From Cloeon dipterum (taxonomy: Eukaryota > Arthropoda > Insecta > Ephemeroptera > Baetidae): a stretch of 64,000 nt of DNA. The position numbers were made by a program, and so were the translations under genes. Location of the stretch: the NCBI RefSeq assembly GCF_949628265.1, contig NC_088788.1:15314001-15378000 (forward strand), written 5' to 3'. Shown in pieces: positions 1 to 64,000 of this stretch (the stretch's first letter is position 1; every line of letters begins with the position of its first letter). The notes below the pieces were generated by a model, which saw only the letters and a program-made list of their open reading frames with translations, was not told the DNA's origin and ran no database searches.

Positions 1-1235
1 TGTACCGCGAGGTAGAAAGTAATTTCCTTGTGGTCTAGTATAAACTTTGCAATGGCTTCACATTCTGGTTCTGAATACGGCATGCTACCATGATAACTTC
101 CGCTACACATGTCTTTATTTCCATCTAAAGCATAAATTCCAGGAGTTTTATTTCAATTCTCAAATTAAATTTGGTTTATAAATTTTTAATTTTTTATGTG
201 AAAGTTTACCTTAATTTTCAAAAAATAATGCAATAATTTTGTTATGCTATGTCTAAAATTTAAATGTATTTATTCACCTTGCCACTTGTAATCAAAGTTA
301 CGGTTCGGATCTGTCCCCACGCAATCAGAGTCATTATTAGGTCTGCGAGTTTTCCTCCAAATCCTGTCCTCCGTCCAGGAGTATACGTAGCCGTCGGGAT
401 TGGCCACTGGCAGGAAATACCAGTCGTTAGCGTCGAGCAGGGCCTGGTTTTCTAGCAAGTTGCTCGTCAGCTCGTTAATTGCGTGAAGAACAGTGGGTGG
501 GCCAACCCACTCGTTTGCATGAATTAGGCTTTCCAGAAAAATGGCTTTCTTTCCAGGACCGTTGGACAGTTTCAGGACTCGGAGCGGCCGTCCTTCCCAG
601 GAATTTCCAATATTGATGATAGTCGCGATTTCTGGATGAGTTGTTGCAACCAACTCGATATATTCCATTATCTATGGAACAGGTTAGAGTTAACTTAGAG
701 AATTTTAAAAAAAATCTAAATTTTATACCTCATCAAAATTCAGATAGCGCAAACTTGGAAGTGAATTACGCTGTAATGAAGATACTTCGATTTGCTCCCG
801 CTCTTTCCTCAATTCTCTGTTAAAATGCATTAATATGATATCATCAGGAAAATTGTTCTTTTTAAAAACAAATTACTTCTCAAAATTTTCGACGACTACT
901 GTAGGGGCTAGGCCAAGCGTTGTTAAAGTGTTTTGCAAGTGTTCAGTTTGTTCAGGCCCCACTAAAATTTCCGCCACGGAACCGATACGAGGATTGATGA
1001 AAAAGTTGTATTCGTTCAACTTGGTGAGCGGCAACACGTTCTTTACCTCGTCAATAGATTGCAATTCCTTTGTACGAATGACATGATACCTAAATTTATA
1101 AATTATTTAAATAATATAAAATAACACTACATATAATTAATAAATTAATAACATTTTAGCTTACCCTTCATACGATTTGTATGCCAGCGTGGTCGCTGCA
1201 CAGCAGACCACCAACAAGTATACACTCCACAGCAT
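1..1235 (-). CDS. CP1: M14A metallocarboxypeptidase, partial (C-terminal exons beyond the window)
   Basis: Exons read on the minus strand: 1235-1165, 1089-877, 816-729, 671-278 and 124 to beyond base 1. All have GT-AG borders and consistent phases (2, 2, 0, 1). Exon 1 gives a hydrophobic signal peptide (MLWSVYLLVVCCAATTLA) followed by YKSYEG. Exon 2 is the activation propeptide (FFINPRIG, VAEILVGPEQ). Exon 4 holds the start of the catalytic domain: zinc ligands His and Glu of the motif IHANEW, WRKTR (transition-state Arg), and DPNRN (C-terminal carboxylate binding). The family motif is HAREW, so Arg71 (bovine CPA numbering) is replaced by Asn here. The third zinc His codon is cut by the window edge. 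Probable role is secreted digestive exopeptidase removing C-terminal residues, made as a zymogen. The Arg loss may alter substrate binding. Near-identical to CP2 at 3.2-5.0 kb. Confidence 0.88.
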
Positions 1236-1273
1236 TCTTTTTGGATATGTCAATATTAGAGCTCTAAATCGCG

Positions 1274-1281
1274 TTTATATA
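1274..1281 (-). promoter_or_regulatory. TATA box of CP1
   Basis: TATATAAA on the minus strand lies about 39-46 bp upstream of the CP1 ATG. This implies a 5' UTR of only about 10 nt. The same element stands at the same distance in CP2. Confidence 0.6.
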
Positions 1282-1647
1282 CGGTTCCGCGAATCGCAAG
1301 GTATCGCAAATATATTTGTGGCCCGCATTTTTATTATGGTGGCCCTTTTTACAGTTAAATGCCTATTAGATTATTCTCATCGTTGTCACTATTTCCTACT
1401 CTGTTATTGAATACGGTTATTGTGCTGGCTGTAAAAAAAGCCATACGTGGTGCTAATAATATGAAAAAACATGTTTTACCTAATATTGCTCCATAAAGTC
1501 TAAAAGTAATTTCATTTTAATTCTGATAACCTTAAGTTTGTTAGTAGTGGCAGTGTTAAGCAAACCATGAAGCAAAATTTATGAACCAAAAATAGAATAT
1601 TTTTATTTTAAATTTTTGAAATAACCACATGAAATTTACATGCTCAA

Positions 1648-1986
1648 CTAAAAGTTTTTCCTGGAACATGTAAATTTTGCATCGAAAACCTTGTACGCTT
1701 CCCAACACTCAGCGTTCACCAGACTAATATCCGAAGCTAGACGGTTGAAACCACCTAATCCTCCCCCTGGTAGCTCAATTGTGTAGGCCAAGGATATTCC
1801 GGCCAGTTCGTACGCCCAGTCGTTGCTTGTCCCGAAATCATGGTCTAGAGGTTTTAATGCATAACCATTTCTTCAAAATTATTTTCAAATTATGAAATTT
1901 ACATTAACATAAGCTGATGTCCCGATTTCATACACAGTTCCATTTACTGCGGTGATCGCTGCGTTTGCTTCTTGGGCAATGGCATC
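1648..1986 (-). pseudogene. Orphan 3' end of a CP3-type carboxypeptidase (last two exons only)
   Basis: Two exons remain, 1986-1903 and 1844-1648, matching CP3 exons 5807-5723 and 5665-5469. The last exon is still open over 197 nt and keeps GTSNDWAY and YTIELPGGG, with the general-base Glu. The preceding exon is 84 nt instead of 85, so the split Tyr codon at the junction (the Tyr248 equivalent) is lost and the frame breaks. No signal peptide, propeptide or zinc-site exons lie upstream. It was evidently carried along when the CP1/CP2 block duplicated. Confidence 0.8.
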
Positions 1987-2195
1987 CTGTCAATGAATTT
2001 CAAAATTAAGGAGAGTAAAAATTGAATCAATTAAATAATTATTATGATTTAATTATTTTATTTGAAATAACATATACAAAATACACCAATAAAAGATGTT
2101 TTGAGTCTGTCCTGCTTAACAGGACACAAGAGTGAATCTTGGTATGAGAAACATCTTCAAAAAAATAAAAAGCAATTTATATTTTACAATGATAG

Positions 2196-2505
2196 TGTAG
2201 CGGTCCCGCAAATTTGACGTTAACTAGTTTGTACTAATCTCAACCTATAGATGTCACTGTTACTATGATAAGCTTTTCTCCTTTACCCTTTATAAGACTC
2301 TTTACTGTACGCTCACCCTCGCTCACAACTGGTCGTGTTACTCTCACGCTCCTGGCCAGGAGCCACTCAAACGAGAAGCAAATACCTTATTGTAATTTTT
2401 AGACCCGAAGACTATACCGGGTCTAATTGCTATGTTATGAACTCCAATAAACAACCAACTGCAATAAGGAATCGCATGTTTAATTCCGCTGGACGACGCA
2501 CCACA
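2196..2505 (+). mobile_element. Possible solo LTR or other insertion (weak)
   Basis: This stretch resembles neither flanking carboxypeptidase copy and separates two carboxypeptidase remnants. It starts TGTAGCGG and ends in CA, and contains a TATA-like TTTATAAG near 2290 and an AATAAA near 2449, the order expected in an LTR. I see no matching target-site duplication, so the assignment is tentative. Confidence 0.22.
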
Positions 2506-2589
2506 AAATATGTTAGCTGCAGGCGTTTTTCGCTAAACATGCATTATAATCCTTCAGTGCATTCTCATTTGAAATATTTTTTACGTTTC

Positions 2590-2870
2590 AACCCTCCGCT
2601 GGTTAGCAAAACTGAGTAAAATCAAGGTGATATATAGGCCAGCAACTTCGTAAACATAGTCGTTTCTTGCCCCATATAGTTTGCATGGTTTTAAGTATAT
2701 AATCGATACAATTTCGAATAACAGTTCACTATGGTGATTGCAGCGTTTTCTTCTTGGGCAATGTCTTACTAGCAATACCATTTAGATACGAAAAAAATCG
2801 AATTAATTTAACAACTTTTCATTAGATGAATGGCCCCAAGGATTCAGATTACTAATTTGTATCACATTCT
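2590..2870 (-). pseudogene. Heavily decayed carboxypeptidase 3' fragment
   Basis: On the minus strand, pieces of three exons can be recognised by comparison with CP3. TGGCCCCAAGGAT near 2833 comes from the YPWG exon, VAQEE-AAIT near 2720-2770 from the next exon, and ARNDYVYEVAGLYIT near 2640-2680 from the last exon. Substitutions, frameshifts and the loss of most of the glycine-rich TIEL region mean it cannot encode an enzyme. It is more diverged than the fragment at 1648-1986, so it records an older duplication. Confidence 0.6.
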
Positions 2871-3214
2871 AATTTAAGGGCCCTGAGGGCCGTGGAGCTT
2901 TGTGTATGCTCTCGATATAACTTAAATTTCAAAATTTCTATATAGCCCCTGCTGTCTGCTGCACATATTTCCAATTACCAACAGGAAAAAATTAACTAAT
3001 AATTCAATTAACTACCACCTAAGAATCGCATTGCTGAGATTACTAGTTATAGCAAGATTTTTTTATTTATTTAAAATAAAACAAATTATGTGATAATTCT
3101 CAAGTTTTGTTTTTATTTTTATTGTTCGTGTATTAAACGACGCTGTGTAACCGAGACGCATGCTCAAAGCCCATTTAATGCAAAAAAATATAAAAATGTT
3201 GAATTAAGTAAGTG

Positions 3215-5047
3215 TCACCCCATAGTTGTAGTTTCTGCAGTTGAATTTTCATCTTCAACCTCCGATTCTTCCCTTCTTGTCTTAGGCAAGTGCGAAACTA
3301 AAGCCTTGTAGGCTTCCCAGCATTCTGCATTGATTAATGGCAGTTTACTGCTGTCCATGATGACATTTTGCCTGTCATATTTCTCATCGCCCGGCGGAAG
3401 CTCAATCGTGTAAGACAGACGGATGCCTGCTTTGGCATAAGCCCAGTCGTAGCTTGTTCCGTGAGCAAAATCTACAATTAAAAAGTGAAAATCGTCCAGG
3501 TTAACAAATTAATGCTCCATAAAAAGGTATGATGAAACGTACAGGGAAACGCTTCATGAGCATATCTAATTTTATACTGCGTTCCATTCACAGCAGCTAT
3601 CGCCTGTTTCGCGTCCTCGGCAACACTTTTCTATAAATGCATATAAAATATTTTATTTATTAACTATAATTATGACATTTAAGAAATTTTACCAAAGCAT
3701 TATGTTCATGTTGATGATTTTCCGCCGCCCATGGTAGCAAAATGAACTGGAAAACGTATTTAATTAGCTCCGCCAAAAATCAGGAAAATTTCCTTTTTCT
3801 ATGTTACATACCTGTCCATAACTGTGTACCGCGAGGTAGAAAGTAATTTCCTTGTGGTCTAGTATAAACTTTGCAATGGCCTCACATTCTGGTTCTGAAT
3901 ACGGCATGCTCCCATGATAGCCTCTGCTACACATGTCTGTAGTTCCATCTAAAGCATATTCCAGGAATAGTTTAATTTTCAAATTAAATTTGGTTTCAAA
4001 ATTTTTAAATTTTTAAACTTAAAAGTTTACCTTAATTTTCATTAAAATAATGCATTAATTTACTTTTGCTGTGTCTAAAATTAAATTTTTTTTTTCACCT
4101 TGCCACTTGTAATCAAAGTTACGGTTCGGATCTGTCCCCACGCAATCAGAGTCATTATTGGGTCTGCGAGTTTTCCTCCAAAGCCTGTCCTCCGTCCAGG
4201 AGTAAACGTAGCCGTCGGGATTGGCCACTGGCAGGAAATACCAGTCGTTAGCGTCGAGCAGGGCCTGGTTTTCTAGCAAGTTGCTCGTCAGCTCGTTAAT
4301 TGCGTGAAGAACAGTGGGGGGACCAACCCACTCGGCTGCATGAATTAGACTTTCCAGAAAAATGGCTTTCTTTCCAGGACCGTTGGACAGTTTGAGGACT
4401 CGGAGCGGCCGTCCTTCCCAGGAATTTCCAATATTGATGATAGTCGCGATTTCTGGATGCGTTGTTGCAACCAACTCGATATATTCCATTATCTATGGAA
4501 CAGGTTAGAGTTAACTTAGAGGATTTTTAAAAAAATTTAAAATGTTATACCTCATCAAAATTCAGATAGCGCTCACTTGGAAGTGAATTACGCTGTAATG
4601 AAGATACTTCGATTTGCTCCCGCTCCTTCCTCAATTCTCTGTTAAAATGCATTAATATGATATCATCAGGAAAATTGTTCTTTTTAAAAACAAATTACTT
4701 CTCAAAATTTTCGACGACTACTGTAGGGGCTAGGCCAAGCGTTGTTAAAGTGTTTTGCAAGTGTTCAGTTTGTTCAGGCCCCACTAAAATTTCCGCCACG
4801 GAACCGATACGAGGATTGATGAAAAAGTTGTAATCGTTCAACTTGGTGAGCGGCAACACTTTCTTCACCTCGTCAATAGATTGCAATTCCTTTGTACGAA
4901 TGACATGGTACCTAAATATAAAAATATTTTAATATTGTCACACTCTAATAGATAAATGAATACTATTTTTGCTTACCCTTCATACGATTTGTATGCCAGC
5001 GTGGTCGCTGCACAGCAGACCACCAACAAGTATACACTCCACATCAT
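3215..5047 (-). CDS. CP2: M14A metallocarboxypeptidase with altered HAREW motif, 433 aa
   Basis: Eight exons: 5047-4977, 4911-4699, 4638-4551, 4492-4099, 3948-3812, 3746-3693, 3630-3543, 3471-3215 (1302 nt, all phases consistent). Signal peptide, propeptide (about 24-95), then the catalytic domain. Zinc ligands are His175, Glu178 and His297. WRKTR and DPNRN are intact, the Tyr248 equivalent is Tyr349 (split codon), and Glu372 is the general base. The two Cys of the conserved disulfide (DCVGTD, DMCSRG) are present. Oddities: HAREW is HAAEW, so Arg71 is Ala. The usual YILYPWG exon reads FILLPWAAENHQHEHNALV, with a His-rich replacement of the LPP segment. The 255 position is Tyr. A 20-residue acidic, Ser/Thr-rich tail follows the usual end. 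Probably secreted and digestive, but with unusual specificity or reduced activity. Oldest intact member of the CP1/CP2 pair. Confidence 0.9.
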
Positions 5048-5851
5048 TATTTTTGGATATGTCAATATTAGAGCTCTAAATCGCGTTTATATAGGGTTCC
5101 GCGAATCGCAAGGTATCGCAAATAGATTTGTGGCCCGCATTTTAACTATGGTGGCCCTTTTTACAGTTAAATGCCTATTAGATTATTCTCATCGTTGTCA
5201 CTATTTCCTACTCTGTTATTGATTACGGTTTTTGTGCTGGCTGTAAAATAAATTCGTACGTGGTGCTAATAATATGAAATAAAAAATCAGGTTTTACCTA
5301 ATATTGCTCCATAAAGTCTAAAAGTAATTTAATTTTAATTGTGATAACCTTAAGTTTGTTAGCAGGGGCCAGTGTAAAAGCAAACCATGAAAACGCAAAA
5401 TTTAACGAATTGAAAATCTCATTTATTATTTTAAATTTGAAATAACCATGTGAATTTTACTTGCTCAACTAAAAGTTTTTCCTGGATAGGGGAATGTTTG
5501 CAGCGAAAACCTTGTACGCTTCCCAACACTCATCGTTCACCAGGCTAATATCTGAGGCTGGTGGGTTGAAACCACCCAATCCTCCACCCGGTAGCTCAAT
5601 TGTGTAGGCCAAAGAGATTCCGGCCTGTTCGTAAGCCCAGTCGTTGCTTGTCCCGAAAGCGTGGTCTAGATTTTAATGGATATCAATTTGGTCCATAGAT
5701 ATTTTTAAATCATATTATTTACATAAGACGTTAGCTGTCGTCCCGATTTCATACACAGTTCCATTTACTGCAGTGATCGCTGCGTTTGCTTCTTGGGCAA
5801 CTGCATCCTGTCAATGAAAATCAAAATTAAGGAGAGTAAAAATTGAATCAA
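3822..5851. repeat. Right copy of the 3.82-kb tandem duplication
   Basis: Partner of 1-2032. It contains CP2 exons 1 to 5 and its TATA box, plus the last two exons of CP3. In this copy the CP3 exons join an intact gene, so it probably reflects the parental arrangement. Confidence 0.78.
5086..5093 (-). promoter_or_regulatory. TATA box of CP2
   Basis: TATATAAA on the minus strand, 39-46 bp upstream of the first of two tandem ATG codons of CP2. Same position as in CP1. CP3 (near 7440-7447) and CP4 (near 10258-10267) have weaker AT-rich elements at the same distance. Confidence 0.6.
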
Positions 5852-7405
5852 ATTCGATTTGATTTACCAGCTCGTTCACGTTTGGTGGCAGGTCGTTCGT
5901 GTGGCCCCAAGGATAAAGAATGTACTAATTTAAATTATCTCAAAATTATTAACACTGTGTTTAAGAATTAAATAAAAACATATACTTTTCCATAGCTGTG
6001 AATAGCCACGTACATTGTGATGCTTGGAGTGGTCAAGATAAAGTCAGAAATCGCCTTGCACTCGGGCTCTGAGAAAGGCTCGCTGCCAGGGTAGGTCGCA
6101 GAGCACTCCCACTCCGTCAAATTGGCACCCTCTAAAAACTCAAAATATTTGGGAAAAGCGAAATATTGACAGAACACGTAATTTTTAATATGTGTAATAA
6201 TTTTAAACAAATATTTCATTAATTTTCATACGTTTTTTGCCGGAAATTTTGTAATTTTAACTTTCATTGAGTAATATCCCTATCCCAGATATATCAAGTA
6301 AAAAATTGCATAATAACTGCTATATTTTTAAACCCACCGCTTAGTTTTAGAATTGTAAACTGTCAATTTCTGTGTTTCCGAAGTAAATATTACAAACATA
6401 TACAGAAAAAAATATATTCTAATTTTCTATTTTAGGAAAATAACAGTCAAGTGAAAAAAATTAGATTGACAACTGCGCAAACTCTGCTAAGAGTACGAGT
6501 AAAATCATTTTTAATTTAAAATTTTAAAATTGTACCTGCCCAGTGCTGGTCAAAGTTCCTGTTTGGATCGGTTCCGACGCAGAGGTTGTTTGGCCTGCGG
6601 GTTTTCCTCCAGAATCTGTCCTGCACCCACGAGTGGTGATAACCGTCAGGGTTCGCAATCAGCAGGAAGTACCAGTCATTGGCGTCGAGTAAAGCCTGAT
6701 TGTTGGCCAAGTTCTCAGTCAGTTCGTTTATGGCGAATAGGGCGGTGGGGGGCCCGATCCACTCGCGGGCGTGGATGGCCGAGTCGAAAAAGATGCCGTT
6801 CTTGCCGGGGCCGTTGGAGAGTTTTACAACCTTTAGGGGCCGACCTTCCCAGGACGAGCCAATTTCGATCACGGTCACGATTTCAGGAAAGGCGGCAGAC
6901 ACTTCGTCAACGTAAGCCATGATTTCTTCAAAGTTCAGGAATCTGTCCAGCGCCGGGGCTCGTCCGCCGCGTTTTTCCAACAACCGCAAGTGCTCGATTT
7001 CGTTCCTCTCGCGCTCCACATGTCTGTGAAAGAAAACTGTTTATAAAACTTTTTAAATCAGACCCAATTTTATTTACACGGATATGTCATCGACGATGAC
7101 TCTTGGTTCCAATCCGAGTGAATTCAAAAGTCCCTTGAAGTATGCAGCGTGTTCAGGTGCAATCAAAATTTCCGCTGAGCGCCCAACGCGGGGCTGAATC
7201 CAAAAATCTAATTCGGCAAAATCTATCAACGGAGAAATCGAGTCCACGTCCTTATTTGTTAGGACTTTTGTTTGCAGTAGTTGGAACCTGTTAAAATAAA
7301 ACCCTTTACTCGTGTCGTTAAAGTCGAATTTTTTTACCCTGAGTAGTTTTTGTAGCCGTTAGCGCAGCCCAAGAGGGCGAGGAGAAAGCAAGCGCCGATT
7401 TTCAT
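5469..7405 (-). CDS. CP3: M14A metallocarboxypeptidase, 416 aa
   Basis: Seven exons: 7405-7338, 7287-7078, 7023-6536, 6131-5986, 5924-5868, 5807-5723, 5665-5469 (1251 nt). Signal peptide MKIGACFLLALLGCANG, propeptide with FWIQPRVGRSAEIL, then a full catalytic domain: HAREW, DRFWRKTR, TDPNRNFD, AIHSYG, split Tyr248 codon, GTSNDWAY (Asn at position 255) and YTIELPGGG. The third exon (488 nt) equals exons 3 plus 4 of CP2, CP4 and CP5, so one intron has been lost. The exon containing HSYG is 9 nt longer than in CP2, from an insert next to the second disulfide Cys. Secreted zymogen, very probably a gut digestive enzyme activated by trypsin-like cleavage after the propeptide. Its last two exons have a truncated duplicate at 1648-1986. 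Confidence 0.93.
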
Positions 7406-7492
7406 GGTTGAGTGTTTGTGTCCAGGCACGAAGAAGAGGTTATATTATTATGACTTTGAAGCACAGACCTCAAGTGCTTTTCTGAGGGAACG

Positions 7493-7505
7493 TGATAGCT
7501 TATCA
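7493..7505. promoter_or_regulatory. Paired GATA sites upstream of CP3
   Basis: TGATAGCTTATCA contains two opposed GATA-factor core sites about 90 bp upstream of the CP3 ATG. CP4 also has TGATAA 58 bp upstream of its ATG (10281-10286). GATA factors drive midgut digestive genes in insects, so a regulatory role is plausible but inferred only. Confidence 0.35.
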
Positions 7506-8361
7506 AACTTGTATGCAAATGATCTGTTGTAGTGGTTGGTGGCGATTGGAAATTTGAAAACAAATGTTAAATTCCAACCGCTTTTATACTTCATTAAATT
7601 TATAATTATTTCAGATTCCATTTGTTCATGTCTGAACTATTAATTGTACAAAGAGGAGTTTGTTCAAGATATAACAAGTGCGGTACCTTAACGGTAATAT
7701 AATTAATTTTAATTAAAATAAATTTCTTTTATCGATAAAAGCATTGCAAAATAATTTTGAATATCTTTATTTTGCGTGGCACAATAAAACCTAGTTTCAT
7801 TTTGAGATGTTTTGGCTAGAAGAGACCGTTTAATCATATCAAAAAAATTTTATTGCAGATCAAAGTTTTTTTTTACAATTTCATGGATCTTTAAGGTAAT
7901 TTTTAAATCAAAGCTAAACGGCCAAAAATAATCGACAAGCTATAAAAATAAGTATATTTTTATATAGGGGATATTATTTGGTAACGTAAAATTAGAGAAA
8001 TAAATGCTACATTATTAAATCAACCATTGTAGGCATTTAAAATTATATTAATGAATCACACATATTTTGTCCTTCTTATCTGCATTTAATGGATAGGAAT
8101 TGATTTTAAACTCTTTTGTTTCATGAATTATTTATTATGAGATTTTTTAGTGCGTAAGAAATCACCAGATCCACTTTCCTGTATTTTTTACAATGATGAA
8201 ATAATTTCTGCAGGACATACAGTATGCTGATTGTTTAAACATTAATTGTATCTTTGAAACAAATATATATAAATAAATTTTGGGATGAAGATTTTAAATC
8301 AAAATACTGATTTGTTTAGCATTCATTCCTTCGTTTAATTTTCACACGAATAGTACATCGT
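7506..8361. other. Intergenic spacer between CP4 and CP3
   Basis: AT-rich sequence without a credible reading frame, splice-compatible exon or carboxypeptidase remnant. It carries the upstream region of CP3 at its left end and the 3' flank of CP4 at its right end. Confidence 0.6.
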
Positions 8362-10223
8362 TCAAGGCCTGGAAGCAGGGAGGTTGGCGGCGAACACCTG
8401 GTACGCCTGCCAGCATTCTGCATTTGTTGGAGCAATCAAGGAAGCAGGGGGGTTGAAGCCAGCCGAGCCACCTCCGGGAAGTTCAATGGTGTACGAAATG
8501 GGAACGTTAGCCTTTGCGTAGGCCCAATCGTGACTCGTTCCATAAGCGAAATCTACATTGAAATAGCATTGAAATAGAAAGGAGTAGTTAAATTATTTTC
8601 GTTTAAATTCCAATTCCTTACAGAGCACATTTGCGGCAGTACCCACAGTGTAAGAGTTTCCATTCACAGATTCAATAGCAGCATTTGCTTCTTGGGCAAC
8701 ACGGTCCTGAGAATACCATTTGTATTTAGTTATTTTTTTATACTATTTTCTTACCAATTCGGCAACGGTGGGTGGCAGCTCAGTAGTATGACCCCACGGG
8801 TACAGAATGTACTGCAGGGAACAGATAATTAGTACTAATATTTGGATTACTCAAAACTTTAATCACTTGTCCGTAACTGTGGATGGAAACGTAGGCGGTG
8901 ATGCTGGGGTTAGCGAGGAGGAAATCGGCAATAGCCTTGGCCTCTGGCTCAGAGAAAGCGTTCGCTCCCGGATAGGTTGCTGAGCAAGTGTTGCTGTTTT
9001 GGTCCTCTGAATAGCATTTATTTAACAAAGTGAACACAAAAATATTTAGAAAAAAAACTCACCATTCCAGAACTGGTCAAAGTTCCTGTTGGGATCGGTG
9101 CCAGTGCAGAGTCCGCCAGTCTGGCTGCGGGTCTTCCTCCAAAGGCGGTCGTCCGACCAGGTGTAGGCGTAGCCGTCAGGGTTGGCCACCAGCAGGAAGT
9201 ACCAGTCGTTGGCGTCGAGCAGAGCCTGATTGTTTCCGTTGGCCAAGTTTTCGGTCAGTTCGTTGATGGCGAAGAGGGCAGTGGGGGGCCCGATCCACTC
9301 GCGGGCATGCAACACGGAGTCGAACCAGATGGCATTCTTGCCGGGGCCATTGGACAGTTTGATCAATCTGAGAGGACGACCTTCCGTCGAGGTGCCGATG
9401 TCGCTGACAGTGACGATATCAGGGAAGGCGGCCGACACTTCATCAATGTAGGCCAAGATCTAATAAATTAAATTGTGATGCATTTTCGATTAATTTTAAA
9501 ATTGCTGTACTAACCTCCTCGAAGGTGAGGAAAGTGTCCAGGTTGGGAGCACGACCCTCTCTCTTTTCCTGGGCGCGGATTTGAGCGATTTCCGCACGTT
9601 CCTTTTCAATAGTACTGGAATTAAATTTAGTGCGTAAGTAATTGCAACCAAAATCACAAGATAGGCATTAAAAATTTCATTTTTTTTTTAAATTAGCGAG
9701 ATTAAATTTTTAACATGACATAGCAAAGTGGAAAATAAAAAAAATTGGAACCTAAATATTCTAGAGGCATTTGGATATGTCGTTTCAAAATTAAGTTATT
9801 TTTTTCAAAGCAATGTAATTGTTTTATGTTGGTAATTTATGTTTCAAAATATGTTTGCTACACAATTTAATACAAAAAGTGTGAGTTTCTTACACTCCAA
9901 CATCCTCAATGAGGAGTTGAGGTTCCAGGTTCAGTCTCTTCAAGTTGTTCCTGAGGATGACAACATTTTCGCGCGAAGCCATGATTTCAGCCGACCGACC
10001 AACGCGGGGAGTTATCCAGAAATCGAATTCGGGTCGCTCAAGGAAAGGAGTCAGTTTGTTAACATCCTCATTGGTCAGGACCTTGGTCTTCAGCACCTGG
10101 TACCTGAATTCTGTTGGTTGAGATAAATAACTAATAATATCGATCTGCAACTTACCCCGAGTAAGATTTGTAGCCCAGGGCTGTGCCCAGCAGGGCTAAC
10201 AAAAGGCACGCTGCCAACTTCAT
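8362..10223 (-). CDS. CP4: M14A metallocarboxypeptidase, canonical member, 415 aa
   Basis: Eight exons: 10223-10156, 10103-9894, 9614-9515, 9459-9063, 9006-8867, 8811-8755, 8706-8622, 8552-8362 (1248 nt, phases 2,2,0,1,0,0,1). Signal peptide MKLAACLLLALLGTALG, propeptide (FWITPRVGRSAEIM), then catalytic domain with LHAREWIGPP, DRLWRKTR, TDPNRNFD, SIHSYGQ, YILYPWGH, split Tyr248 codon, AYGTSHDWAY (His at position 255) and YTIELPGGG. The protein ends about nine residues after WQAYQVF, as expected for the family. All catalytic and zinc residues are present. Expected to be a secreted digestive exopeptidase. Exon structure matches CP5, apart from one extra CP5 intron, and appears ancestral for this cluster. 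Confidence 0.95.
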
Positions 10224-10632
10224 CTTTAAATGTAAAGATTCGCAGCTTCGCCTGGCAGTATTTATTGCAAGGAGCCAAGCTGATAACGAGACTATCTCAC
10301 TATAGCGGCTCTTGATTTTCTGACTTTGTTCCCAGCTACATTCGATTTTGTCAACCGGTTGAACTGGAAACATGTTGCGAAAGTTGATAACATTAAAAAA
10401 ACGTGCAATAATTTTATGCACGAGGTTGGTTGCCACTCAATTTGAATTTTATCAGCTCGCGTTTGAGCTACATCAGTACAAACTACAAATGCCATGGGAT
10501 TTCATTATAGTTGGTTATCTTTAATTTTAAGGACCATATTTATAATTTTGGGAATTCCTCAATGATCATCAAACTCCGGCTCTCAAGGGAATTTTTTTAT
10601 TACAGACGCGTGAACATAATTGAAAGCAGCGT
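10224..10632. other. Intergenic spacer between CP5 and CP4, with CP4 upstream elements
   Basis: No gene seen. Contains an AATAAATA element at about the TATA distance from the CP4 ATG (10258-10267) and TGATAA at 10281-10286. The rest is ordinary flanking sequence. Confidence 0.5.
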
Positions 10633-13228
10633 TCAATTAGCCTTTGTGCGGCGGGCGGTCGGCAAGTTGGCGGCAATCACTTTGTACGCTTCCCAGGTCT
10701 CGACGTTTGATTCCACAATCAGCGAGGCGGGAGGGTCGAAACCAGACCCGCCGCCACGCAACTCAATTGTGTAGGCGAGAGGAATGCCGGCCTTGTCGTA
10801 GGCCCAGTCGACGCTGATGCCCAGAGCCTCGTCTGCCGAAACGGAGCAAATTTGTTTTACGGGCAAAAGCGTTTGCGGCACACACACGGTGCTTGAGTAC
10901 TACTCACACAAAGCGTCGTAAGTGGAGCCGACTACGTAGGGGGTGTCTCCGATTGCGGTCAGCGCTGCCGTTGCCTCGTTCGCAACTCGGGCCTGTGTTA
11001 ATCAAATTATTAAAGTTTTAAAAGTGTTCCTAGAGCTTTTAACACTCAATTAAAAGTAAGCTGATTTGGTTAGTTAATAGGGACGGAAATTCAAATGTTC
11101 AAAATCTCGAATAGGGGAAAGATATTATGTTTCAATTCAATCCTTAAAATTCAAAACCTTAATTCATAAAAAATTTCAATACGTCTTCATAGGGTATTTT
11201 GAACAGTTAAATATTAATTTTGACCATCTCAGTTTGATGATTTTTGTCAATTAGTCCTTAAATTTTAAACTAATATTTTTACCAATTCGTCAACTGTTGG
11301 TGCTTCTACGGTGGTGTCTCCATAAGGATAAAGAAGATACTAAAAAAATGTTAATCACAATCTTTCAATTAACAATAGTTAGATGTGTGTACCTGGCCGT
11401 AACTGTGGACAGCGACGTACGCAGTGATACCCGGGGTGGACGAAAGGAAAGTCGATATCGCTTGAACTTCAACTTCAGAATTAGGGGCGGTTCCTGAGTA
11501 GGTCTCGGAGCAGGTTGAACCCTGAGCTGAAAATGATAAATAGTCATAGCTGTTGATGACCAGGGCAAATTGTCTTCAAACCAATCCAGCTGTAGTCGAA
11601 GTTTCTGTTCAAATCGACGCCCTTGCACAAAGCACCATCGTTCTGATTCCTGTTTTTTCTCCAGAATCGATCCTGAAATTTATGAATCAGTTTTATTTCT
11701 ATAAATAATTCATGTTGTACGTTTTCCCAGGCGTACACAAATCCGTCAGGGTTGGCCACCAGCAGGAAGTACCAGTCGTTGGCATCGAGAAGGGCCTGGT
11801 TGTTGCCGTTGGCCAAGTTTTCGGTCAGCTCGTTGATGGCGAACAGGGCGGTGGGGGGTCCAATCCACTCGCGAGCGTGCAGCACTGAGTCAAACCAAAT
11901 AGCTTTTTTGCCAGGGCCGTTGGACAGCTTGACCACCCTGAGAGGGCGACCTTCGATGGAGGTGCCAATGTCCTGAACCGACACAATGTCAGGGTAGAGG
12001 GTCTCGATTTCAGCGATGTAAGCCAAGATCTGAAGTGATATTAAATTCGGTTTATTTAAATTTTAAAATGCTAATTTAGGACCTCGTCAAAGTTGAGATA
12101 ACGGTCAAAGCTAGGTGCTCTCCCAAGAGCATTCTCTTTCTTCCTAAGCGCTTCGATTTCCATCCTCTCCCGCTGCACATACCTTTGAAAAAGCATGCCT
12201 TTATTGCCGTGAGGAATATCATATTTCGCTCTTACTGCCCGACGTTTTCCAAGTGCACCTTAGGGGATAAGCCCAATTTCTCAAGGGCGGATTCCAGCTC
12301 ACTGGCGTGCTCGGCTGACACCATGATATCCAATGGCCTGCCGGCACGCGGCATTGTCCAGAAATCGAACTCCGGCCGATGCATCAAAGAGCCAATTTTT
12401 CCAGCCATCGAGGCATCCAAGTCGATCGTCCGGTAAACGCGATACCTGCAAGAATAAAAATAAATATTTTCATTTTTTTATTGCATTGATGCTGCTTTGA
12501 TAGAAATGCAATTTAATTATGATATTTATTTTCAATTTGGTAGAGGGACACTAAATTTTCGCAGTTTTGGAAGGAAACTAATTAAAGTTCGTAAAGAACG
12601 ACCTTTTTTAAATGTCTCGAAAAGATTATGAATTTCCTGTAACCCCTGCAATAACCAGAACTGGATAATATAGGCCTTTTTCACAAACAGGCATGATGTG
12701 TCCACACGACAAGCATGCCATGCCTCCAACTTTTTAATTTGTTCAAACAAACTAAACGAATGGCTTAATTATGTAGCAATTGTGATTTGCCTCTGGTATT
12801 TTAACATTTATTGAATTTTTTTGAAACAACCATGGTTAAATTGTGAACACCTACATTTATAATTTTTTCGATTAAAAATTTAAAACAGTATCCAATTCAA
12901 GACTTTTTAAAAGATGTACGAATGTTTTTTTTAATTTAGTAGTGTAGAAAATATGTCTCAATTTTGTCAAAATTCGAAACGCTTAATTTCAATAAAAACA
13001 GAACGGATATAAGTGTAAGTTTTATTTAGTGCCAAGATTTAAATTTATATTTCCTACTAATCAGAGTTAAGCTTTCAAATAAAATTATATATGCACACGC
13101 AAAAGTAAAAAGACAATAAGAAGTTAAATGAAAAAGAGAACAATTAATAATAATGTCAATCACCCATCATAAGACTTGTAGGCCGCCGCAAGGCAGAGCA
13201 AGGAGGCACAGAGCAAGAGCACCTTCAT
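10633..13228 (-). CDS. CP5: M14A metallocarboxypeptidase, 416 aa
   Basis: Nine exons: 13228-13164, 12445-12236, 12182-12083, 12029-11721, 11672-11582, 11526-11393, 11339-11283, 10992-10908, 10832-10633 (1251 nt). Signal peptide MKVLLLCASLLCLAAA, propeptide (FWTMPRAGRPLDIM), then LHAREWIGPP, DRFWRKNR, VDLNRNFD, AVHSYGQ, split Tyr248 codon, ALGISVDWAY (Val at position 255) and YTIELRGGG. Compared with CP4 it has one extra intron (11720-11673) just before DRFW, and the DPNRN motif has Leu for Pro while the carboxylate-binding Asn-Arg are kept. The exon ending at 11582 uses a weak donor (GTTTGA). Val at 255 suggests a preference for aliphatic or aromatic C-termini, as in A-type enzymes with Ile there. 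The first intron is about 720 bp and holds nothing recognisable. Divergently arranged with the PDE10 gene. Confidence 0.92.
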
Positions 13229-14068
13229 CGTGAAAACCACAAAAGTGACAAACGATCAATCAATAACAAGGGAATTTCACAACAAATCAGTCGCACGCAC
13301 TGATCTCACCGAGATACGGATGAAAATAAAGAACATAATCTCGCGTCTCTAACGAGTTTGTTTTTAATCAAGGTAGACTGTACCGGTTCCAAGAAGAGTG
13401 CTCCACTTGCGGTGGGTAAGATGCCTATCTCGCTCGGCTGTTGGTTCGTCTTGCAAGTCTACATATCTCTTTTATTATCGAGAAAACTCGTTCTTTACAT
13501 GAAATATAAACTGTTTTCCAATTGAGAGAATATTTAAGAGTGTGTTTAGAATTAATTTTTAATTAGGTTGAGCAAAAATTGCTCAGGAATATTTTTCAAA
13601 CTAAATGGCACACGGTATAAATAACATTTTCAAAGGTCTGGTTTGCTGACAAGTTCCGAGATTGCCCAAAATTGCACAGACACATTTTTTATTTATTTTC
13701 TCCATTAAATTTTAATTTTTTTAAGTACTGGCTGCACAGTCTTGGATTTTCATCACATCTAGATATTTTTTCATATTTGACGTGTGAGTGTTCTCCATTT
13801 TTGACATTCTGTGTCAGTGTCTTCATAACGACAATCTCTAGTGGTTATGCAACCGGGCAAGAAGTGCTGTCGAGCGGGTGGCCTGTGCTTTTATCACAGA
13901 GACCCGTAAAAATAACATTTATCTTGAATCGATTTCGCCAAAATTGAATGAAACACTCCGTAATAAAACCACTCCCGTCCTCCCTTAAAGAATAGGGCTA
14001 AGACGTTTTTGTTCCTCTCTCCCCCACAAAATCGAGTCAAATTAGTGAGTAAGTGTGTGTTCCAGGAA
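13229..14068. other. Divergent intergenic region between CP5 and the PDE10 gene
   Basis: About 840 bp separating the two start regions. Near 13290-13305 the minus strand has ATCAGTG, an arthropod initiator-like sequence that could be the CP5 start. No TATA box at the distance used by CP1 and CP2 was found. No gene-like frame. Confidence 0.4.
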
Positions 14069-14197
14069 ATGAGTTTTGAAAGGAGACACCGCGCGCGAGC
14101 AGAGCTAAGAGGCAGCACGCTTGCGCGGCCACTTCGCCGGCAGGGTCCGATCACTGCAAGCGGGCTGCCTAATCGCTTTATTTTCGGAAATGAGTGA
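14069..14197 (+). other. Upstream ORF overlapping the first PDE10 start codon
   Basis: An ATG at 14069 opens a 42-codon Arg-rich frame ending TGA at 14197, seven bases past the start of the main ATG at 14190 and in a different frame. If the transcript starts upstream of 14069, this uORF would reduce initiation at 14190. Confidence 0.4.
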
Positions 14198-14327
14198 GAG
14201 TGACACCAGCAGCAGCTTTGGCGACCCCGTCCTTGACTACACCTCGGACAGCAATGAGTCGCAGTTCTTCTCTGGAGTGCCCGAATTCGCTGTGATGTCG
14301 CCCGAAGAGGACGCCATGCAGTTCGAG
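14190..14327 (+). CDS. Pde10: PDE10 alternative first coding exon A
   Basis: ATG after GGAA, 46 codons, acidic and Ser-rich ([17 protein letters not shown]). Ends phase 0 at GAG|GTACGA and joins exon 15413. Nothing in it is recognisable as a domain. Membership in PDE10 rests on strand, phase and the in-frame total of 2988 nt, so a separate upstream gene is not excluded. Confidence 0.55.
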
Positions 14328-16226
14328 GTACGACCCCCCACTTGTCACTCAACTTGACGCCAGGATTTGCTTCGATATCTTGGAAAATCAGTGTAAATTA
14401 ATTACGTTGAATGGAAATGACTCTGTAATGTCTAAATGTTCTTTATTCCAGGAGAAAATCTGTCAAAATTCGAACTGAGAGTAGTACATTAAATAAATCA
14501 AAATAAACCTCTTAAATTTTTATTCGCACCTAAGACAAAACTGTCCTCTTGATTATGAAATAAATTTAAACGGAGCAGCAACATCATCAAAGATTATTTT
14601 TTGCCAAGATTATTTAACATACCCACCACACCCGATTTCTCATTATATTGCAAGTTATCAAAATAAAAACATTGGTCTTTCGGCTGGTTCAAAGGGCTTC
14701 TTCTCTGTTTTTGGTGTAATCATTATTAAATAGGAAAAGTAATCTCTAGATAAAATGAATTTTTGCCCTAGGTCAAAAATGAAATAATTCAGTTGTGCAG
14801 ATAATATAATAAAAATTTGATCCACCTTGATATTTTTATTGCCTGGTCAATCCAAAGAAATTTTGTTTTTATTTTCTCTGCATTTGTTAGTTATGATATA
14901 AATACTTGCATGCACAATCCTGGAAAAATTCAAATTCATCTAGACATTTTATATTCCTATTTAATAAAAACCTTATAAAATCTTTTCTAGCAGCAGTCTA
15001 TATTTGATAAATCCCTTATCGAGTGAAATTTATTTATTACAGTTCCACTCTATAATTATTTTTTATTTTGAATCTTTTATAAAAAAAGAGCTAGCGTACT
15101 TAACCAGCAAACAGCAAACCTTTTGTAGTATAGCAGAAATCAATAAGCATTAACCGACAACGTGTGTTCTAGGGAACGTACTTTCGTCACTATATAGCAA
15201 CCTTGACCTATATATCGCGTTGTTTTTTTCACCCACCCCTGCAACCCTGGCCGTTAGTTTGAATTACCGTTCGGCAATCTAGCCTTGCCCAAGACCACCC
15301 CATTAAAGATATTCAAAGTAATTAGACATAACTGGCTAATCCTTTGCAAAAGGTTTAAATAAATTTACGCAAACTGTTCACTACCAGGACATTCATTATT
15401 TTGTTTGGGCAGGTCCAGATCGTGGTACGACCCATGACGAACGCGTCTGGCAGCGAACAAGCCGGGTCCAATATCACAGTGAAGACCAAGTCCCCAAGTC
15501 GGGCGACGGCTCGCAGCAGAGCCTCCAGTTGCAGCAGGACCCCGTCGAGGTCTCGGCAGCCGAAACCGCCGCCAATATTGGTCCGCAGGGACTCCAGCAA
15601 GCAACTCTGCATCCAAGGCACGGCCATCAAGAGTCCAACACCCCCCACACCAGGCATAAAAAACTCTTTGACTCCAGGTAAGGAGACGGAAAATAGTAAC
15701 ACACAAATGAAATATTTTAAGTACATAAGCAGAAATAATTGTGCAAAATATTAAGATCTAGATATTACAATTAGTTCTCCACAATTTAGTTTAGAGGAAA
15801 GAAAAAAGAGAAGCACATCTGACATACATTTGAACTTATCGTTTCTCTTTTTCTCTTGTTCAATTTACACGGTTGAAAATTGAATTTAATTCAAATTCCA
15901 CCAGAACATTCGCTTCCATTAATTTTCCTTCATTCCATTTCCATTCAATCAGGAGAGGCTAGAAATAAATTAAACTCTCTTTTCATTCGAGCCTTTGACA
16001 CGAATTCTATTGCATCTCTCATTTCGCGATCGACCGTTTGTCGACGGGGGTGACAGGAAGGGTGGGCGGCGAGGCGTGGCTATTGACACAAGAAACATTA
16101 TCAGGCTGCGAGTCAACAGGTGCCACCAACAGATTGGGCGCTCTGCGCGTTCACCCGCTCGCGCGAGAGAGGGTAAATAATTTATCAGCGCTCACGCTAG
16201 GAAAATAAACACATACTTTTTGCCCC

Positions 16227-16271
<45 letters not shown>

Positions 16272-19200
16272 GGCGGGCAAATACCGGGAAAATTAATGCT
16301 TCGCAGATAAGAGCTAAAAGCAGCCGAGCCGCGAGTGTTAAATAGAGAAACGCGTTTTTTATGACGAGCAGCGCTCTATAAAATACGGATAAAAGGCGCT
16401 TTATGATTGCGACAGGTCTCGAAGTTTGCGCTTGCATGCATTCATCGGCAGGAAAATGCAAATCCAATTTTTCAATTATCTCTTGAGAGGGGTCAAGGCC
16501 CCTGCTAATCCACTTTTTAAGATCTTCCATGGGCAAATAATTTAATATCCGCAAGGACGAAACAGGGGTGATTTGAAATCCACTAAGGCAGGTCAACAAA
16601 AAGATATAAATTAGTGCTGTTATCAGTGTGTCGAAAACTGGGACAAAGATATGGAATTTTATTGTTGCAATTTTTGTATTGAGAGAAGCGCCGCACTCAT
16701 AACGAGTAAGTAGGGTTGGGAGATCGTGACAAAAAGACGCTTTTTATACGGTTTGTAAGATCCAAAATATACAGTGTTTGTTTTTAGTCGTTTTGCCCGT
16801 GATTTTTTCCAAAAAGATCACATGGTCAGGGAAAAGTAATGAATTATTTAACCTCATTTTATATTTTCTTAAAAACAGTTTTTAATTCATATATTATGTA
16901 AGGTTAAACCATTTTCCGGCTTTAGAAGTGTTTAAGATGGTTTTCATCTCATAGGAAGTTTTTTGACAATTTATAGTGTTGCTTAAAGGTTTTAAAACTG
17001 CGTGATTCAGACTCATTTGTCATCAGTTAAATCAGACGTTCAGAGAAAATAATGCATAACATAAATACAGAAAAAATCTATTATTTTATATCGGCTCTTC
17101 AACTATAACTGTGCCACCACTTCCTTGCAGTACAAAACAATTTATCAGAAAAATTTATTGTAGGTTGTCGCTGGAGGGAAAAGAAAAAGGTTGCACAACT
17201 GCATGCGCGATTGGGAAAGCGAAAGAAAGTTGTCATGCGAGTTGCATCAAAAAGAGTCGCGTGCACCGGCCGCCGCGCGCTGGAATCAATTCCCTGGTGA
17301 ATTTGGGCCGTGAGCGGCAATGCAGCACTTAATTAGATTAGAAAAATGTAATAAAAAAATCGAGCTTCTCATAACATTTGAAGGGAAAGAGATAGCCGCT
17401 CACCGAATACCAATTAGCTAATTCGATTCCGCGTGCGTCTGTCACACACACCCAGAAGTAAAACAATGAGCTGCGTGTTTGTATTTGAATGTATGCCAGC
17501 ACTAATTATTCAACTAATTATTTGCACCAAGCTGCGGTCGACAGTTTAATTTGCTGAGCCAACAAAGGTGCTTTTCAATTAGCGTTGCGGCCATGATAAT
17601 TTGGTGTTCCACTCGAAGCACGTCACTCTAGCTGCGAATATTGAACTACGCTTAACATTGATAGAATGCATGTGCAAAAAAAATTGCAAATTAATAGATG
17701 ATAAGATTAATTATTAATTTGTTTCATGAAAAGCTGATTTTGTTATAATACATTTAAAAGACTGTTTGAGTCAACTAGTTTTGGGCCTTGAAAATGAAGA
17801 ATTTGTGTTCTACCGAATTCAATTTTTTCAGTTGCAGCAAAACTATTCAGAAAAACCTTTTTTAGCTTAACTTGAAATAATGCTCTCTTTCCACATTTGG
17901 CGTTTAAATTAGCTCTAGAAAATCGGCTGCGAAGTTTGCACGCTAATTAAGCGAGGAGCACAATCTCCTTATTTAAAATCATGATTTATTTAATTTATTT
18001 TCCCCTTAAAGGAAATTTACCATATAAATCGCATACATGACAATCGAGAGGAAATGAAATGGAACGAAAAAAAATCGTCAAGAAACCTTTTAATTTTTTG
18101 ACTGGGCAAACTCTGAAATTCAGCTGTTACTCGGTTCTGATTTAAATACTGCACAGTGTTAAGATACATTTTTTCTAAACTCCACAAACAATGGACTCAA
18201 TGGATCACTTTCTACGTAGCCAACAAAAAATTTCTTTATTACTTGTGTTTTAAGCTGCAGCTACTTTGATGTAATACAAGCTTTAATATTAATTCTCTCT
18301 CACATAAATATCTTACTTCTCATTTATTTCCCGTTTCTAAAAAATAGAGCAACGGAAAATTTAAAACTTACAAGTAGTGAAATCATGATTTTTCAACAAT
18401 AGATAAGTTCAGTTAAAGGCCACCTGTGAGTTGTACAAACGATCAATAATGTTGCAATATGTGTCAACATTGTCAACATCATCTGACATGAAGTATTGCG
18501 AAAAAAAATCGCGGCAATTTTCAAGTAGAAAACCGATTTAGAGAGTAGTTGTTGGGAAAGCACAACACACTCATCCTTGGGAGGTGCAGTGTGCAGATTC
18601 AATTGCGTCCTTGAAACAAGCTCCCGTTCTCGCGCGTCAATCTGTTCTTCGCTGCTACTGCCACTGTAGTGCAGAGCAAACTTTTCAATTTGCACTTTCG
18701 GCCTTGTATATTGCTGGCAGCTGCGAGTGGAAATAGATTTGCTCGTAACAACGATCGCAATCACAATGAGCGGGATTAATGAGATGACTCCTTCTGTGTG
18801 TACTGTGCATTCGTGCGCGCGGGCAAAATGAACTGCTAATTAAATCAAGAATAGATGCGCAGCCTCCCTGTCCCTATTAGCTAGACAGGAGCAGCGGCGA
18901 TAGATGAAATCGATTAGCAGCTCTATCGGCACGCAGTCCCCTTTTTGCATCATGCGAATTTAATGGAGGCGCGGGATTATGAGTAATTAATTCTCGCCAC
19001 GAAAATAAGCTCGTAAATTGAGTTTCCTCCACTCTAAGAGAATTTTGCGGTGGAACGATGAGCGAATTTGACGTGCAAGAAATATTTTGAGCAGCATTAA
19101 CATTGGAGGAACAAAAGTAAAAGCAGGATACTCTTCGATGCCAAAAATGAACTAGGACATCATTTCAATTTCGTTTCAAGCTAAAAAGAGACACTGAGGT

Positions 19201-22200
19201 AATTTTTTCTTATCTATCTAAACGAAATAATGACGCCAGTAGCGAAGTTGGTTTTTTTATTGAGAACAAAACCGGCAAAAATACCTCAGAGCTCCAATTA
19301 ATTTTTCAAAGATCTTTATGCTACTGGCTGTCAAAGAATATTTCAATAAGGAAATTGATGAGTTTTCTCATGCCACTGAAAGCTGACTTTCGATTGCTTC
19401 GTTTCGAATTGATTGTTGCGCGTCGAATGAAGAGTGAAGGTAACCTTTGGCCTCACTTTCTTTGCAGCGTGGCCACAGGGAGACGAAATGCTACGGACAA
19501 AGAGTCCCGTCGCGCAAGGGAGACGCCGCTCTGACTCGTTCATCACGCACAATGAGATGCGTCGCGTCCGCGCCAAAGAGGCTACAGCAGGTAAGTAATA
19601 AAAGCGCCGTCCTGACGCCGACTGAAAAGGCGACCTCTGACGCCAAATGCAAATTGATACCCTCGCCGCGTTGCTTCTGCGACCGCATGTCGTTTCGGTG
19701 CGTGTTTTGCGGCTGTGTGTAGTCCGACCAGCAGCATCAGAGAGCCAATAAAAGCAGCAATAATTCCGATCATTTCCATTCCGATGCCGCAATTGCCCTG
19801 CTCCAACTTCAAACACCCACGATATGGATGCTCTAAAGGTTTATTTTATGGGTTTACTGTGGATTTTATATCTCATTTGCCTTCCAGTACGCATGTGAAA
19901 AATGTTGTTAACACGCCTTTTATCTAGTTAATTTTTACGAAATTTGCTAAAAATATGAAATGATCCATTCAAGAACAATACTATTTAAACAAAAGATTTG
20001 ATAGGAATGATAAAAGATATTTTGTTTTCTTGGTTTTTCCCACAATATATTTCGACCTTAATTGCAAACTTAAACGCACATAGTCTTATCAGTAAAATCA
20101 GAAAAAAATATATTGACACTTTTGCCTCTGCAGTTCTGCAGTATTCCTCCGTTAACTGCAAAAGAACTAATTATAATTTTTGTAAGAGAATTTTAATCAG
20201 ACCTTGAGCATGGGAAACATTTTATCATCCTCAACAGATGAAAAGACTAGCATGAAAAGTTCAAAAGGAGAGGAGCATAGACTCCAAAATAGCACTGTTG
20301 GGAGAGCAGAGATAGCGATGGACCTCATTAAAATGCGCTGATTGATGTTAATTAAAAGCCAGGGGAAGACGCAAAAGAACAATAATTGATCACGCCCGCA
20401 GAATCTAATTAACTCGTCCGTCATAGTAATTGTATTCAATTGTTACATGTCGCGGGCGTAATCCGGTAGCAGCCGCAAAAATGAGGTGCATTCGCAGTGT
20501 GCTAATCAATTATCTGCGTGCAGAATTACAAGTTTCGCATTGACCCAAATTCCTATTTGAGCGATCGCGTACACACGCGCGGACAATAGCGCTGAGCCTG
20601 TAAAAGGGCCAGGACAGTCGGTTGACGCGCGGTATTGTTTCACCGCGGCCGCCCGCTGTTGGCCAAACAAAAACGCAACGCGGCCTCTCGTCATTCATGT
20701 CCACGGCACATTTTAGTGCATCGAATTGGAAACGCAATTTGCTTTTTTTCTGCATTACGTCATAACCTTCATTACCTGCTTTTTACATAATCATGGCGCA
20801 GGTTGATCGATAAATTGCTATTCAGATGAAGCGCCAAACAAACTGGGCAGCAAAATAATTTTTCTGTGGAAATGGGAAGTTTTCTAGTATTGATGAATTA
20901 ATTTTTAAGATCTGTATTGATGTGTGTCTTGTTGAGACTTTTGACACTATTCTTTTCATTTTAATTTGTATATTTTTTAATGACATTTGCAACGAATGAA
21001 ATTGTACAATATTAAACGGATCAAAACACATTTTTAATAGCTTTGTGCATGTTCCACAATTAGAAGTAACTTGTTTCGTGACCGTTGGATGTTTCAAAAA
21101 CAAATAGGGGCCCAGAAAAAAACCCACCGGTCTAAATTTTAGAGTCCTCTTAATGACCATTTGCACGTTCTTAACAAGTAATTACTCTCATGATTATTAC
21201 CGCTCGAATGAGCTTTTAAACTTTTCATTACGCCAATCTAGAAAATCAAACGCAAGCCATAATCTCCCAGTAATAATCTTGGTGGCAGGCGCACATTAAA
21301 AGTAACAACCGCTCGGCTGTGGTGCTGTGTGTTAGTTCGCGGGCACAAATCATACAATCGCGGCCGAGCCACAAATCATAAGCATAATCCGCGCTTCAGT
21401 CTGCGGAGTGGCGCAAAAATCCGTTCTGAGCACGGAAAACACATTCGAGACGCGCACACTTGTCAACTTTAATGGGCACTTGCGGCTGGAATTTCAATTT
21501 GCGAAAGATATGTAGCGAGTGCTGCGCCAGCGAGCGAGCGAATGGCACTTGGGTCGGGTCACAACCTCCCAGTCAGCACCACACAACGCGTTTTCTGCCT
21601 TTCACAACCTCGTCTAAACACCCGAGCCGATCAAATATAATGGTGTATAAGATGATACTAAATAAAAAATGTCATTGTAATGTAATTTTAAAAATTTCAA
21701 TCAACTTTTAACTCAAACAAGTTTGCTCTTCATAAAAAAATCAATTTAAATATCCCTCAAATAACGTTACATCCTGTAGCCAGTTACAGTCACCAGCCGA
21801 TTTGCAAGTAGGGCCAGCTTCACTAGCAATGTAGCAATCAATGAAAAGACGGAAAAAACAATAAATAGCGAAGAAACAATTTAGGCCGTTAAGCACTATT
21901 TTCATTTTTAAAAATTTGTCAACTACGCCAGCCGTAGGAAAATACGATCAGCAGCCGCACCACCAAAATTCGACTACAGCCAGCTCAGCCATCTACCGCT
22001 GTTTGAGCTGTTTACTCCTCTTTAAATTTTTCTCTTTATAAAAATACCGATAAAAGTCAGATAATCACGGCACAAGAAAGCAAGACTAAACAGAATAAAT
22101 GATCAATTTTCACAAATTTCCGTAAAATTTAACATAAAACTCTAAGTAATAAGTTTTTATGTCTGTTAAAATACTTCAAATTCCAAACTGCCCTCCACAA

Positions 22201-25200
22201 TGTTCTGTATTTACCTTCGATAAAATTTGGATTGTTTAGGGATCTAGCTTTGAGAGCGACGCAAAGTGTAGGCCGTGAGTGTGTGACACATCCGCGTACA
22301 GAAATATTTCCTAATTTTCGCCGCGGGCCGATTATTTATTCCCTCGTTTCGACTAGGATCCCGCTGGGTCGTCGGAGCGCAAGTTATTGGTCTTTGGCGC
22401 GGTCTCTGATCGTCTGGCCAGATACACCGAGAGCCAACCTGTCTGTGTTTATTGTTGCAAAATCTTCCTGGCCGCGCGCGCGATTGATTTCGAGAAACGG
22501 CCCGTGCGTGCGCGAGAGAGATTTCAAATCTTCACTGGCCAACCAGCTGGATATAAAAATTTGACGACGCTATAAAACTCAGAGGAAAACGAGACAGGTG
22601 CTTTATCTCTGCTCCAACGTTGCGTATTATTTACGCTTTAGAGCTAGCATAGTGCGTCAGCAGCCGCACCGTGTGGACCAATTCGTCGTCTTTAAAGACG
22701 CGTTTCGAGTGTCAAACCTATTAACCCCCTGCTGATTGAGCATAACTCTCTGTGGAACAAACAGCATCCCTTTTATTGTTGTCGCAGCAGTGAATGTGTG
22801 TGCGAAATTCCTGAGCGATGAATACGCACGAGAAAGCCAAATTAATCTCCGCCGACGGGTATGCGAGGGTGCAAATCTCTCCGAGCAAATTGGATTTTTT
22901 GCCCTGAATGCTTTTGTGCAGTGGTGCCTTTGTTATAGCCAGTGCGTGCTATTTAAAACTGCGTTAGCAAGTAGAGCAGTTTCATTCATTCCGCCGGACT
23001 GCTGCGGAAATCGAAGGCATCCCCTGATGTAATTGGATCAACATTAAAGGCCGTGGTCCAGATGTGACTGACAAAAAGAGAACAGAATTAAAGGGTCGGG
23101 AATCAGAATTGAGTATTCGGGGTATAGATCAAAAGGGATTTTTAGATTTGTATAATAGCTTATTGATTAATTTAAATGCGCACTTCGTATTAATTCTTTG
23201 ACAGCAAATAAAATGAAATCATGGTTAAAGGTGTTTTGAAGGAAGATATAGAAGAAACATGTGTGACTTATTCAGCTATGTCCTAACATTTTTAAGCTGT
23301 ATTAATTTTGACTTTGGGGATCTTAGCAGTTTAACCCGATACAAATCTCTGTCGGCAACATGACTTCTCGATTGATATTATTCTACTATTTGCAGATGAT
23401 CAATTGATTTGAATAATATTCTTCACAATGTGAAATAATCAAGTCAAGATGGAGTGACAGTTATATTTCATATTTTGCCAAATTTCTAAAAAAAAATCTT
23501 TTTTGTCACTTGTTTCACTCGATTTCGATTCCTCTCGTCACGATTGATTGCGTGCAAACTATTAGTTGAATTTCCCAAGTACAATTTTGAAATGAATCGC
23601 GATAATATAACACGGAGGCAGGTCTCATCACTTGAGTAGCATACAACCTGATTTTCTCATAAATTAAAACGGCAAAAGCAAATTAATACAAACAAGTCAG
23701 AGATGAATCGACTAAAAATAATCAAAAAGCACGAATTTTTGCTCCTCTTTTCTTTCTTTCTCTAAACTCATCAGGCAATACAATTAAATGTTATTTCGAA
23801 TTTGTATTTCATAAAAAAAACAATTTTGGAAGCCACAATTTCTTATTTAAACCATTATTTCATTGTTTTATTTTCAATAGTTAAGAAAAATTCCTCGATG
23901 GCTTTCGCATGTGGGTTGAAACAGAAAGCTTTTAGATGCCAATACGAGTTTTTCCAAAATGTCCACAAATTGGCAAATGATTTGCAGAGCCCATGTTAGC
24001 AAATTTCATTTTTCGAGAGAGAACGTCAAGACCAATTTCCACTTTTCATTTTATCAGCACAATTGTGCCCTTGTGAAAGCGCGTTAAAAGCTTTTGTGCC
24101 ATTCCGGCTGTGTGTGCGTGTCAAAAAAATTTGTTGATAAATAATGCAACAAACGTGCGTTTCAGCTTTTGTTGAGGTGGAAGGAACAGTGTCAAAAGGG
24201 TAAACGATATACAATGGCATGGAAAATTGTGTTATCACGAAGGGAAGCGGCAAGCGGCCGTGCATGTTGAGATATGACAAGGTGACTGTCCTCACCGCGC
24301 GCAGCAGCACACATTTTATTATTTCACCCACTCTTGAAAGCAGCAATATAGAACTTACAAACTTGCACACAGGTGCTCTGCAACAATGAAACGTTTTGTG
24401 TGCTGCTGACACTTTTATAAGGCGATGATATTTATTGCAACAGTGTGTGCTGCGATCAAAGACGCACGAAGAAACGTCTGTGATGTTGCAATGCAAGCAA
24501 AAGCATTTTAGTCTGATCTTTACGATTATAAAAAAAAATCATGCACAAACTGTTTGCATATTATTTAATTATCTTTATTTTGCAAATTTATTTTTCTTAT
24601 CTCTATATCATGCTTGAAGAATTATTTTTACCCCTTTTGAGAAAATTAAAGCGAGGCTTGAATATCCTGCGCTCCTTTAATTTTGTTAGTCTTGTGTTCT
24701 CCTCCTCTTTAGCGAGTTTTGTCCCCTCTGCCGTAGTCCGCGTCGGGCGGCCACGTGATCACTCGTCGTCTTTTTTATTACAAGCCTCCCACATAATGAG
24801 CCGCGAGAGAGTGAGAGAAGGCAGAGGCGCCTGTTTGCAATACACCGCGTGTCCTACGTTTATTTTTCAAGTGTCGCCTTTCGAGAGCGGACTAGTGAGC
24901 CGTGTCCTGCTCGCGCCCGCTAATTCGCTAATTATTTTGTGGTGGTTGCTGCTGCTCGGCGCTTGTGTGTGAGTGTCTCGTGTGCATTGCAGTGTTGTTT
25001 TCCACTTTCGACGCGCGCAGTTGACACCTGGACGCGAGTCTGCAATTACAATTAGTCAGGGTCAAAGAGACGCCGGATGTCTTTTATTTCGCACCGTAAA
25101 GCACCTCTCTCCTTTTTTTTCGAGGCGTGAAAGACCGGTTCATTTCGCACCTACGCATTCCGGCTCGGTTATATTGTTGGAAATCGTCACTTTCGTTTTG

Positions 25201-28200
25201 TCCTAACTAAGATTGCAAAATTCCAACAAGGTCTGTTGCAAATTTATTTACATTTAATATTTAAAAGCTCATTATTCTTTATTTTTAATATTTTTTTTTG
25301 TAATGGTCAGTAACATTTTAGGGCGTCAGTTGCAGAATAAAATCATGATAAAACTTGGACTTTTTTAATTTTCTACAAGATTTGTTTTGTTGGGTGAATA
25401 GCGAAGGTTCGGCAACATTTGTTCTGTTTATATTTTTGGTAGTACTCATTGTCAGTTATGATTGTAATCCATTGTTTTGAGTAGCCATTCATTCAGCATC
25501 TTCTGCAGATGAGTATACAGTATTTTTGTTTTTGCTGGCAAAGTACTGCTGCTGATGCCTGAGGGGCCAAAACAGCTGCTGCCCTCAGCCAGATAATTTG
25601 TCTTGTCTTTAGTTTACTTTTAGCCACCCATTCTAGAAGAATTCCTACTAAAAACAGAGCCATTTCCTCAGTTGAAAATTATTTTAAAACCCAAAAGATG
25701 AAAATATTCGAAACATTTTTTAAATTTTCTGAGAACAAGATAAAAGAGATATTAGTGTCAAAGTTTTGTAAACTCCGCCACTCACATCTCCCTCTGCAGC
25801 TTAAACTTCTCTGACAATAGTTCAAACAGGCCTAATTTCGCTCATTACAAAATGATTAGATTCCTCATTTTAAATCATGAAAAATATTTGAATTAATAGT
25901 TTCAATTTAATACAGCTGAACTGTTGCAAAATGCCATTGCGTGTGTTCTGTCTGTCATTTATGCTTGACGGCGGTTTAGAAACATCCATCTGCATTTATT
26001 GCAAACTCGTCCTTAGAGGCGGTTTGTAAACACATTAACACAATAAATTCTCGATAACGAAAGTCGTCAGCCCCGAGCGTATGTGTATGTGCGAGAGAAA
26101 CGACTTTTGTTTACATCACAAAACAGAGAGTTCGCAGCTCCATTCGTACATAATAATATTCTTGTGTGTGAAAGAAGAGCACGATGCGAAGTCACCGCAT
26201 ACAAACAACACACACCACGCGAGCCAATAAAGCGAGAGAATATGCTCGCGACCACAAACAAACCACTTGATCCAAGAATAGTTTTGTGTCGCCACACTAA
26301 TATTCGATCCGTGTCTGCGAGAGAGAAGTGGATCTTACTTATCAATGATTTAAATCTACTGATATTGGATTAAATAGATTAAATATCTAGATTATGTTAT
26401 TAATAGCGTTAGAAACTTGTTTTTTTTATTTCTTTGTTTATTTATATTTTTTGACAAAAAGAAAATATTCAAGTAGGGGTTTCCATATGTTTTAACAATT
26501 CTCATATTCAGGGAATATCAATTATTTGACATTATTTTAGCTTCTACAATTACCTTAAAGATCAAAAGATCACTTTGATTTCATATGTGAATTTTCAAAT
26601 GATTTATTCATCGAAATTTTTGAAGTTCAAGCCACTGACTTCTCAACTAAACAATAAATGGATTTTTTAGAATTATTTTATTTCAAATTATTCTTACAGC
26701 ATACATATTTATGTCTTGAATAGGTTTTAAAATCCCAATTTTTTCAATTCAATCAAAAACTTGAATACCTTCCAAAAGGGCTCTTCTAAAATATACTATT
26801 TCCCACGATTTTCTAAAGTAATATTCATGGCTTTTGTTCATTTTTGACGGCTTTAAGAGTGACACAATAATTATAGTCTTAAATTTGTGTCTACAATCAT
26901 GTCAGACAGGTCACAGAAAATATGTTTTAACGTCCGAGAATTCCAACCTGAGCTATGTTAAATTAAAAACTTTTGGATAAAATTTTATATATTAATATTT
27001 AGCAGAATCTTATTTTGATTTTTCTTCTAAAAAGCTAAAATCCTACTTTGGTTCAGTCAATAGCTGTTATTAAATTTATATTATTTTGAAGAACAGAAAT
27101 TGAAGGAACATGAACAACCGAACAATGTGAAAGCTGAATGCAGAAATGATTTTTCACAACGCTTGGAGCCGGGAAAAGAAGAACAAGTTTTTAATTTTTA
27201 TCTCTCCTACTCGAGCTCATTTAAATTTTGAACACAACCTGCCGACCATTCATGCTTCTATATAATGAATGCTAAGATTTATCGATGCCGTAGCAAAGAG
27301 ATTAGAATATTACGTACTTCCTTTCCGCTGCCGAGAAAGCCGACAACAGCAGAACACAGTTTTAAATAAACATTCTTTGCAGTTGAGGTACGTTTGTAAC
27401 CCAATTTACGGAGCGAGTTGTAGGTTGGCAATCGAAAACAAAACACGCTGCGGCGAAAACATTCATTTGTTACACTTATTTCACCGCTTATTTATTTTTT
27501 TTGTCCAGTCAAGCGTTTTCACAATCCGTGCAGAATTTATATTGACGCGCGTAGGGGAAAACGACTCTAATTAAATGCTGGCGAACAAACTGCTACTATT
27601 TTTGGCACGTGTCCCGTGGTGGTGACGCGGCGCGCGCGACTGCATAATTTGCACAACCGCAGCCCGAGCTTTCTTTCTTTCTTCTCGAGCGAGCCAGCAG
27701 CCATAGCCGAGCAGCCAGCCAGCCAGTCCCTTGTTTATTTCCTCAGAGTGTGGAGTTTAAGTGCGTGCGGTCGGGCCCGCCGATAGGAAGTTGCCGCAGC
27801 CGCAAGTTTCTTCCTCGCCGCCGGACAGTGGAAATGCGTCGGGCGCGGATACTGTGACTCGGAGGCCAAGATGCCGCGCAAAGTGACCCTGGCCACCATC
27901 AAAAGCGCCTCGTTCGACGAGGAGCCAGATAACAGCAGCGTCCAAGGTGAGCAGATGAACCGCTTTTCGTGCAGAACGGCTCTCATTATCTGCATTCGTT
28001 TCATTCGGCGCGACACCTTTCGTGTCGGCTGGCCAAATTAATGTCCTGCCGCCGCGCAACCAGTTTCTGCCTCTCGAAATTTACATAAATTCCGCGCCTG
28101 GCACATTGACTTGAATAAACCCCAATTATTACTCGTTAAAACTGCGAAATTTGAAACCGACGCGTCTCGTGAATATTGAAATAGATTTTTTTTCGGTAAG

Positions 28201-31200
28201 GGTACACGTCTTAATTTAAATTTTCTCAACGTGGACTGACAGCAGCTGTTGGGAGGAGTTGTTCTCAAACTTGTCTGCCAGAATGATAAGATTCGCGGCA
28301 TGTGTCAACTAATGCTCTAGAAGAGACACGCACTTGAAAGAAACGGCTTTCAAAATATGTTGGACGCGAATTTTACAGCCAAAGCTATTTGAAGCTTCTT
28401 AATCGAATTTATAAAACAGCCACAAGACGTATACATAAAACTTTATCTCATTTAAGCTAAATGTATCGTTCAAGTTTAGGTTTGAACACATCATATTAAT
28501 TATTTTAAACTCTAAAACTCGGCATTTAAACTTCTAAATTCCACAATATAGAACAAACAGTTAATTAAAATTAAATAAATTTCTTACGATAACAAAATAT
28601 GCTTCGCCACCCCCAGCTGAGACCCCTTGACGTATATTTTTGACGGAACAAAAAATATATATATTATATATAATATATTAACCCACTAAACTCAACTAAA
28701 TAAACACCCATTTATAAAGGTTAATTAAACTCATTTCAGTCTTTTCACAGTTGGTTTAAGATTTGCAAACCGATAAATAATAGTCCTCGTTAAGGGAGAC
28801 GATTAATTTTGTGCCGCGTGCTCGTGTCAATGCGCATTAGCGTAATTTATATTAAAATCCCACGCTGAAGACACGATCTTGACGACGTCATGCGCGTCAA
28901 TGTCACCGTTTTTCCGTCCTCTCACGTGCACCTCCATTAATCAAAGGCACAAGCCAAGTAATTATCTTGCGCCGCATGAAGGCAAGTTCGCCGCGTTTGT
29001 ATTAACTTCTGATGCTGTAAATTATTCTCCTTGACTATTCGCAATACAAATCGACGCCATTTCCTCTCTTACGCTGCCGCCTAGAATAATAAGGATGGAT
29101 TATGCAAAGTTAGGAAAGCTTGATGAATAATTTGGCTAAGTGTTGTTGGATTATTTACTGTTGGGAATTTTTGTTTCTATACCAATGGAGAAAATTAACC
29201 ACATTATAAATATTATTATAAATGAATTTAAACAGATAACGTAAAATCGATGTTTTGCCTAACCAATAATTACATTTGATGCAAGTAATTAAATATATGT
29301 TGCATTAGCTCTTTACATTTACAAGAGTGTATTCACTTTAATCTCTTTTGGTTGAATTACAATTATACAGTAACACGAATTCAGCTATTTGATGCATTAT
29401 CATAGCCATTCAAATGGCTCTTATTTTTTCCCTGCTTTCAACCAATAAAAACTACCCCCTTCCACATAATATCTCTGTAAGATAGTAAACAACGCCCTGA
29501 ATAAACCCTAATTAACCCAAATTTAGCTCCAATAATATCACTCTCGTCGGAATGATATCAAATAGGAACAAGTTGACCATTTTGCCTAGTGCGTAAATCT
29601 ACGCGGAATAACTGTGACATCGATCTGGTCGTTCCGGGAACTTGATCTGTCGTCAGCGCACCCCAAGTTATCACGTATGGGGAGCTTCACAATAACACTC
29701 GGACGCTCTTTCATCTCCACCCACGCAGAGCAGATGCGTCGCCAGAGATTTCTGTTTCGGCGAAGAGACCAGGAGGTTAAAAAAATGAACTGATCGACGC
29801 CGATTCTCTTTTGAATTCATAACGAGAATTTGGCGTTGAGCAGAAGATCGTGATTTTGTGCGTGCTGTTTTCTTTTTTATGCGAAAAGGGAGAATAGAGT
29901 TCGCACCGAGCTGAATAGTAATGAGTGTCTTTTATACTTGGCATCGGGAGACGGCCGGAGAAAGGGAAATTTGAACAGCGTTGTTTGCGCAGGAAAAAGA
30001 GGACAGAAAATGTCACAAGCTGTAAAAATCCGATGCCAGATTTTTTTGAAGAATTGCGCAAGTTATCTAGCTCTGACGTTAAGAAGCTAAATTTATACCT
30101 TCTGATGAGACAGGAAGAAAAACAAACTTTTCTTCTAGCGACGACAGTTTCCTAGCTTGGCTATTTGTTTGCACTCGCGATTTTGACATTTTTTTATGTT
30201 TGTTAAGAAATGAAAATTTGTTTTTTTTGTTACACAAAAAAATACCGTAAGATAAAAAATGATTTTTAGTAATATGTGTAAACTGATTTCAATGTTTCAA
30301 CTGTGTTAATGAAAATTTCCTGCTTGTTGAATGGAAAATAAAATAAATAGTTTTTTTTCGGAATTTTTTTCTCAACATGAATTATTGTAGATTCAAACAC
30401 AAAATTATAAGGGAAGAGATAAAATTGATTTTCCTGATTTTTCAATAATTTTTTTGAATGTTAGATAGAAAATGAAAAAAAGTAAGTTTTTTTGCAATAT
30501 TGGTAAATACAGCATGATTATGGTTATCACAAGCAAAATTAGAATGAAAATCTCTGCTTATCACTTTCGTCCTCATTATTTATAAGTGGCCCATGCAAAA
30601 ACAAGATTATTTTTCTTTGCAGCAATTCGCAGATCAGATATGATTTTTTATGACTCTGTTATAGAGATTGCTGTTTTTATTGTAATTACTGTGTCTGAAG
30701 AATTTGAGAGCTAATATACTCGTATTTTTGCTTTTTATGTGAGAAAATTATACTAGAGAAAGAATGAAAAACGTCTGTTCAATATTGTGCACTTATAAGT
30801 TTTGTCATGGGTCATGGCCCGCCACATGTGGATTTCAATAGAAGATTAGCCTGAATTAGGGAATTTCCACAATTTAAAAAAATAAAAATTAAATTTCTTT
30901 GAATTTCGGAATGATAAATATGCCTTAGGATAAATTTAGATCCATTATAATTGAATTATAAATAAAGTAAAAAATTTGATGGTAATTTTGGCTCTGAACG
31001 AGCGCGCCAATATATGGTTCTAAACTAGATTGAACTTGATCCTGTAGAACCAATGTTGAATATATTAAATATTTTGCTGCAACTTCTCCCAGTGGAACCA
31101 GGTGATTTAAAAGAAATCGGACACGTTAATTAAGTGAAACTGAGAGTTACAAAATGGCTTCTCTCCTTTCATTTGATTTTTTTGCAACACTGTGTTATTT

Positions 31201-34200
31201 TTGTCATGAGATAGCTACGATTAGCGAACATCAGCCGAAAATTAGTATAAGAAACGTTAAAAATTCCACGTTATCTCGTTTTTGGGGAGTTCCAACTGAA
31301 CCATAAAATCGGCTACTTTTCCCCCTGCTACGCGTTTGCCACTTAATTTGCAATCAGTTTTAGGGTCGGGTGAGGTCGCGGCGCTGATCATACCTGTATT
31401 GAAAACCAATATGTATGAGGACAGGGTGGAAGAGGAATTATAGAGATGGAAATTCCTCACCGCTTTCGGCAAATCAAAACATTCCACGCGTGCAAGCTCG
31501 GCGGCTTTTGCATCTGCCAGGGGAAAGTAATGAAAAGTGGAGCTGTCGCCAAAGCTGAGAACGAAAAAAAATTGCGTCACATGTGCGAATATGCAAAATA
31601 CGCACGAGTACGGGGGGCCCTAGCTTTTTACACAGGCGGCGGTGAAGGGCGAGGGCAATTGCAGCGTGAGGGTGGGAGGGAGGGGGCCGCGGGGGTGAGG
31701 GCGGCGGCGAGGGATTCTGCGCGCACCGGCGGGACCAGCCGCCCGGCGATTAACCGAGGCTGGCACTTCAGTTATCAGCAACACGTGATAAAAGAATAAG
31801 GCGCGGCGCCGCTCCGTGTAGTTGGCAGCGGTGTTTCTATGTCGGCGTCCCCCGGCGCCGCCTAACATGCCATGTGGAGCACTCTGGCCGAGCGCCTCGG
31901 CCGCTTTTGGAGGCGGGCAGGTCCACCTGTTGGTGCCAGAAACGGTGAGCCACGCGTGTACTCTTGTTTATTTTCCCTGTTCAGCGAGTCAGTCTGTGCC
32001 GCGCGGACAGCTGAGTTCACTTTGAGTCGCTTATCCTCGGTCAATGCGGCTGATAATGCGAGCCGCACAGCCCTCCTACGTACGTGCCTGATAAAAGCTA
32101 ATAATTACCTTTTGAAAGGCGTAAAGTGCGATAAAAAAGTCAAAGTTGAACCCGTCGATATTTTTCGTCTTGCGTATGCAAATTGACATTTTTTCCTCCT
32201 TGAATAAATATTGATTTGGTTCTACTGCAATGTTTGATGATGATGAATAAGCTACTCGAAACAAATATTTACTTGTTTTTTTTTTATAATACGCAGGTTG
32301 GTCTCTTTGTCTACATTTGCAAGCATTCATTTGTAACTAGGGACGCAGAGTTTTGTTATTTATCTATTAACAGATAAAATATGTTTATTTTGTGCGCTCT
32401 TTAAGCAGTTTTTGTTTAGTGGACAAATATACATAAGACAAAACAATTCATAAATTAATCAACTAGATATGCATTGGATGTTTCTCACGTGGTACAGTGT
32501 ACTGAGGAGAAGCTTATTCTCCAAATTTAACCGCTGTATTTTTATATAAAACATAGTCTGCTACTAGATTTTTCTTGTAAAAACGTTTCAATCGATTCAT
32601 TGTTAACAAAATTATGAGGTTTCGGCAGAAAACTACTTGCGAGTATCAAAAAATTTATGTATGAAAATGTGGAAATTTTTTCATTCCTAATAAGACAGCA
32701 GCAAAATTGAGTACGTCTTCTTCAGCGTAACAATTTTTCTCACAAACACGAGTTTGATTCCCTTCAATTGTAGAATACGAAACAGCGTTACTCACTAACG
32801 TCTGTGGTTCCTCATTAATCTCATTATCTTATCTTCCAAATAATGTGATAATGATTTTTTCAAACTACCGCTCGCTGTTTAAAAAATAATAAACCGATTT
32901 TATAATAAGTTGTTTTCACAAAATTCAATAATTTACTAAGTTGTTTAATTTCATCATGATTATTTATACTATAATTCTGTTGCTCTCGACAACCAGGATC
33001 TAATAGAGGTGAAAAAATGTCCCGTAAAACCCACAAATAATTAAATAACGATGAGAATTCATCACAAGCAATTGGCTCGCATTTGTTTAAGGCATTTGCT
33101 AGGCAATGAGTGATAATTGAGCATTTCGGGAATCTTGCCCAATGTCATAGATGGCAAAAGGTGATTAATTAGGAAACTATCCAACTGCTAAATTAGTTCA
33201 TCGGGCTGGGAGGCGTACCAGCGCCGCCCCACCATTGCTGGTTTCCGCACCTCTCCAGCGGCTTTACAGACAAATGTCTGGGGTTTCAATAAAAGAACTC
33301 GATGCGTGAAAAGCCCAAGCTCCTCTGCGGCAATCCGGGCCCCATGTTACCCGCTCACCAGGTGTTATTGGAACCCAGTGAGCCTTCGGGAAGAGTTGAA
33401 CAGTGGTTAAAAAATTAATAAACACAAAATAAAAAAGGTTGATGTGAAACTTACAAATGTTAAACTTACTTCCGTAAGTTGATCCTTTACTTGAAAATGG
33501 AATCCCTCAGAAAAATGAGAACTAATAACGTCGGAACTGAAGCCTAGCAGTTAATCAAGCGCGTGGAGTCATAACTTATTTGCAAACTAATTTCCCAAAA
33601 GGAGGCTGGCCGCGAGTTGGACGTGTTAATAATTAAAAGTTTACGCCTTTTAGATATTGTGCTGTTCTGCATGCGCGCGCGGCAAAACGCGGGCTTTGGG
33701 GCGGATGTCAGTCGCAGTTTCATTACTCTCTCGCCCTTTGTCGCTGGCACGTCTCATTAATATCCAAGAGGCCTACTTAGGCCGAAGTCTTTTGTCATTT
33801 GCCCGACGCGCCGCGCGCACTCACTTATTACACGCGACGAGCAACAATGCGAATTCCCCGTTTGCCGCCGCGGCACAGCGAAAGGCGGACGAACACAGGC
33901 GTAATCGGCTTAGAAACGCCGAACGAACGAACGAATCTTGTCTCGAGGAATGCTCTGGAGCCAAAAAGATGCTCGCGTTTCGCCACCTGCCTCTCCGCGC
34001 GACGACTTTCTCGCGCGCACAGGCAACATGCTAAACTCGCACGTTTTATCGCCACGCTGTTATCGGTGAATTTCAAGCAGACTGCCGGAGGAATAAAGCT
34101 AGTTCACTCTCAGCACTCCATTCCTTTTTCCCAAAAGTGGCATGGTTATTGCCTTTTGATGGTATCGCACGAAATATTGGGTGACAAGGTATTTGATTTC

Positions 34201-37200
34201 GGGCTTAATGAGCCGGGTAAATAGCAGAGCCCGCTGGGAATTCCTACTTTCATGATGACGCAATCAAACTCAAGGAGTACATAATTTACACGTCCAGTTC
34301 TAATCTTATGGAATACGATTTGACGTTAAGTGTAAAATGCGTTATATAATGTTCTCTGGCAACTTGATAAAGTAAAACAACTGTTTGTGCACTGTATATA
34401 TTCGTTTTATGAATCCTTACATGAATATTTAATCAACAAGTTGATTCTTTGTGACACTAAAAAATTATTGTAGCTTTTGGCTCAATTCTGTATAATTATA
34501 CCAGACGTTAATCAAATTAAATAATAATAAAAAACGTTGGTCTAAATCAGTTGAGAAAACGGTAGAAATTGTATTTTTAATATTTGCACAAACACAATCA
34601 CATTTTTCAAAGTAAATAATAAAACTCTTGGCAGTCATGTCTCGTGAACACACGTTTCTGCCAGCAAACAAGGTTCCCTTCTAATTTAGTTGATCAAAAC
34701 AGCGGTGTCGAGAAATCGTGGGTCGATTTTAGAAACTATAAAGTAGCTGGTTAGCTGCATATTCATTAAAATGTATGTGTATCACATCTATTGGAGAAAA
34801 TGTTTATACTTTAAACCAGATAGTCACATAATTACATACTTAGTATATTTCAGGAATTAAATTGTGTTCCGTTATATGTATTTAAACTAGCCGTACTAAA
34901 ATTTTGATGAAAATTGATAAAAAAAAGGTGTTCACCTGAAACCCTGAGATATAAAAGTGCTAGGATTAATCTTGTCGTGAATACGTAAAAACTATGATCG
35001 GGAGGGTAAGACGATTTTTACGTTCATGGTTGGTTTAGATGGCCAATTTGGACGGTTTTCGACTGTTTTCCTAGAATTTTCTTTTCATTTGTTGCATTTT
35101 CAGAAGGAAGTGATTAATTTACTTGATTTTAGTTTCAAATAAAAGGAGCTTGAAAGTAAAATCTGGTTTTTTATTCACTGGTGACTTTTTCAATTTCTAC
35201 GAAAGCTGGATGAATCTCCAAACTATACACATATGTAGTGGTTGCGGAGCCGAGCTCCCACTCCTATTTCACTTTTGGTCTAGGTTATTGTTATTAATGA
35301 TTGTTAGAAGATATTTGTTAGAAATTCGTTAAAGCAACAGAGAGAGATTTTGAATTTAAATTAGTTTTCGCCGGAAGCACGAGCCAACAAGTCGCATCTT
35401 AAGATTTCCGATGAGAAGGACCCGGTTCATTCCGGGTAAATTCTTTTCTCATTTTAAATTGTTCTGCAAGTCAATTCTCTTAAACTATTAATTCTAAAGT
35501 CGAATATGAATTCTGTTTAAAGGTCCTTGTATTCTGTTAGGCTTAGTTTCCAAGTGACTGTCTTATAAAAGAGAAGAATTGTTCAAGATCCCGCCAGGTT
35601 TTATTTTCACCTCCTAACCCCCAAACATATGTGATATTTGAATAATCGACGCAGATTTAAAATGAATTAATCTTTTGAAAACCCGCTATGGAAAACATGA
35701 TTTATGTAGAGTAGATACCATTTTGAGAGTTTCGAGTGTGTTTTTACGGCTTCAGTACTTATAGGTGATTTGGAGGTTTTTTCAATTTTAACATGTTTTT
35801 GGCACCAAATATGGAATTAGATTATTATTGGTATGTGACTTAAAACTCTTAAAATTGTGTGATTCTATATCTCATTTGGCGTCTTAAGGTAAATCCAAAC
35901 TAAAAATATGAAAATTTCGAACATGCTATAGCTATAACCAAATTTGATAGAAATCATTGCAATTACTTTTTATTTTATTTATGTTTGTTTCCCATTTTTC
36001 CATTTCAAATAGCAATTCATGAAAGTGTTTGTGGATATAGAGTTTTACAGCTTTAACTTTGCAACACTAATTAAAATGTCATTTAGATGATAAAGAATAA
36101 AATACGCTTCAATAACTGGAAGTGCATTCATAACTCATTCTTCTTCCACCGTGGTCTGAAATAAACGTCAATTTTGTGTTTTTTCCTCGTTCACCAGAGT
36201 GTTTGTGGAGTGGTACTCGCGAGAGCAGCTAATTGAACATGCAAGTGGAGCAGACTAATATTCATTTTCCCCGAGGCGTAATTGCAAACTGGTTATTCCC
36301 AGCACACACTCAAACTTTTTTCCATTACTCTAACGAAAAATCAATCATTCCTCCACACATTCGTTCAAATGTTTGCCAAACGCGTGAATCAGAACAAATT
36401 TATGTTAAAATCACTAAAAACAAACCAGCATTTTTTGTTCGTTAGACGGGTCCATTGCGTAATAAAAAGCGAAAATTTTGCAGCACACACTCACGCGAGA
36501 CGGCTTTGATTTATTTGTGTTGGCGAAACAATATTATTTGCAGCGCCGGGCCGAACATGGAGCAGCAGCACGCGAGCGGCGTTTTTGCGACAGAGTTATT
36601 AAATTGGGGGCGACAGGGGAGGCTAAAAACTTTGGCAATTAATAACAAGCCCTTATCGCAGCCGTGAAATTAAGGAGACGAGGAGAAAAGATAGAAAGAA
36701 CGAACGTTTTTCACGAAATGACGTCCTCAGGGGTCAACATCGTGCGCCAGACATCAGCTTCGTCCTCCGCCGAAGCATCCCATTCCCGGCTAGGTCAAAA
36801 AATTCCTTCGTTTGCTCTTTAAATTTAAAATATTTTTGTTTAGCTATTTTAAAATAATTAAAACCAGGCTTCATCCTCGTTGTCAAATTAAAGAGAAATT
36901 CGTCTTCTTTATTTCTCGACCAGTTTCGACGTCACCAAGTACGTCCTAATCATGAGTTACAATTACAATCAAATAACAAACAATACAATAATGTCACATC
37001 TAAAATCATATAAATTCCATACAATTTTTAAAAAAAACACCCACCTATTCATGAGGCACTTGAGGCAAGCTCCAAAGACCAAATGTAACAAATTCTAAGC
37101 CACCCCTTTGTTAAATAACACGCACATCTCACAGGTGGTAGGGAACCTTTTTGTTCCGTGAGCTAAATTTTCCCCTTTCAGCGCGTAAAATATTTTTCCA

Positions 37201-40200
37201 CACATCACAAAGCAGGTGGCTTGGGTTACTAATAACGTTTTCTGAGCATTCCATTGCAACCGCCTCCAAAACTACCCTCTTCCACAAATTTGTTTCTTGC
37301 TTCAAAATTTCCACATTCTTCCAATCAAACGTATGTCCTTTTTTCTGTGCATGCCGCGCTAACTGGAGACCATTGTTCGTCGAGCTTCCAGTGCTTTTTC
37401 CTACGGCTCTCCTATGCTCATCTAATCTGTACTGCACTTGTCTCTTTGTTTGGCCAATATATACTGACGTGCAATCTAAACATGGCACTAAATAAATACA
37501 GTTTTTAAGTACTGGTTCCGATGGAGGTTTCACGCGCATCAACCGGTCTCTTAGGGAAAGTCCACTTGAGAAAACTACCCTCACATTTGCGATTTTCTTG
37601 CTGAAGTTTTTAAATTTTTCAGAAAACCCCCTCACAAATGGAACGACCACCGACGTTGAATGCACCTGCTCCTCCTTGTCCTCTCTTTTTCTCATCCACT
37701 TCCGGTATGCCTTCTTGATGAATTGTTTCGGATATCCGTTCTTCTCCAACAAACCAAAAATCGTGTTTATCTCCTGGTTCAAACTCAAACTGTCGCTGCA
37801 ATAGCCATGTGCCCGTCTAAACATGTTCAGTGCCACCGCCATTTTTGTTTCGCAACTATGATTTGAGTCATATTGCAAGAAACTATTTTCACTTCCTGGC
37901 TTCCTATACACCGTCAGTTTGACTTTGCCTTGTTCGTGTACTAGTAACATATCCAAAAAGGCGATTGACTTGTCCTTCTCCAATTCCAATGTAAGAGTTA
38001 TGTCAGGATGTACACTATTACAGCTATCCAAGAACTCGGCTATCGGAAAACATGCCTGGTCATAAATTACCAAATAGTCATCCACATACCTCCACATCAC
38101 TTTCGGTTTTTTTCGGAATTTCTCCAAGCATTTTCTCTCAAAATCCTGCATAAAAACTTCTGCGAGAACCGGGGACAGTGACGAACCCATCGCCAGACCT
38201 TTCTTCTGCTTGTAAAATTTTCCTTCGAAAATAAAGTATGTTGACTTCATGCTAAAATCTACCATTTCACATAACGTATCAATCGGAATCAATGTTCTCT
38301 CCATTAGCTTGTGATCTTGCATTAACTTTTCTTTCAGGATTTTCAAAACACTGTCTCTTGGCACCGATGTAAATAGACTTTTTACGTCCAGACTACAAAA
38401 ACAATCCGTCTTTCCTAAGCTCATTGACTTAATCATCGGCAAAATCTGCTCTGCATTCTTGATGCTAATAGCACTGTCATTTGTAATTGGACTGATCATT
38501 TTCACCAAAAATTTAGCCAGTGGTTGAAACGCTGAACCAATCGTACTCACAATTGGTCGCAAGGGAACTTTTTGGTGAAAATGATCAGTCCAATTACAAA
38601 TGACAGTGCTATTAGCATCAAGAATGCAGAGCAGATTTTGCCGATGATTAAGTCAATGAGCTTAGGAAAGACGGATTGTTTTTGTAGTCTGGACGTAAAA
38701 AGTCTATTTACATCGGTGCCAAGAGACAGTGTTTTGAAAATCCTGAAAGAAAAGTTAATGCAAGATCACAAGCTAATGGAGAGAACATTGATTCCGATTG
38801 ATACGTTATGTGAAATGGTAGATTTTAGCATGAAGTCAACATACTTTATTTTCGAAGGAAAATTTTACAAGCAGAAGAAAGGTCTGGCGATGGGTTCGTC
38901 ACTGTCCCCGGTTCTCGCAGAAGTTTTTATGCAGGATTTTGAGAGAAAATGCTTGGAGAAATTCCGAAAAAAACCGAAAGTGATGTGGAGGTATGTGGAT
39001 GACTATTTGGTAATTTATGACCAGGCATGTTTTCCGATAGCCGAGTTCTTGGATAGCTGTAATAGTGTACATCCTGACATAACTCTTACATTGGAATTGG
39101 AGAAGGACAAGTCAATCGCCTTTTTGGATATGTTACTAGTACACGAACAAGGCAAAGTCAAACTGACGGTGTATAGGAAGCCAGGAAGTGAAAATAGTTT
39201 CTTGCAATATGACTCAAATCATAGTTGCGAAACAAAAATGGCGGTGGCACTGAACATGTTTAGACGGGCACATGGCTATTGCAGCGACAGTTTGAGTTTG
39301 AACCAGGAGATAAACACGATTTTTGGTTTGTTGGAGAAGAACGGATATCCGAAACAATTCATCAAGAAGGCATACCGGAAGTGGATGAGAAAAAGAGAGG
39401 ACAAGGAGGAGCAGGTGCATTCAACGTCGGTGGTCGTTCCATTTGTGAGGGGGTTTTCTGAAAAATTTAAAAACTTCAGCAAGAAAATCGCAAATGTGAG
39501 GGTAGTTTTCTCAAGTGGACTTTCCCTAAGAGACCGGTTGATGCGCGTGAAACCTCCATCGGAACCAGTACTTAAAAACTGTATTTATTTAGTGCCATGT
39601 TTAGATTGCACGTCAGTATATATTGGCCAAACAAAGAGACAAGTGCAGTACAGATTAGATGAGCATAGGAGAGCCGTAGGAAAAAGCACTGGAAGCTCGA
39701 CGAACAATGGTCTCCAGTTAGCGCGGCATGCACAGAAAAAAGGACATACGTTTGATTGGAAGAATGTGGAAATTTTGAAGCAAGAAACAAATTTGTGGAA
39801 GAGGGTAGTTTTGGAGGCGGTTGCAATGGAATGCTCAGAAAACGTTATTAGTAACCCAAGCCACCTGCTTTGTGATGTGTGGAAAAATATTTTACGCGCT
39901 GAAAGGGGAAAATTTAGCTCACGGAACAAAAAGGTTCCCTACCACCTGTGAGATGTGCGTGTTATTTAACAAAGGGGTGGCTTAGAATTTGTTACATTTG
40001 GTCTTTGGAGCTTGCCTCAAGTGCCTCATGAATAGGTGGGTGTTTTTTTTAAAAATTGTATGGAATTTATATGATTTTAGATGTGACATTATTGTATTGT
40101 TTGTTATTTGATTGTAATTGTAACTCATGATTAGGACGTACTTGGTGACGTCGAAACTGGTCGAGAAATAAAGAAGACGAATTTCTCTTTAATTTGACAA

Positions 40201-43200
40201 CGAGGATGAAGCCTGGTTTTAATTATATTCAACATGAAAACAACCTCGAGTGGTCGCACTTTTCAAATATTTTAAAATAGTTTGAATTTTTAGAGAAATT
40301 TTGACATATTTAAAACAAATTTGTAATTGTAATTTTACAAAATTCAACAAAAAATTACACCGAATGGCTAATTTACGAAAGTCAAGGAGAAGGATGGTCG
40401 GTTGCAAGCAATTTTTTGTCACTTAACATATTTTGGGCTTCGCAATTACTTAAAATTCTACGGTTTCGGATTACTTTTTTAGGCATACTTGAAAAATAGC
40501 TGAAAAGAGAACTAAACGGTAAACCATGATCCCATAACATAACAATCGAGCCTTCGGGTTGATATTTTGTTGCTTGATTTTTGAGAATTGCCAAGCATTT
40601 ATCCGAATTATTCCCCTTAGAATGCAGTCAATGGGAAAATTTCCACGTGGCGCAACAAGTGCGGTACAGAACAACTCGGCACAATCAAAAGAAGAGGATA
40701 AACTTTTCCGCTTTTGTTGCCATTCGTCCGTGGTCGATGGACCGAAATTTCATTCCATTTGGCTCCGACAATCGAGAATCGTTAATAAATAAGTGCGCTC
40801 TGCTGCCTCTGGCTGGCTGGTTGGCGCAGCGGAGAGCGATATCAATTTTGTTCCCTCGCAACAGGCGGCGGCCTTGTTTGTAACAAACACAATGCAGCCA
40901 GCCGCACTGCGAGGCTATCCCTGTGGAATCGAGTGCGTTTTGCAGGGCCCGGCCAGGCTCACCGAGAATTAACTGGCGCGAGAAAGGGCCGCTCTGTTTT
41001 CCGCCCGCTGGATTTGCTTGTTGCGAGATGGATTTCTCAACAAGACGCTGTCATGCAAATCGATTCCGCCTCCACTGCTGGCGGGGGGCGCCTTCTTGCC
41101 TCTCGCCAGTCAATTCAACTTTTTCGATTGCTTTCCTATAGGTCTGTAGTGCAAACGCAAACCGCTCATCCCTTAATCCCCATTCCCTAAATGAGGAGCA
41201 TTTATTTCAATCAATTGGGGGTTGGAAATTCAAGTCGGTCAACTATTTATTTTTCAGGGTGTCTGATTTACGCAGCGCCGTGCCAGCCGGGCTAGCCGGC
41301 TAATTTGGGTCACGTGGTCAGCCGCAGTGAATTTGGCCAAGCTGTGTCAGCCACACCCGGCGCACCAGCCACCGGTCAAAAAATGAAAACTTTCCAGGGA
41401 AAATATTGGCCGAGGCCTTTAATCACAATCAAACTGCGCTTCTCAAAATTTGTCAGCTATGCCAGCCACCGGCAAAAATGTTCAGCCGCCGGCCCAGCTG
41501 GTTAAGCCAGCCACTGTCTAAAATTACGTGACTGAGACCTCTACTTATAGACATCAAATGAGTATGAATCACGCAATTTTCAGACTCTTCAACCATTTTT
41601 AAAATCGATTCAAACCGTCTTAAACTGTTTAAATCACTTGTAAAGTCTGATAATCATAAAAATGTAGCAGTGGAATTTCATTATTTGACTGTGTCCCGCG
41701 AATCAATCAGTCAAAAATTCGACACAACATGCTGAAAATCGACGGAAATGTTCATTCAGCGGATTTTGATCTGAGCCAAGCAAAAAGTGCCTCAAGGATA
41801 CTCGTGACCAATCAGAAAAGGAAGCGGTTCTTTGATTGGCTTTTTCACGTAGCGCTAGCCGAGAGTCTAGACCGCAGTTCCACAATGACAGCCACTGGAA
41901 GCGACCAAAGTCTGGATGCTGGCTCCCTGATGGGGCCGAAAAGTTTTTTAAAATAGAGAAGACATATGACACTCAAACTGAAAATCTTGGCTTTTTTCTG
42001 AAAGACTCTTTCTTGTGGTCCAGCTTGAGACAAAGCAAATAACGAACCCGTCTCAAACAAAATATCAATTTACACACTAATGCAATTGAAAAGCCGCGGA
42101 GCGTGAAGAGCAGCAGATCGGCGTTTAAGATTGATGAGCGTACACCCAAAAGCAAATCGAATGCTCCACGCCCTGCATTCTCGAAACATCATTCACGCGC
42201 GTCAAACGCATGCCTCTCGTAATTTATGCAAATGAGCACTCCTCTTTCTCGCCCACCAGTGCCGGCAGGAGAGAGATAGAAGGGAAAATTAAATAAGAAA
42301 GCAGCAGCGGGCGGCGGGCAAAAAAGCGACGCGCGCGCCTAATGCGAAAATTGATGAAATTGGCGCCGGCTTGCTGCTATCAGATTATATTTCTCTGTCC
42401 TACGACACGAAGACCGACCGGCGCATTGAATAAAGGGCTTATTGGGCACGCCGCTGGGCTGGGACACCTATCGAGCGCCTGAAACGCTTCGTTCGAAAAG
42501 ACCGTCTTTGATATAAGAGTATAACCAGCGACGCAAACAGGGCTGATGAAGAAACTTGGGGGAATTTTTTAAGAAATTGAATGATCCTAATTTAAATAAT
42601 TATTTTGATTTCCAAGGCAGGATTTAAATAAAAATTAGGCTGAGTATAGTGACTTTAAAATTGCGAGGTGACTGTTTGGGACAACAACATCGACTATATT
42701 TGATCTGTGAGTCTCATTTATTACTAGATCACAACAAGTAACGCGATTTCAAGACTTTTTAGACACTTAAAACCATCTAAAAGCCTAAATAGCCCCTTGG
42801 AAATGAGTAAAATAGTACAATTAGTTGGTGTAAAATGGAATAAAAATATATACATACAGGTAAAATCTTGATAAATGAAAGTTTTGGCTGATGAAACCTG
42901 TTGATTCAAGACATTTTTGGTATAGCTGATAAATATTTAACAGCTTAAAAAATTGTTTTTTCCGCTGAACTAACTTAACTGGCAATTAGTTATCCTCTTG
43001 AGCAATTAAGATAATCAAAACCCAGAAAAATTCCCGGTTATGATTAATTGTACTCAAAATTAATCAATTTAATGGTAATGAAATGGAATCTGATTTTGAT
43101 TTCTATAAGCGCTCTTAATAATGAAGTCTTAAAAATATTGTAACCTACTAAAATGTAATGCAATATTATGATTAGGTAAAATAGTTATAAGCAGCCTAAA

Positions 43201-46200
43201 CTGGATTTTGTTTACAAGTTCCCCTGTAAAATTACCTGCCCTTTAAATAATTAATAATACCAGGCCAAGAATGTTAAATTTAATATTTTTAAACTCTCTC
43301 AGACTTGATCAAAGCAAGAACAAAACAATTATATTTCTTTTAGGTCTGTGCTCTTTTTTAAGTTAAAATAAGAGCACCGTAGAAAATTGATTTTTTTTAA
43401 AATTTATTTGGCTTATTAGAAAGGCACAATTGGCTGCATTATTGAAGTTTATCAAATACAATTTTTTTCCACTGTCAATAGCTGTGCCAGATACCAAATT
43501 AAAACACTCTCTTGGGATGACAAATGGGCTGCAAAAATATCCTATTTCATCCCCCAACCCAGTGAAGTGACAAACGTTGCTAACGCGTCACGCAACAGTT
43601 GCCTGTCGGCACCTTTGGACCCGAGGAGGATCCCCTTGAGCCCTTTGGCGTGATCGAATCGAGGCTCCATTTGTAGCGCGTAATCCTCTTTCAAAAGAGT
43701 GAACGAGTGCGCACACACATCATTCGCAAATTTAATGCACCACGCCGAGATTAGCCCGTCGAATACGAGTGTCCGACATGTGTAGATGCAACATATGCGT
43801 GTCGCTGCTGGCTGGACAGGCGGCTGTCGCTTTCTCGAAAGCTGTCATAACAGCCGCGCCGTTGATCGCTATCTCCGTCTGGAGGACTCGTTTTTACCAA
43901 CACATTTTACTACACGGACCGATAATCTCTGCCATCTCGCGGCTAGATTAGTGTGTGCAAATGATCTTAATTGAAAATTTATTTCGAAATGATTTATGAA
44001 TGTGGTGACTCAGCTTATTTCCCAGCTGGGCGTGAAATCATAACGATATTAATTAATAATGACGATCTCTTGAGTTTCTAACAGCTGGCATAGTATAAAA
44101 AATGAATTTCCCTTTTGAGTATTATTCCAGAAATTCAGCTAGAAAATTTATTAAAATACATGGCCAGTACATTTCTTCAAAGTACTACTTTTCACAGTCG
44201 ACAATTTTTTTAACCATTTCGAGCCATCAAATGAGCATAATCAGGAGTATTTCTTTTATAACGCATATATGAACCGAATATTAGGGTTATTTTGCTAAAA
44301 TTAGGTCCATTTGTGCTCCAATTCTAGTTGAGATTTTGCAAGAGAGACTTAGCTGTGATGTTAAATAAAAATAATCGAGCACTTTTTGCTTATCATATTA
44401 ATAATATAGAATGTCTTAAAATTTAAAAAATATCCTAAAGGTATTATGTATTATCTGACTCAATCTGATATTTAATTATTATTGTAAGTTTGTTAAAAGT
44501 AAAGAGGTCTAAATTTTGTAGAACATTAAATTACTTTTAAGGCACTTTCCATCTTACCCATTTTGGTTATTAGATGCTGGAAAAACAACAAATTTTACTA
44601 AAAATATTATATATTCCGTTTAAATTATTAATTTTAGATGGATTACCGGTTGTCACGGGAATTTAAAAATCTTCCTCTGCCAAAACAACAATGAAAATTA
44701 CAGTTTTCTCCGAATATTCCATTTAAAGAGACAAGTAACTATGAATTTTGCTGAAAAAGGCTACTTGAAATTGTCAAAAACCGACTACTTCAAAAAATAT
44801 ACTAAAAATACTCGAGCTTAATTTGAGGATGATCTTTTCGATAATTTTTTTCTCTAGCACATAAAAATTAACTAAGATCCAGCCTTTTAAAACGTGCTAA
44901 ATAGATTCTGATTTTGTCACCCATGCGATATGGTTGACCAGAACTGGAAGTGGGCTTGAATTCACACAACACGCCTGCCAAGGCTTCCACGTTTTAATTG
45001 AAAAACAAACTACGACGCATGGCTGTAATTGTATCAAATGTGATTTGCCTTTTACATTAAACCATTTCTAAAATTGTGATAAAAATGGTGTAATTTTATG
45101 TGAAGCCGCCAAAGTGAAATTGTGAACACACCGTTTTTATTAATTTTTAATGACCTGTTGCACACTTTCGTATAAAGCAAATTATTCAAAAGAGATGAAT
45201 ATCTTTTGAAACAGAAAAAAGTCATGCAAATTGCAAATCTTTGACAGCTACTTCTGTGCTGATTATGCAGTCGGTTGGTGTTCGAAAATCACTCAACTCT
45301 GTGTTTTCGCAACACCGCGTAGTAAAAAGGCTGCGTGCTCTTTCACGAAGGCGTTTTATTTGTGCGTGTTCGCTCTCCTGTTTTTCCCTTCCTTTCTTTT
45401 TGCGGGCCATCCGCCCACGGGGTGCGTGACAAACTGCAACTCGTGCCGCTCTCATCACCTAATGGCACAGTGTTGACCCATCATGCGCGCAGGGTTTAAG
45501 GTCAAGTGAATATTATTGTTATGCAAATACGCCTTGTCGCGCGAATAATCAGTCTGCCACTGGCTGGCCGCAGATTTAATTTGAATGCAAATTTCTGCCG
45601 CTGCGCCAAGACTTTTGTCTCTGTGGGATTACGGCAAGATCTTTTCCGACGCTGCAAATTAATATTCTTATCAGTTCATTTTAATTTTGTTGCTGCATGG
45701 CTGAATCAGATAAACTGCTTTTCCCTCGAGGTTACATCTTGATTTCCGAGAGGGCTTAATAAGGCGGATGGCATCGTTTGATGTTTTTGCTTTTCCCTCC
45801 CGCCAGCAAAAAGCGCATTACTTTCGGTTGGCTTTTAAATTTGAGCAAACTCCTTTTTTAAGGCAGGTAATCCTCTGTGTTGTGTAACACTAAGTAAATT
45901 ACTTTTTTGCAGGCTGCCTTTTGATCTCTGAAAGCTTTTTTCGGTAACCTAAAATGAGTTGCGAGAGAATTACCGCGTGTAACATGATTTGCTATCGTCA
46001 GAAGAATTGAATGCAACTTCCTCGGAGTGAACTGAGATGTTTGTTTTTCCAGATTTCTCTACTAGTTTCGGCTACTGGTTTCAAGCCCTAATTCATGAGC
46101 TAGAATGGAAACAATAGTTTCAATTAGTCTATCACAAATTGTCTACACCAATTTAATATTAAAACGTATTAAAAACAACCTAGTGTTGTAACTCCTTTCT

Positions 46201-49200
46201 ACATTTTGAATTTTTCATGCAAGTATTTTCCAAATTAATAAAAGAGCTTTGATTTCTGGCATTTTGAAAGAAAATTTAACAGGAAACGACGTGAAGTGAA
46301 AAATAAAAGAAAGCAGGTAAGGGATAGCGTGTGAAGCGCCCAAAGCAGACCGTTTAGCCTTTTAAATTTAGTCATCCTCAGCCTCCAGATGGGACAGGAA
46401 GGTAAATTAAACGCAGCCTGGCAAATTTTTTCCCAAAATGCAAGAAATCTGAAACGTAAAAGGAGTTATAATACTAGGTTGTTCTTAATACATTTTAATG
46501 TTAAATTTTTGGGAGACTCTAATTGAAACTTATGTTTCTATATAGCTCATGAATTAGGACTGAAACTAGTAGTAGAGCAGGACCTTTCTGTATAGAAATA
46601 TAAACAGCTCACTACACACCGAGGAAGCTGCATTCATTAAATTCTTCGGACAATTATGACAACCTCGCGAGCTTCTGCTTTCATTGGCATCAATATCAAT
46701 AAATGATCTTATTTATATAGCGAAGAATCCATCAATTGTGCCCAATAATTGCTCGATATGAAAGATCCATTTAGAATCAGGCCAGTAGGTTTCCGAAAAT
46801 CTTGAGACGCAAAAGTCTGAAGATTTGCGCGTATCAAATGGCAGAGGCACGCGCGTAATTTGATGCGGTCAGCTTTAATGATTGGGTGAGGGCAGGCGCA
46901 AGCAAGAGTCCGCGGAGAAAAGACCTTAGCGGTGGCGGCGTCCAGCGGAATTCTATTGGTCTTGTAGGAAAGGAACTGTGCTACGTACTACCCAGCCGAG
47001 GTGCTTTTAATTGGAATAGCAGTGGGCGTCAGGTAACGTGCGGTTGCAAAAGCCGCAACTTGTGCATATGTCCCAGTTCCAGCAAGCACAATTTAATGCC
47101 AACGACACGGAATTCGAGTTACATGCTACACTCTGTTTTCATTCTACACACTCTGCGTACTTTTTATATGCAAAGTGCGATTCGAACAATACAATCAATA
47201 TACTGACAGGTCGATCGTGTTGTTTGTGCCTCTTTGACATTTGAACCAGTTAATGGCTTATAGAGAGAGGAAGGGAGAGTGCAACAGACCACTCTCTGCT
47301 CATTATTGTGCCTCGCGTTGCAACTACGCACCATGAACTTATTTGTAATTAATTGTGATGCAACCACAGTCACATGATGTGACTCTCGTGCAAAAGAGCA
47401 GTAACGCGAAATGCACTTTAAGCTTTAAGCAGGCGAAAGCTAAATTTTCTTATGTATTCTGTTTCAGTTCGACCGCAGAAATTCAACGGTGGTGTAAATA
47501 TAAGTGGAAACGCTGACCAAAATGGTAAGGTTACTTTTAATGTCAAAAAATGTTTCACTTGGAATTCCTGATTTTTACTAAACATCTCTGATAAATATTC
47601 TTGAGAGTCAGATTTTTAAAATTATTCATACTTGGTTGTGAACCAAAAACGATTGGATATATTTTTCCGTGCTTGCCAGAAACTTTGTAACAAAAAAATA
47701 AGCACCAATTTCGCTTGCCCTAGACTTTGAAAACTTTCTAAAACACCCAAAACTTCTAGAACTGCCGGTAAATATCTCACTTCCTGTCCACATTGTCTCT
47801 GAAAACCGACTAAAGAATAGAAACCCTATCAAGATCTCAAGAATTGTCGTTGTTGTCTAATTAAAAATTTCATTGTCTTCTTTATTAAATCGTGCATCCG
47901 AAGGATAGGTATTCACAGTCAGTTTTATACTTGCAAAGGTCTTAAAAACATTTTAACTTCACGATGCAAAATTCCTTAACATCTTAAAGAAAACTTAAAA
48001 AAGTAAAATTTATCCTCGCACATTTACACTTTGTAGCAAAGCAAAATTAAAAATAGTTCTACCGTTTGTCTGACTTTTATTATGATTTATAAACCACCAA
48101 TATTCTATACCCCCTTTTAAACAAAGTCTTCTCTTTTTTCGGAAATGTAAAAGAAAGTATCATTATTTCCTGCGTTGATACATGCTTTAAATAGAAACGG
48201 GGTCACATTTAATGAACATAGCATAAAGTTGTGCGACATAAAAGCAGAGAGAGATTTCAAGCATAGAAATAGTGAATGCTAATGTAGTGTTCTCGATCAA
48301 TGCTTCTATATGTATTTCTGTTTCCGAGAATTTATATATGCGTTCGGTGGTGGAATTGTGCGTAGGTGCAAGCGAGGAGCAAGTCAGCAGCTACCTCAAG
48401 GCACACCCGGAGTTCCTGGATCAGTGGCTCATGGAGGAAGTGGATCTGGAGCAACTGGAGCGCTGGATGATCCGCAAGATGCAGCGCGACAAGAAAAAGC
48501 AGTCGAACGACGCAAATGGTTTGCATACACAAGACGTTCTCTGAAGTGTGCTGAATCTATTATACGTTTTGTTTTCTTTTGACAGGAAAAGTCGGCAGAA
48601 AAACTAGTCTATCGCGATGGAAGGTATGCGTTAACCTGGATAGCGAAAATATTTTGCATAAACGGAAACACACTGCTTCTGCTTTATCATTGTTTTCCTT
48701 TTTTTTTTGCTCCAAGCAGCATTTCCACTCAATATCTTGAGACTGGAATTCACCGGGAGGTTTTAATATACATTCCCCCATTTTGAAATCATTATGAATA
48801 CTAAATAATTAATATTAAATATTTAATAAAATTAACCACGAAATTGAGGCTTTTATCTATATAAGGATCGGGCTAGTTTTTTTTAAAATGTTTCACTAAA
48901 AGCCCCCAATGCCCCAACCCACATTAAGATCGGTGCAGAGAATGGAAACAATTTCGTAATTTAGGAACTTCAATTGATTTTAAGAATTTTCTTTCGTGTT
49001 TTTTCTATTTCCTTTTCAAGAGATAAAAATATACTGGTCTCGATAAAAATTACTTTGCCACGTTTACGTTTGTGTACACGAATGCATCTGACAAAGTAAA
49101 TTCTCGGAGCATTAAAAGGAACTTTGCGTGTCACTTCCGTCTTTGTCCTCTCCGCAATCATCTTGAGTCGTTTCCAGCGGCGAACAAACTTTCTTTCTAT

Positions 49201-52200
49201 TCCAGTTCTCTTTTAAGTTGTTTGCAAACACTCGCCCCTTTTGTCTCTGGCCGCTTGTGTAGCTTCACGCACGGAGAAAGAGCGAATTCGCATTTTCCGC
49301 CGCGTTTGCTCTGCAAACAGCAAAGTGTGCAACGGATGCTATTTGCGCCCGGCAAACAACGAGCAATAAATTCCCTCTTGTGTCCATCTATCTCCGAAAT
49401 TGTGTATGTGTGTGGTTCCAACTCATGTTCTATCCATCCTGCCCGGCCCGCGAGCAGTTCTGCGTGCATGCAGATAAGAGACAGATGCTGCAGGAGCTCA
49501 CCCATTCTCTGCAAACACGGCCTGACCGCTCCAACGTGCTCTGGGAGCTGGCCAGCTGCATCTGCTCGGCCGTCAGCGCCGACGGCTTCAGATTGTACCT
49601 GGCCGATCCCAACCTGGTGGGCGCTGACAACCTCAAGGGATCTGAACTGATTGGGCAATACCTTGGCCATGACCTCCGGTAGGATATAGTTAATTTTTTA
49701 TATTTCTCAACATTACATTGTAAGTCTTGTTTTGATATGAATATCCGCGTCCACGACAAATTGAATAATTTAGGTAATCTATTTCCTCAACTTAATTGCT
49801 AAAATGATTTTGCTCTTCAGATATGTTTTCCTATAGACTATATATGAAGGAATTTATATATTTCAGTCGCGGCTATATCACCCACGAAGCCAACTTTACA
49901 ATCGAAATTTTGTGCCAAAATAGTTTTTACAGACTCATACATTTGTAAATTGTCGCAATTATACCCTCCAAGCGCCATAGGATTGCTTATGAACGAGATT
50001 GTGGGCACGTCAGGGCGTGTCCTAAGCTCCCTGATGGTTTCTAAAGAGTAAAAATTTAACATATTTATTCTGAAAGCTCTCGACTTGGCCGTTACAACAG
50101 TGTTGATATTGCAAATCGAACCAATGCAAAGCCCACAGGCACCGGTAAAGTTGTGACACGTCTTGAGAATTTATAATTAATTATTGATCGCTCAAGGGCT
50201 ACCCTGACGCCAGAGTTCGATTGCTTTTGCTTACCTGTTCCGACGGTCTTGTCTGACCTCAGGACTCCTTCAAAAATTCCATTTTCCAACCTTAGACCCT
50301 CGGTATCTTAGAAACTAAGAGTTACTTCATTCTGAAAATTTCTGGGCATGTGACAAACACTTTGAACAACATTTCATCTCATAAATCGTTTTTTAATATA
50401 AATTAAAATTTAATAATAAACTCAAAAATGTCTTCTTGAGATATCCCCAAGTTGACAGTTAATTTCTTATCATAAACTAAGAAAATGCCAACATCAATCT
50501 CACTTTAATTTCTCCGCCTTTGTTGCTGTCAGAGCGGACAACGGAGAGCCCCTTCTGATTCCAATCAGCTCTCCGACGACCGTGCCTGAGTTCGTAGCGC
50601 GCAGTCGAGAACCTCTAAGACTTTCCCGCGGCTCCGGGGACCAAAGATTTCCCGTGCCGTCGCCTCGCTCCGAGGGAAAAGACGTACGTTCTCGCCCTCA
50701 GTGTTGAGTGTTTGTATATATATTTGTTTTGGTTTCGGTGTGTTGTTTGGCAGGACTCGGTGTTGGAGGCTGAACACGCGCTGTGGCAACCGATCGTGCA
50801 GGCCGACAGCGAGATGACCGGCGTGCTGTTCATGTGGAGGCGGCAGGGGCCCGCGTTCCATGAAGAAGACGAGGAGATTGCCCGCAGCTACCTCGTCTGG
50901 GGCGGCATTGCTCTGCACTACGCACAGCTCTTCTTATCCATCGACAAGACGCGCAGACTAAATGATTTCCTTCTCAAAGTAGTCAAGTAGGCCTTTTAAT
51001 GTTTTTTAGGCATGAAATTTTTAATTTAAATTGTCGCTGGGTACCAAAGTTATTGTGAAATTGAATTTTAGATTTCAAGATTTATTTTATTGCGTATCAG
51101 CAGAGCAACCTTTTTTATTGATAATTTGCGAAGCTTTCAAATTAGGATTTTCAATTATTTACTCAATGTGGGTATCTACTGGTGAATTCTTTATAACAAA
51201 TTTTACCTTTGCCTTTAATGTATACCTTTAATTTTCTATTGATATTAGGATAGAGGGGAAAGGCTAAAATTTTCCCAGATTGCCGTACAAATTTCCGAGA
51301 AATATGCATGAGAAATTTTCATGCTAATCAAGCAGCGAGCGCGAGCATTGAATTGTTTTGCAAGAAGTAAAAATTTGGCTCATAATTTGCACTGTTGGAT
51401 AGATCGCGATGAAATGAATCAAAATCAAGTGAAAAATATTTGATAAACTATTTAAGTTCTTTAGAAACTAGTCGAAATCTGAAACTTTATTAATTATAAT
51501 AATTGATTTCTAATGGTCTTTGATTTTTTTGTCTAAATTGAAATATTTATATTTAGGACCTCAAGTTTAATAGAACGAACTCTAAATATCCTAAAAATTT
51601 AGGAAATTCATTATTGATGCGCTTGGAACATCATAAATTTTCTCCAGTTTTATTGCTGTCAATGTTCTATTTACACATTGTTATTAACCTCATCATGCTG
51701 CTGGCATTGCGCAGATCGATTTTCCAGGACATGGTGAGCATGGACGCGCTGGTTGTTAAGGTGATGACCTACGCACAACGCCTGGTGGACGCGGACCGCG
51801 CCTCTCTGTTCCTGGTCGACTCGAGGAACAAGGAGCTGTACGCCAGGATCTTCGACATGGGCACCGACGAGGACAAGGACAGCGAGGAGAACTCTTCGAC
51901 GCGTGGCAAAGAGATCAGGTCGGCTTACCCCCCTAATCGGCTCAATGCACGTACTACAAAAAGCGTTCAGTGTGGGCGACTTTTATCGCCGTTGCTGGGC
52001 CGGCCGCTATTGTGCCAAGTCCGTTTCGCGCGGCAATCAGTAAGATCAATCGATCGGAGCGTAATGGCGTCCGCGTGTGCTGTGTGATCGGCAGATTTCC
52101 CTTGGGCACCGGCATCGCTGGTCAAGTGGCGCTGACGGGCGAGGTGCTTAACATCACGGACGCGTACTCGGACCCGCGTTTCAACCGCACTGTCGACCAG

Positions 52201-55200
52201 CTGACCGGCTACCACACCAAGACCATCTTGTGCATGCCCATCTTCATCAGAGGCATCATCATCGGGGTCGTGCAAATGGTCAACAAACGCTCCGGCCTCT
52301 TCACCAAGGTGAGACTCGCCCGGCAGAAGGCTGAAGGCTGAATTATTCATTTGGTGGTGCGACGGCTGCGGCGACCACCGTCACTGCCGCCGCTCGCCGC
52401 CCCTCTAAGAGGCTTACACTTACATAACACAAAAAGAGACGAACGCAAACACAAACACCGCACGCGCATATACTCGCACATACGCTTGTGTGTTTGCCTC
52501 TCTCGCTCTGCTCGTTGCGTGCGAGCGCATTTTGCGGCACTCTCGGGGACAGTGCTGGACCCAGAAGTGAGACAACGCAACTCAATTCTCGCTCGTAGAC
52601 AAAATAAATCAATTTGTCTTTGCAAAAGGCTTATGCTGTCCACCGTTCTCCGAGGAAGTCGTATAAATTCTTATTTGATTTATTTAGCAAGTATGCTTTT
52701 TTGTAACTGGATAATATATATCTTCTTGCAGATCAGACACGTAGACTATTTTAAAATTAAAATTTACACTTTGTTCATAGAGAGAAACGTGCAATATAAA
52801 ATAACAAGACATTTGCCGAAAATCTATCCTAAATCATTTAAGCTTTGATGTTTTGACAGATCAAATCTAAAAATAAATCTCTTGGTGGAATGGTAATTGT
52901 TTTTTTTTAATTGAACGCCTAGTTGAAATATTTGTGCTAGGAGAAATAAACAAATTTTGTTTTTATTGTCTCTCTTCATTTTTTTTTTTTAATAATTTCA
53001 ATATTGGCTTTACAGTTAGGTAAAAAATTTAATGCAAATTTTTACAGATTTAACATCACAAATATTTGTAGCTCTCAGTATATTAAGTTCATAATAATAA
53101 ACTGGAATATTAGCTTGATAAATTTGACATGAACCAAACCACGTAAATGTCTAAAGAATTTTGTAAAATCTTAGGTTCAATTGTTTAATATCCTATTGTG
53201 CATGTTGCAAAATATGTAAATTATTTTTTCTAATTTATTAAAAATATCATCAATAATTAAATAACTTGAATTAACCCAAAATTTCAAATTTTCAGTCCCT
53301 CCCCCACAATCCAAATAAATTGCAAGCATATGGTAAATGATCAGTCATCGATCAAAAGGGGATTTTTTAATTGCTTTTATCTTCGTTCGCGTATCAATGT
53401 TTTATTTTGTATTTCTGTTGATTTGGACTAATCAGACGCGCCTTGCAAAACCATAACAATCTCTCGCTCACTTCCCCCAAATTGTGTTGTTTACTTGGCC
53501 TCATTGGGGCTGCTTCCCTCGGCCCGTGACGTCACCGGGAGTAATCCGAGACACTCTATCGATTATGAATGCTCCACTTTTTTAAATCTCGGGACTCGCA
53601 TTGCACCTCTTTACGTGACTCATCTTTGTCCTCTTTCATCCAGGCAACGGCTTCCTCTCTTTTTCCAGTCCCGAGAGAGGTACAAGTGCATAATATTGAT
53701 TGGGAAATTGATGTTGCTGAGCTGCCGACAGTGTATTTACGGTCCCGTTCAATTACGCTCGGCTTATCACGAAAGCTGCGGAAATATGGCATCTATACCA
53801 GCTGTCCTGCTCATCGCGAAAGTAGATTATTTTTTCTCTCCTCTTGTAACAAGGAAAGTTTCGATGATAGGTTGTTAGTGCTGGTGAAGTACACATACTT
53901 CATTAAGTGGAAAATAGAAAACCAGGTATCTCATCTTTAGGGTTGGGAATTATAGACAAGTCGACCATTTTTACTTAGCGTCTAATAGATTTTCTTATAT
54001 GTACTCAAAAAATGATCACGAATCACTTTAAGCCAGATGAAAACACCTTAAAAATGATAATAATTTCAGTTAACTAAAAAGTTTTAGCTTTTCGGAACAT
54101 TTTGGTTTAGGTATCGTTGTTGCTGGCGCTTTTCCGATTAACTTCCGTCTTGCCAAAATTCATTGGAATCCTCATCACCAGCACGCGTCTTTGATCTCCG
54201 GCCGCGGACGCGCAAATATTAATTCAGAGAAAATTTTCGGCTTCCCACAGGTGAGACCTTGGGAGAGCAGTTGGTCGGCCTCAAAGAGCTCTAGGCAGGC
54301 GGAAAATAGGAAAATCGCGCTAATTATGCCCCAGCCGCTTCCGGCCGGGCAACAAAAGGGGCTCTCGCACTCGCACCCTCCGCAAATGGCCGAGTTGCAA
54401 ATTGTTTTCCGGTTGGCAGGAAGACGAGGAGGCGTTTGAGACTTTTGCCGTCTACTGCGGCCTGGCCCTGCACCACGCCAAGCTGTACGAGAAAATCCAG
54501 CGTTCGGAGCAAAAGTACCGGGTTGCGTTGGACGTGCTCAGCTACCACAACACCTGCTCCGAGGAGGAGGTGCGCATGATGAAACAGATGACCGACATCG
54601 ACCCTGGCGAGCCCGACACAGACACGTAAGTGTCAACAGCCACTTTCCTTGCATTCCAATAATTTAACTCAGTTTTCACGAGCTTGCAATGAGTGCGCTT
54701 ACAGCATGTGACTATTCATAAACTAATATACGTACTTGAATATTATTCACTAAAAATTAAAACGCAAAACATAGAATTTATTTAATTTTATTTTATTTTA
54801 GCACTTGAAACTTGAATTAAAATAGTTACATTCAAACGAATATGTTTTTACGATAAATGCAGCAAGTAGAAAGAGCTAATTTATAAATAGATTCAAAAAT
54901 GTATATGAAATGTATAGCATAATATATTTTTTACCAAATGTTGCAATTATCTTTATATCAATTTCACCCATATAAACGGCAACATGGCCATTTCATTGCA
55001 CTTCACAGGTTGTAACACTTTTGCAGATTTAAACCAGCAATTTTTTCCTGAAACCCGGATGCGTGTGATGTTAAATAGACCACCAGTTGAATATTTTCAA
55101 TCTAAAAAGAGACTAGATTATTTTTAAACTAAAAGCTTCAAATAAAAAACCTTTTATTGTTGTTTTCTCGAAATATCATGCAAGTATTATCTTTTTTATG

Positions 55201-58200
55201 CGAAAAAGTTAAGATTGTAACGAAGCCATGGTTCCCTTAGTATGAGTAAATAATTGTTAGATCACGGAAAATAAAACTCATTTTTAGTTTTGTCGGAGAA
55301 TATAACGATAAAATGTGTAACGTTCTGGTAAAGAAATTGATCTATTGCGTTTAAATACGGAATTCAGAGTACGCAAGGCTACATGAGTACGTATAAGCAA
55401 AGGATATACAAAATTAAACTGCTCTCCTTCTGAGTGCAGAAGCGAGTATTCACAGGAAATTCGGTGCGTGTCCTCTTTGAGTGGTTGGCTGCGCGTCTAA
55501 TGCAAATCTCGCACAAACACTCTCGACTCCTGTCTCGCTTCGAGATATGCTGCTCTGCGCTACGCGGAGGTTGCGCCGGTTGTCTACCAGCCGCTCAATA
55601 AACAATTCCGTAAATAGCGAAAAATAAATCAAATTTCCGACGGCGGCGCCGTTTCTGATCATTTCGCCTGCTTAATAAATTGAATTTTCGTGCTGCATGC
55701 AAATTAATTAAATCAGCAGCCATTAGCGGTGGTACCGAGAAAGAAACTCGATTCTGGCCCGAAACTTGGTTCAATTCAAGTCGTGCACTCTGGAACTTCT
55801 TGCTTTCAGCTTCCAACAACAGTCGCGAGATTGAATTTCATTTCTGCCGACGTCACGAGGCTGATGAGAAAATGGGGTTGCCACATGGTGAGAGGAATGC
55901 TTGGCCCGGATGCCGCTGCTTTTGTTTTCCGGCACTTTTCAGTTGAATCGGCAACCCTAGAAAATTCACCTCTCCACCTGCTGTCAGCGGCAGACGATGC
56001 CGAAAATGAAATTGCGTCCGGGAAAACATTTGTTTCGACAGCTTTTTGACAGTTGGCGTAATTCCTGGCGGGACAAGCGGGTGCAGAATAAAAGACGGGC
56101 CAGTCGGTGTCAGGAACAATTGTCTATCAGGTTTTTTCGACAGATCATTTTTTCCGAAAAAAAATGCAAGAAAATATCTGGTTTTGTCAGACAATGGGAA
56201 GGCATGTGTAAAACCATGGCCGTTTTAGGTTCAAGCTTTCAAGTGAGTACGAATCATGAGTTTTTAAGAGGAACTTATGTTGATATAAATATAAAAAACT
56301 GAAAAATTTTCAAAAAGATTTAGTTCATTTTTCAATGGCTTAACTCTTCGAAATCGATTATTTGTCGTATTAATCAGAAAAGAAACCAAGAGCCGATTTC
56401 ACTTAAATGGTCTTAGGAAAATTATTAACGTTTATATTTATGTCGATTATATATCTAAAAATCGATTAATAAACATAGTTAAGACACTGATTAAACGGTT
56501 TTGGATGGATGCCTAAAATGCAGGTCTCATGTTAGCCAAAGGATACTAAATTTCAAGAATACCTTTTTTCTATAAACATCACGGGACGAATGTCTGGCGT
56601 TTCAATGCAGTCCTCGGTGCGGAGGCAAGTGGCCCTTGAGTGGGCCTGGTCCCTGTGTGGCCTGGTGCGCCCATGTTATTCGTTCGCGGTGTTATTGGGA
56701 CCCGGGTTTCAGCGCGCCCTTCCCGGTCCTCGGACAGGGATAAAAAACACGGTTGGAAAAATCTCTGTAGTTTTCTTTTAATTTCAATGCCAGAACACCA
56801 TGGTTTTCAAATTAAAACCATCAATACAAATTTAAATGAAAAATGGCGTTTTTTTGGAAGGAGGGGGGGCTAAAAATAGTGTTTTTACCAATTTTGCGAC
56901 CCATTTGTCTGGCGGGTGTCTCCCTTTGCGCTCATTGTATTGAACAGCCTTGTTGTCAAGCACGTGAAAGCTGAGCTGCTCCCTTTTTCTCTCTGCTGTG
57001 TCCTGATCCCGTGCCTTTCCTCCCGGCAATAACTGGAGCACACACACACACACAGCCTTTGCCCCGCGCGCGCTAATCCGCTGCTTTTCCACGAACCACC
57101 CATCACGACCCATACAACGCCGAACAGAGTGTATTTATTCACCGCACCGCTGTGCAAATAAGCACGTGCCCAGTGCAATAGCGCTGGGCACAGCAGCTGC
57201 GGTGCCATTGGATCCACGCTCCATTATTTGCCCCTTCTTTGAACTCTGATTGCGTCACGCCGCGTTACCTCTGCTCGCGGATTTCGATCATTGCATTTGC
57301 TTGCGGGTTTCATTTCTATAGCGGTGAAATTGTTTAAATATGAATGATGAAGCTATTTTAAGCTTCATTAACAGGTGATTGTGCATTTCAAAGCTAACAT
57401 AATTCAAATAATCTCCTATTGAATTGATAGAATATTTCAGGGCTGGAAAATCAGCATCAAGCAATTTTATTTTGTTTTAAAGCTATTTTAAGCATTACCC
57501 AATTTGACACTGTCTAATTTTCTTCCCAATCCATTTAAATGCTTAAGAATTTTTTATTTGTAAATTGTGGTTTTCATTTTTCTAGCAAATATGTGTAAGT
57601 TTAATTGTTTGATAGAAGCCAATGAATGTAGAAGCACGCGAGGTGTTGTAATAACTGTCAGAAGAAACGAAATAAATGCAGTTTCATTAGTGTGAAGCGA
57701 GCTGTTTATTTTTCATTTATTTTCTTCAGACAATTTAATTTTATATTTTAAAGTTTATAAAATAAAAACTTTGTATGCGGCAATAGAAATTTTAAATTTT
57801 AAATAGAAAACTAAATTTCTGGTGGGAATGAAATATTTTATTCCTATGTTTAACACCATAAATATTTTTTAATTAAAACCTGTCCCAGATAAATTGGCCT
57901 GAATATCCAATTAATTCCCAGTCCCATCAAAATTACTTCTTGTGGGTGGTTATCTTCATTATCCGTAGAAAAACACTGCTTTTTTCCATTTCCCTGCAAT
58001 TTTAGCAAACCCTGAACAGAGCTGATCGTTCCAATTTTTTGTTAACTCGCGTCTGCGGCTTTCAATTAATTGCGCTAGAATCTAGTTTTGCACGGCGAGT
58101 CGTGCACTAGCCAGCCTGCAATGGCGAGCTTGTGGTGTGAGAGCTAACACGTACGGTTGGATGCACGCAGCACTAACAGCAGGGCAGTGCCCAAGGACTC

Positions 58201-61200
58201 GGTGGGATCACCGTCACTTGATGTTGCCAGTTATTACTTCAACATCTACTCGCTGGACGACATGAAGAAGGTGCGCTACGCCGTCTCCATGTTCAGCGAA
58301 CTGTTCGGCATGTCACGCTTTGACCAGGACAGCATCATCCGCTTCACGCTGACCGTGCGCAAGAACTACCGCCGCGTGCCCTACCACAACTGGGCGCACG
58401 GCTTCTCCGTCGCCAACTCCATGTTCTCCATTATCAAGCACTCAAAGACCATCTTTAAGCCCAACGAGGTAAGTGCACCACTTATGTCTTTAACCCATGA
58501 TCAAGGGGGAGTGTTGGGTCCCAAAGCGTTATTTCTCGATTTATACAATCACAAAGTGGTAGAAAAGTCTAAAAAATTGTAGCCTCTCTGTCTAAAATTA
58601 TTCTTTAAGTGGAACTTTAAATTTCTTCTCACGGCAGCCGTAATAATTGTCATATAATCAAGAAATTTTCAGATAATTCAGATAATAACTCCAAGCCCTA
58701 ACCCACCCCCTCCGCTTGTACAGCTAGAATTGTAAAAAAATGAAAATTTGTGCAGAGAGAGTAATAACAAATCTTGTTAATTTTATGAACATAATTTTCT
58801 TTTTATCAATATATTACTGTTAAGATATAAATTTCCATGCACCTTCCTTCCTTCCTTGAATAACCTCGAATCTATTTTCATAAATTTTCTTGCGTGTGCA
58901 TTTCTTCCAATATTTGTTTGTTGAATTTATTTAAGATGTTGCCTCAATTACCCTGATACAACCAAGATGTCTTACCTCATGGTTCAAATCTGACAATTAA
59001 TTTCAAAATGGCAACAGTCGTAAAAATATGAGTTGGTTTAGCCCCGCCCAATTATTCATTTTCTACTCCATCAACGATGTTTTTACTTTCCACCATCCAT
59101 AAAAATAGCTTCTTGTTTATCCAAAAGTGTCAACTTTTTCGCTTTTTATATTTCGTGTCAGAGACAGAACGGTGCTTTATTTTGGCGACTAAAAGCATCC
59201 CTCTGGTTACGAAACATTTTCCTCTCCGCCCTTCCAGTCTAGAGAATTTATTTTCCGCCCGATCAAGTGTCAGCCCTTTTTAAGCAAGAGGAAATGGTTA
59301 TTTTTATTTTGACAGTGCCTCGCGCTGTACATCGGCTCGCTATGCCACGACCTCGACCACAGGGGCAAGAACAACAAATTCATGCTGGACACCGAGTCTC
59401 CGCTGGCCAGCATTTACAGCACTAGCACCATGGAGCACCACCACTTCAACCAAACCATCACCATACTGCAACAGGTGGGCCCTTGTTCACTTCTGAATTA
59501 CCGTAAAGAGTACTTGGCATTTATTTCAACAGATAGCGCAAATTTTATGACGTTAGTTGTGACGGTAAAAAAATCCTCAGACAAAAAACAGTGGATATTT
59601 AAAATCTTTTTTAAGTGGAGAAACAAGAGTGAAATTTTTACATCAAATATATGCTTTTCTTGCTCTCTTTTGTGTCACATCGAATTGGGTTTCTCCTCAT
59701 ATATATCGGAAATTTTAATAAACAAACATAAAAGACTTCTTTTTGCGTGATTGACTACGCCGAATTTTACGAGACAGCAATATTGCACGGCTGACAGAGC
59801 GCAAATATTTGCAGGAGGGCCATAACATTTTCAGCAAGCTTAGCAGCGAGGAGTACAAGCAGGTGCTGTCCAACATCAAGCACTGCATCCTAGCAACCGA
59901 CCTGGCTCTCTTTTTCCCTAACAAGGCTCGACTGGCAAAAATCGTTGAGGACGACCAATTTTCCTGGACCAATCCCGAGCACAGGTTTTTACATTTGTCA
60001 ATAATATAATTGCCGCCAGATGAAATGGCGTGCTCGCCCACCCACCCAGATTTGGCAAATTGACTCAGTCTGAGAGAAATCTTTGCCTCTAGGGCGTTGA
60101 AATATGAAAGCAGCAATTTTGCTGTGAGTTTTAAAATAAATCACTGTGTATTTTTATTTTTACAAAGTGAGTGGAAGTTTGTCTCTAGAGCTCGATGTTT
60201 AGTTTTTTTTTAAATTAATTGCCCGGTAGATGTTTCAAAGTAATGGAATTTAAATGAGCATAAATCATGGTATTTCAAGCAATTTAGGTCCATATCAAAG
60301 TCAAATATTTTTGCAATTCTCAAGAGCAAATTTTCACTAGAGGTTGGTTACATTCCCCCCAATTTGATGAAAAAATCGTAGTCCTTATTCTACTCCTTTG
60401 AACGCTTGTCATAAATTTTCGTTCTGAAGTTTTTGAATCAACACTGGAATTTAAAGTAAATTGCTTTGTCGTGACGCAAAACGTAGTTCAGAACAGTGGT
60501 AAACATTTTAAACAAATCGTTTTTGCCAAGTTGTTTGCATTTCTTTGCTATATATGGGGTGGGTGAGGCAGAAACTCCACCTTTGCCGCCTTATATCCGC
60601 ATCGTGCCACAAACACAACTTTTTGTGTGTTTAGGTTGTTGCTCGAGGCAATCACAATGACAGCAAGCGACCTCTCCGCCAGTGCCAAGCCCTGGGAGCT
60701 GCAAGTAAAAACCGTAAAAGTGATTTTCGAGGAGTTCTACGAGCAGGTAAATCAATCGAGAGCGATTGCGCACTTGAGAAGAGTTCTCTCTCTTTTCTGG
60801 TGCGCGCAAACTTTGTCTCTCACTAATGGACCTGATTCATATGGAAATTGAGCAGTTTTCCAGCGGAAACTGAGTGGGTGAGCGCGGTTGCAAAGTGGCC
60901 TTTTCTTTTTTCCGTCTAGCTCGCCAAAAGGGAAAACTTTGTCGCTCTTAAAGCGCCATTTCAGCGCAGCCGTCTACGGCAAGTTTCAAATTTAATTACC
61001 GGGCTGCAGCTTGTTGCTGAAAGCCAGTTTAGTCAGGGGTAAACAGCGCTGCGTTTTCCTCTTATTTGCTCGGGCAGACATAATTGGCCTTGGTTAAACT
61101 GCTTATTTTCCCGAGACATGCTGTAGCATATGCATCGACAGGATTCTCTCGTCATTTTCAGGTTAAATCCTACATTTTTATAATGCCAGGGGCTTAAACA

Positions 61201-63474
61201 AATTTCTCTGCTAGTTTTCTTTTTTTCAGAAAATTAACGTCCAGTATTTCTTATTCTGGAAAGGATTTGAACCTACAGAAGTGAAATTGAATAATTAATT
61301 TCCTAAAGTGTTAAGATTTTATTTATTTAACTTTACCTTTAGAAAAGAAACAACAATTTTATGCTCAAGAAATTTAGCGTTATCATTTAGACACTACTAA
61401 ATTTGATTTCAGTTGAAATTCCTTGGACGATACAATTTTCATTTTCATCACAAATTTCATGTTGTAAATTAAGAAAATATTATCAGATTGTTACACTGAA
61501 AATAAGAAAACTTAATTTAAACTGGAAAATTATGACGTGCTTCTGCCCTCATCGGCATTTGCATAATTAAGTTTTTCATCTTTAAATTTTACATTATTTA
61601 AATTTTTATTAAACCTTCCCATATCTGTGAATTTCTTAAATGAAATAAACCTGGCCACCGTGTGTTTGTGATTGTCTGGCTTTAATGCATGTTCCAAAAC
61701 AATTAGGGTGACGCGGAAAAAGCCGCAGGCCGCAATCCCATTCCCATGATGGACAGGGAACAACCGGACCAGCAGGCCGCCTCTCAGGTTTGCACCATCG
61801 ATGTTCCTCCAGCATGAAGAAGAGCCGCATAATCTTTCTGAGTGTCTTTCGCTATCTCTACTTCTCTCTGTCCAAACTTAGTGTGTGCTGCAAATCACGA
61901 TTGCGGAGCTGCGCATTTTTGTCTTCATTTTAATTTGAACCTCTTGTTGATCATTCCAACAGAAAGGGCGTGATGAATTTTTTCTCTTAAAATCCAATTA
62001 CTATTTTAATTTTCGGAATTTTTCGGATTGCGTTTATATCCAGAGTAAATTTTGTTCTGAATTTGACTCAGTGTTAATGATTTTTCAAAAAAAAAAATCC
62101 TTTCTGTTGGCGCGTGTCTGACTTTTAACATTGCCCTGCTGTGACTAACCACCCTGCTCCTGCCATCTCTTCACCTGGGCGTGCTCACTTGTTCCAGGGT
62201 GATCAAGAAAAAATGGCCGGCCGCGTGCCAATTCCTTTGATGGATCGCGACAAAGAATCTGAGTTGGCCGAGATGCAGGTGAAAATGCACTCACCATATA
62301 TACATTTTACATTTTGAGGTTCACCTAACATCCAGACATCCCGTCTCTCATACATTCATATACATATATATTAAAACATTAACACGGATTGGTTACCACC
62401 GGGTGGTCAGTGGATTAATTTTGTTCTTGTTGGCCGGCGGTTGTTATTGCGGAAAAGTGCATACTATTTTTGTTTGCTTAACCACGGCGGTGACTAATTT
62501 TGATCATTCGCGGCACGCACGCCAGTTTATAACCTTCTGCCAGCTCTTCTTCTCGCATGTATATTTTTCTCGCACTTTCTGCAATTTGCATGCAAAATTG
62601 TCCTGCCACTTGACTAATCTCGTGTCGTCGATCCAAGCAGCTGCAATTCCTGTTTTATGGCGTTAAAATAGGTTTTTCTATTCCCCATTCCCTGATTTGC
62701 AAGGTGAGTGCGTAAACGAGTGTGATTAGCAAGCCAAAAATTGAGTAAAAAGGAAAATAAACCATAGGGGGTGAATTTAATTATTTTTTTGGTTGATCTA
62801 AAACCAAAATATCCTGACTGAAAAAGTAAAGGAGTCCTCAATTTTTTTGAAAATTTACTTTACTTGTAGAATTTAAGGTAAATTTAATGAATAAAAAGTG
62901 CAAAATGGAAAAAATGAAATTTTACAAATTTAAATTCCTCTGTGAACTCAATGAATCCTTTCATGACATGGCATAAATTATAGTTTCAAACTGAGTAATA
63001 GTTTAATGAGGCTAGACTGAAGTAATTGCGAGCTAAAAGTTAATCACATGAACTAGAAGTTTGTCTCTGCGTAACACAGTCACATCAGTCTTCATCTTCA
63101 AAGCAGCAGCAGCAGCAGCAAAGTTTACAACTCAATTATTCATGCTGCAACAAAATTGCAAAAAGGGAATGGAAAAGGCACTTCCATTAAGGGGGAAATA
63201 GAGAAAAATTGCATCCGCTTGGCGTTGACGGGAAAAAATAATCTCGCCTGCCTGTAAATCCCGGTGCGAGAAGCCGACGTTTTTTCTAATTAGCAACTCT
63301 CATTTTCAGGTTGGCTTCATCAACGGCATTTGCATTCCATGCTACTCGCTGCTTTATAAGCTGATGCCAGAGACCAAGCCGTTATTGGATCAGTGCAAGG
63401 CCAACCTGGCCCGCTGGGAGCAACTCAACGAGCAGCAGAAAAAGCTGCGCGAAAATAAAGCTACTCCATCGTGA
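14190..63474 (+). CDS. Pde10: PDE10-family cyclic-nucleotide phosphodiesterase, full gene
   Basis: Hydrolyses cAMP and cGMP. The long isoform joins 14190-14327, 15413-15677, 19468-19590, 47468-47524, 48366-48518, 48586-48623, 49458-49678, 50533-50683, 50754-50986, 51715-51918, 52095-52308, 54420-54625, 58171-58468, 59316-59474, 59815-59984, 60635-60746, one of 61707-61787 or 62198-62278, and 63310-63474: 2988 nt, 995 aa, every phase matching. Order: low-complexity N-terminus, conserved [18 protein letters not shown] segment, GAF-A (about 270-455), GAF-B (about 465-655) and HD-type catalytic domain (about 690-985) with [14 protein letters not shown] and MTASDL metal ligands. PDE10 rather than PDE5, 6 or 11 is indicated by [10 protein letters not shown] after [34 protein letters not shown] and the C-terminal ICIPCYSLL...PLLDQC. 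No prenylation CaaX motif at the C-terminus (ATPS). Confidence 0.93.
15413..15677 (+). CDS. Pde10: PDE10 N-terminal exon, Ser/Arg/Pro-rich
   Basis: Acceptor TTTGTTTGGGCAG, donor CCAG|GTAAGG, phase 0 in and 1 out. Encodes a disordered segment with [25 protein letters not shown], a basophilic kinase site RRDS (residues 104-107 of the long isoform) and TPPTPG. Introns on both sides are 1.1 and 3.8 kb. Confidence 0.65.
15678..19467 (+). other. PDE10 intron, 3.8 kb
   Basis: No gene seen. Holds a TC dinucleotide tract (16231-16268) and scattered GC-richer islands near 16020-16170, 17160-17330 and 18780-18930 in an AT-rich background, as in the other long introns. Confidence 0.5.
16231..16268. repeat. 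(TC)19 microsatellite
   Basis: Nineteen uninterrupted TC units following CCCCCTCC. Confidence 0.95.
19468..19590 (+). CDS. Pde10: PDE10 cassette exon with RRRS motif
   Basis: Excellent acceptor (CACTTTCTTTGCAG) and donor (CAG|GTAAGT) surround 123 nt that are open in phase 1-1, so inclusion or skipping preserves the frame. Encodes [17 protein letters not shown], then RRRSDSF and a basic stretch. RRRS is a PKA/PKG-type consensus (Ser156 of the long isoform). Only this frame is compatible with exon 15413 and exon 47468. Inferred as PDE10 from phase and position. Confidence 0.65.
19591..27870 (+). other. PDE10 long intronic region, 8.3 kb
   Basis: No convincing exon. AT-rich with GC-rich blocks near 20440-20700, 22240-22560 and 24700-25150 that resemble regulatory or promoter-like islands. 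A CAGCC-rich stretch at 21780-22000 resembles one at 41270-41520. Confidence 0.4.
27871..27946 (+). CDS. Pde10: PDE10 alternative first coding exon B
   Basis: ATG preceded by GGCCAAG, 25 codons plus one base ([19 protein letters not shown]...), donor CAAG|GTGAGC, phase 1 out. It can splice to 19468, 47468 or 48366 without changing frame. Spliced directly to 47468 it gives an 845-aa protein. A GC-rich leader precedes it, with a 7-codon uORF (ATG at 27834). No acceptor adjoins the ATG, which fits a first exon. Confidence 0.6.
27947..31871 (+). other. PDE10 intronic region, 3.9 kb
   Basis: No gene seen. Contains an AT-only palindromic run (28654-28680). The last 300 bases, 31580-31871, are GC-rich and probably the promoter and leader of exon C. 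Confidence 0.45.
28654..28680. repeat. AT dinucleotide-like palindromic run
   Basis: Alternating A and T, self-complementary, able to form a small hairpin. Confidence 0.7.
31872..31944 (+). CDS. Pde10: PDE10 alternative first coding exon C
   Basis: ATG in context CATGCC, 24 codons plus one base ([17 protein letters not shown]...), donor AACG|GTGAGC, phase 1 out, so compatible with the same downstream acceptors as exon B. Upstream lie CACGTGATAAAAG (E-box plus TATA-like) near 31782-31795 and a GC-rich leader with a short uORF at 31839. The amphipathic Trp/Arg-rich N-terminus could favour membrane association, but this is speculation. Confidence 0.5.
31945..36853 (+). other. PDE10 intron upstream of the Penelope-like insertion
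   Basis: No gene seen in 4.9 kb. GC-rich, CpG-rich block at 33640-34060 may be regulatory. A short perfect hairpin (ACCCGG...CCGGGT) lies at 35420-35437. Confidence 0.4.
36854..38511 (-). repeat. Left arm of the 1658-bp inverted repeat
   Basis: Reverse complement of 38569-40226, with identity apparently complete from CACCAAAAA at the centre to ATAATTAAAACCAGGC at the outside. Confidence 0.9.
37129..38562 (-). CDS. Penelope-like RT/GIY-YIG polyprotein fragment, left copy
   Basis: A 477-codon frame lacking the N-terminus. In order: RPIVS (about residue 2), [11 protein letters not shown] (RT motif A, about 60), [17 protein letters not shown] (motif B), YVDD (motif C, catalytic aspartates), IAFLDMLL, then a C-terminal GIY-YIG endonuclease with [16 protein letters not shown] and H residues and a possible CCHH zinc finger. 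It is 5'-truncated with no true start codon (the frame begins at a TTG), so it is not an autonomous element although the catalytic core is intact. The stop lies outward, 275 bp from the element end. Confidence 0.88.
   Translation of the reverse strand: MRPIVSTIGSAFQPLAKFLVKMISPITNDSAISIKNAEQILPMIKSMSLGKTDCFCSLDVKSLFTSVPRDSVLKILKEKLMQDHKLMERTLIPIDTLCEMVDFSMKSTYFIFEGKFYKQKKGLAMGSSLSPVLAEVFMQDFERKCLEKFRKKPKVMWRYVDDYLVIYDQACFPIAEFLDSCNSVHPDITLTLELEKDKSIAFLDMLLVHEQGKVKLTVYRKPGSENSFLQYDSNHSCETKMAVALNMFRRAHGYCSDSLSLNQEINTIFGLLEKNGYPKQFIKKAYRKWMRKREDKEEQVHSTSVVVPFVRGFSEKFKNFSKKIANVRVVFSSGLSLRDRLMRVKPPSEPVLKNCIYLVPCLDCTSVYIGQTKRQVQYRLDEHRRAVGKSTGSSTNNGLQLARHAQKKGHTFDWKNVEILKQETNLWKRVVLEAVAMECSENVISNPSHLLCDVWKNILRAERGKFSSRNKKVPYHL
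38569..39951 (+). CDS. Penelope-like RT/GIY-YIG polyprotein fragment, right copy
   Basis: Same protein as the left copy from FLVKMISP onward. It lacks the RPIVS motif, because the truncation lies some 20 residues further in. An in-frame TGA at 38533 in the spacer closes the frame upstream. All RT and GIY-YIG residues match the left copy. Confidence 0.88.
   Translation, partial: FLVKMISPITNDSAISIKNAEQILPMIKSMSLGKTDCFCSLDVKSLFTSVPRDSVLKILKEKLMQDHKLMERTLIPIDTLCEMVDFSMKSTYFIFEGKFYKQKKGLAMGSSLSPVLAEVFMQDFERKCLEKFRKKPKVMWRYVDDYLVIYDQACFPIAEFLDSCNSVHPDITLTLELEKDKSIAFLDMLLVHEQGKVKLTVYRKPGSENSFLQYDSNHSCETKMAVALNMFRRAHGYCSDSLSLNQEINTIFGLLEKNGYPKQFIKKAYRKWMRKREDKEEQVHSTSVVVPFVRGFSEKFKNFSKKIANVRVVFSSGLSLRDRLMRVKPPSEPVLKNCIYLVPCLDCTSVYIGQTKRQVQYRLDEHRRAVGKSTGSSTNNGLQLARHAQKKGHTFDWKNVEILKQETNLWKRVVLEAVAMECSENVISNPSHLLCDVWKNILRAERGKFSSRNKKVPYHL
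38569..40226 (+). repeat. Right arm of the 1658-bp inverted repeat
   Basis: Partner of 36854-38511. It begins slightly further inside the element than the left copy. Confidence 0.9.
40227..46000 (+). other. PDE10 intron downstream of the Penelope-like insertion
   Basis: No gene seen. GC-richer stretches near 40780-41130, 42170-42500 and 43580-43930 alternate with AT-rich sequence. CAGCC-rich stretch at 41270-41520. Confidence 0.4.
41270..41520. repeat. CAGCC-rich low-complexity region
   Basis: Repeated CAGCC/GCCAGC words, including a segment AAAATTTGTCAGCTATGCCA that resembles AAAATTTGTCAACTACGCCA near 21917. The two stretches may be copies of one dispersed repeat. Confidence 0.35.
46001..46222 (+). 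repeat. Left arm of an old long inverted repeat
   Basis: Pairs with 46434-46647 over about 220 bases with interspersed mismatches and small indels, roughly three quarters identical by eye. Shared blocks include CCTAATTCATGAGCTA, GTTTCAATTAG, AACAACCTAGT and TAACTCCTTT. The loop is about 210 bp. It looks like a foldback or MITE-type element remnant. No reading frame inside. Confidence 0.6.
46434..46647 (-). repeat. Right arm of the old long inverted repeat
   Basis: Reverse-complement partner of 46001-46222. The outer end is GAAGAAT-like in both arms. Confidence 0.6.
46648..47467 (+). other. End of the long PDE10 intron
   Basis: No gene seen. Ends in the pyrimidine-rich acceptor of exon 47468. 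Confidence 0.45.
47468..47524 (+). CDS. Pde10: PDE10 57-nt cassette exon
   Basis: Acceptor TTCTGTTTCAG, donor AATG|GTAAGG, phase 1-1. Encodes [18 protein letters not shown] after a split Val codon. It joins smoothly to exon 48366 (G|GT GCA AGC), and skipping it keeps the frame. Confidence 0.75.
48366..48623 (+). CDS. Pde10: PDE10 exons 5 and 6: conserved N-terminal helix region
   Basis: Exons 48366-48518 and 48586-48623. The first encodes [31 protein letters not shown] and a Lys-rich stretch, the region that precedes GAF-A in PDE10 proteins. Its donor (ATG|GTTTGC) is weak. The second, 38 nt, encodes [12 protein letters not shown] with a basophilic RKTS site and ends in phase 0. Confidence 0.85.
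49458..50986 (+). CDS. Pde10: PDE10 exons 7-9: GAF-A domain
   Basis: Exons 49458-49678, 50533-50683 and 50754-50986. They encode [21 protein letters not shown], the middle segment [21 protein letters not shown], and the end [19 protein letters not shown] with [15 protein letters not shown], then the linker [14 protein letters not shown] of PDE10 is a regulatory and dimerisation module. The middle exon is short and Arg/Ser/Pro-rich near its end ([14 protein letters not shown]), more diverged than its neighbours, but its phase (2 in, 0 out) fits exactly. Confidence 0.85.
49838..50306 (-). CDS. Unassigned minus-strand two-exon frame nested in a PDE10 intron
   Basis: Exon 50306-50235 (acceptor TTTCTAAG, donor ACAG|GTAAGC) and exon 50040-49838 (acceptor CTCTTTAG, stop TAG) join in phase to an open frame of about 90 codons with varied, protein-like composition, for example [27 protein letters not shown] and [16 protein letters not shown] do not recognise the family. 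No upstream exon was found, so it may be the 3' fragment of a captured gene, or chance. Confidence 0.25.
51715..54625 (+). CDS. Pde10: PDE10 exons 10-12: GAF-B domain
   Basis: Exons 51715-51918, 52095-52308 and 54420-54625. Landmarks: [70 protein letters not shown] and [18 protein letters not shown]. The NK-F-DE signature that marks ligand-binding GAF domains is present (NKRSGLF...EDEEAF). In vertebrate PDE10A, GAF-B binds cAMP, and the same is likely here. Exon 12 also encodes the linker [16 protein letters not shown] before the catalytic domain. Confidence 0.92.
52309..54419 (+). other. PDE10 intron between GAF-B exons, 2.1 kb
   Basis: No gene seen. Contains a perfect CRE palindrome TGACGTCA (53527-53534) in a GC-richer island. 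Confidence 0.45.
53527..53534. promoter_or_regulatory. Consensus cAMP-response element (TGACGTCA)
   Basis: Perfect 8-bp CREB-type palindrome in a PDE10 intron. An 8-bp match is expected by chance about once in 65 kb, so function is speculative. Confidence 0.2.
54626..58170 (+). other. PDE10 intron before the catalytic domain, 3.5 kb
   Basis: No gene seen. Holds a (CA) tract at 57038-57054. GC-richer stretches near 55860-56000 and 56590-56750 contain open frames but no splice-compatible exon. Confidence 0.45.
57038..57054. repeat. (CA)n microsatellite
   Basis: Short CA tract of eight units. Confidence 0.8.
58171..60746 (+). CDS. Pde10: PDE10 exons 13-16: catalytic domain, metal-binding part
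   Basis: Exons 58171-58468, 59316-59474, 59815-59984 and 60635-60746. HNWAH supplies the proton-donor His and the first metal His, LCHDLDHRG the next His and Asp, and [13 protein letters not shown] the last Asp of the two-metal (Zn/Mg) site. [12 protein letters not shown] and [14 protein letters not shown] are strongly PDE10-like. Ends with the helix IFEEFYEQ immediately before the duplicated exon pair. Introns inside (about 850, 340 and 650 bp) hold nothing recognisable. Confidence 0.95.
60747..61706 (+). other. PDE10 intron upstream of the alternative exon pair
   Basis: 960 bp with no gene seen. It would be one place to look for the docking or selector sequences used by mutually exclusive exons. 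Confidence 0.5.
61707..61787 (+). CDS. Pde10: PDE10 exon 17a: alternative M-loop exon
   Basis: 81 nt, phase 0-0, acceptor AATTAG, donor CAG|GTTTGC. Encodes [18 protein letters not shown], a variable stretch QPDQQ and ends ...ASQ. It aligns with 17b without gaps (15 of 27 residues identical). It covers the loop over the active site (M-loop) and the final Gln aligns with the invariant glutamine that contacts the purine base. The second half is unusually Gln-rich for the family. Confidence 0.85.
62198..62278 (+). CDS. Pde10: PDE10 exon 17b: alternative M-loop exon
   Basis: 81 nt, phase 0-0, acceptor GTTCCAG, donor CAG|GTGAAA. Encodes [18 protein letters not shown] and ends SELAEMQ, closer to the usual PDE sequence than 17a. 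It is separated from 17a by a 410-nt intron. Including both would insert 27 residues without a frameshift but duplicate part of the catalytic fold, so use of one or the other is expected. Confidence 0.85.
62279..63309 (+). other. Last PDE10 intron, about 1 kb
   Basis: No gene seen. A (GCA)6 tract lies at 63103-63120. Confidence 0.5.
63103..63120. repeat. (GCA)6 microsatellite
   Basis: Six uninterrupted GCA units. Confidence 0.9.
63310..63474 (+). CDS. Pde10: PDE10 terminal coding exon
   Basis: Starts [18 protein letters not shown], directly after the invariant Gln encoded by exon 17a or 17b. The Phe of VGF is the conserved hydrophobic clamp residue facing the purine. Then [25 protein letters not shown], and TGA at 63472-63474. 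Slightly shorter than vertebrate PDE10A, lacking its low-complexity tail. Confidence 0.95.
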   Translation, partial: VGFINGICIPCYSLLYKLMPETKPLLDQCKANLARWEQLNEQQKKLRENKATPS

Positions 63475-63756
63475 ACGGCAGGCTCTTCAACCCCCTCCCT
63501 GCCTGCTCATTGCGCCCGCCGCAAATAGTTGAGAGCTGCAGCAAAATAATGCAAAAATACAACATGTTTGTCTACTTTCTCACACCGACCGATGATAAAA
63601 ATTTGAGACGAAACTACGCTTAATGTCCATAAATGTGATCGTGATCCTGATAATATATTTAATAATAACTGCTGAATGTCTAATTTCGTGGAAATATGTA
63701 CTATTATATAATTATACATTGTGCATTTATCGAGAAAGGGAAGGAGGTTAATATGA

Positions 63757-63762
63757 AATAAA
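63757..63762 (+). terminator. PDE10 poly(A) signal, proximal
   Basis: AATAAA about 280 bp after the stop codon, at the end of an AT-rich 3' UTR. Confidence 0.55.
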
Positions 63763-63835
63763 TAGTTAGGACGACGGATGAAATCAACAAGTTGTTCGAC
63801 CACACTCTTCACTACTGGATTTTGTGACAAAACCA

Positions 63836-63841
63836 AATAAA
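63836..63841 (+). terminator. PDE10 poly(A) signal, distal
   Basis: AATAAA about 360 bp after the stop, followed within 25-60 bp by T/GT-rich sequence (TTGACTTGTTGC), the usual arrangement of a cleavage site. Stronger candidate than the proximal one. Confidence 0.6.
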
Positions 63842-64000
63842 TGTTATGATGAAATATTTTGACTTGTTGCATCTCTTTCATTTGCGTGCATCTGTTGCAT
63901 CAAATGTCAATTAATCAGTTGATTGTTTCGAGTGTGTCGTTGTATAAGAGCTGTAATTAAGTATTAAAATCTGGGTTCAGAAGCGCAAAAAAATTTCGCA

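Follow-up and report, generated by a model that had tools for sequence, protein, structure and literature searches.

The insect PDE10 gene analysed here is predicted to encode an enzyme that degrades the messengers cAMP and cGMP, and has undergone a tandem exon duplication supplying two homologous exons for the M-loop of the catalytic domain, of which each mature mRNA would most likely carry exactly one, the choice probably resetting the wall of the active-site pocket. Judged from its DNA, the insect probably makes two forms of PDE10.

Two homologous M-loop exons lie side by side in PDE10

Exons A (61707..61787) and B (62198..62278) lie, like every feature described below, on the + strand of the window, the whole 64,000-nt stretch of DNA that was analysed. 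By direct reading, both are 81 nt long, in phase 0-0 and bounded by GT-AG introns, with AG and CAG|GT borders kept in phase on either side; spliced alignment also recovered the borders of exon B and its neighbours. The 410-nt intron between them (61788..62197) contains CTAAC, a candidate branch point, at position -49 relative to exon B. The encoded segments are homologous M-loop segments of the PDE10 catalytic domain, identical at 15/27 residues without a gap, and the last residue of each aligns gap-free with Gln726, the invariant glutamine in human PDE10A. Their summed BLOSUM62 score of 77 was reached by none of 100,000 shuffles (shuffle maximum 44), and chance is excluded as the source of the likeness. 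These results bear out a preliminary description, which had reported adjacent exons of equal length and phase encoding homologous 27-residue segments that cover the M-loop and end in the invariant Gln.

Open segments of the form AG-81nt-GT number 53 on the + strand of the window, A and B included, and 50 on the - strand; the runners-up scored -7 and -3 against B. Genome-wide, A and B find each other at E about 0.02, and with either as query (E up to 10, best first-look candidates scored) only the query itself and the other exon were recovered, with no third copy. No second copy of exons E1–E4 or E6 was found in the window, where the best non-self tblastn match had E 0.076.

Upstream of the pair lie catalytic exons E1 (58235..58468, shown in part; donor GAG|GTAAGT), E2 (59316..59474; phase 0-0, with the metal site CHDLDHRG), E3 (59815..59984; ending in phase 2, with the donor CAG|GTTTTT, the weakest among six scored) and E4 (60635..60746; ending in phase 0 with CAG|GTAAAT), and the last coding exon, with the stop codon, follows at 63310..63474. 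PDE10 enzymes carry tandem GAF domains at the N-terminus. Of five open frames further upstream that were compared with Pfam, one (51937..52341) matches the GAF domain (46.7 bits, profile 47-115 of 133) and probably belongs to the upstream portion of this PDE10 gene, and the other four match no Pfam family. With either exon, the best PDB relative among the best 60 of 150 rows is PDE10A (286.7 bits with A, 290.2 with B), followed by PDE5 for B (250.7) and a PDE5/6 chimera for A (245.8). By sequence score, the catalytic domain is accordingly closest to PDE10A among the solved PDE families in those best 60 of 150 rows, in agreement with the earlier naming of the gene. The insect gene shares with mammalian PDE10A a gap-free M-loop alignment and the invariant Gln, but carries Phe for Tyr693 (in E4), Gln for Thr685 and, depending on the exon, Ser or Met for Gly725.

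Two pocket residues differ between the exons

Much of what distinguishes one phosphodiesterase family from another lies in the residues near the purine-binding Gln and the M-loop. In the alignment, human Met713/Gly725 become Met/Ser in A and Leu/Met in B. According to excerpts of the structural literature, Tyr693, Met713 and Gly725 are pocket residues of PDE10, and Met816 of PDE5, at PDE10 position 725, reportedly blocks the selectivity pocket of PDE10 (PMC4694998, PMC12571622, PMC5962708). Choosing between the exons would reset the pocket wall beside the Gln, and A and B would most likely yield an open-gate and a closed-gate PDE10, respectively: A (Met713/Ser725) would leave a small residue before the Gln, namely Ser725, which the PDE4-like enzyme and two further phosphodiesterases encoded in this genome also have, and B (Leu713/Met725) would set PDE5's Met there, closing the selectivity pocket. 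The first differences to be expected are in inhibitor sensitivity and M-loop movement, and there may be differences in Km or in the cAMP/cGMP ratio as well. A broader proposal, in which one PDE10 gene alternates by splicing between two gates next to the Gln, one closed as in PDE5 (Met725) and one open with a small residue (Ser725), as an ancient switch widespread in insects that sets substrate preference and drug sensitivity per tissue, appears doubtful.

It is unlikely that the two exons, spliced exclusively, are functionally equivalent, their choice following tissue and leaving catalysis unchanged, which would be a sub-case of the splicing proposed here and contradict its functional part. 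A and B do obtain similar scores with PDEase_I and with human PDE10A and are near-equally far from the human protein (13/27 and 14/27 residues identical), but two of the three active-site residues known from the literature inside the exon differ between them (Met/Leu 713, Ser/Met 725).

Both copies are constrained and preceded by long AG-free zones

Between A and B, the NG86 method gave dN 0.44 and dS 2.09, with dS near saturation (LWL85 13.5, ML 2.5). When neutral change at 33 of the 81 nt was simulated, at least 15 identical residues were retained in at most 0.01% of 20,000 runs with either copy as the start (mean about 8). An open frame would survive under neutrality with P about 0.4 and is weak evidence on its own; the amino-acid identity has P 0.0001 or less. 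It is very unlikely that either copy has been decaying neutrally, and, on this comparison of the copies, the pair is shown to be under protein-level constraint.

This bears on the quite improbable reading that the spliceosome ignores one of the exons, A more likely than B, as a duplicate already dead or decaying, with the other alone in use. A has a weaker donor than B (3.57 vs 6.59) and a lower pyrimidine content (0.42 vs 0.63), and its second half diverges from human PDE10A at 717, 718 and 721, where B agrees. The weak signals are not special to A, because the constitutive exon E3 has a still weaker donor (0.88) and an equal pyrimidine content. The constraint on amino-acid identity, the in-phase borders of both exons, the fit of A to PDEase_I, which is as good as that of B, and the retention of Pro712, Met713 and Gln726 in A all speak against a dead duplicate. 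If two working exons are used exclusively, B, with its stronger donor and pyrimidine tract, would be the probable default, and regulation would probably act on A.

AG-exclusion zones of 133 nt (61572..61704, a candidate regulatory and branch-point region) and 124 nt (62072..62195) precede A and B, ranking 2nd and 5th of 3,386 AG-free stretches on this strand of the window. At none of 36 other PDE acceptors, 4 from the same PDE10 gene and 32 from seven paralogues, did the zone reach 100 nt; the longest measured 83 nt (Fisher p 0.0014, in a comparison set up after the zones had been seen). In the available text of PMC1431707, alternative splicing is described as more frequent for human exons whose AG-exclusion zones reach at least 100 nt. 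The zones are a sign of alternative splicing that is independent of the A/B homology, and regulators would probably act within them. Motif candidates for branch points also occur at conventional distance (-21 for A, -49 for B), so the zones may be incidental.

An unbroken catalytic domain needs exactly one of the two exons

Pfam PDEase_I is matched end to end (profile 1-238) in a single stretch when the protein carries only A (267.0 bits) or only B (265.7 bits), and in two stretches with both exons or with neither (214.2 bits). An unbroken domain, as modelled by the profile, is shown to require exactly one of A and B, which favours their exclusive use. It is very improbable that both exons are always included, or that A at times precedes B in the transcript to make 54 residues instead of 27. 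In favour of double inclusion, 81 + 81 nt preserves the frame, the A–B intron has ordinary GT-AG borders and no other of the four forms reaches the summed score obtained with both exons (274.9 bits). Against it, the match is broken, a second loop and Gln would be placed inside the fold, and, in the excerpted text of PMC3228551, adjacent exons of the same frame that are homologous but not mutually exclusive occur in just 6 of 1,705 genes on the Drosophila X.

The known safeguards against double inclusion, none of them obligatory, are a steric block, a U2/U12 mismatch, a frameshift on double inclusion and competing RNA pairing. No steric block was found, the candidate branch points up to 180 nt from exon B being at least 250 nt away from donor A; the donors look U2-type by eye, with no sign of a U2/U12 mismatch; and an exon of 81 nt, divisible by three, would let double inclusion or skipping pass without a frameshift. 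Distant intron pairing was no better than in shuffled sequences, the best duplexes being matched by 10/20, 16/20, and 0/20 then 6/80 shuffles. That none of these hard-wired safeguards was found counts against exclusive splicing.

Discussion

Tandem duplication within PDE10 produced a two-member M-loop exon cluster, from which, we infer, regulated splicing would most likely place exactly one exon in each mature mRNA. If this is true, two isoforms differing in the lid alone would be a natural experiment that could reveal the contribution of the M-loop to substrate choice and inhibitor selectivity, and a case of splicing tuning a cyclic-nucleotide signalling enzyme in its active site.

Mutually exclusive exons swap an active-site or allosteric region in pyruvate kinase M (exons 9/10) and ketohexokinase (3a/3c). 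There, as here, homologous exons of equal length alter one functional element of an enzyme; the element swapped here would be the phosphodiesterase M-loop. In the open-licence PMC text, as far as it was available, we found no description of a human PDE10A isoform in which the M-loop exon is swapped, nor of any other PDE10 pair of this kind, as the preliminary description had supposed. With AG-free zones of more than 100 nt before both exons, the pair resembles distant-branch-point exons of the tropomyosin and alpha-actinin type, as portrayed in the available text of PMC1431707, but differs in having motif candidates at conventional distance. The hallmarks of mutually exclusive exons pointed out earlier are all present: as in the tandem clusters defined by Kassiopeia/WebScipio, including arthropod Mhc and Dscam (excerpts of PMC3923563, PMC3228551), A and B are adjacent internal exons that are homologous in sequence and agree in length, phase and splice-site pattern. 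Unlike those clusters, the gene here is a cyclic nucleotide phosphodiesterase and exclusivity is a prediction from DNA, and the pair would plausibly add a new case to a well-known type of splicing switch.

A duplicated pair of M-loop exons in a single PDE10 gene

Two adjacent 81-nt exons with phase-0 borders had been proposed in the preliminary description, and direct reading of the sequence recovered both at the same positions, exon A at 61707–61787 and exon B at 62198–62278. Phase 0 on both sides of the pair was likewise given by a home-made spliced alignment of the catalytic protein carrying exon B (B form), with the same borders, in which the preceding exon ends at 60746 with CAG followed by GTAAAT and the next exon starts at 63310. 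The homology claimed for the two 27-residue segments also held, as they are identical at 15 of 27 residues and have a BLOSUM62 sum of 77, a value reached in 0 of 100,000 shuffles. Among the open 81-nt segments of the window flanked by AG and GT (53 on the + strand, 50 on the − strand), none besides A and B scored above −3 against B, and each exon, when searched against the whole 190-Mb genome by a method that scores only the best first candidates, matched itself and the other exon only.

The spliced catalytic domain matched Pfam PDEase_I over its full length, and its best PDB match, among the best 60 of 150 matches, was human PDE10A (290.2 bits with B, 286.7 bits with A), followed by PDE5 for the B form (250.7 bits) and a PDE5/6 chimera for the form with exon A (245.8 bits). 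Of the five open frames examined upstream, one gave a GAF match. PDEase_I matches across the genome, grouped by reading of the profile matches, fell into eight places; at the seven other than PDE10 a second M-loop copy was absent, with one M-loop each, in a tblastn search that used the B form as query at E up to 1 and could miss a diverged copy. Four of these paralogue loci were compared with the PDB (L010, L011, L013 and L015). No second PDE10 was seen in the genome, since the nearest PDB relatives were PDE5 and the PDE5/6 chimera for L011 and L013, PDE4 for L010 and PDE2 for L015, and since the remaining three (L009, L012 and L014), judged by identity only, are 30 to 33% identical to the PDE10 protein described here. 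The PDE4-like L010 has a phase-0 intron (4103–4249) between Gln and Val-Gly-Phe, exactly where A and B have their right border; in the PDE5-like L011 and L013 the M-loop is instead interrupted before (Ala/Asp)-Met-Met in the spliced alignment.

Chitin_bind_4 (cuticle protein) is an arthropod-typical family and 7tm_6 (odorant receptor) an insect-typical one; the genome gave at least 94 and at least 5 profile matches to them, respectively, and the source was taken for an insect on that basis. Elsewhere, the window holds a perfect inverted repeat with arms of 1,667 nt each (36848–38514 and 38566–40232, 100% complementary, 51 nt between), which would be a palindrome of very recent origin or else a fold-back artefact of the assembly, together with a tandem direct duplication of ~2 kb (1–2030 and 3825–5851; 77 to 97% identity in blocks, offset ~3.82 kb).

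Both copies appear to be under constraint

Judged from their sequences, exons A and B both look alive. They agree at 16, 19 and 13 of 27 first, second and third codon positions, respectively, with NG86 estimates of dN 0.44 and dS 2.09, the latter near saturation. When the 33 observed differences were put at random on either copy, the mean number of identical residues left was ~8, and at least 15 remained in no more than 0.01% of 20,000 runs for either copy. The lack of stops is weak evidence, because a stop-free frame survived in ~40% of such runs. Exon A has 13 and exon B 14 of 27 residues in common with human PDE10A, while four residues common to A and B are missing in human. This pattern would fit a duplication within the arthropod lineage, although 27 residues are too few for a tree.

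Mutually exclusive use of the two exons is likely

The exon pair is a real pair of alternative active-site-loop exons, predicted at the RNA level, and is probably functional. We consider mutually exclusive use of A and B likely because PDEase_I is unbroken with one exon only, because non-exclusive pairs are rare in Drosophila and because both exons follow long intron stretches without AG. PDEase_I positions 1–238 were matched in one stretch by the A form (catalytic protein with exon A; 267.0 bits) and the B form (265.7 bits). With neither exon the match fell into two stretches (214.2 bits), and with both exons it was again in two stretches, although their sum of 274.9 bits is higher than either single form. 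On the Drosophila X chromosome, adjacent homologous same-frame exons that are not mutually exclusive are described in 6 of 1,705 genes, and 65 predicted internal exons comprise 26 annotated as mutually exclusive beforehand and 39 new predictions (PMC3228551).

The AG-free stretches span 133 nt before A (61572–61704) and 124 nt before B (62072–62195), ranking 2 and 5 of 3,386 on the + strand of the window. Stretches of at least 122 nt number 7 of 3,386 on that strand versus 3 of 3,366 on the − strand, and 11 of 5,816 on both strands of the paralogue loci. At the four other acceptors of the PDE10 gene the AG-free stretch is 13 to 61 nt, and at 32 acceptors in the seven paralogues, some with borders left uncertain by alignment at 30 to 47% identity, it is 1 to 83 nt. 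Long zones thus precede 2 of 2 duplicated exons versus 0 of 36 other PDE acceptors (p = 0.0014, a post hoc comparison made after the long zones were noticed). Alternative splicing is described as commoner in human exons with zones of at least 100 nt, and the experimental examples of distant-branch-point exons there are all alternative; large AG-free zones without relation to splicing also occur (PMC1431707). The stretches would be an independent sign of alternative splicing.

Trans-acting regulation may select between the exons

Exon B is the likelier default, because donor and pyrimidine signals are weaker at A (donor score 3.57 versus 6.59; pyrimidine fraction 0.42 versus 0.63). The constitutive exon E3 (59815–59984) has signals as weak as or weaker than those of A, with a score of 0.88 for the donor at 59984.

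Steric hindrance between A and B was ruled out by distance, and a frameshift penalty for double inclusion is absent. Long-range intron pairing was rejected for all three combinations: the best duplex was equalled by 10 of 20 shuffles for intron 4 with the A–B intron and by 16 of 20 for the A–B intron with intron 5, while that between introns 4 and 5 was equalled by 0 of 20 shuffles at first and then by 6 of 80 further ones. Since steric block, frameshift penalty and intron pairing all fail, we infer that trans-acting regulation would pick A or B, and the AG-free zones are the candidate region for it. No other step of the interpretation is as uncertain.

Rfam gave no match at gathering score in 60500–63600. 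The Rbfox-type motif TGCATG occurs at 61686, just upstream of A, and at 62587, downstream of B (2 in the region versus 0.76 expected), and shows no excess over the whole window (36 versus 41 expected). These putative sites, not in clear excess, offer a weak lead for regulation.

The exon swap would alter the active-site pocket

A mutually exclusive exon switch is of a well-known kind, and the PDE10 pair sits at an interesting position. Within the open-licence literature, no described PDE10 or phosphodiesterase mutually exclusive exon pair of such a kind was found among the titles and abstracts listed, one of which concerns PDE3A splicing factors by its title. The main text of a paper on human mutually exclusive exons gave no whole-word match to PDE10A, PDE or phosphodiesterase (PMC5740500). 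Within the scope of these listings, both the PDE10 gene and the M-loop place appear new for mutually exclusive exons.

Anchored on Gln726, each exon of the pair corresponds to human residues 700–726. Tyr693, Met713, Pro712 and Gly725 are described as walling and gating the selectivity pocket of PDE10A, and the PDE5 counterpart of Gly725, Met816, as occluding the pocket in modelling of one inhibitor (PMC4694998, PMC12571622, PMC5962708). Exon A carries Met713 and Ser725 and exon B Leu713 and Met725; of the three listed active-site residues in the exon, two thus differ between A and B and the third, Gln, is the same in both. In spliced alignments of the seven paralogues, the residue before Gln is Ser in three (L010, L012 and L014), Met in two (the PDE5-like L011 and L013), Ile in one, Leu in one and Gly in none. 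A putative role in regulating substrate entry is described for the H- and M-loops, which can shift on inhibitor binding (PMC13095499). Inhibitor sensitivity is predicted to differ between the A and B forms, the B form being expected to respond less to compounds that occupy the selectivity pocket, such as MP-10, and Km or the cAMP/cGMP ratio may differ as well.

Compared with human PDE10A, the exon at 60635–60746 has Phe for Tyr693, and the PDB alignment also gives Gln for Thr685 in the PDE10 described here. By its predicted residues, the pocket of this insect PDE10 already differs from that of the human drug target, and human pocket data therefore carry over only in part.
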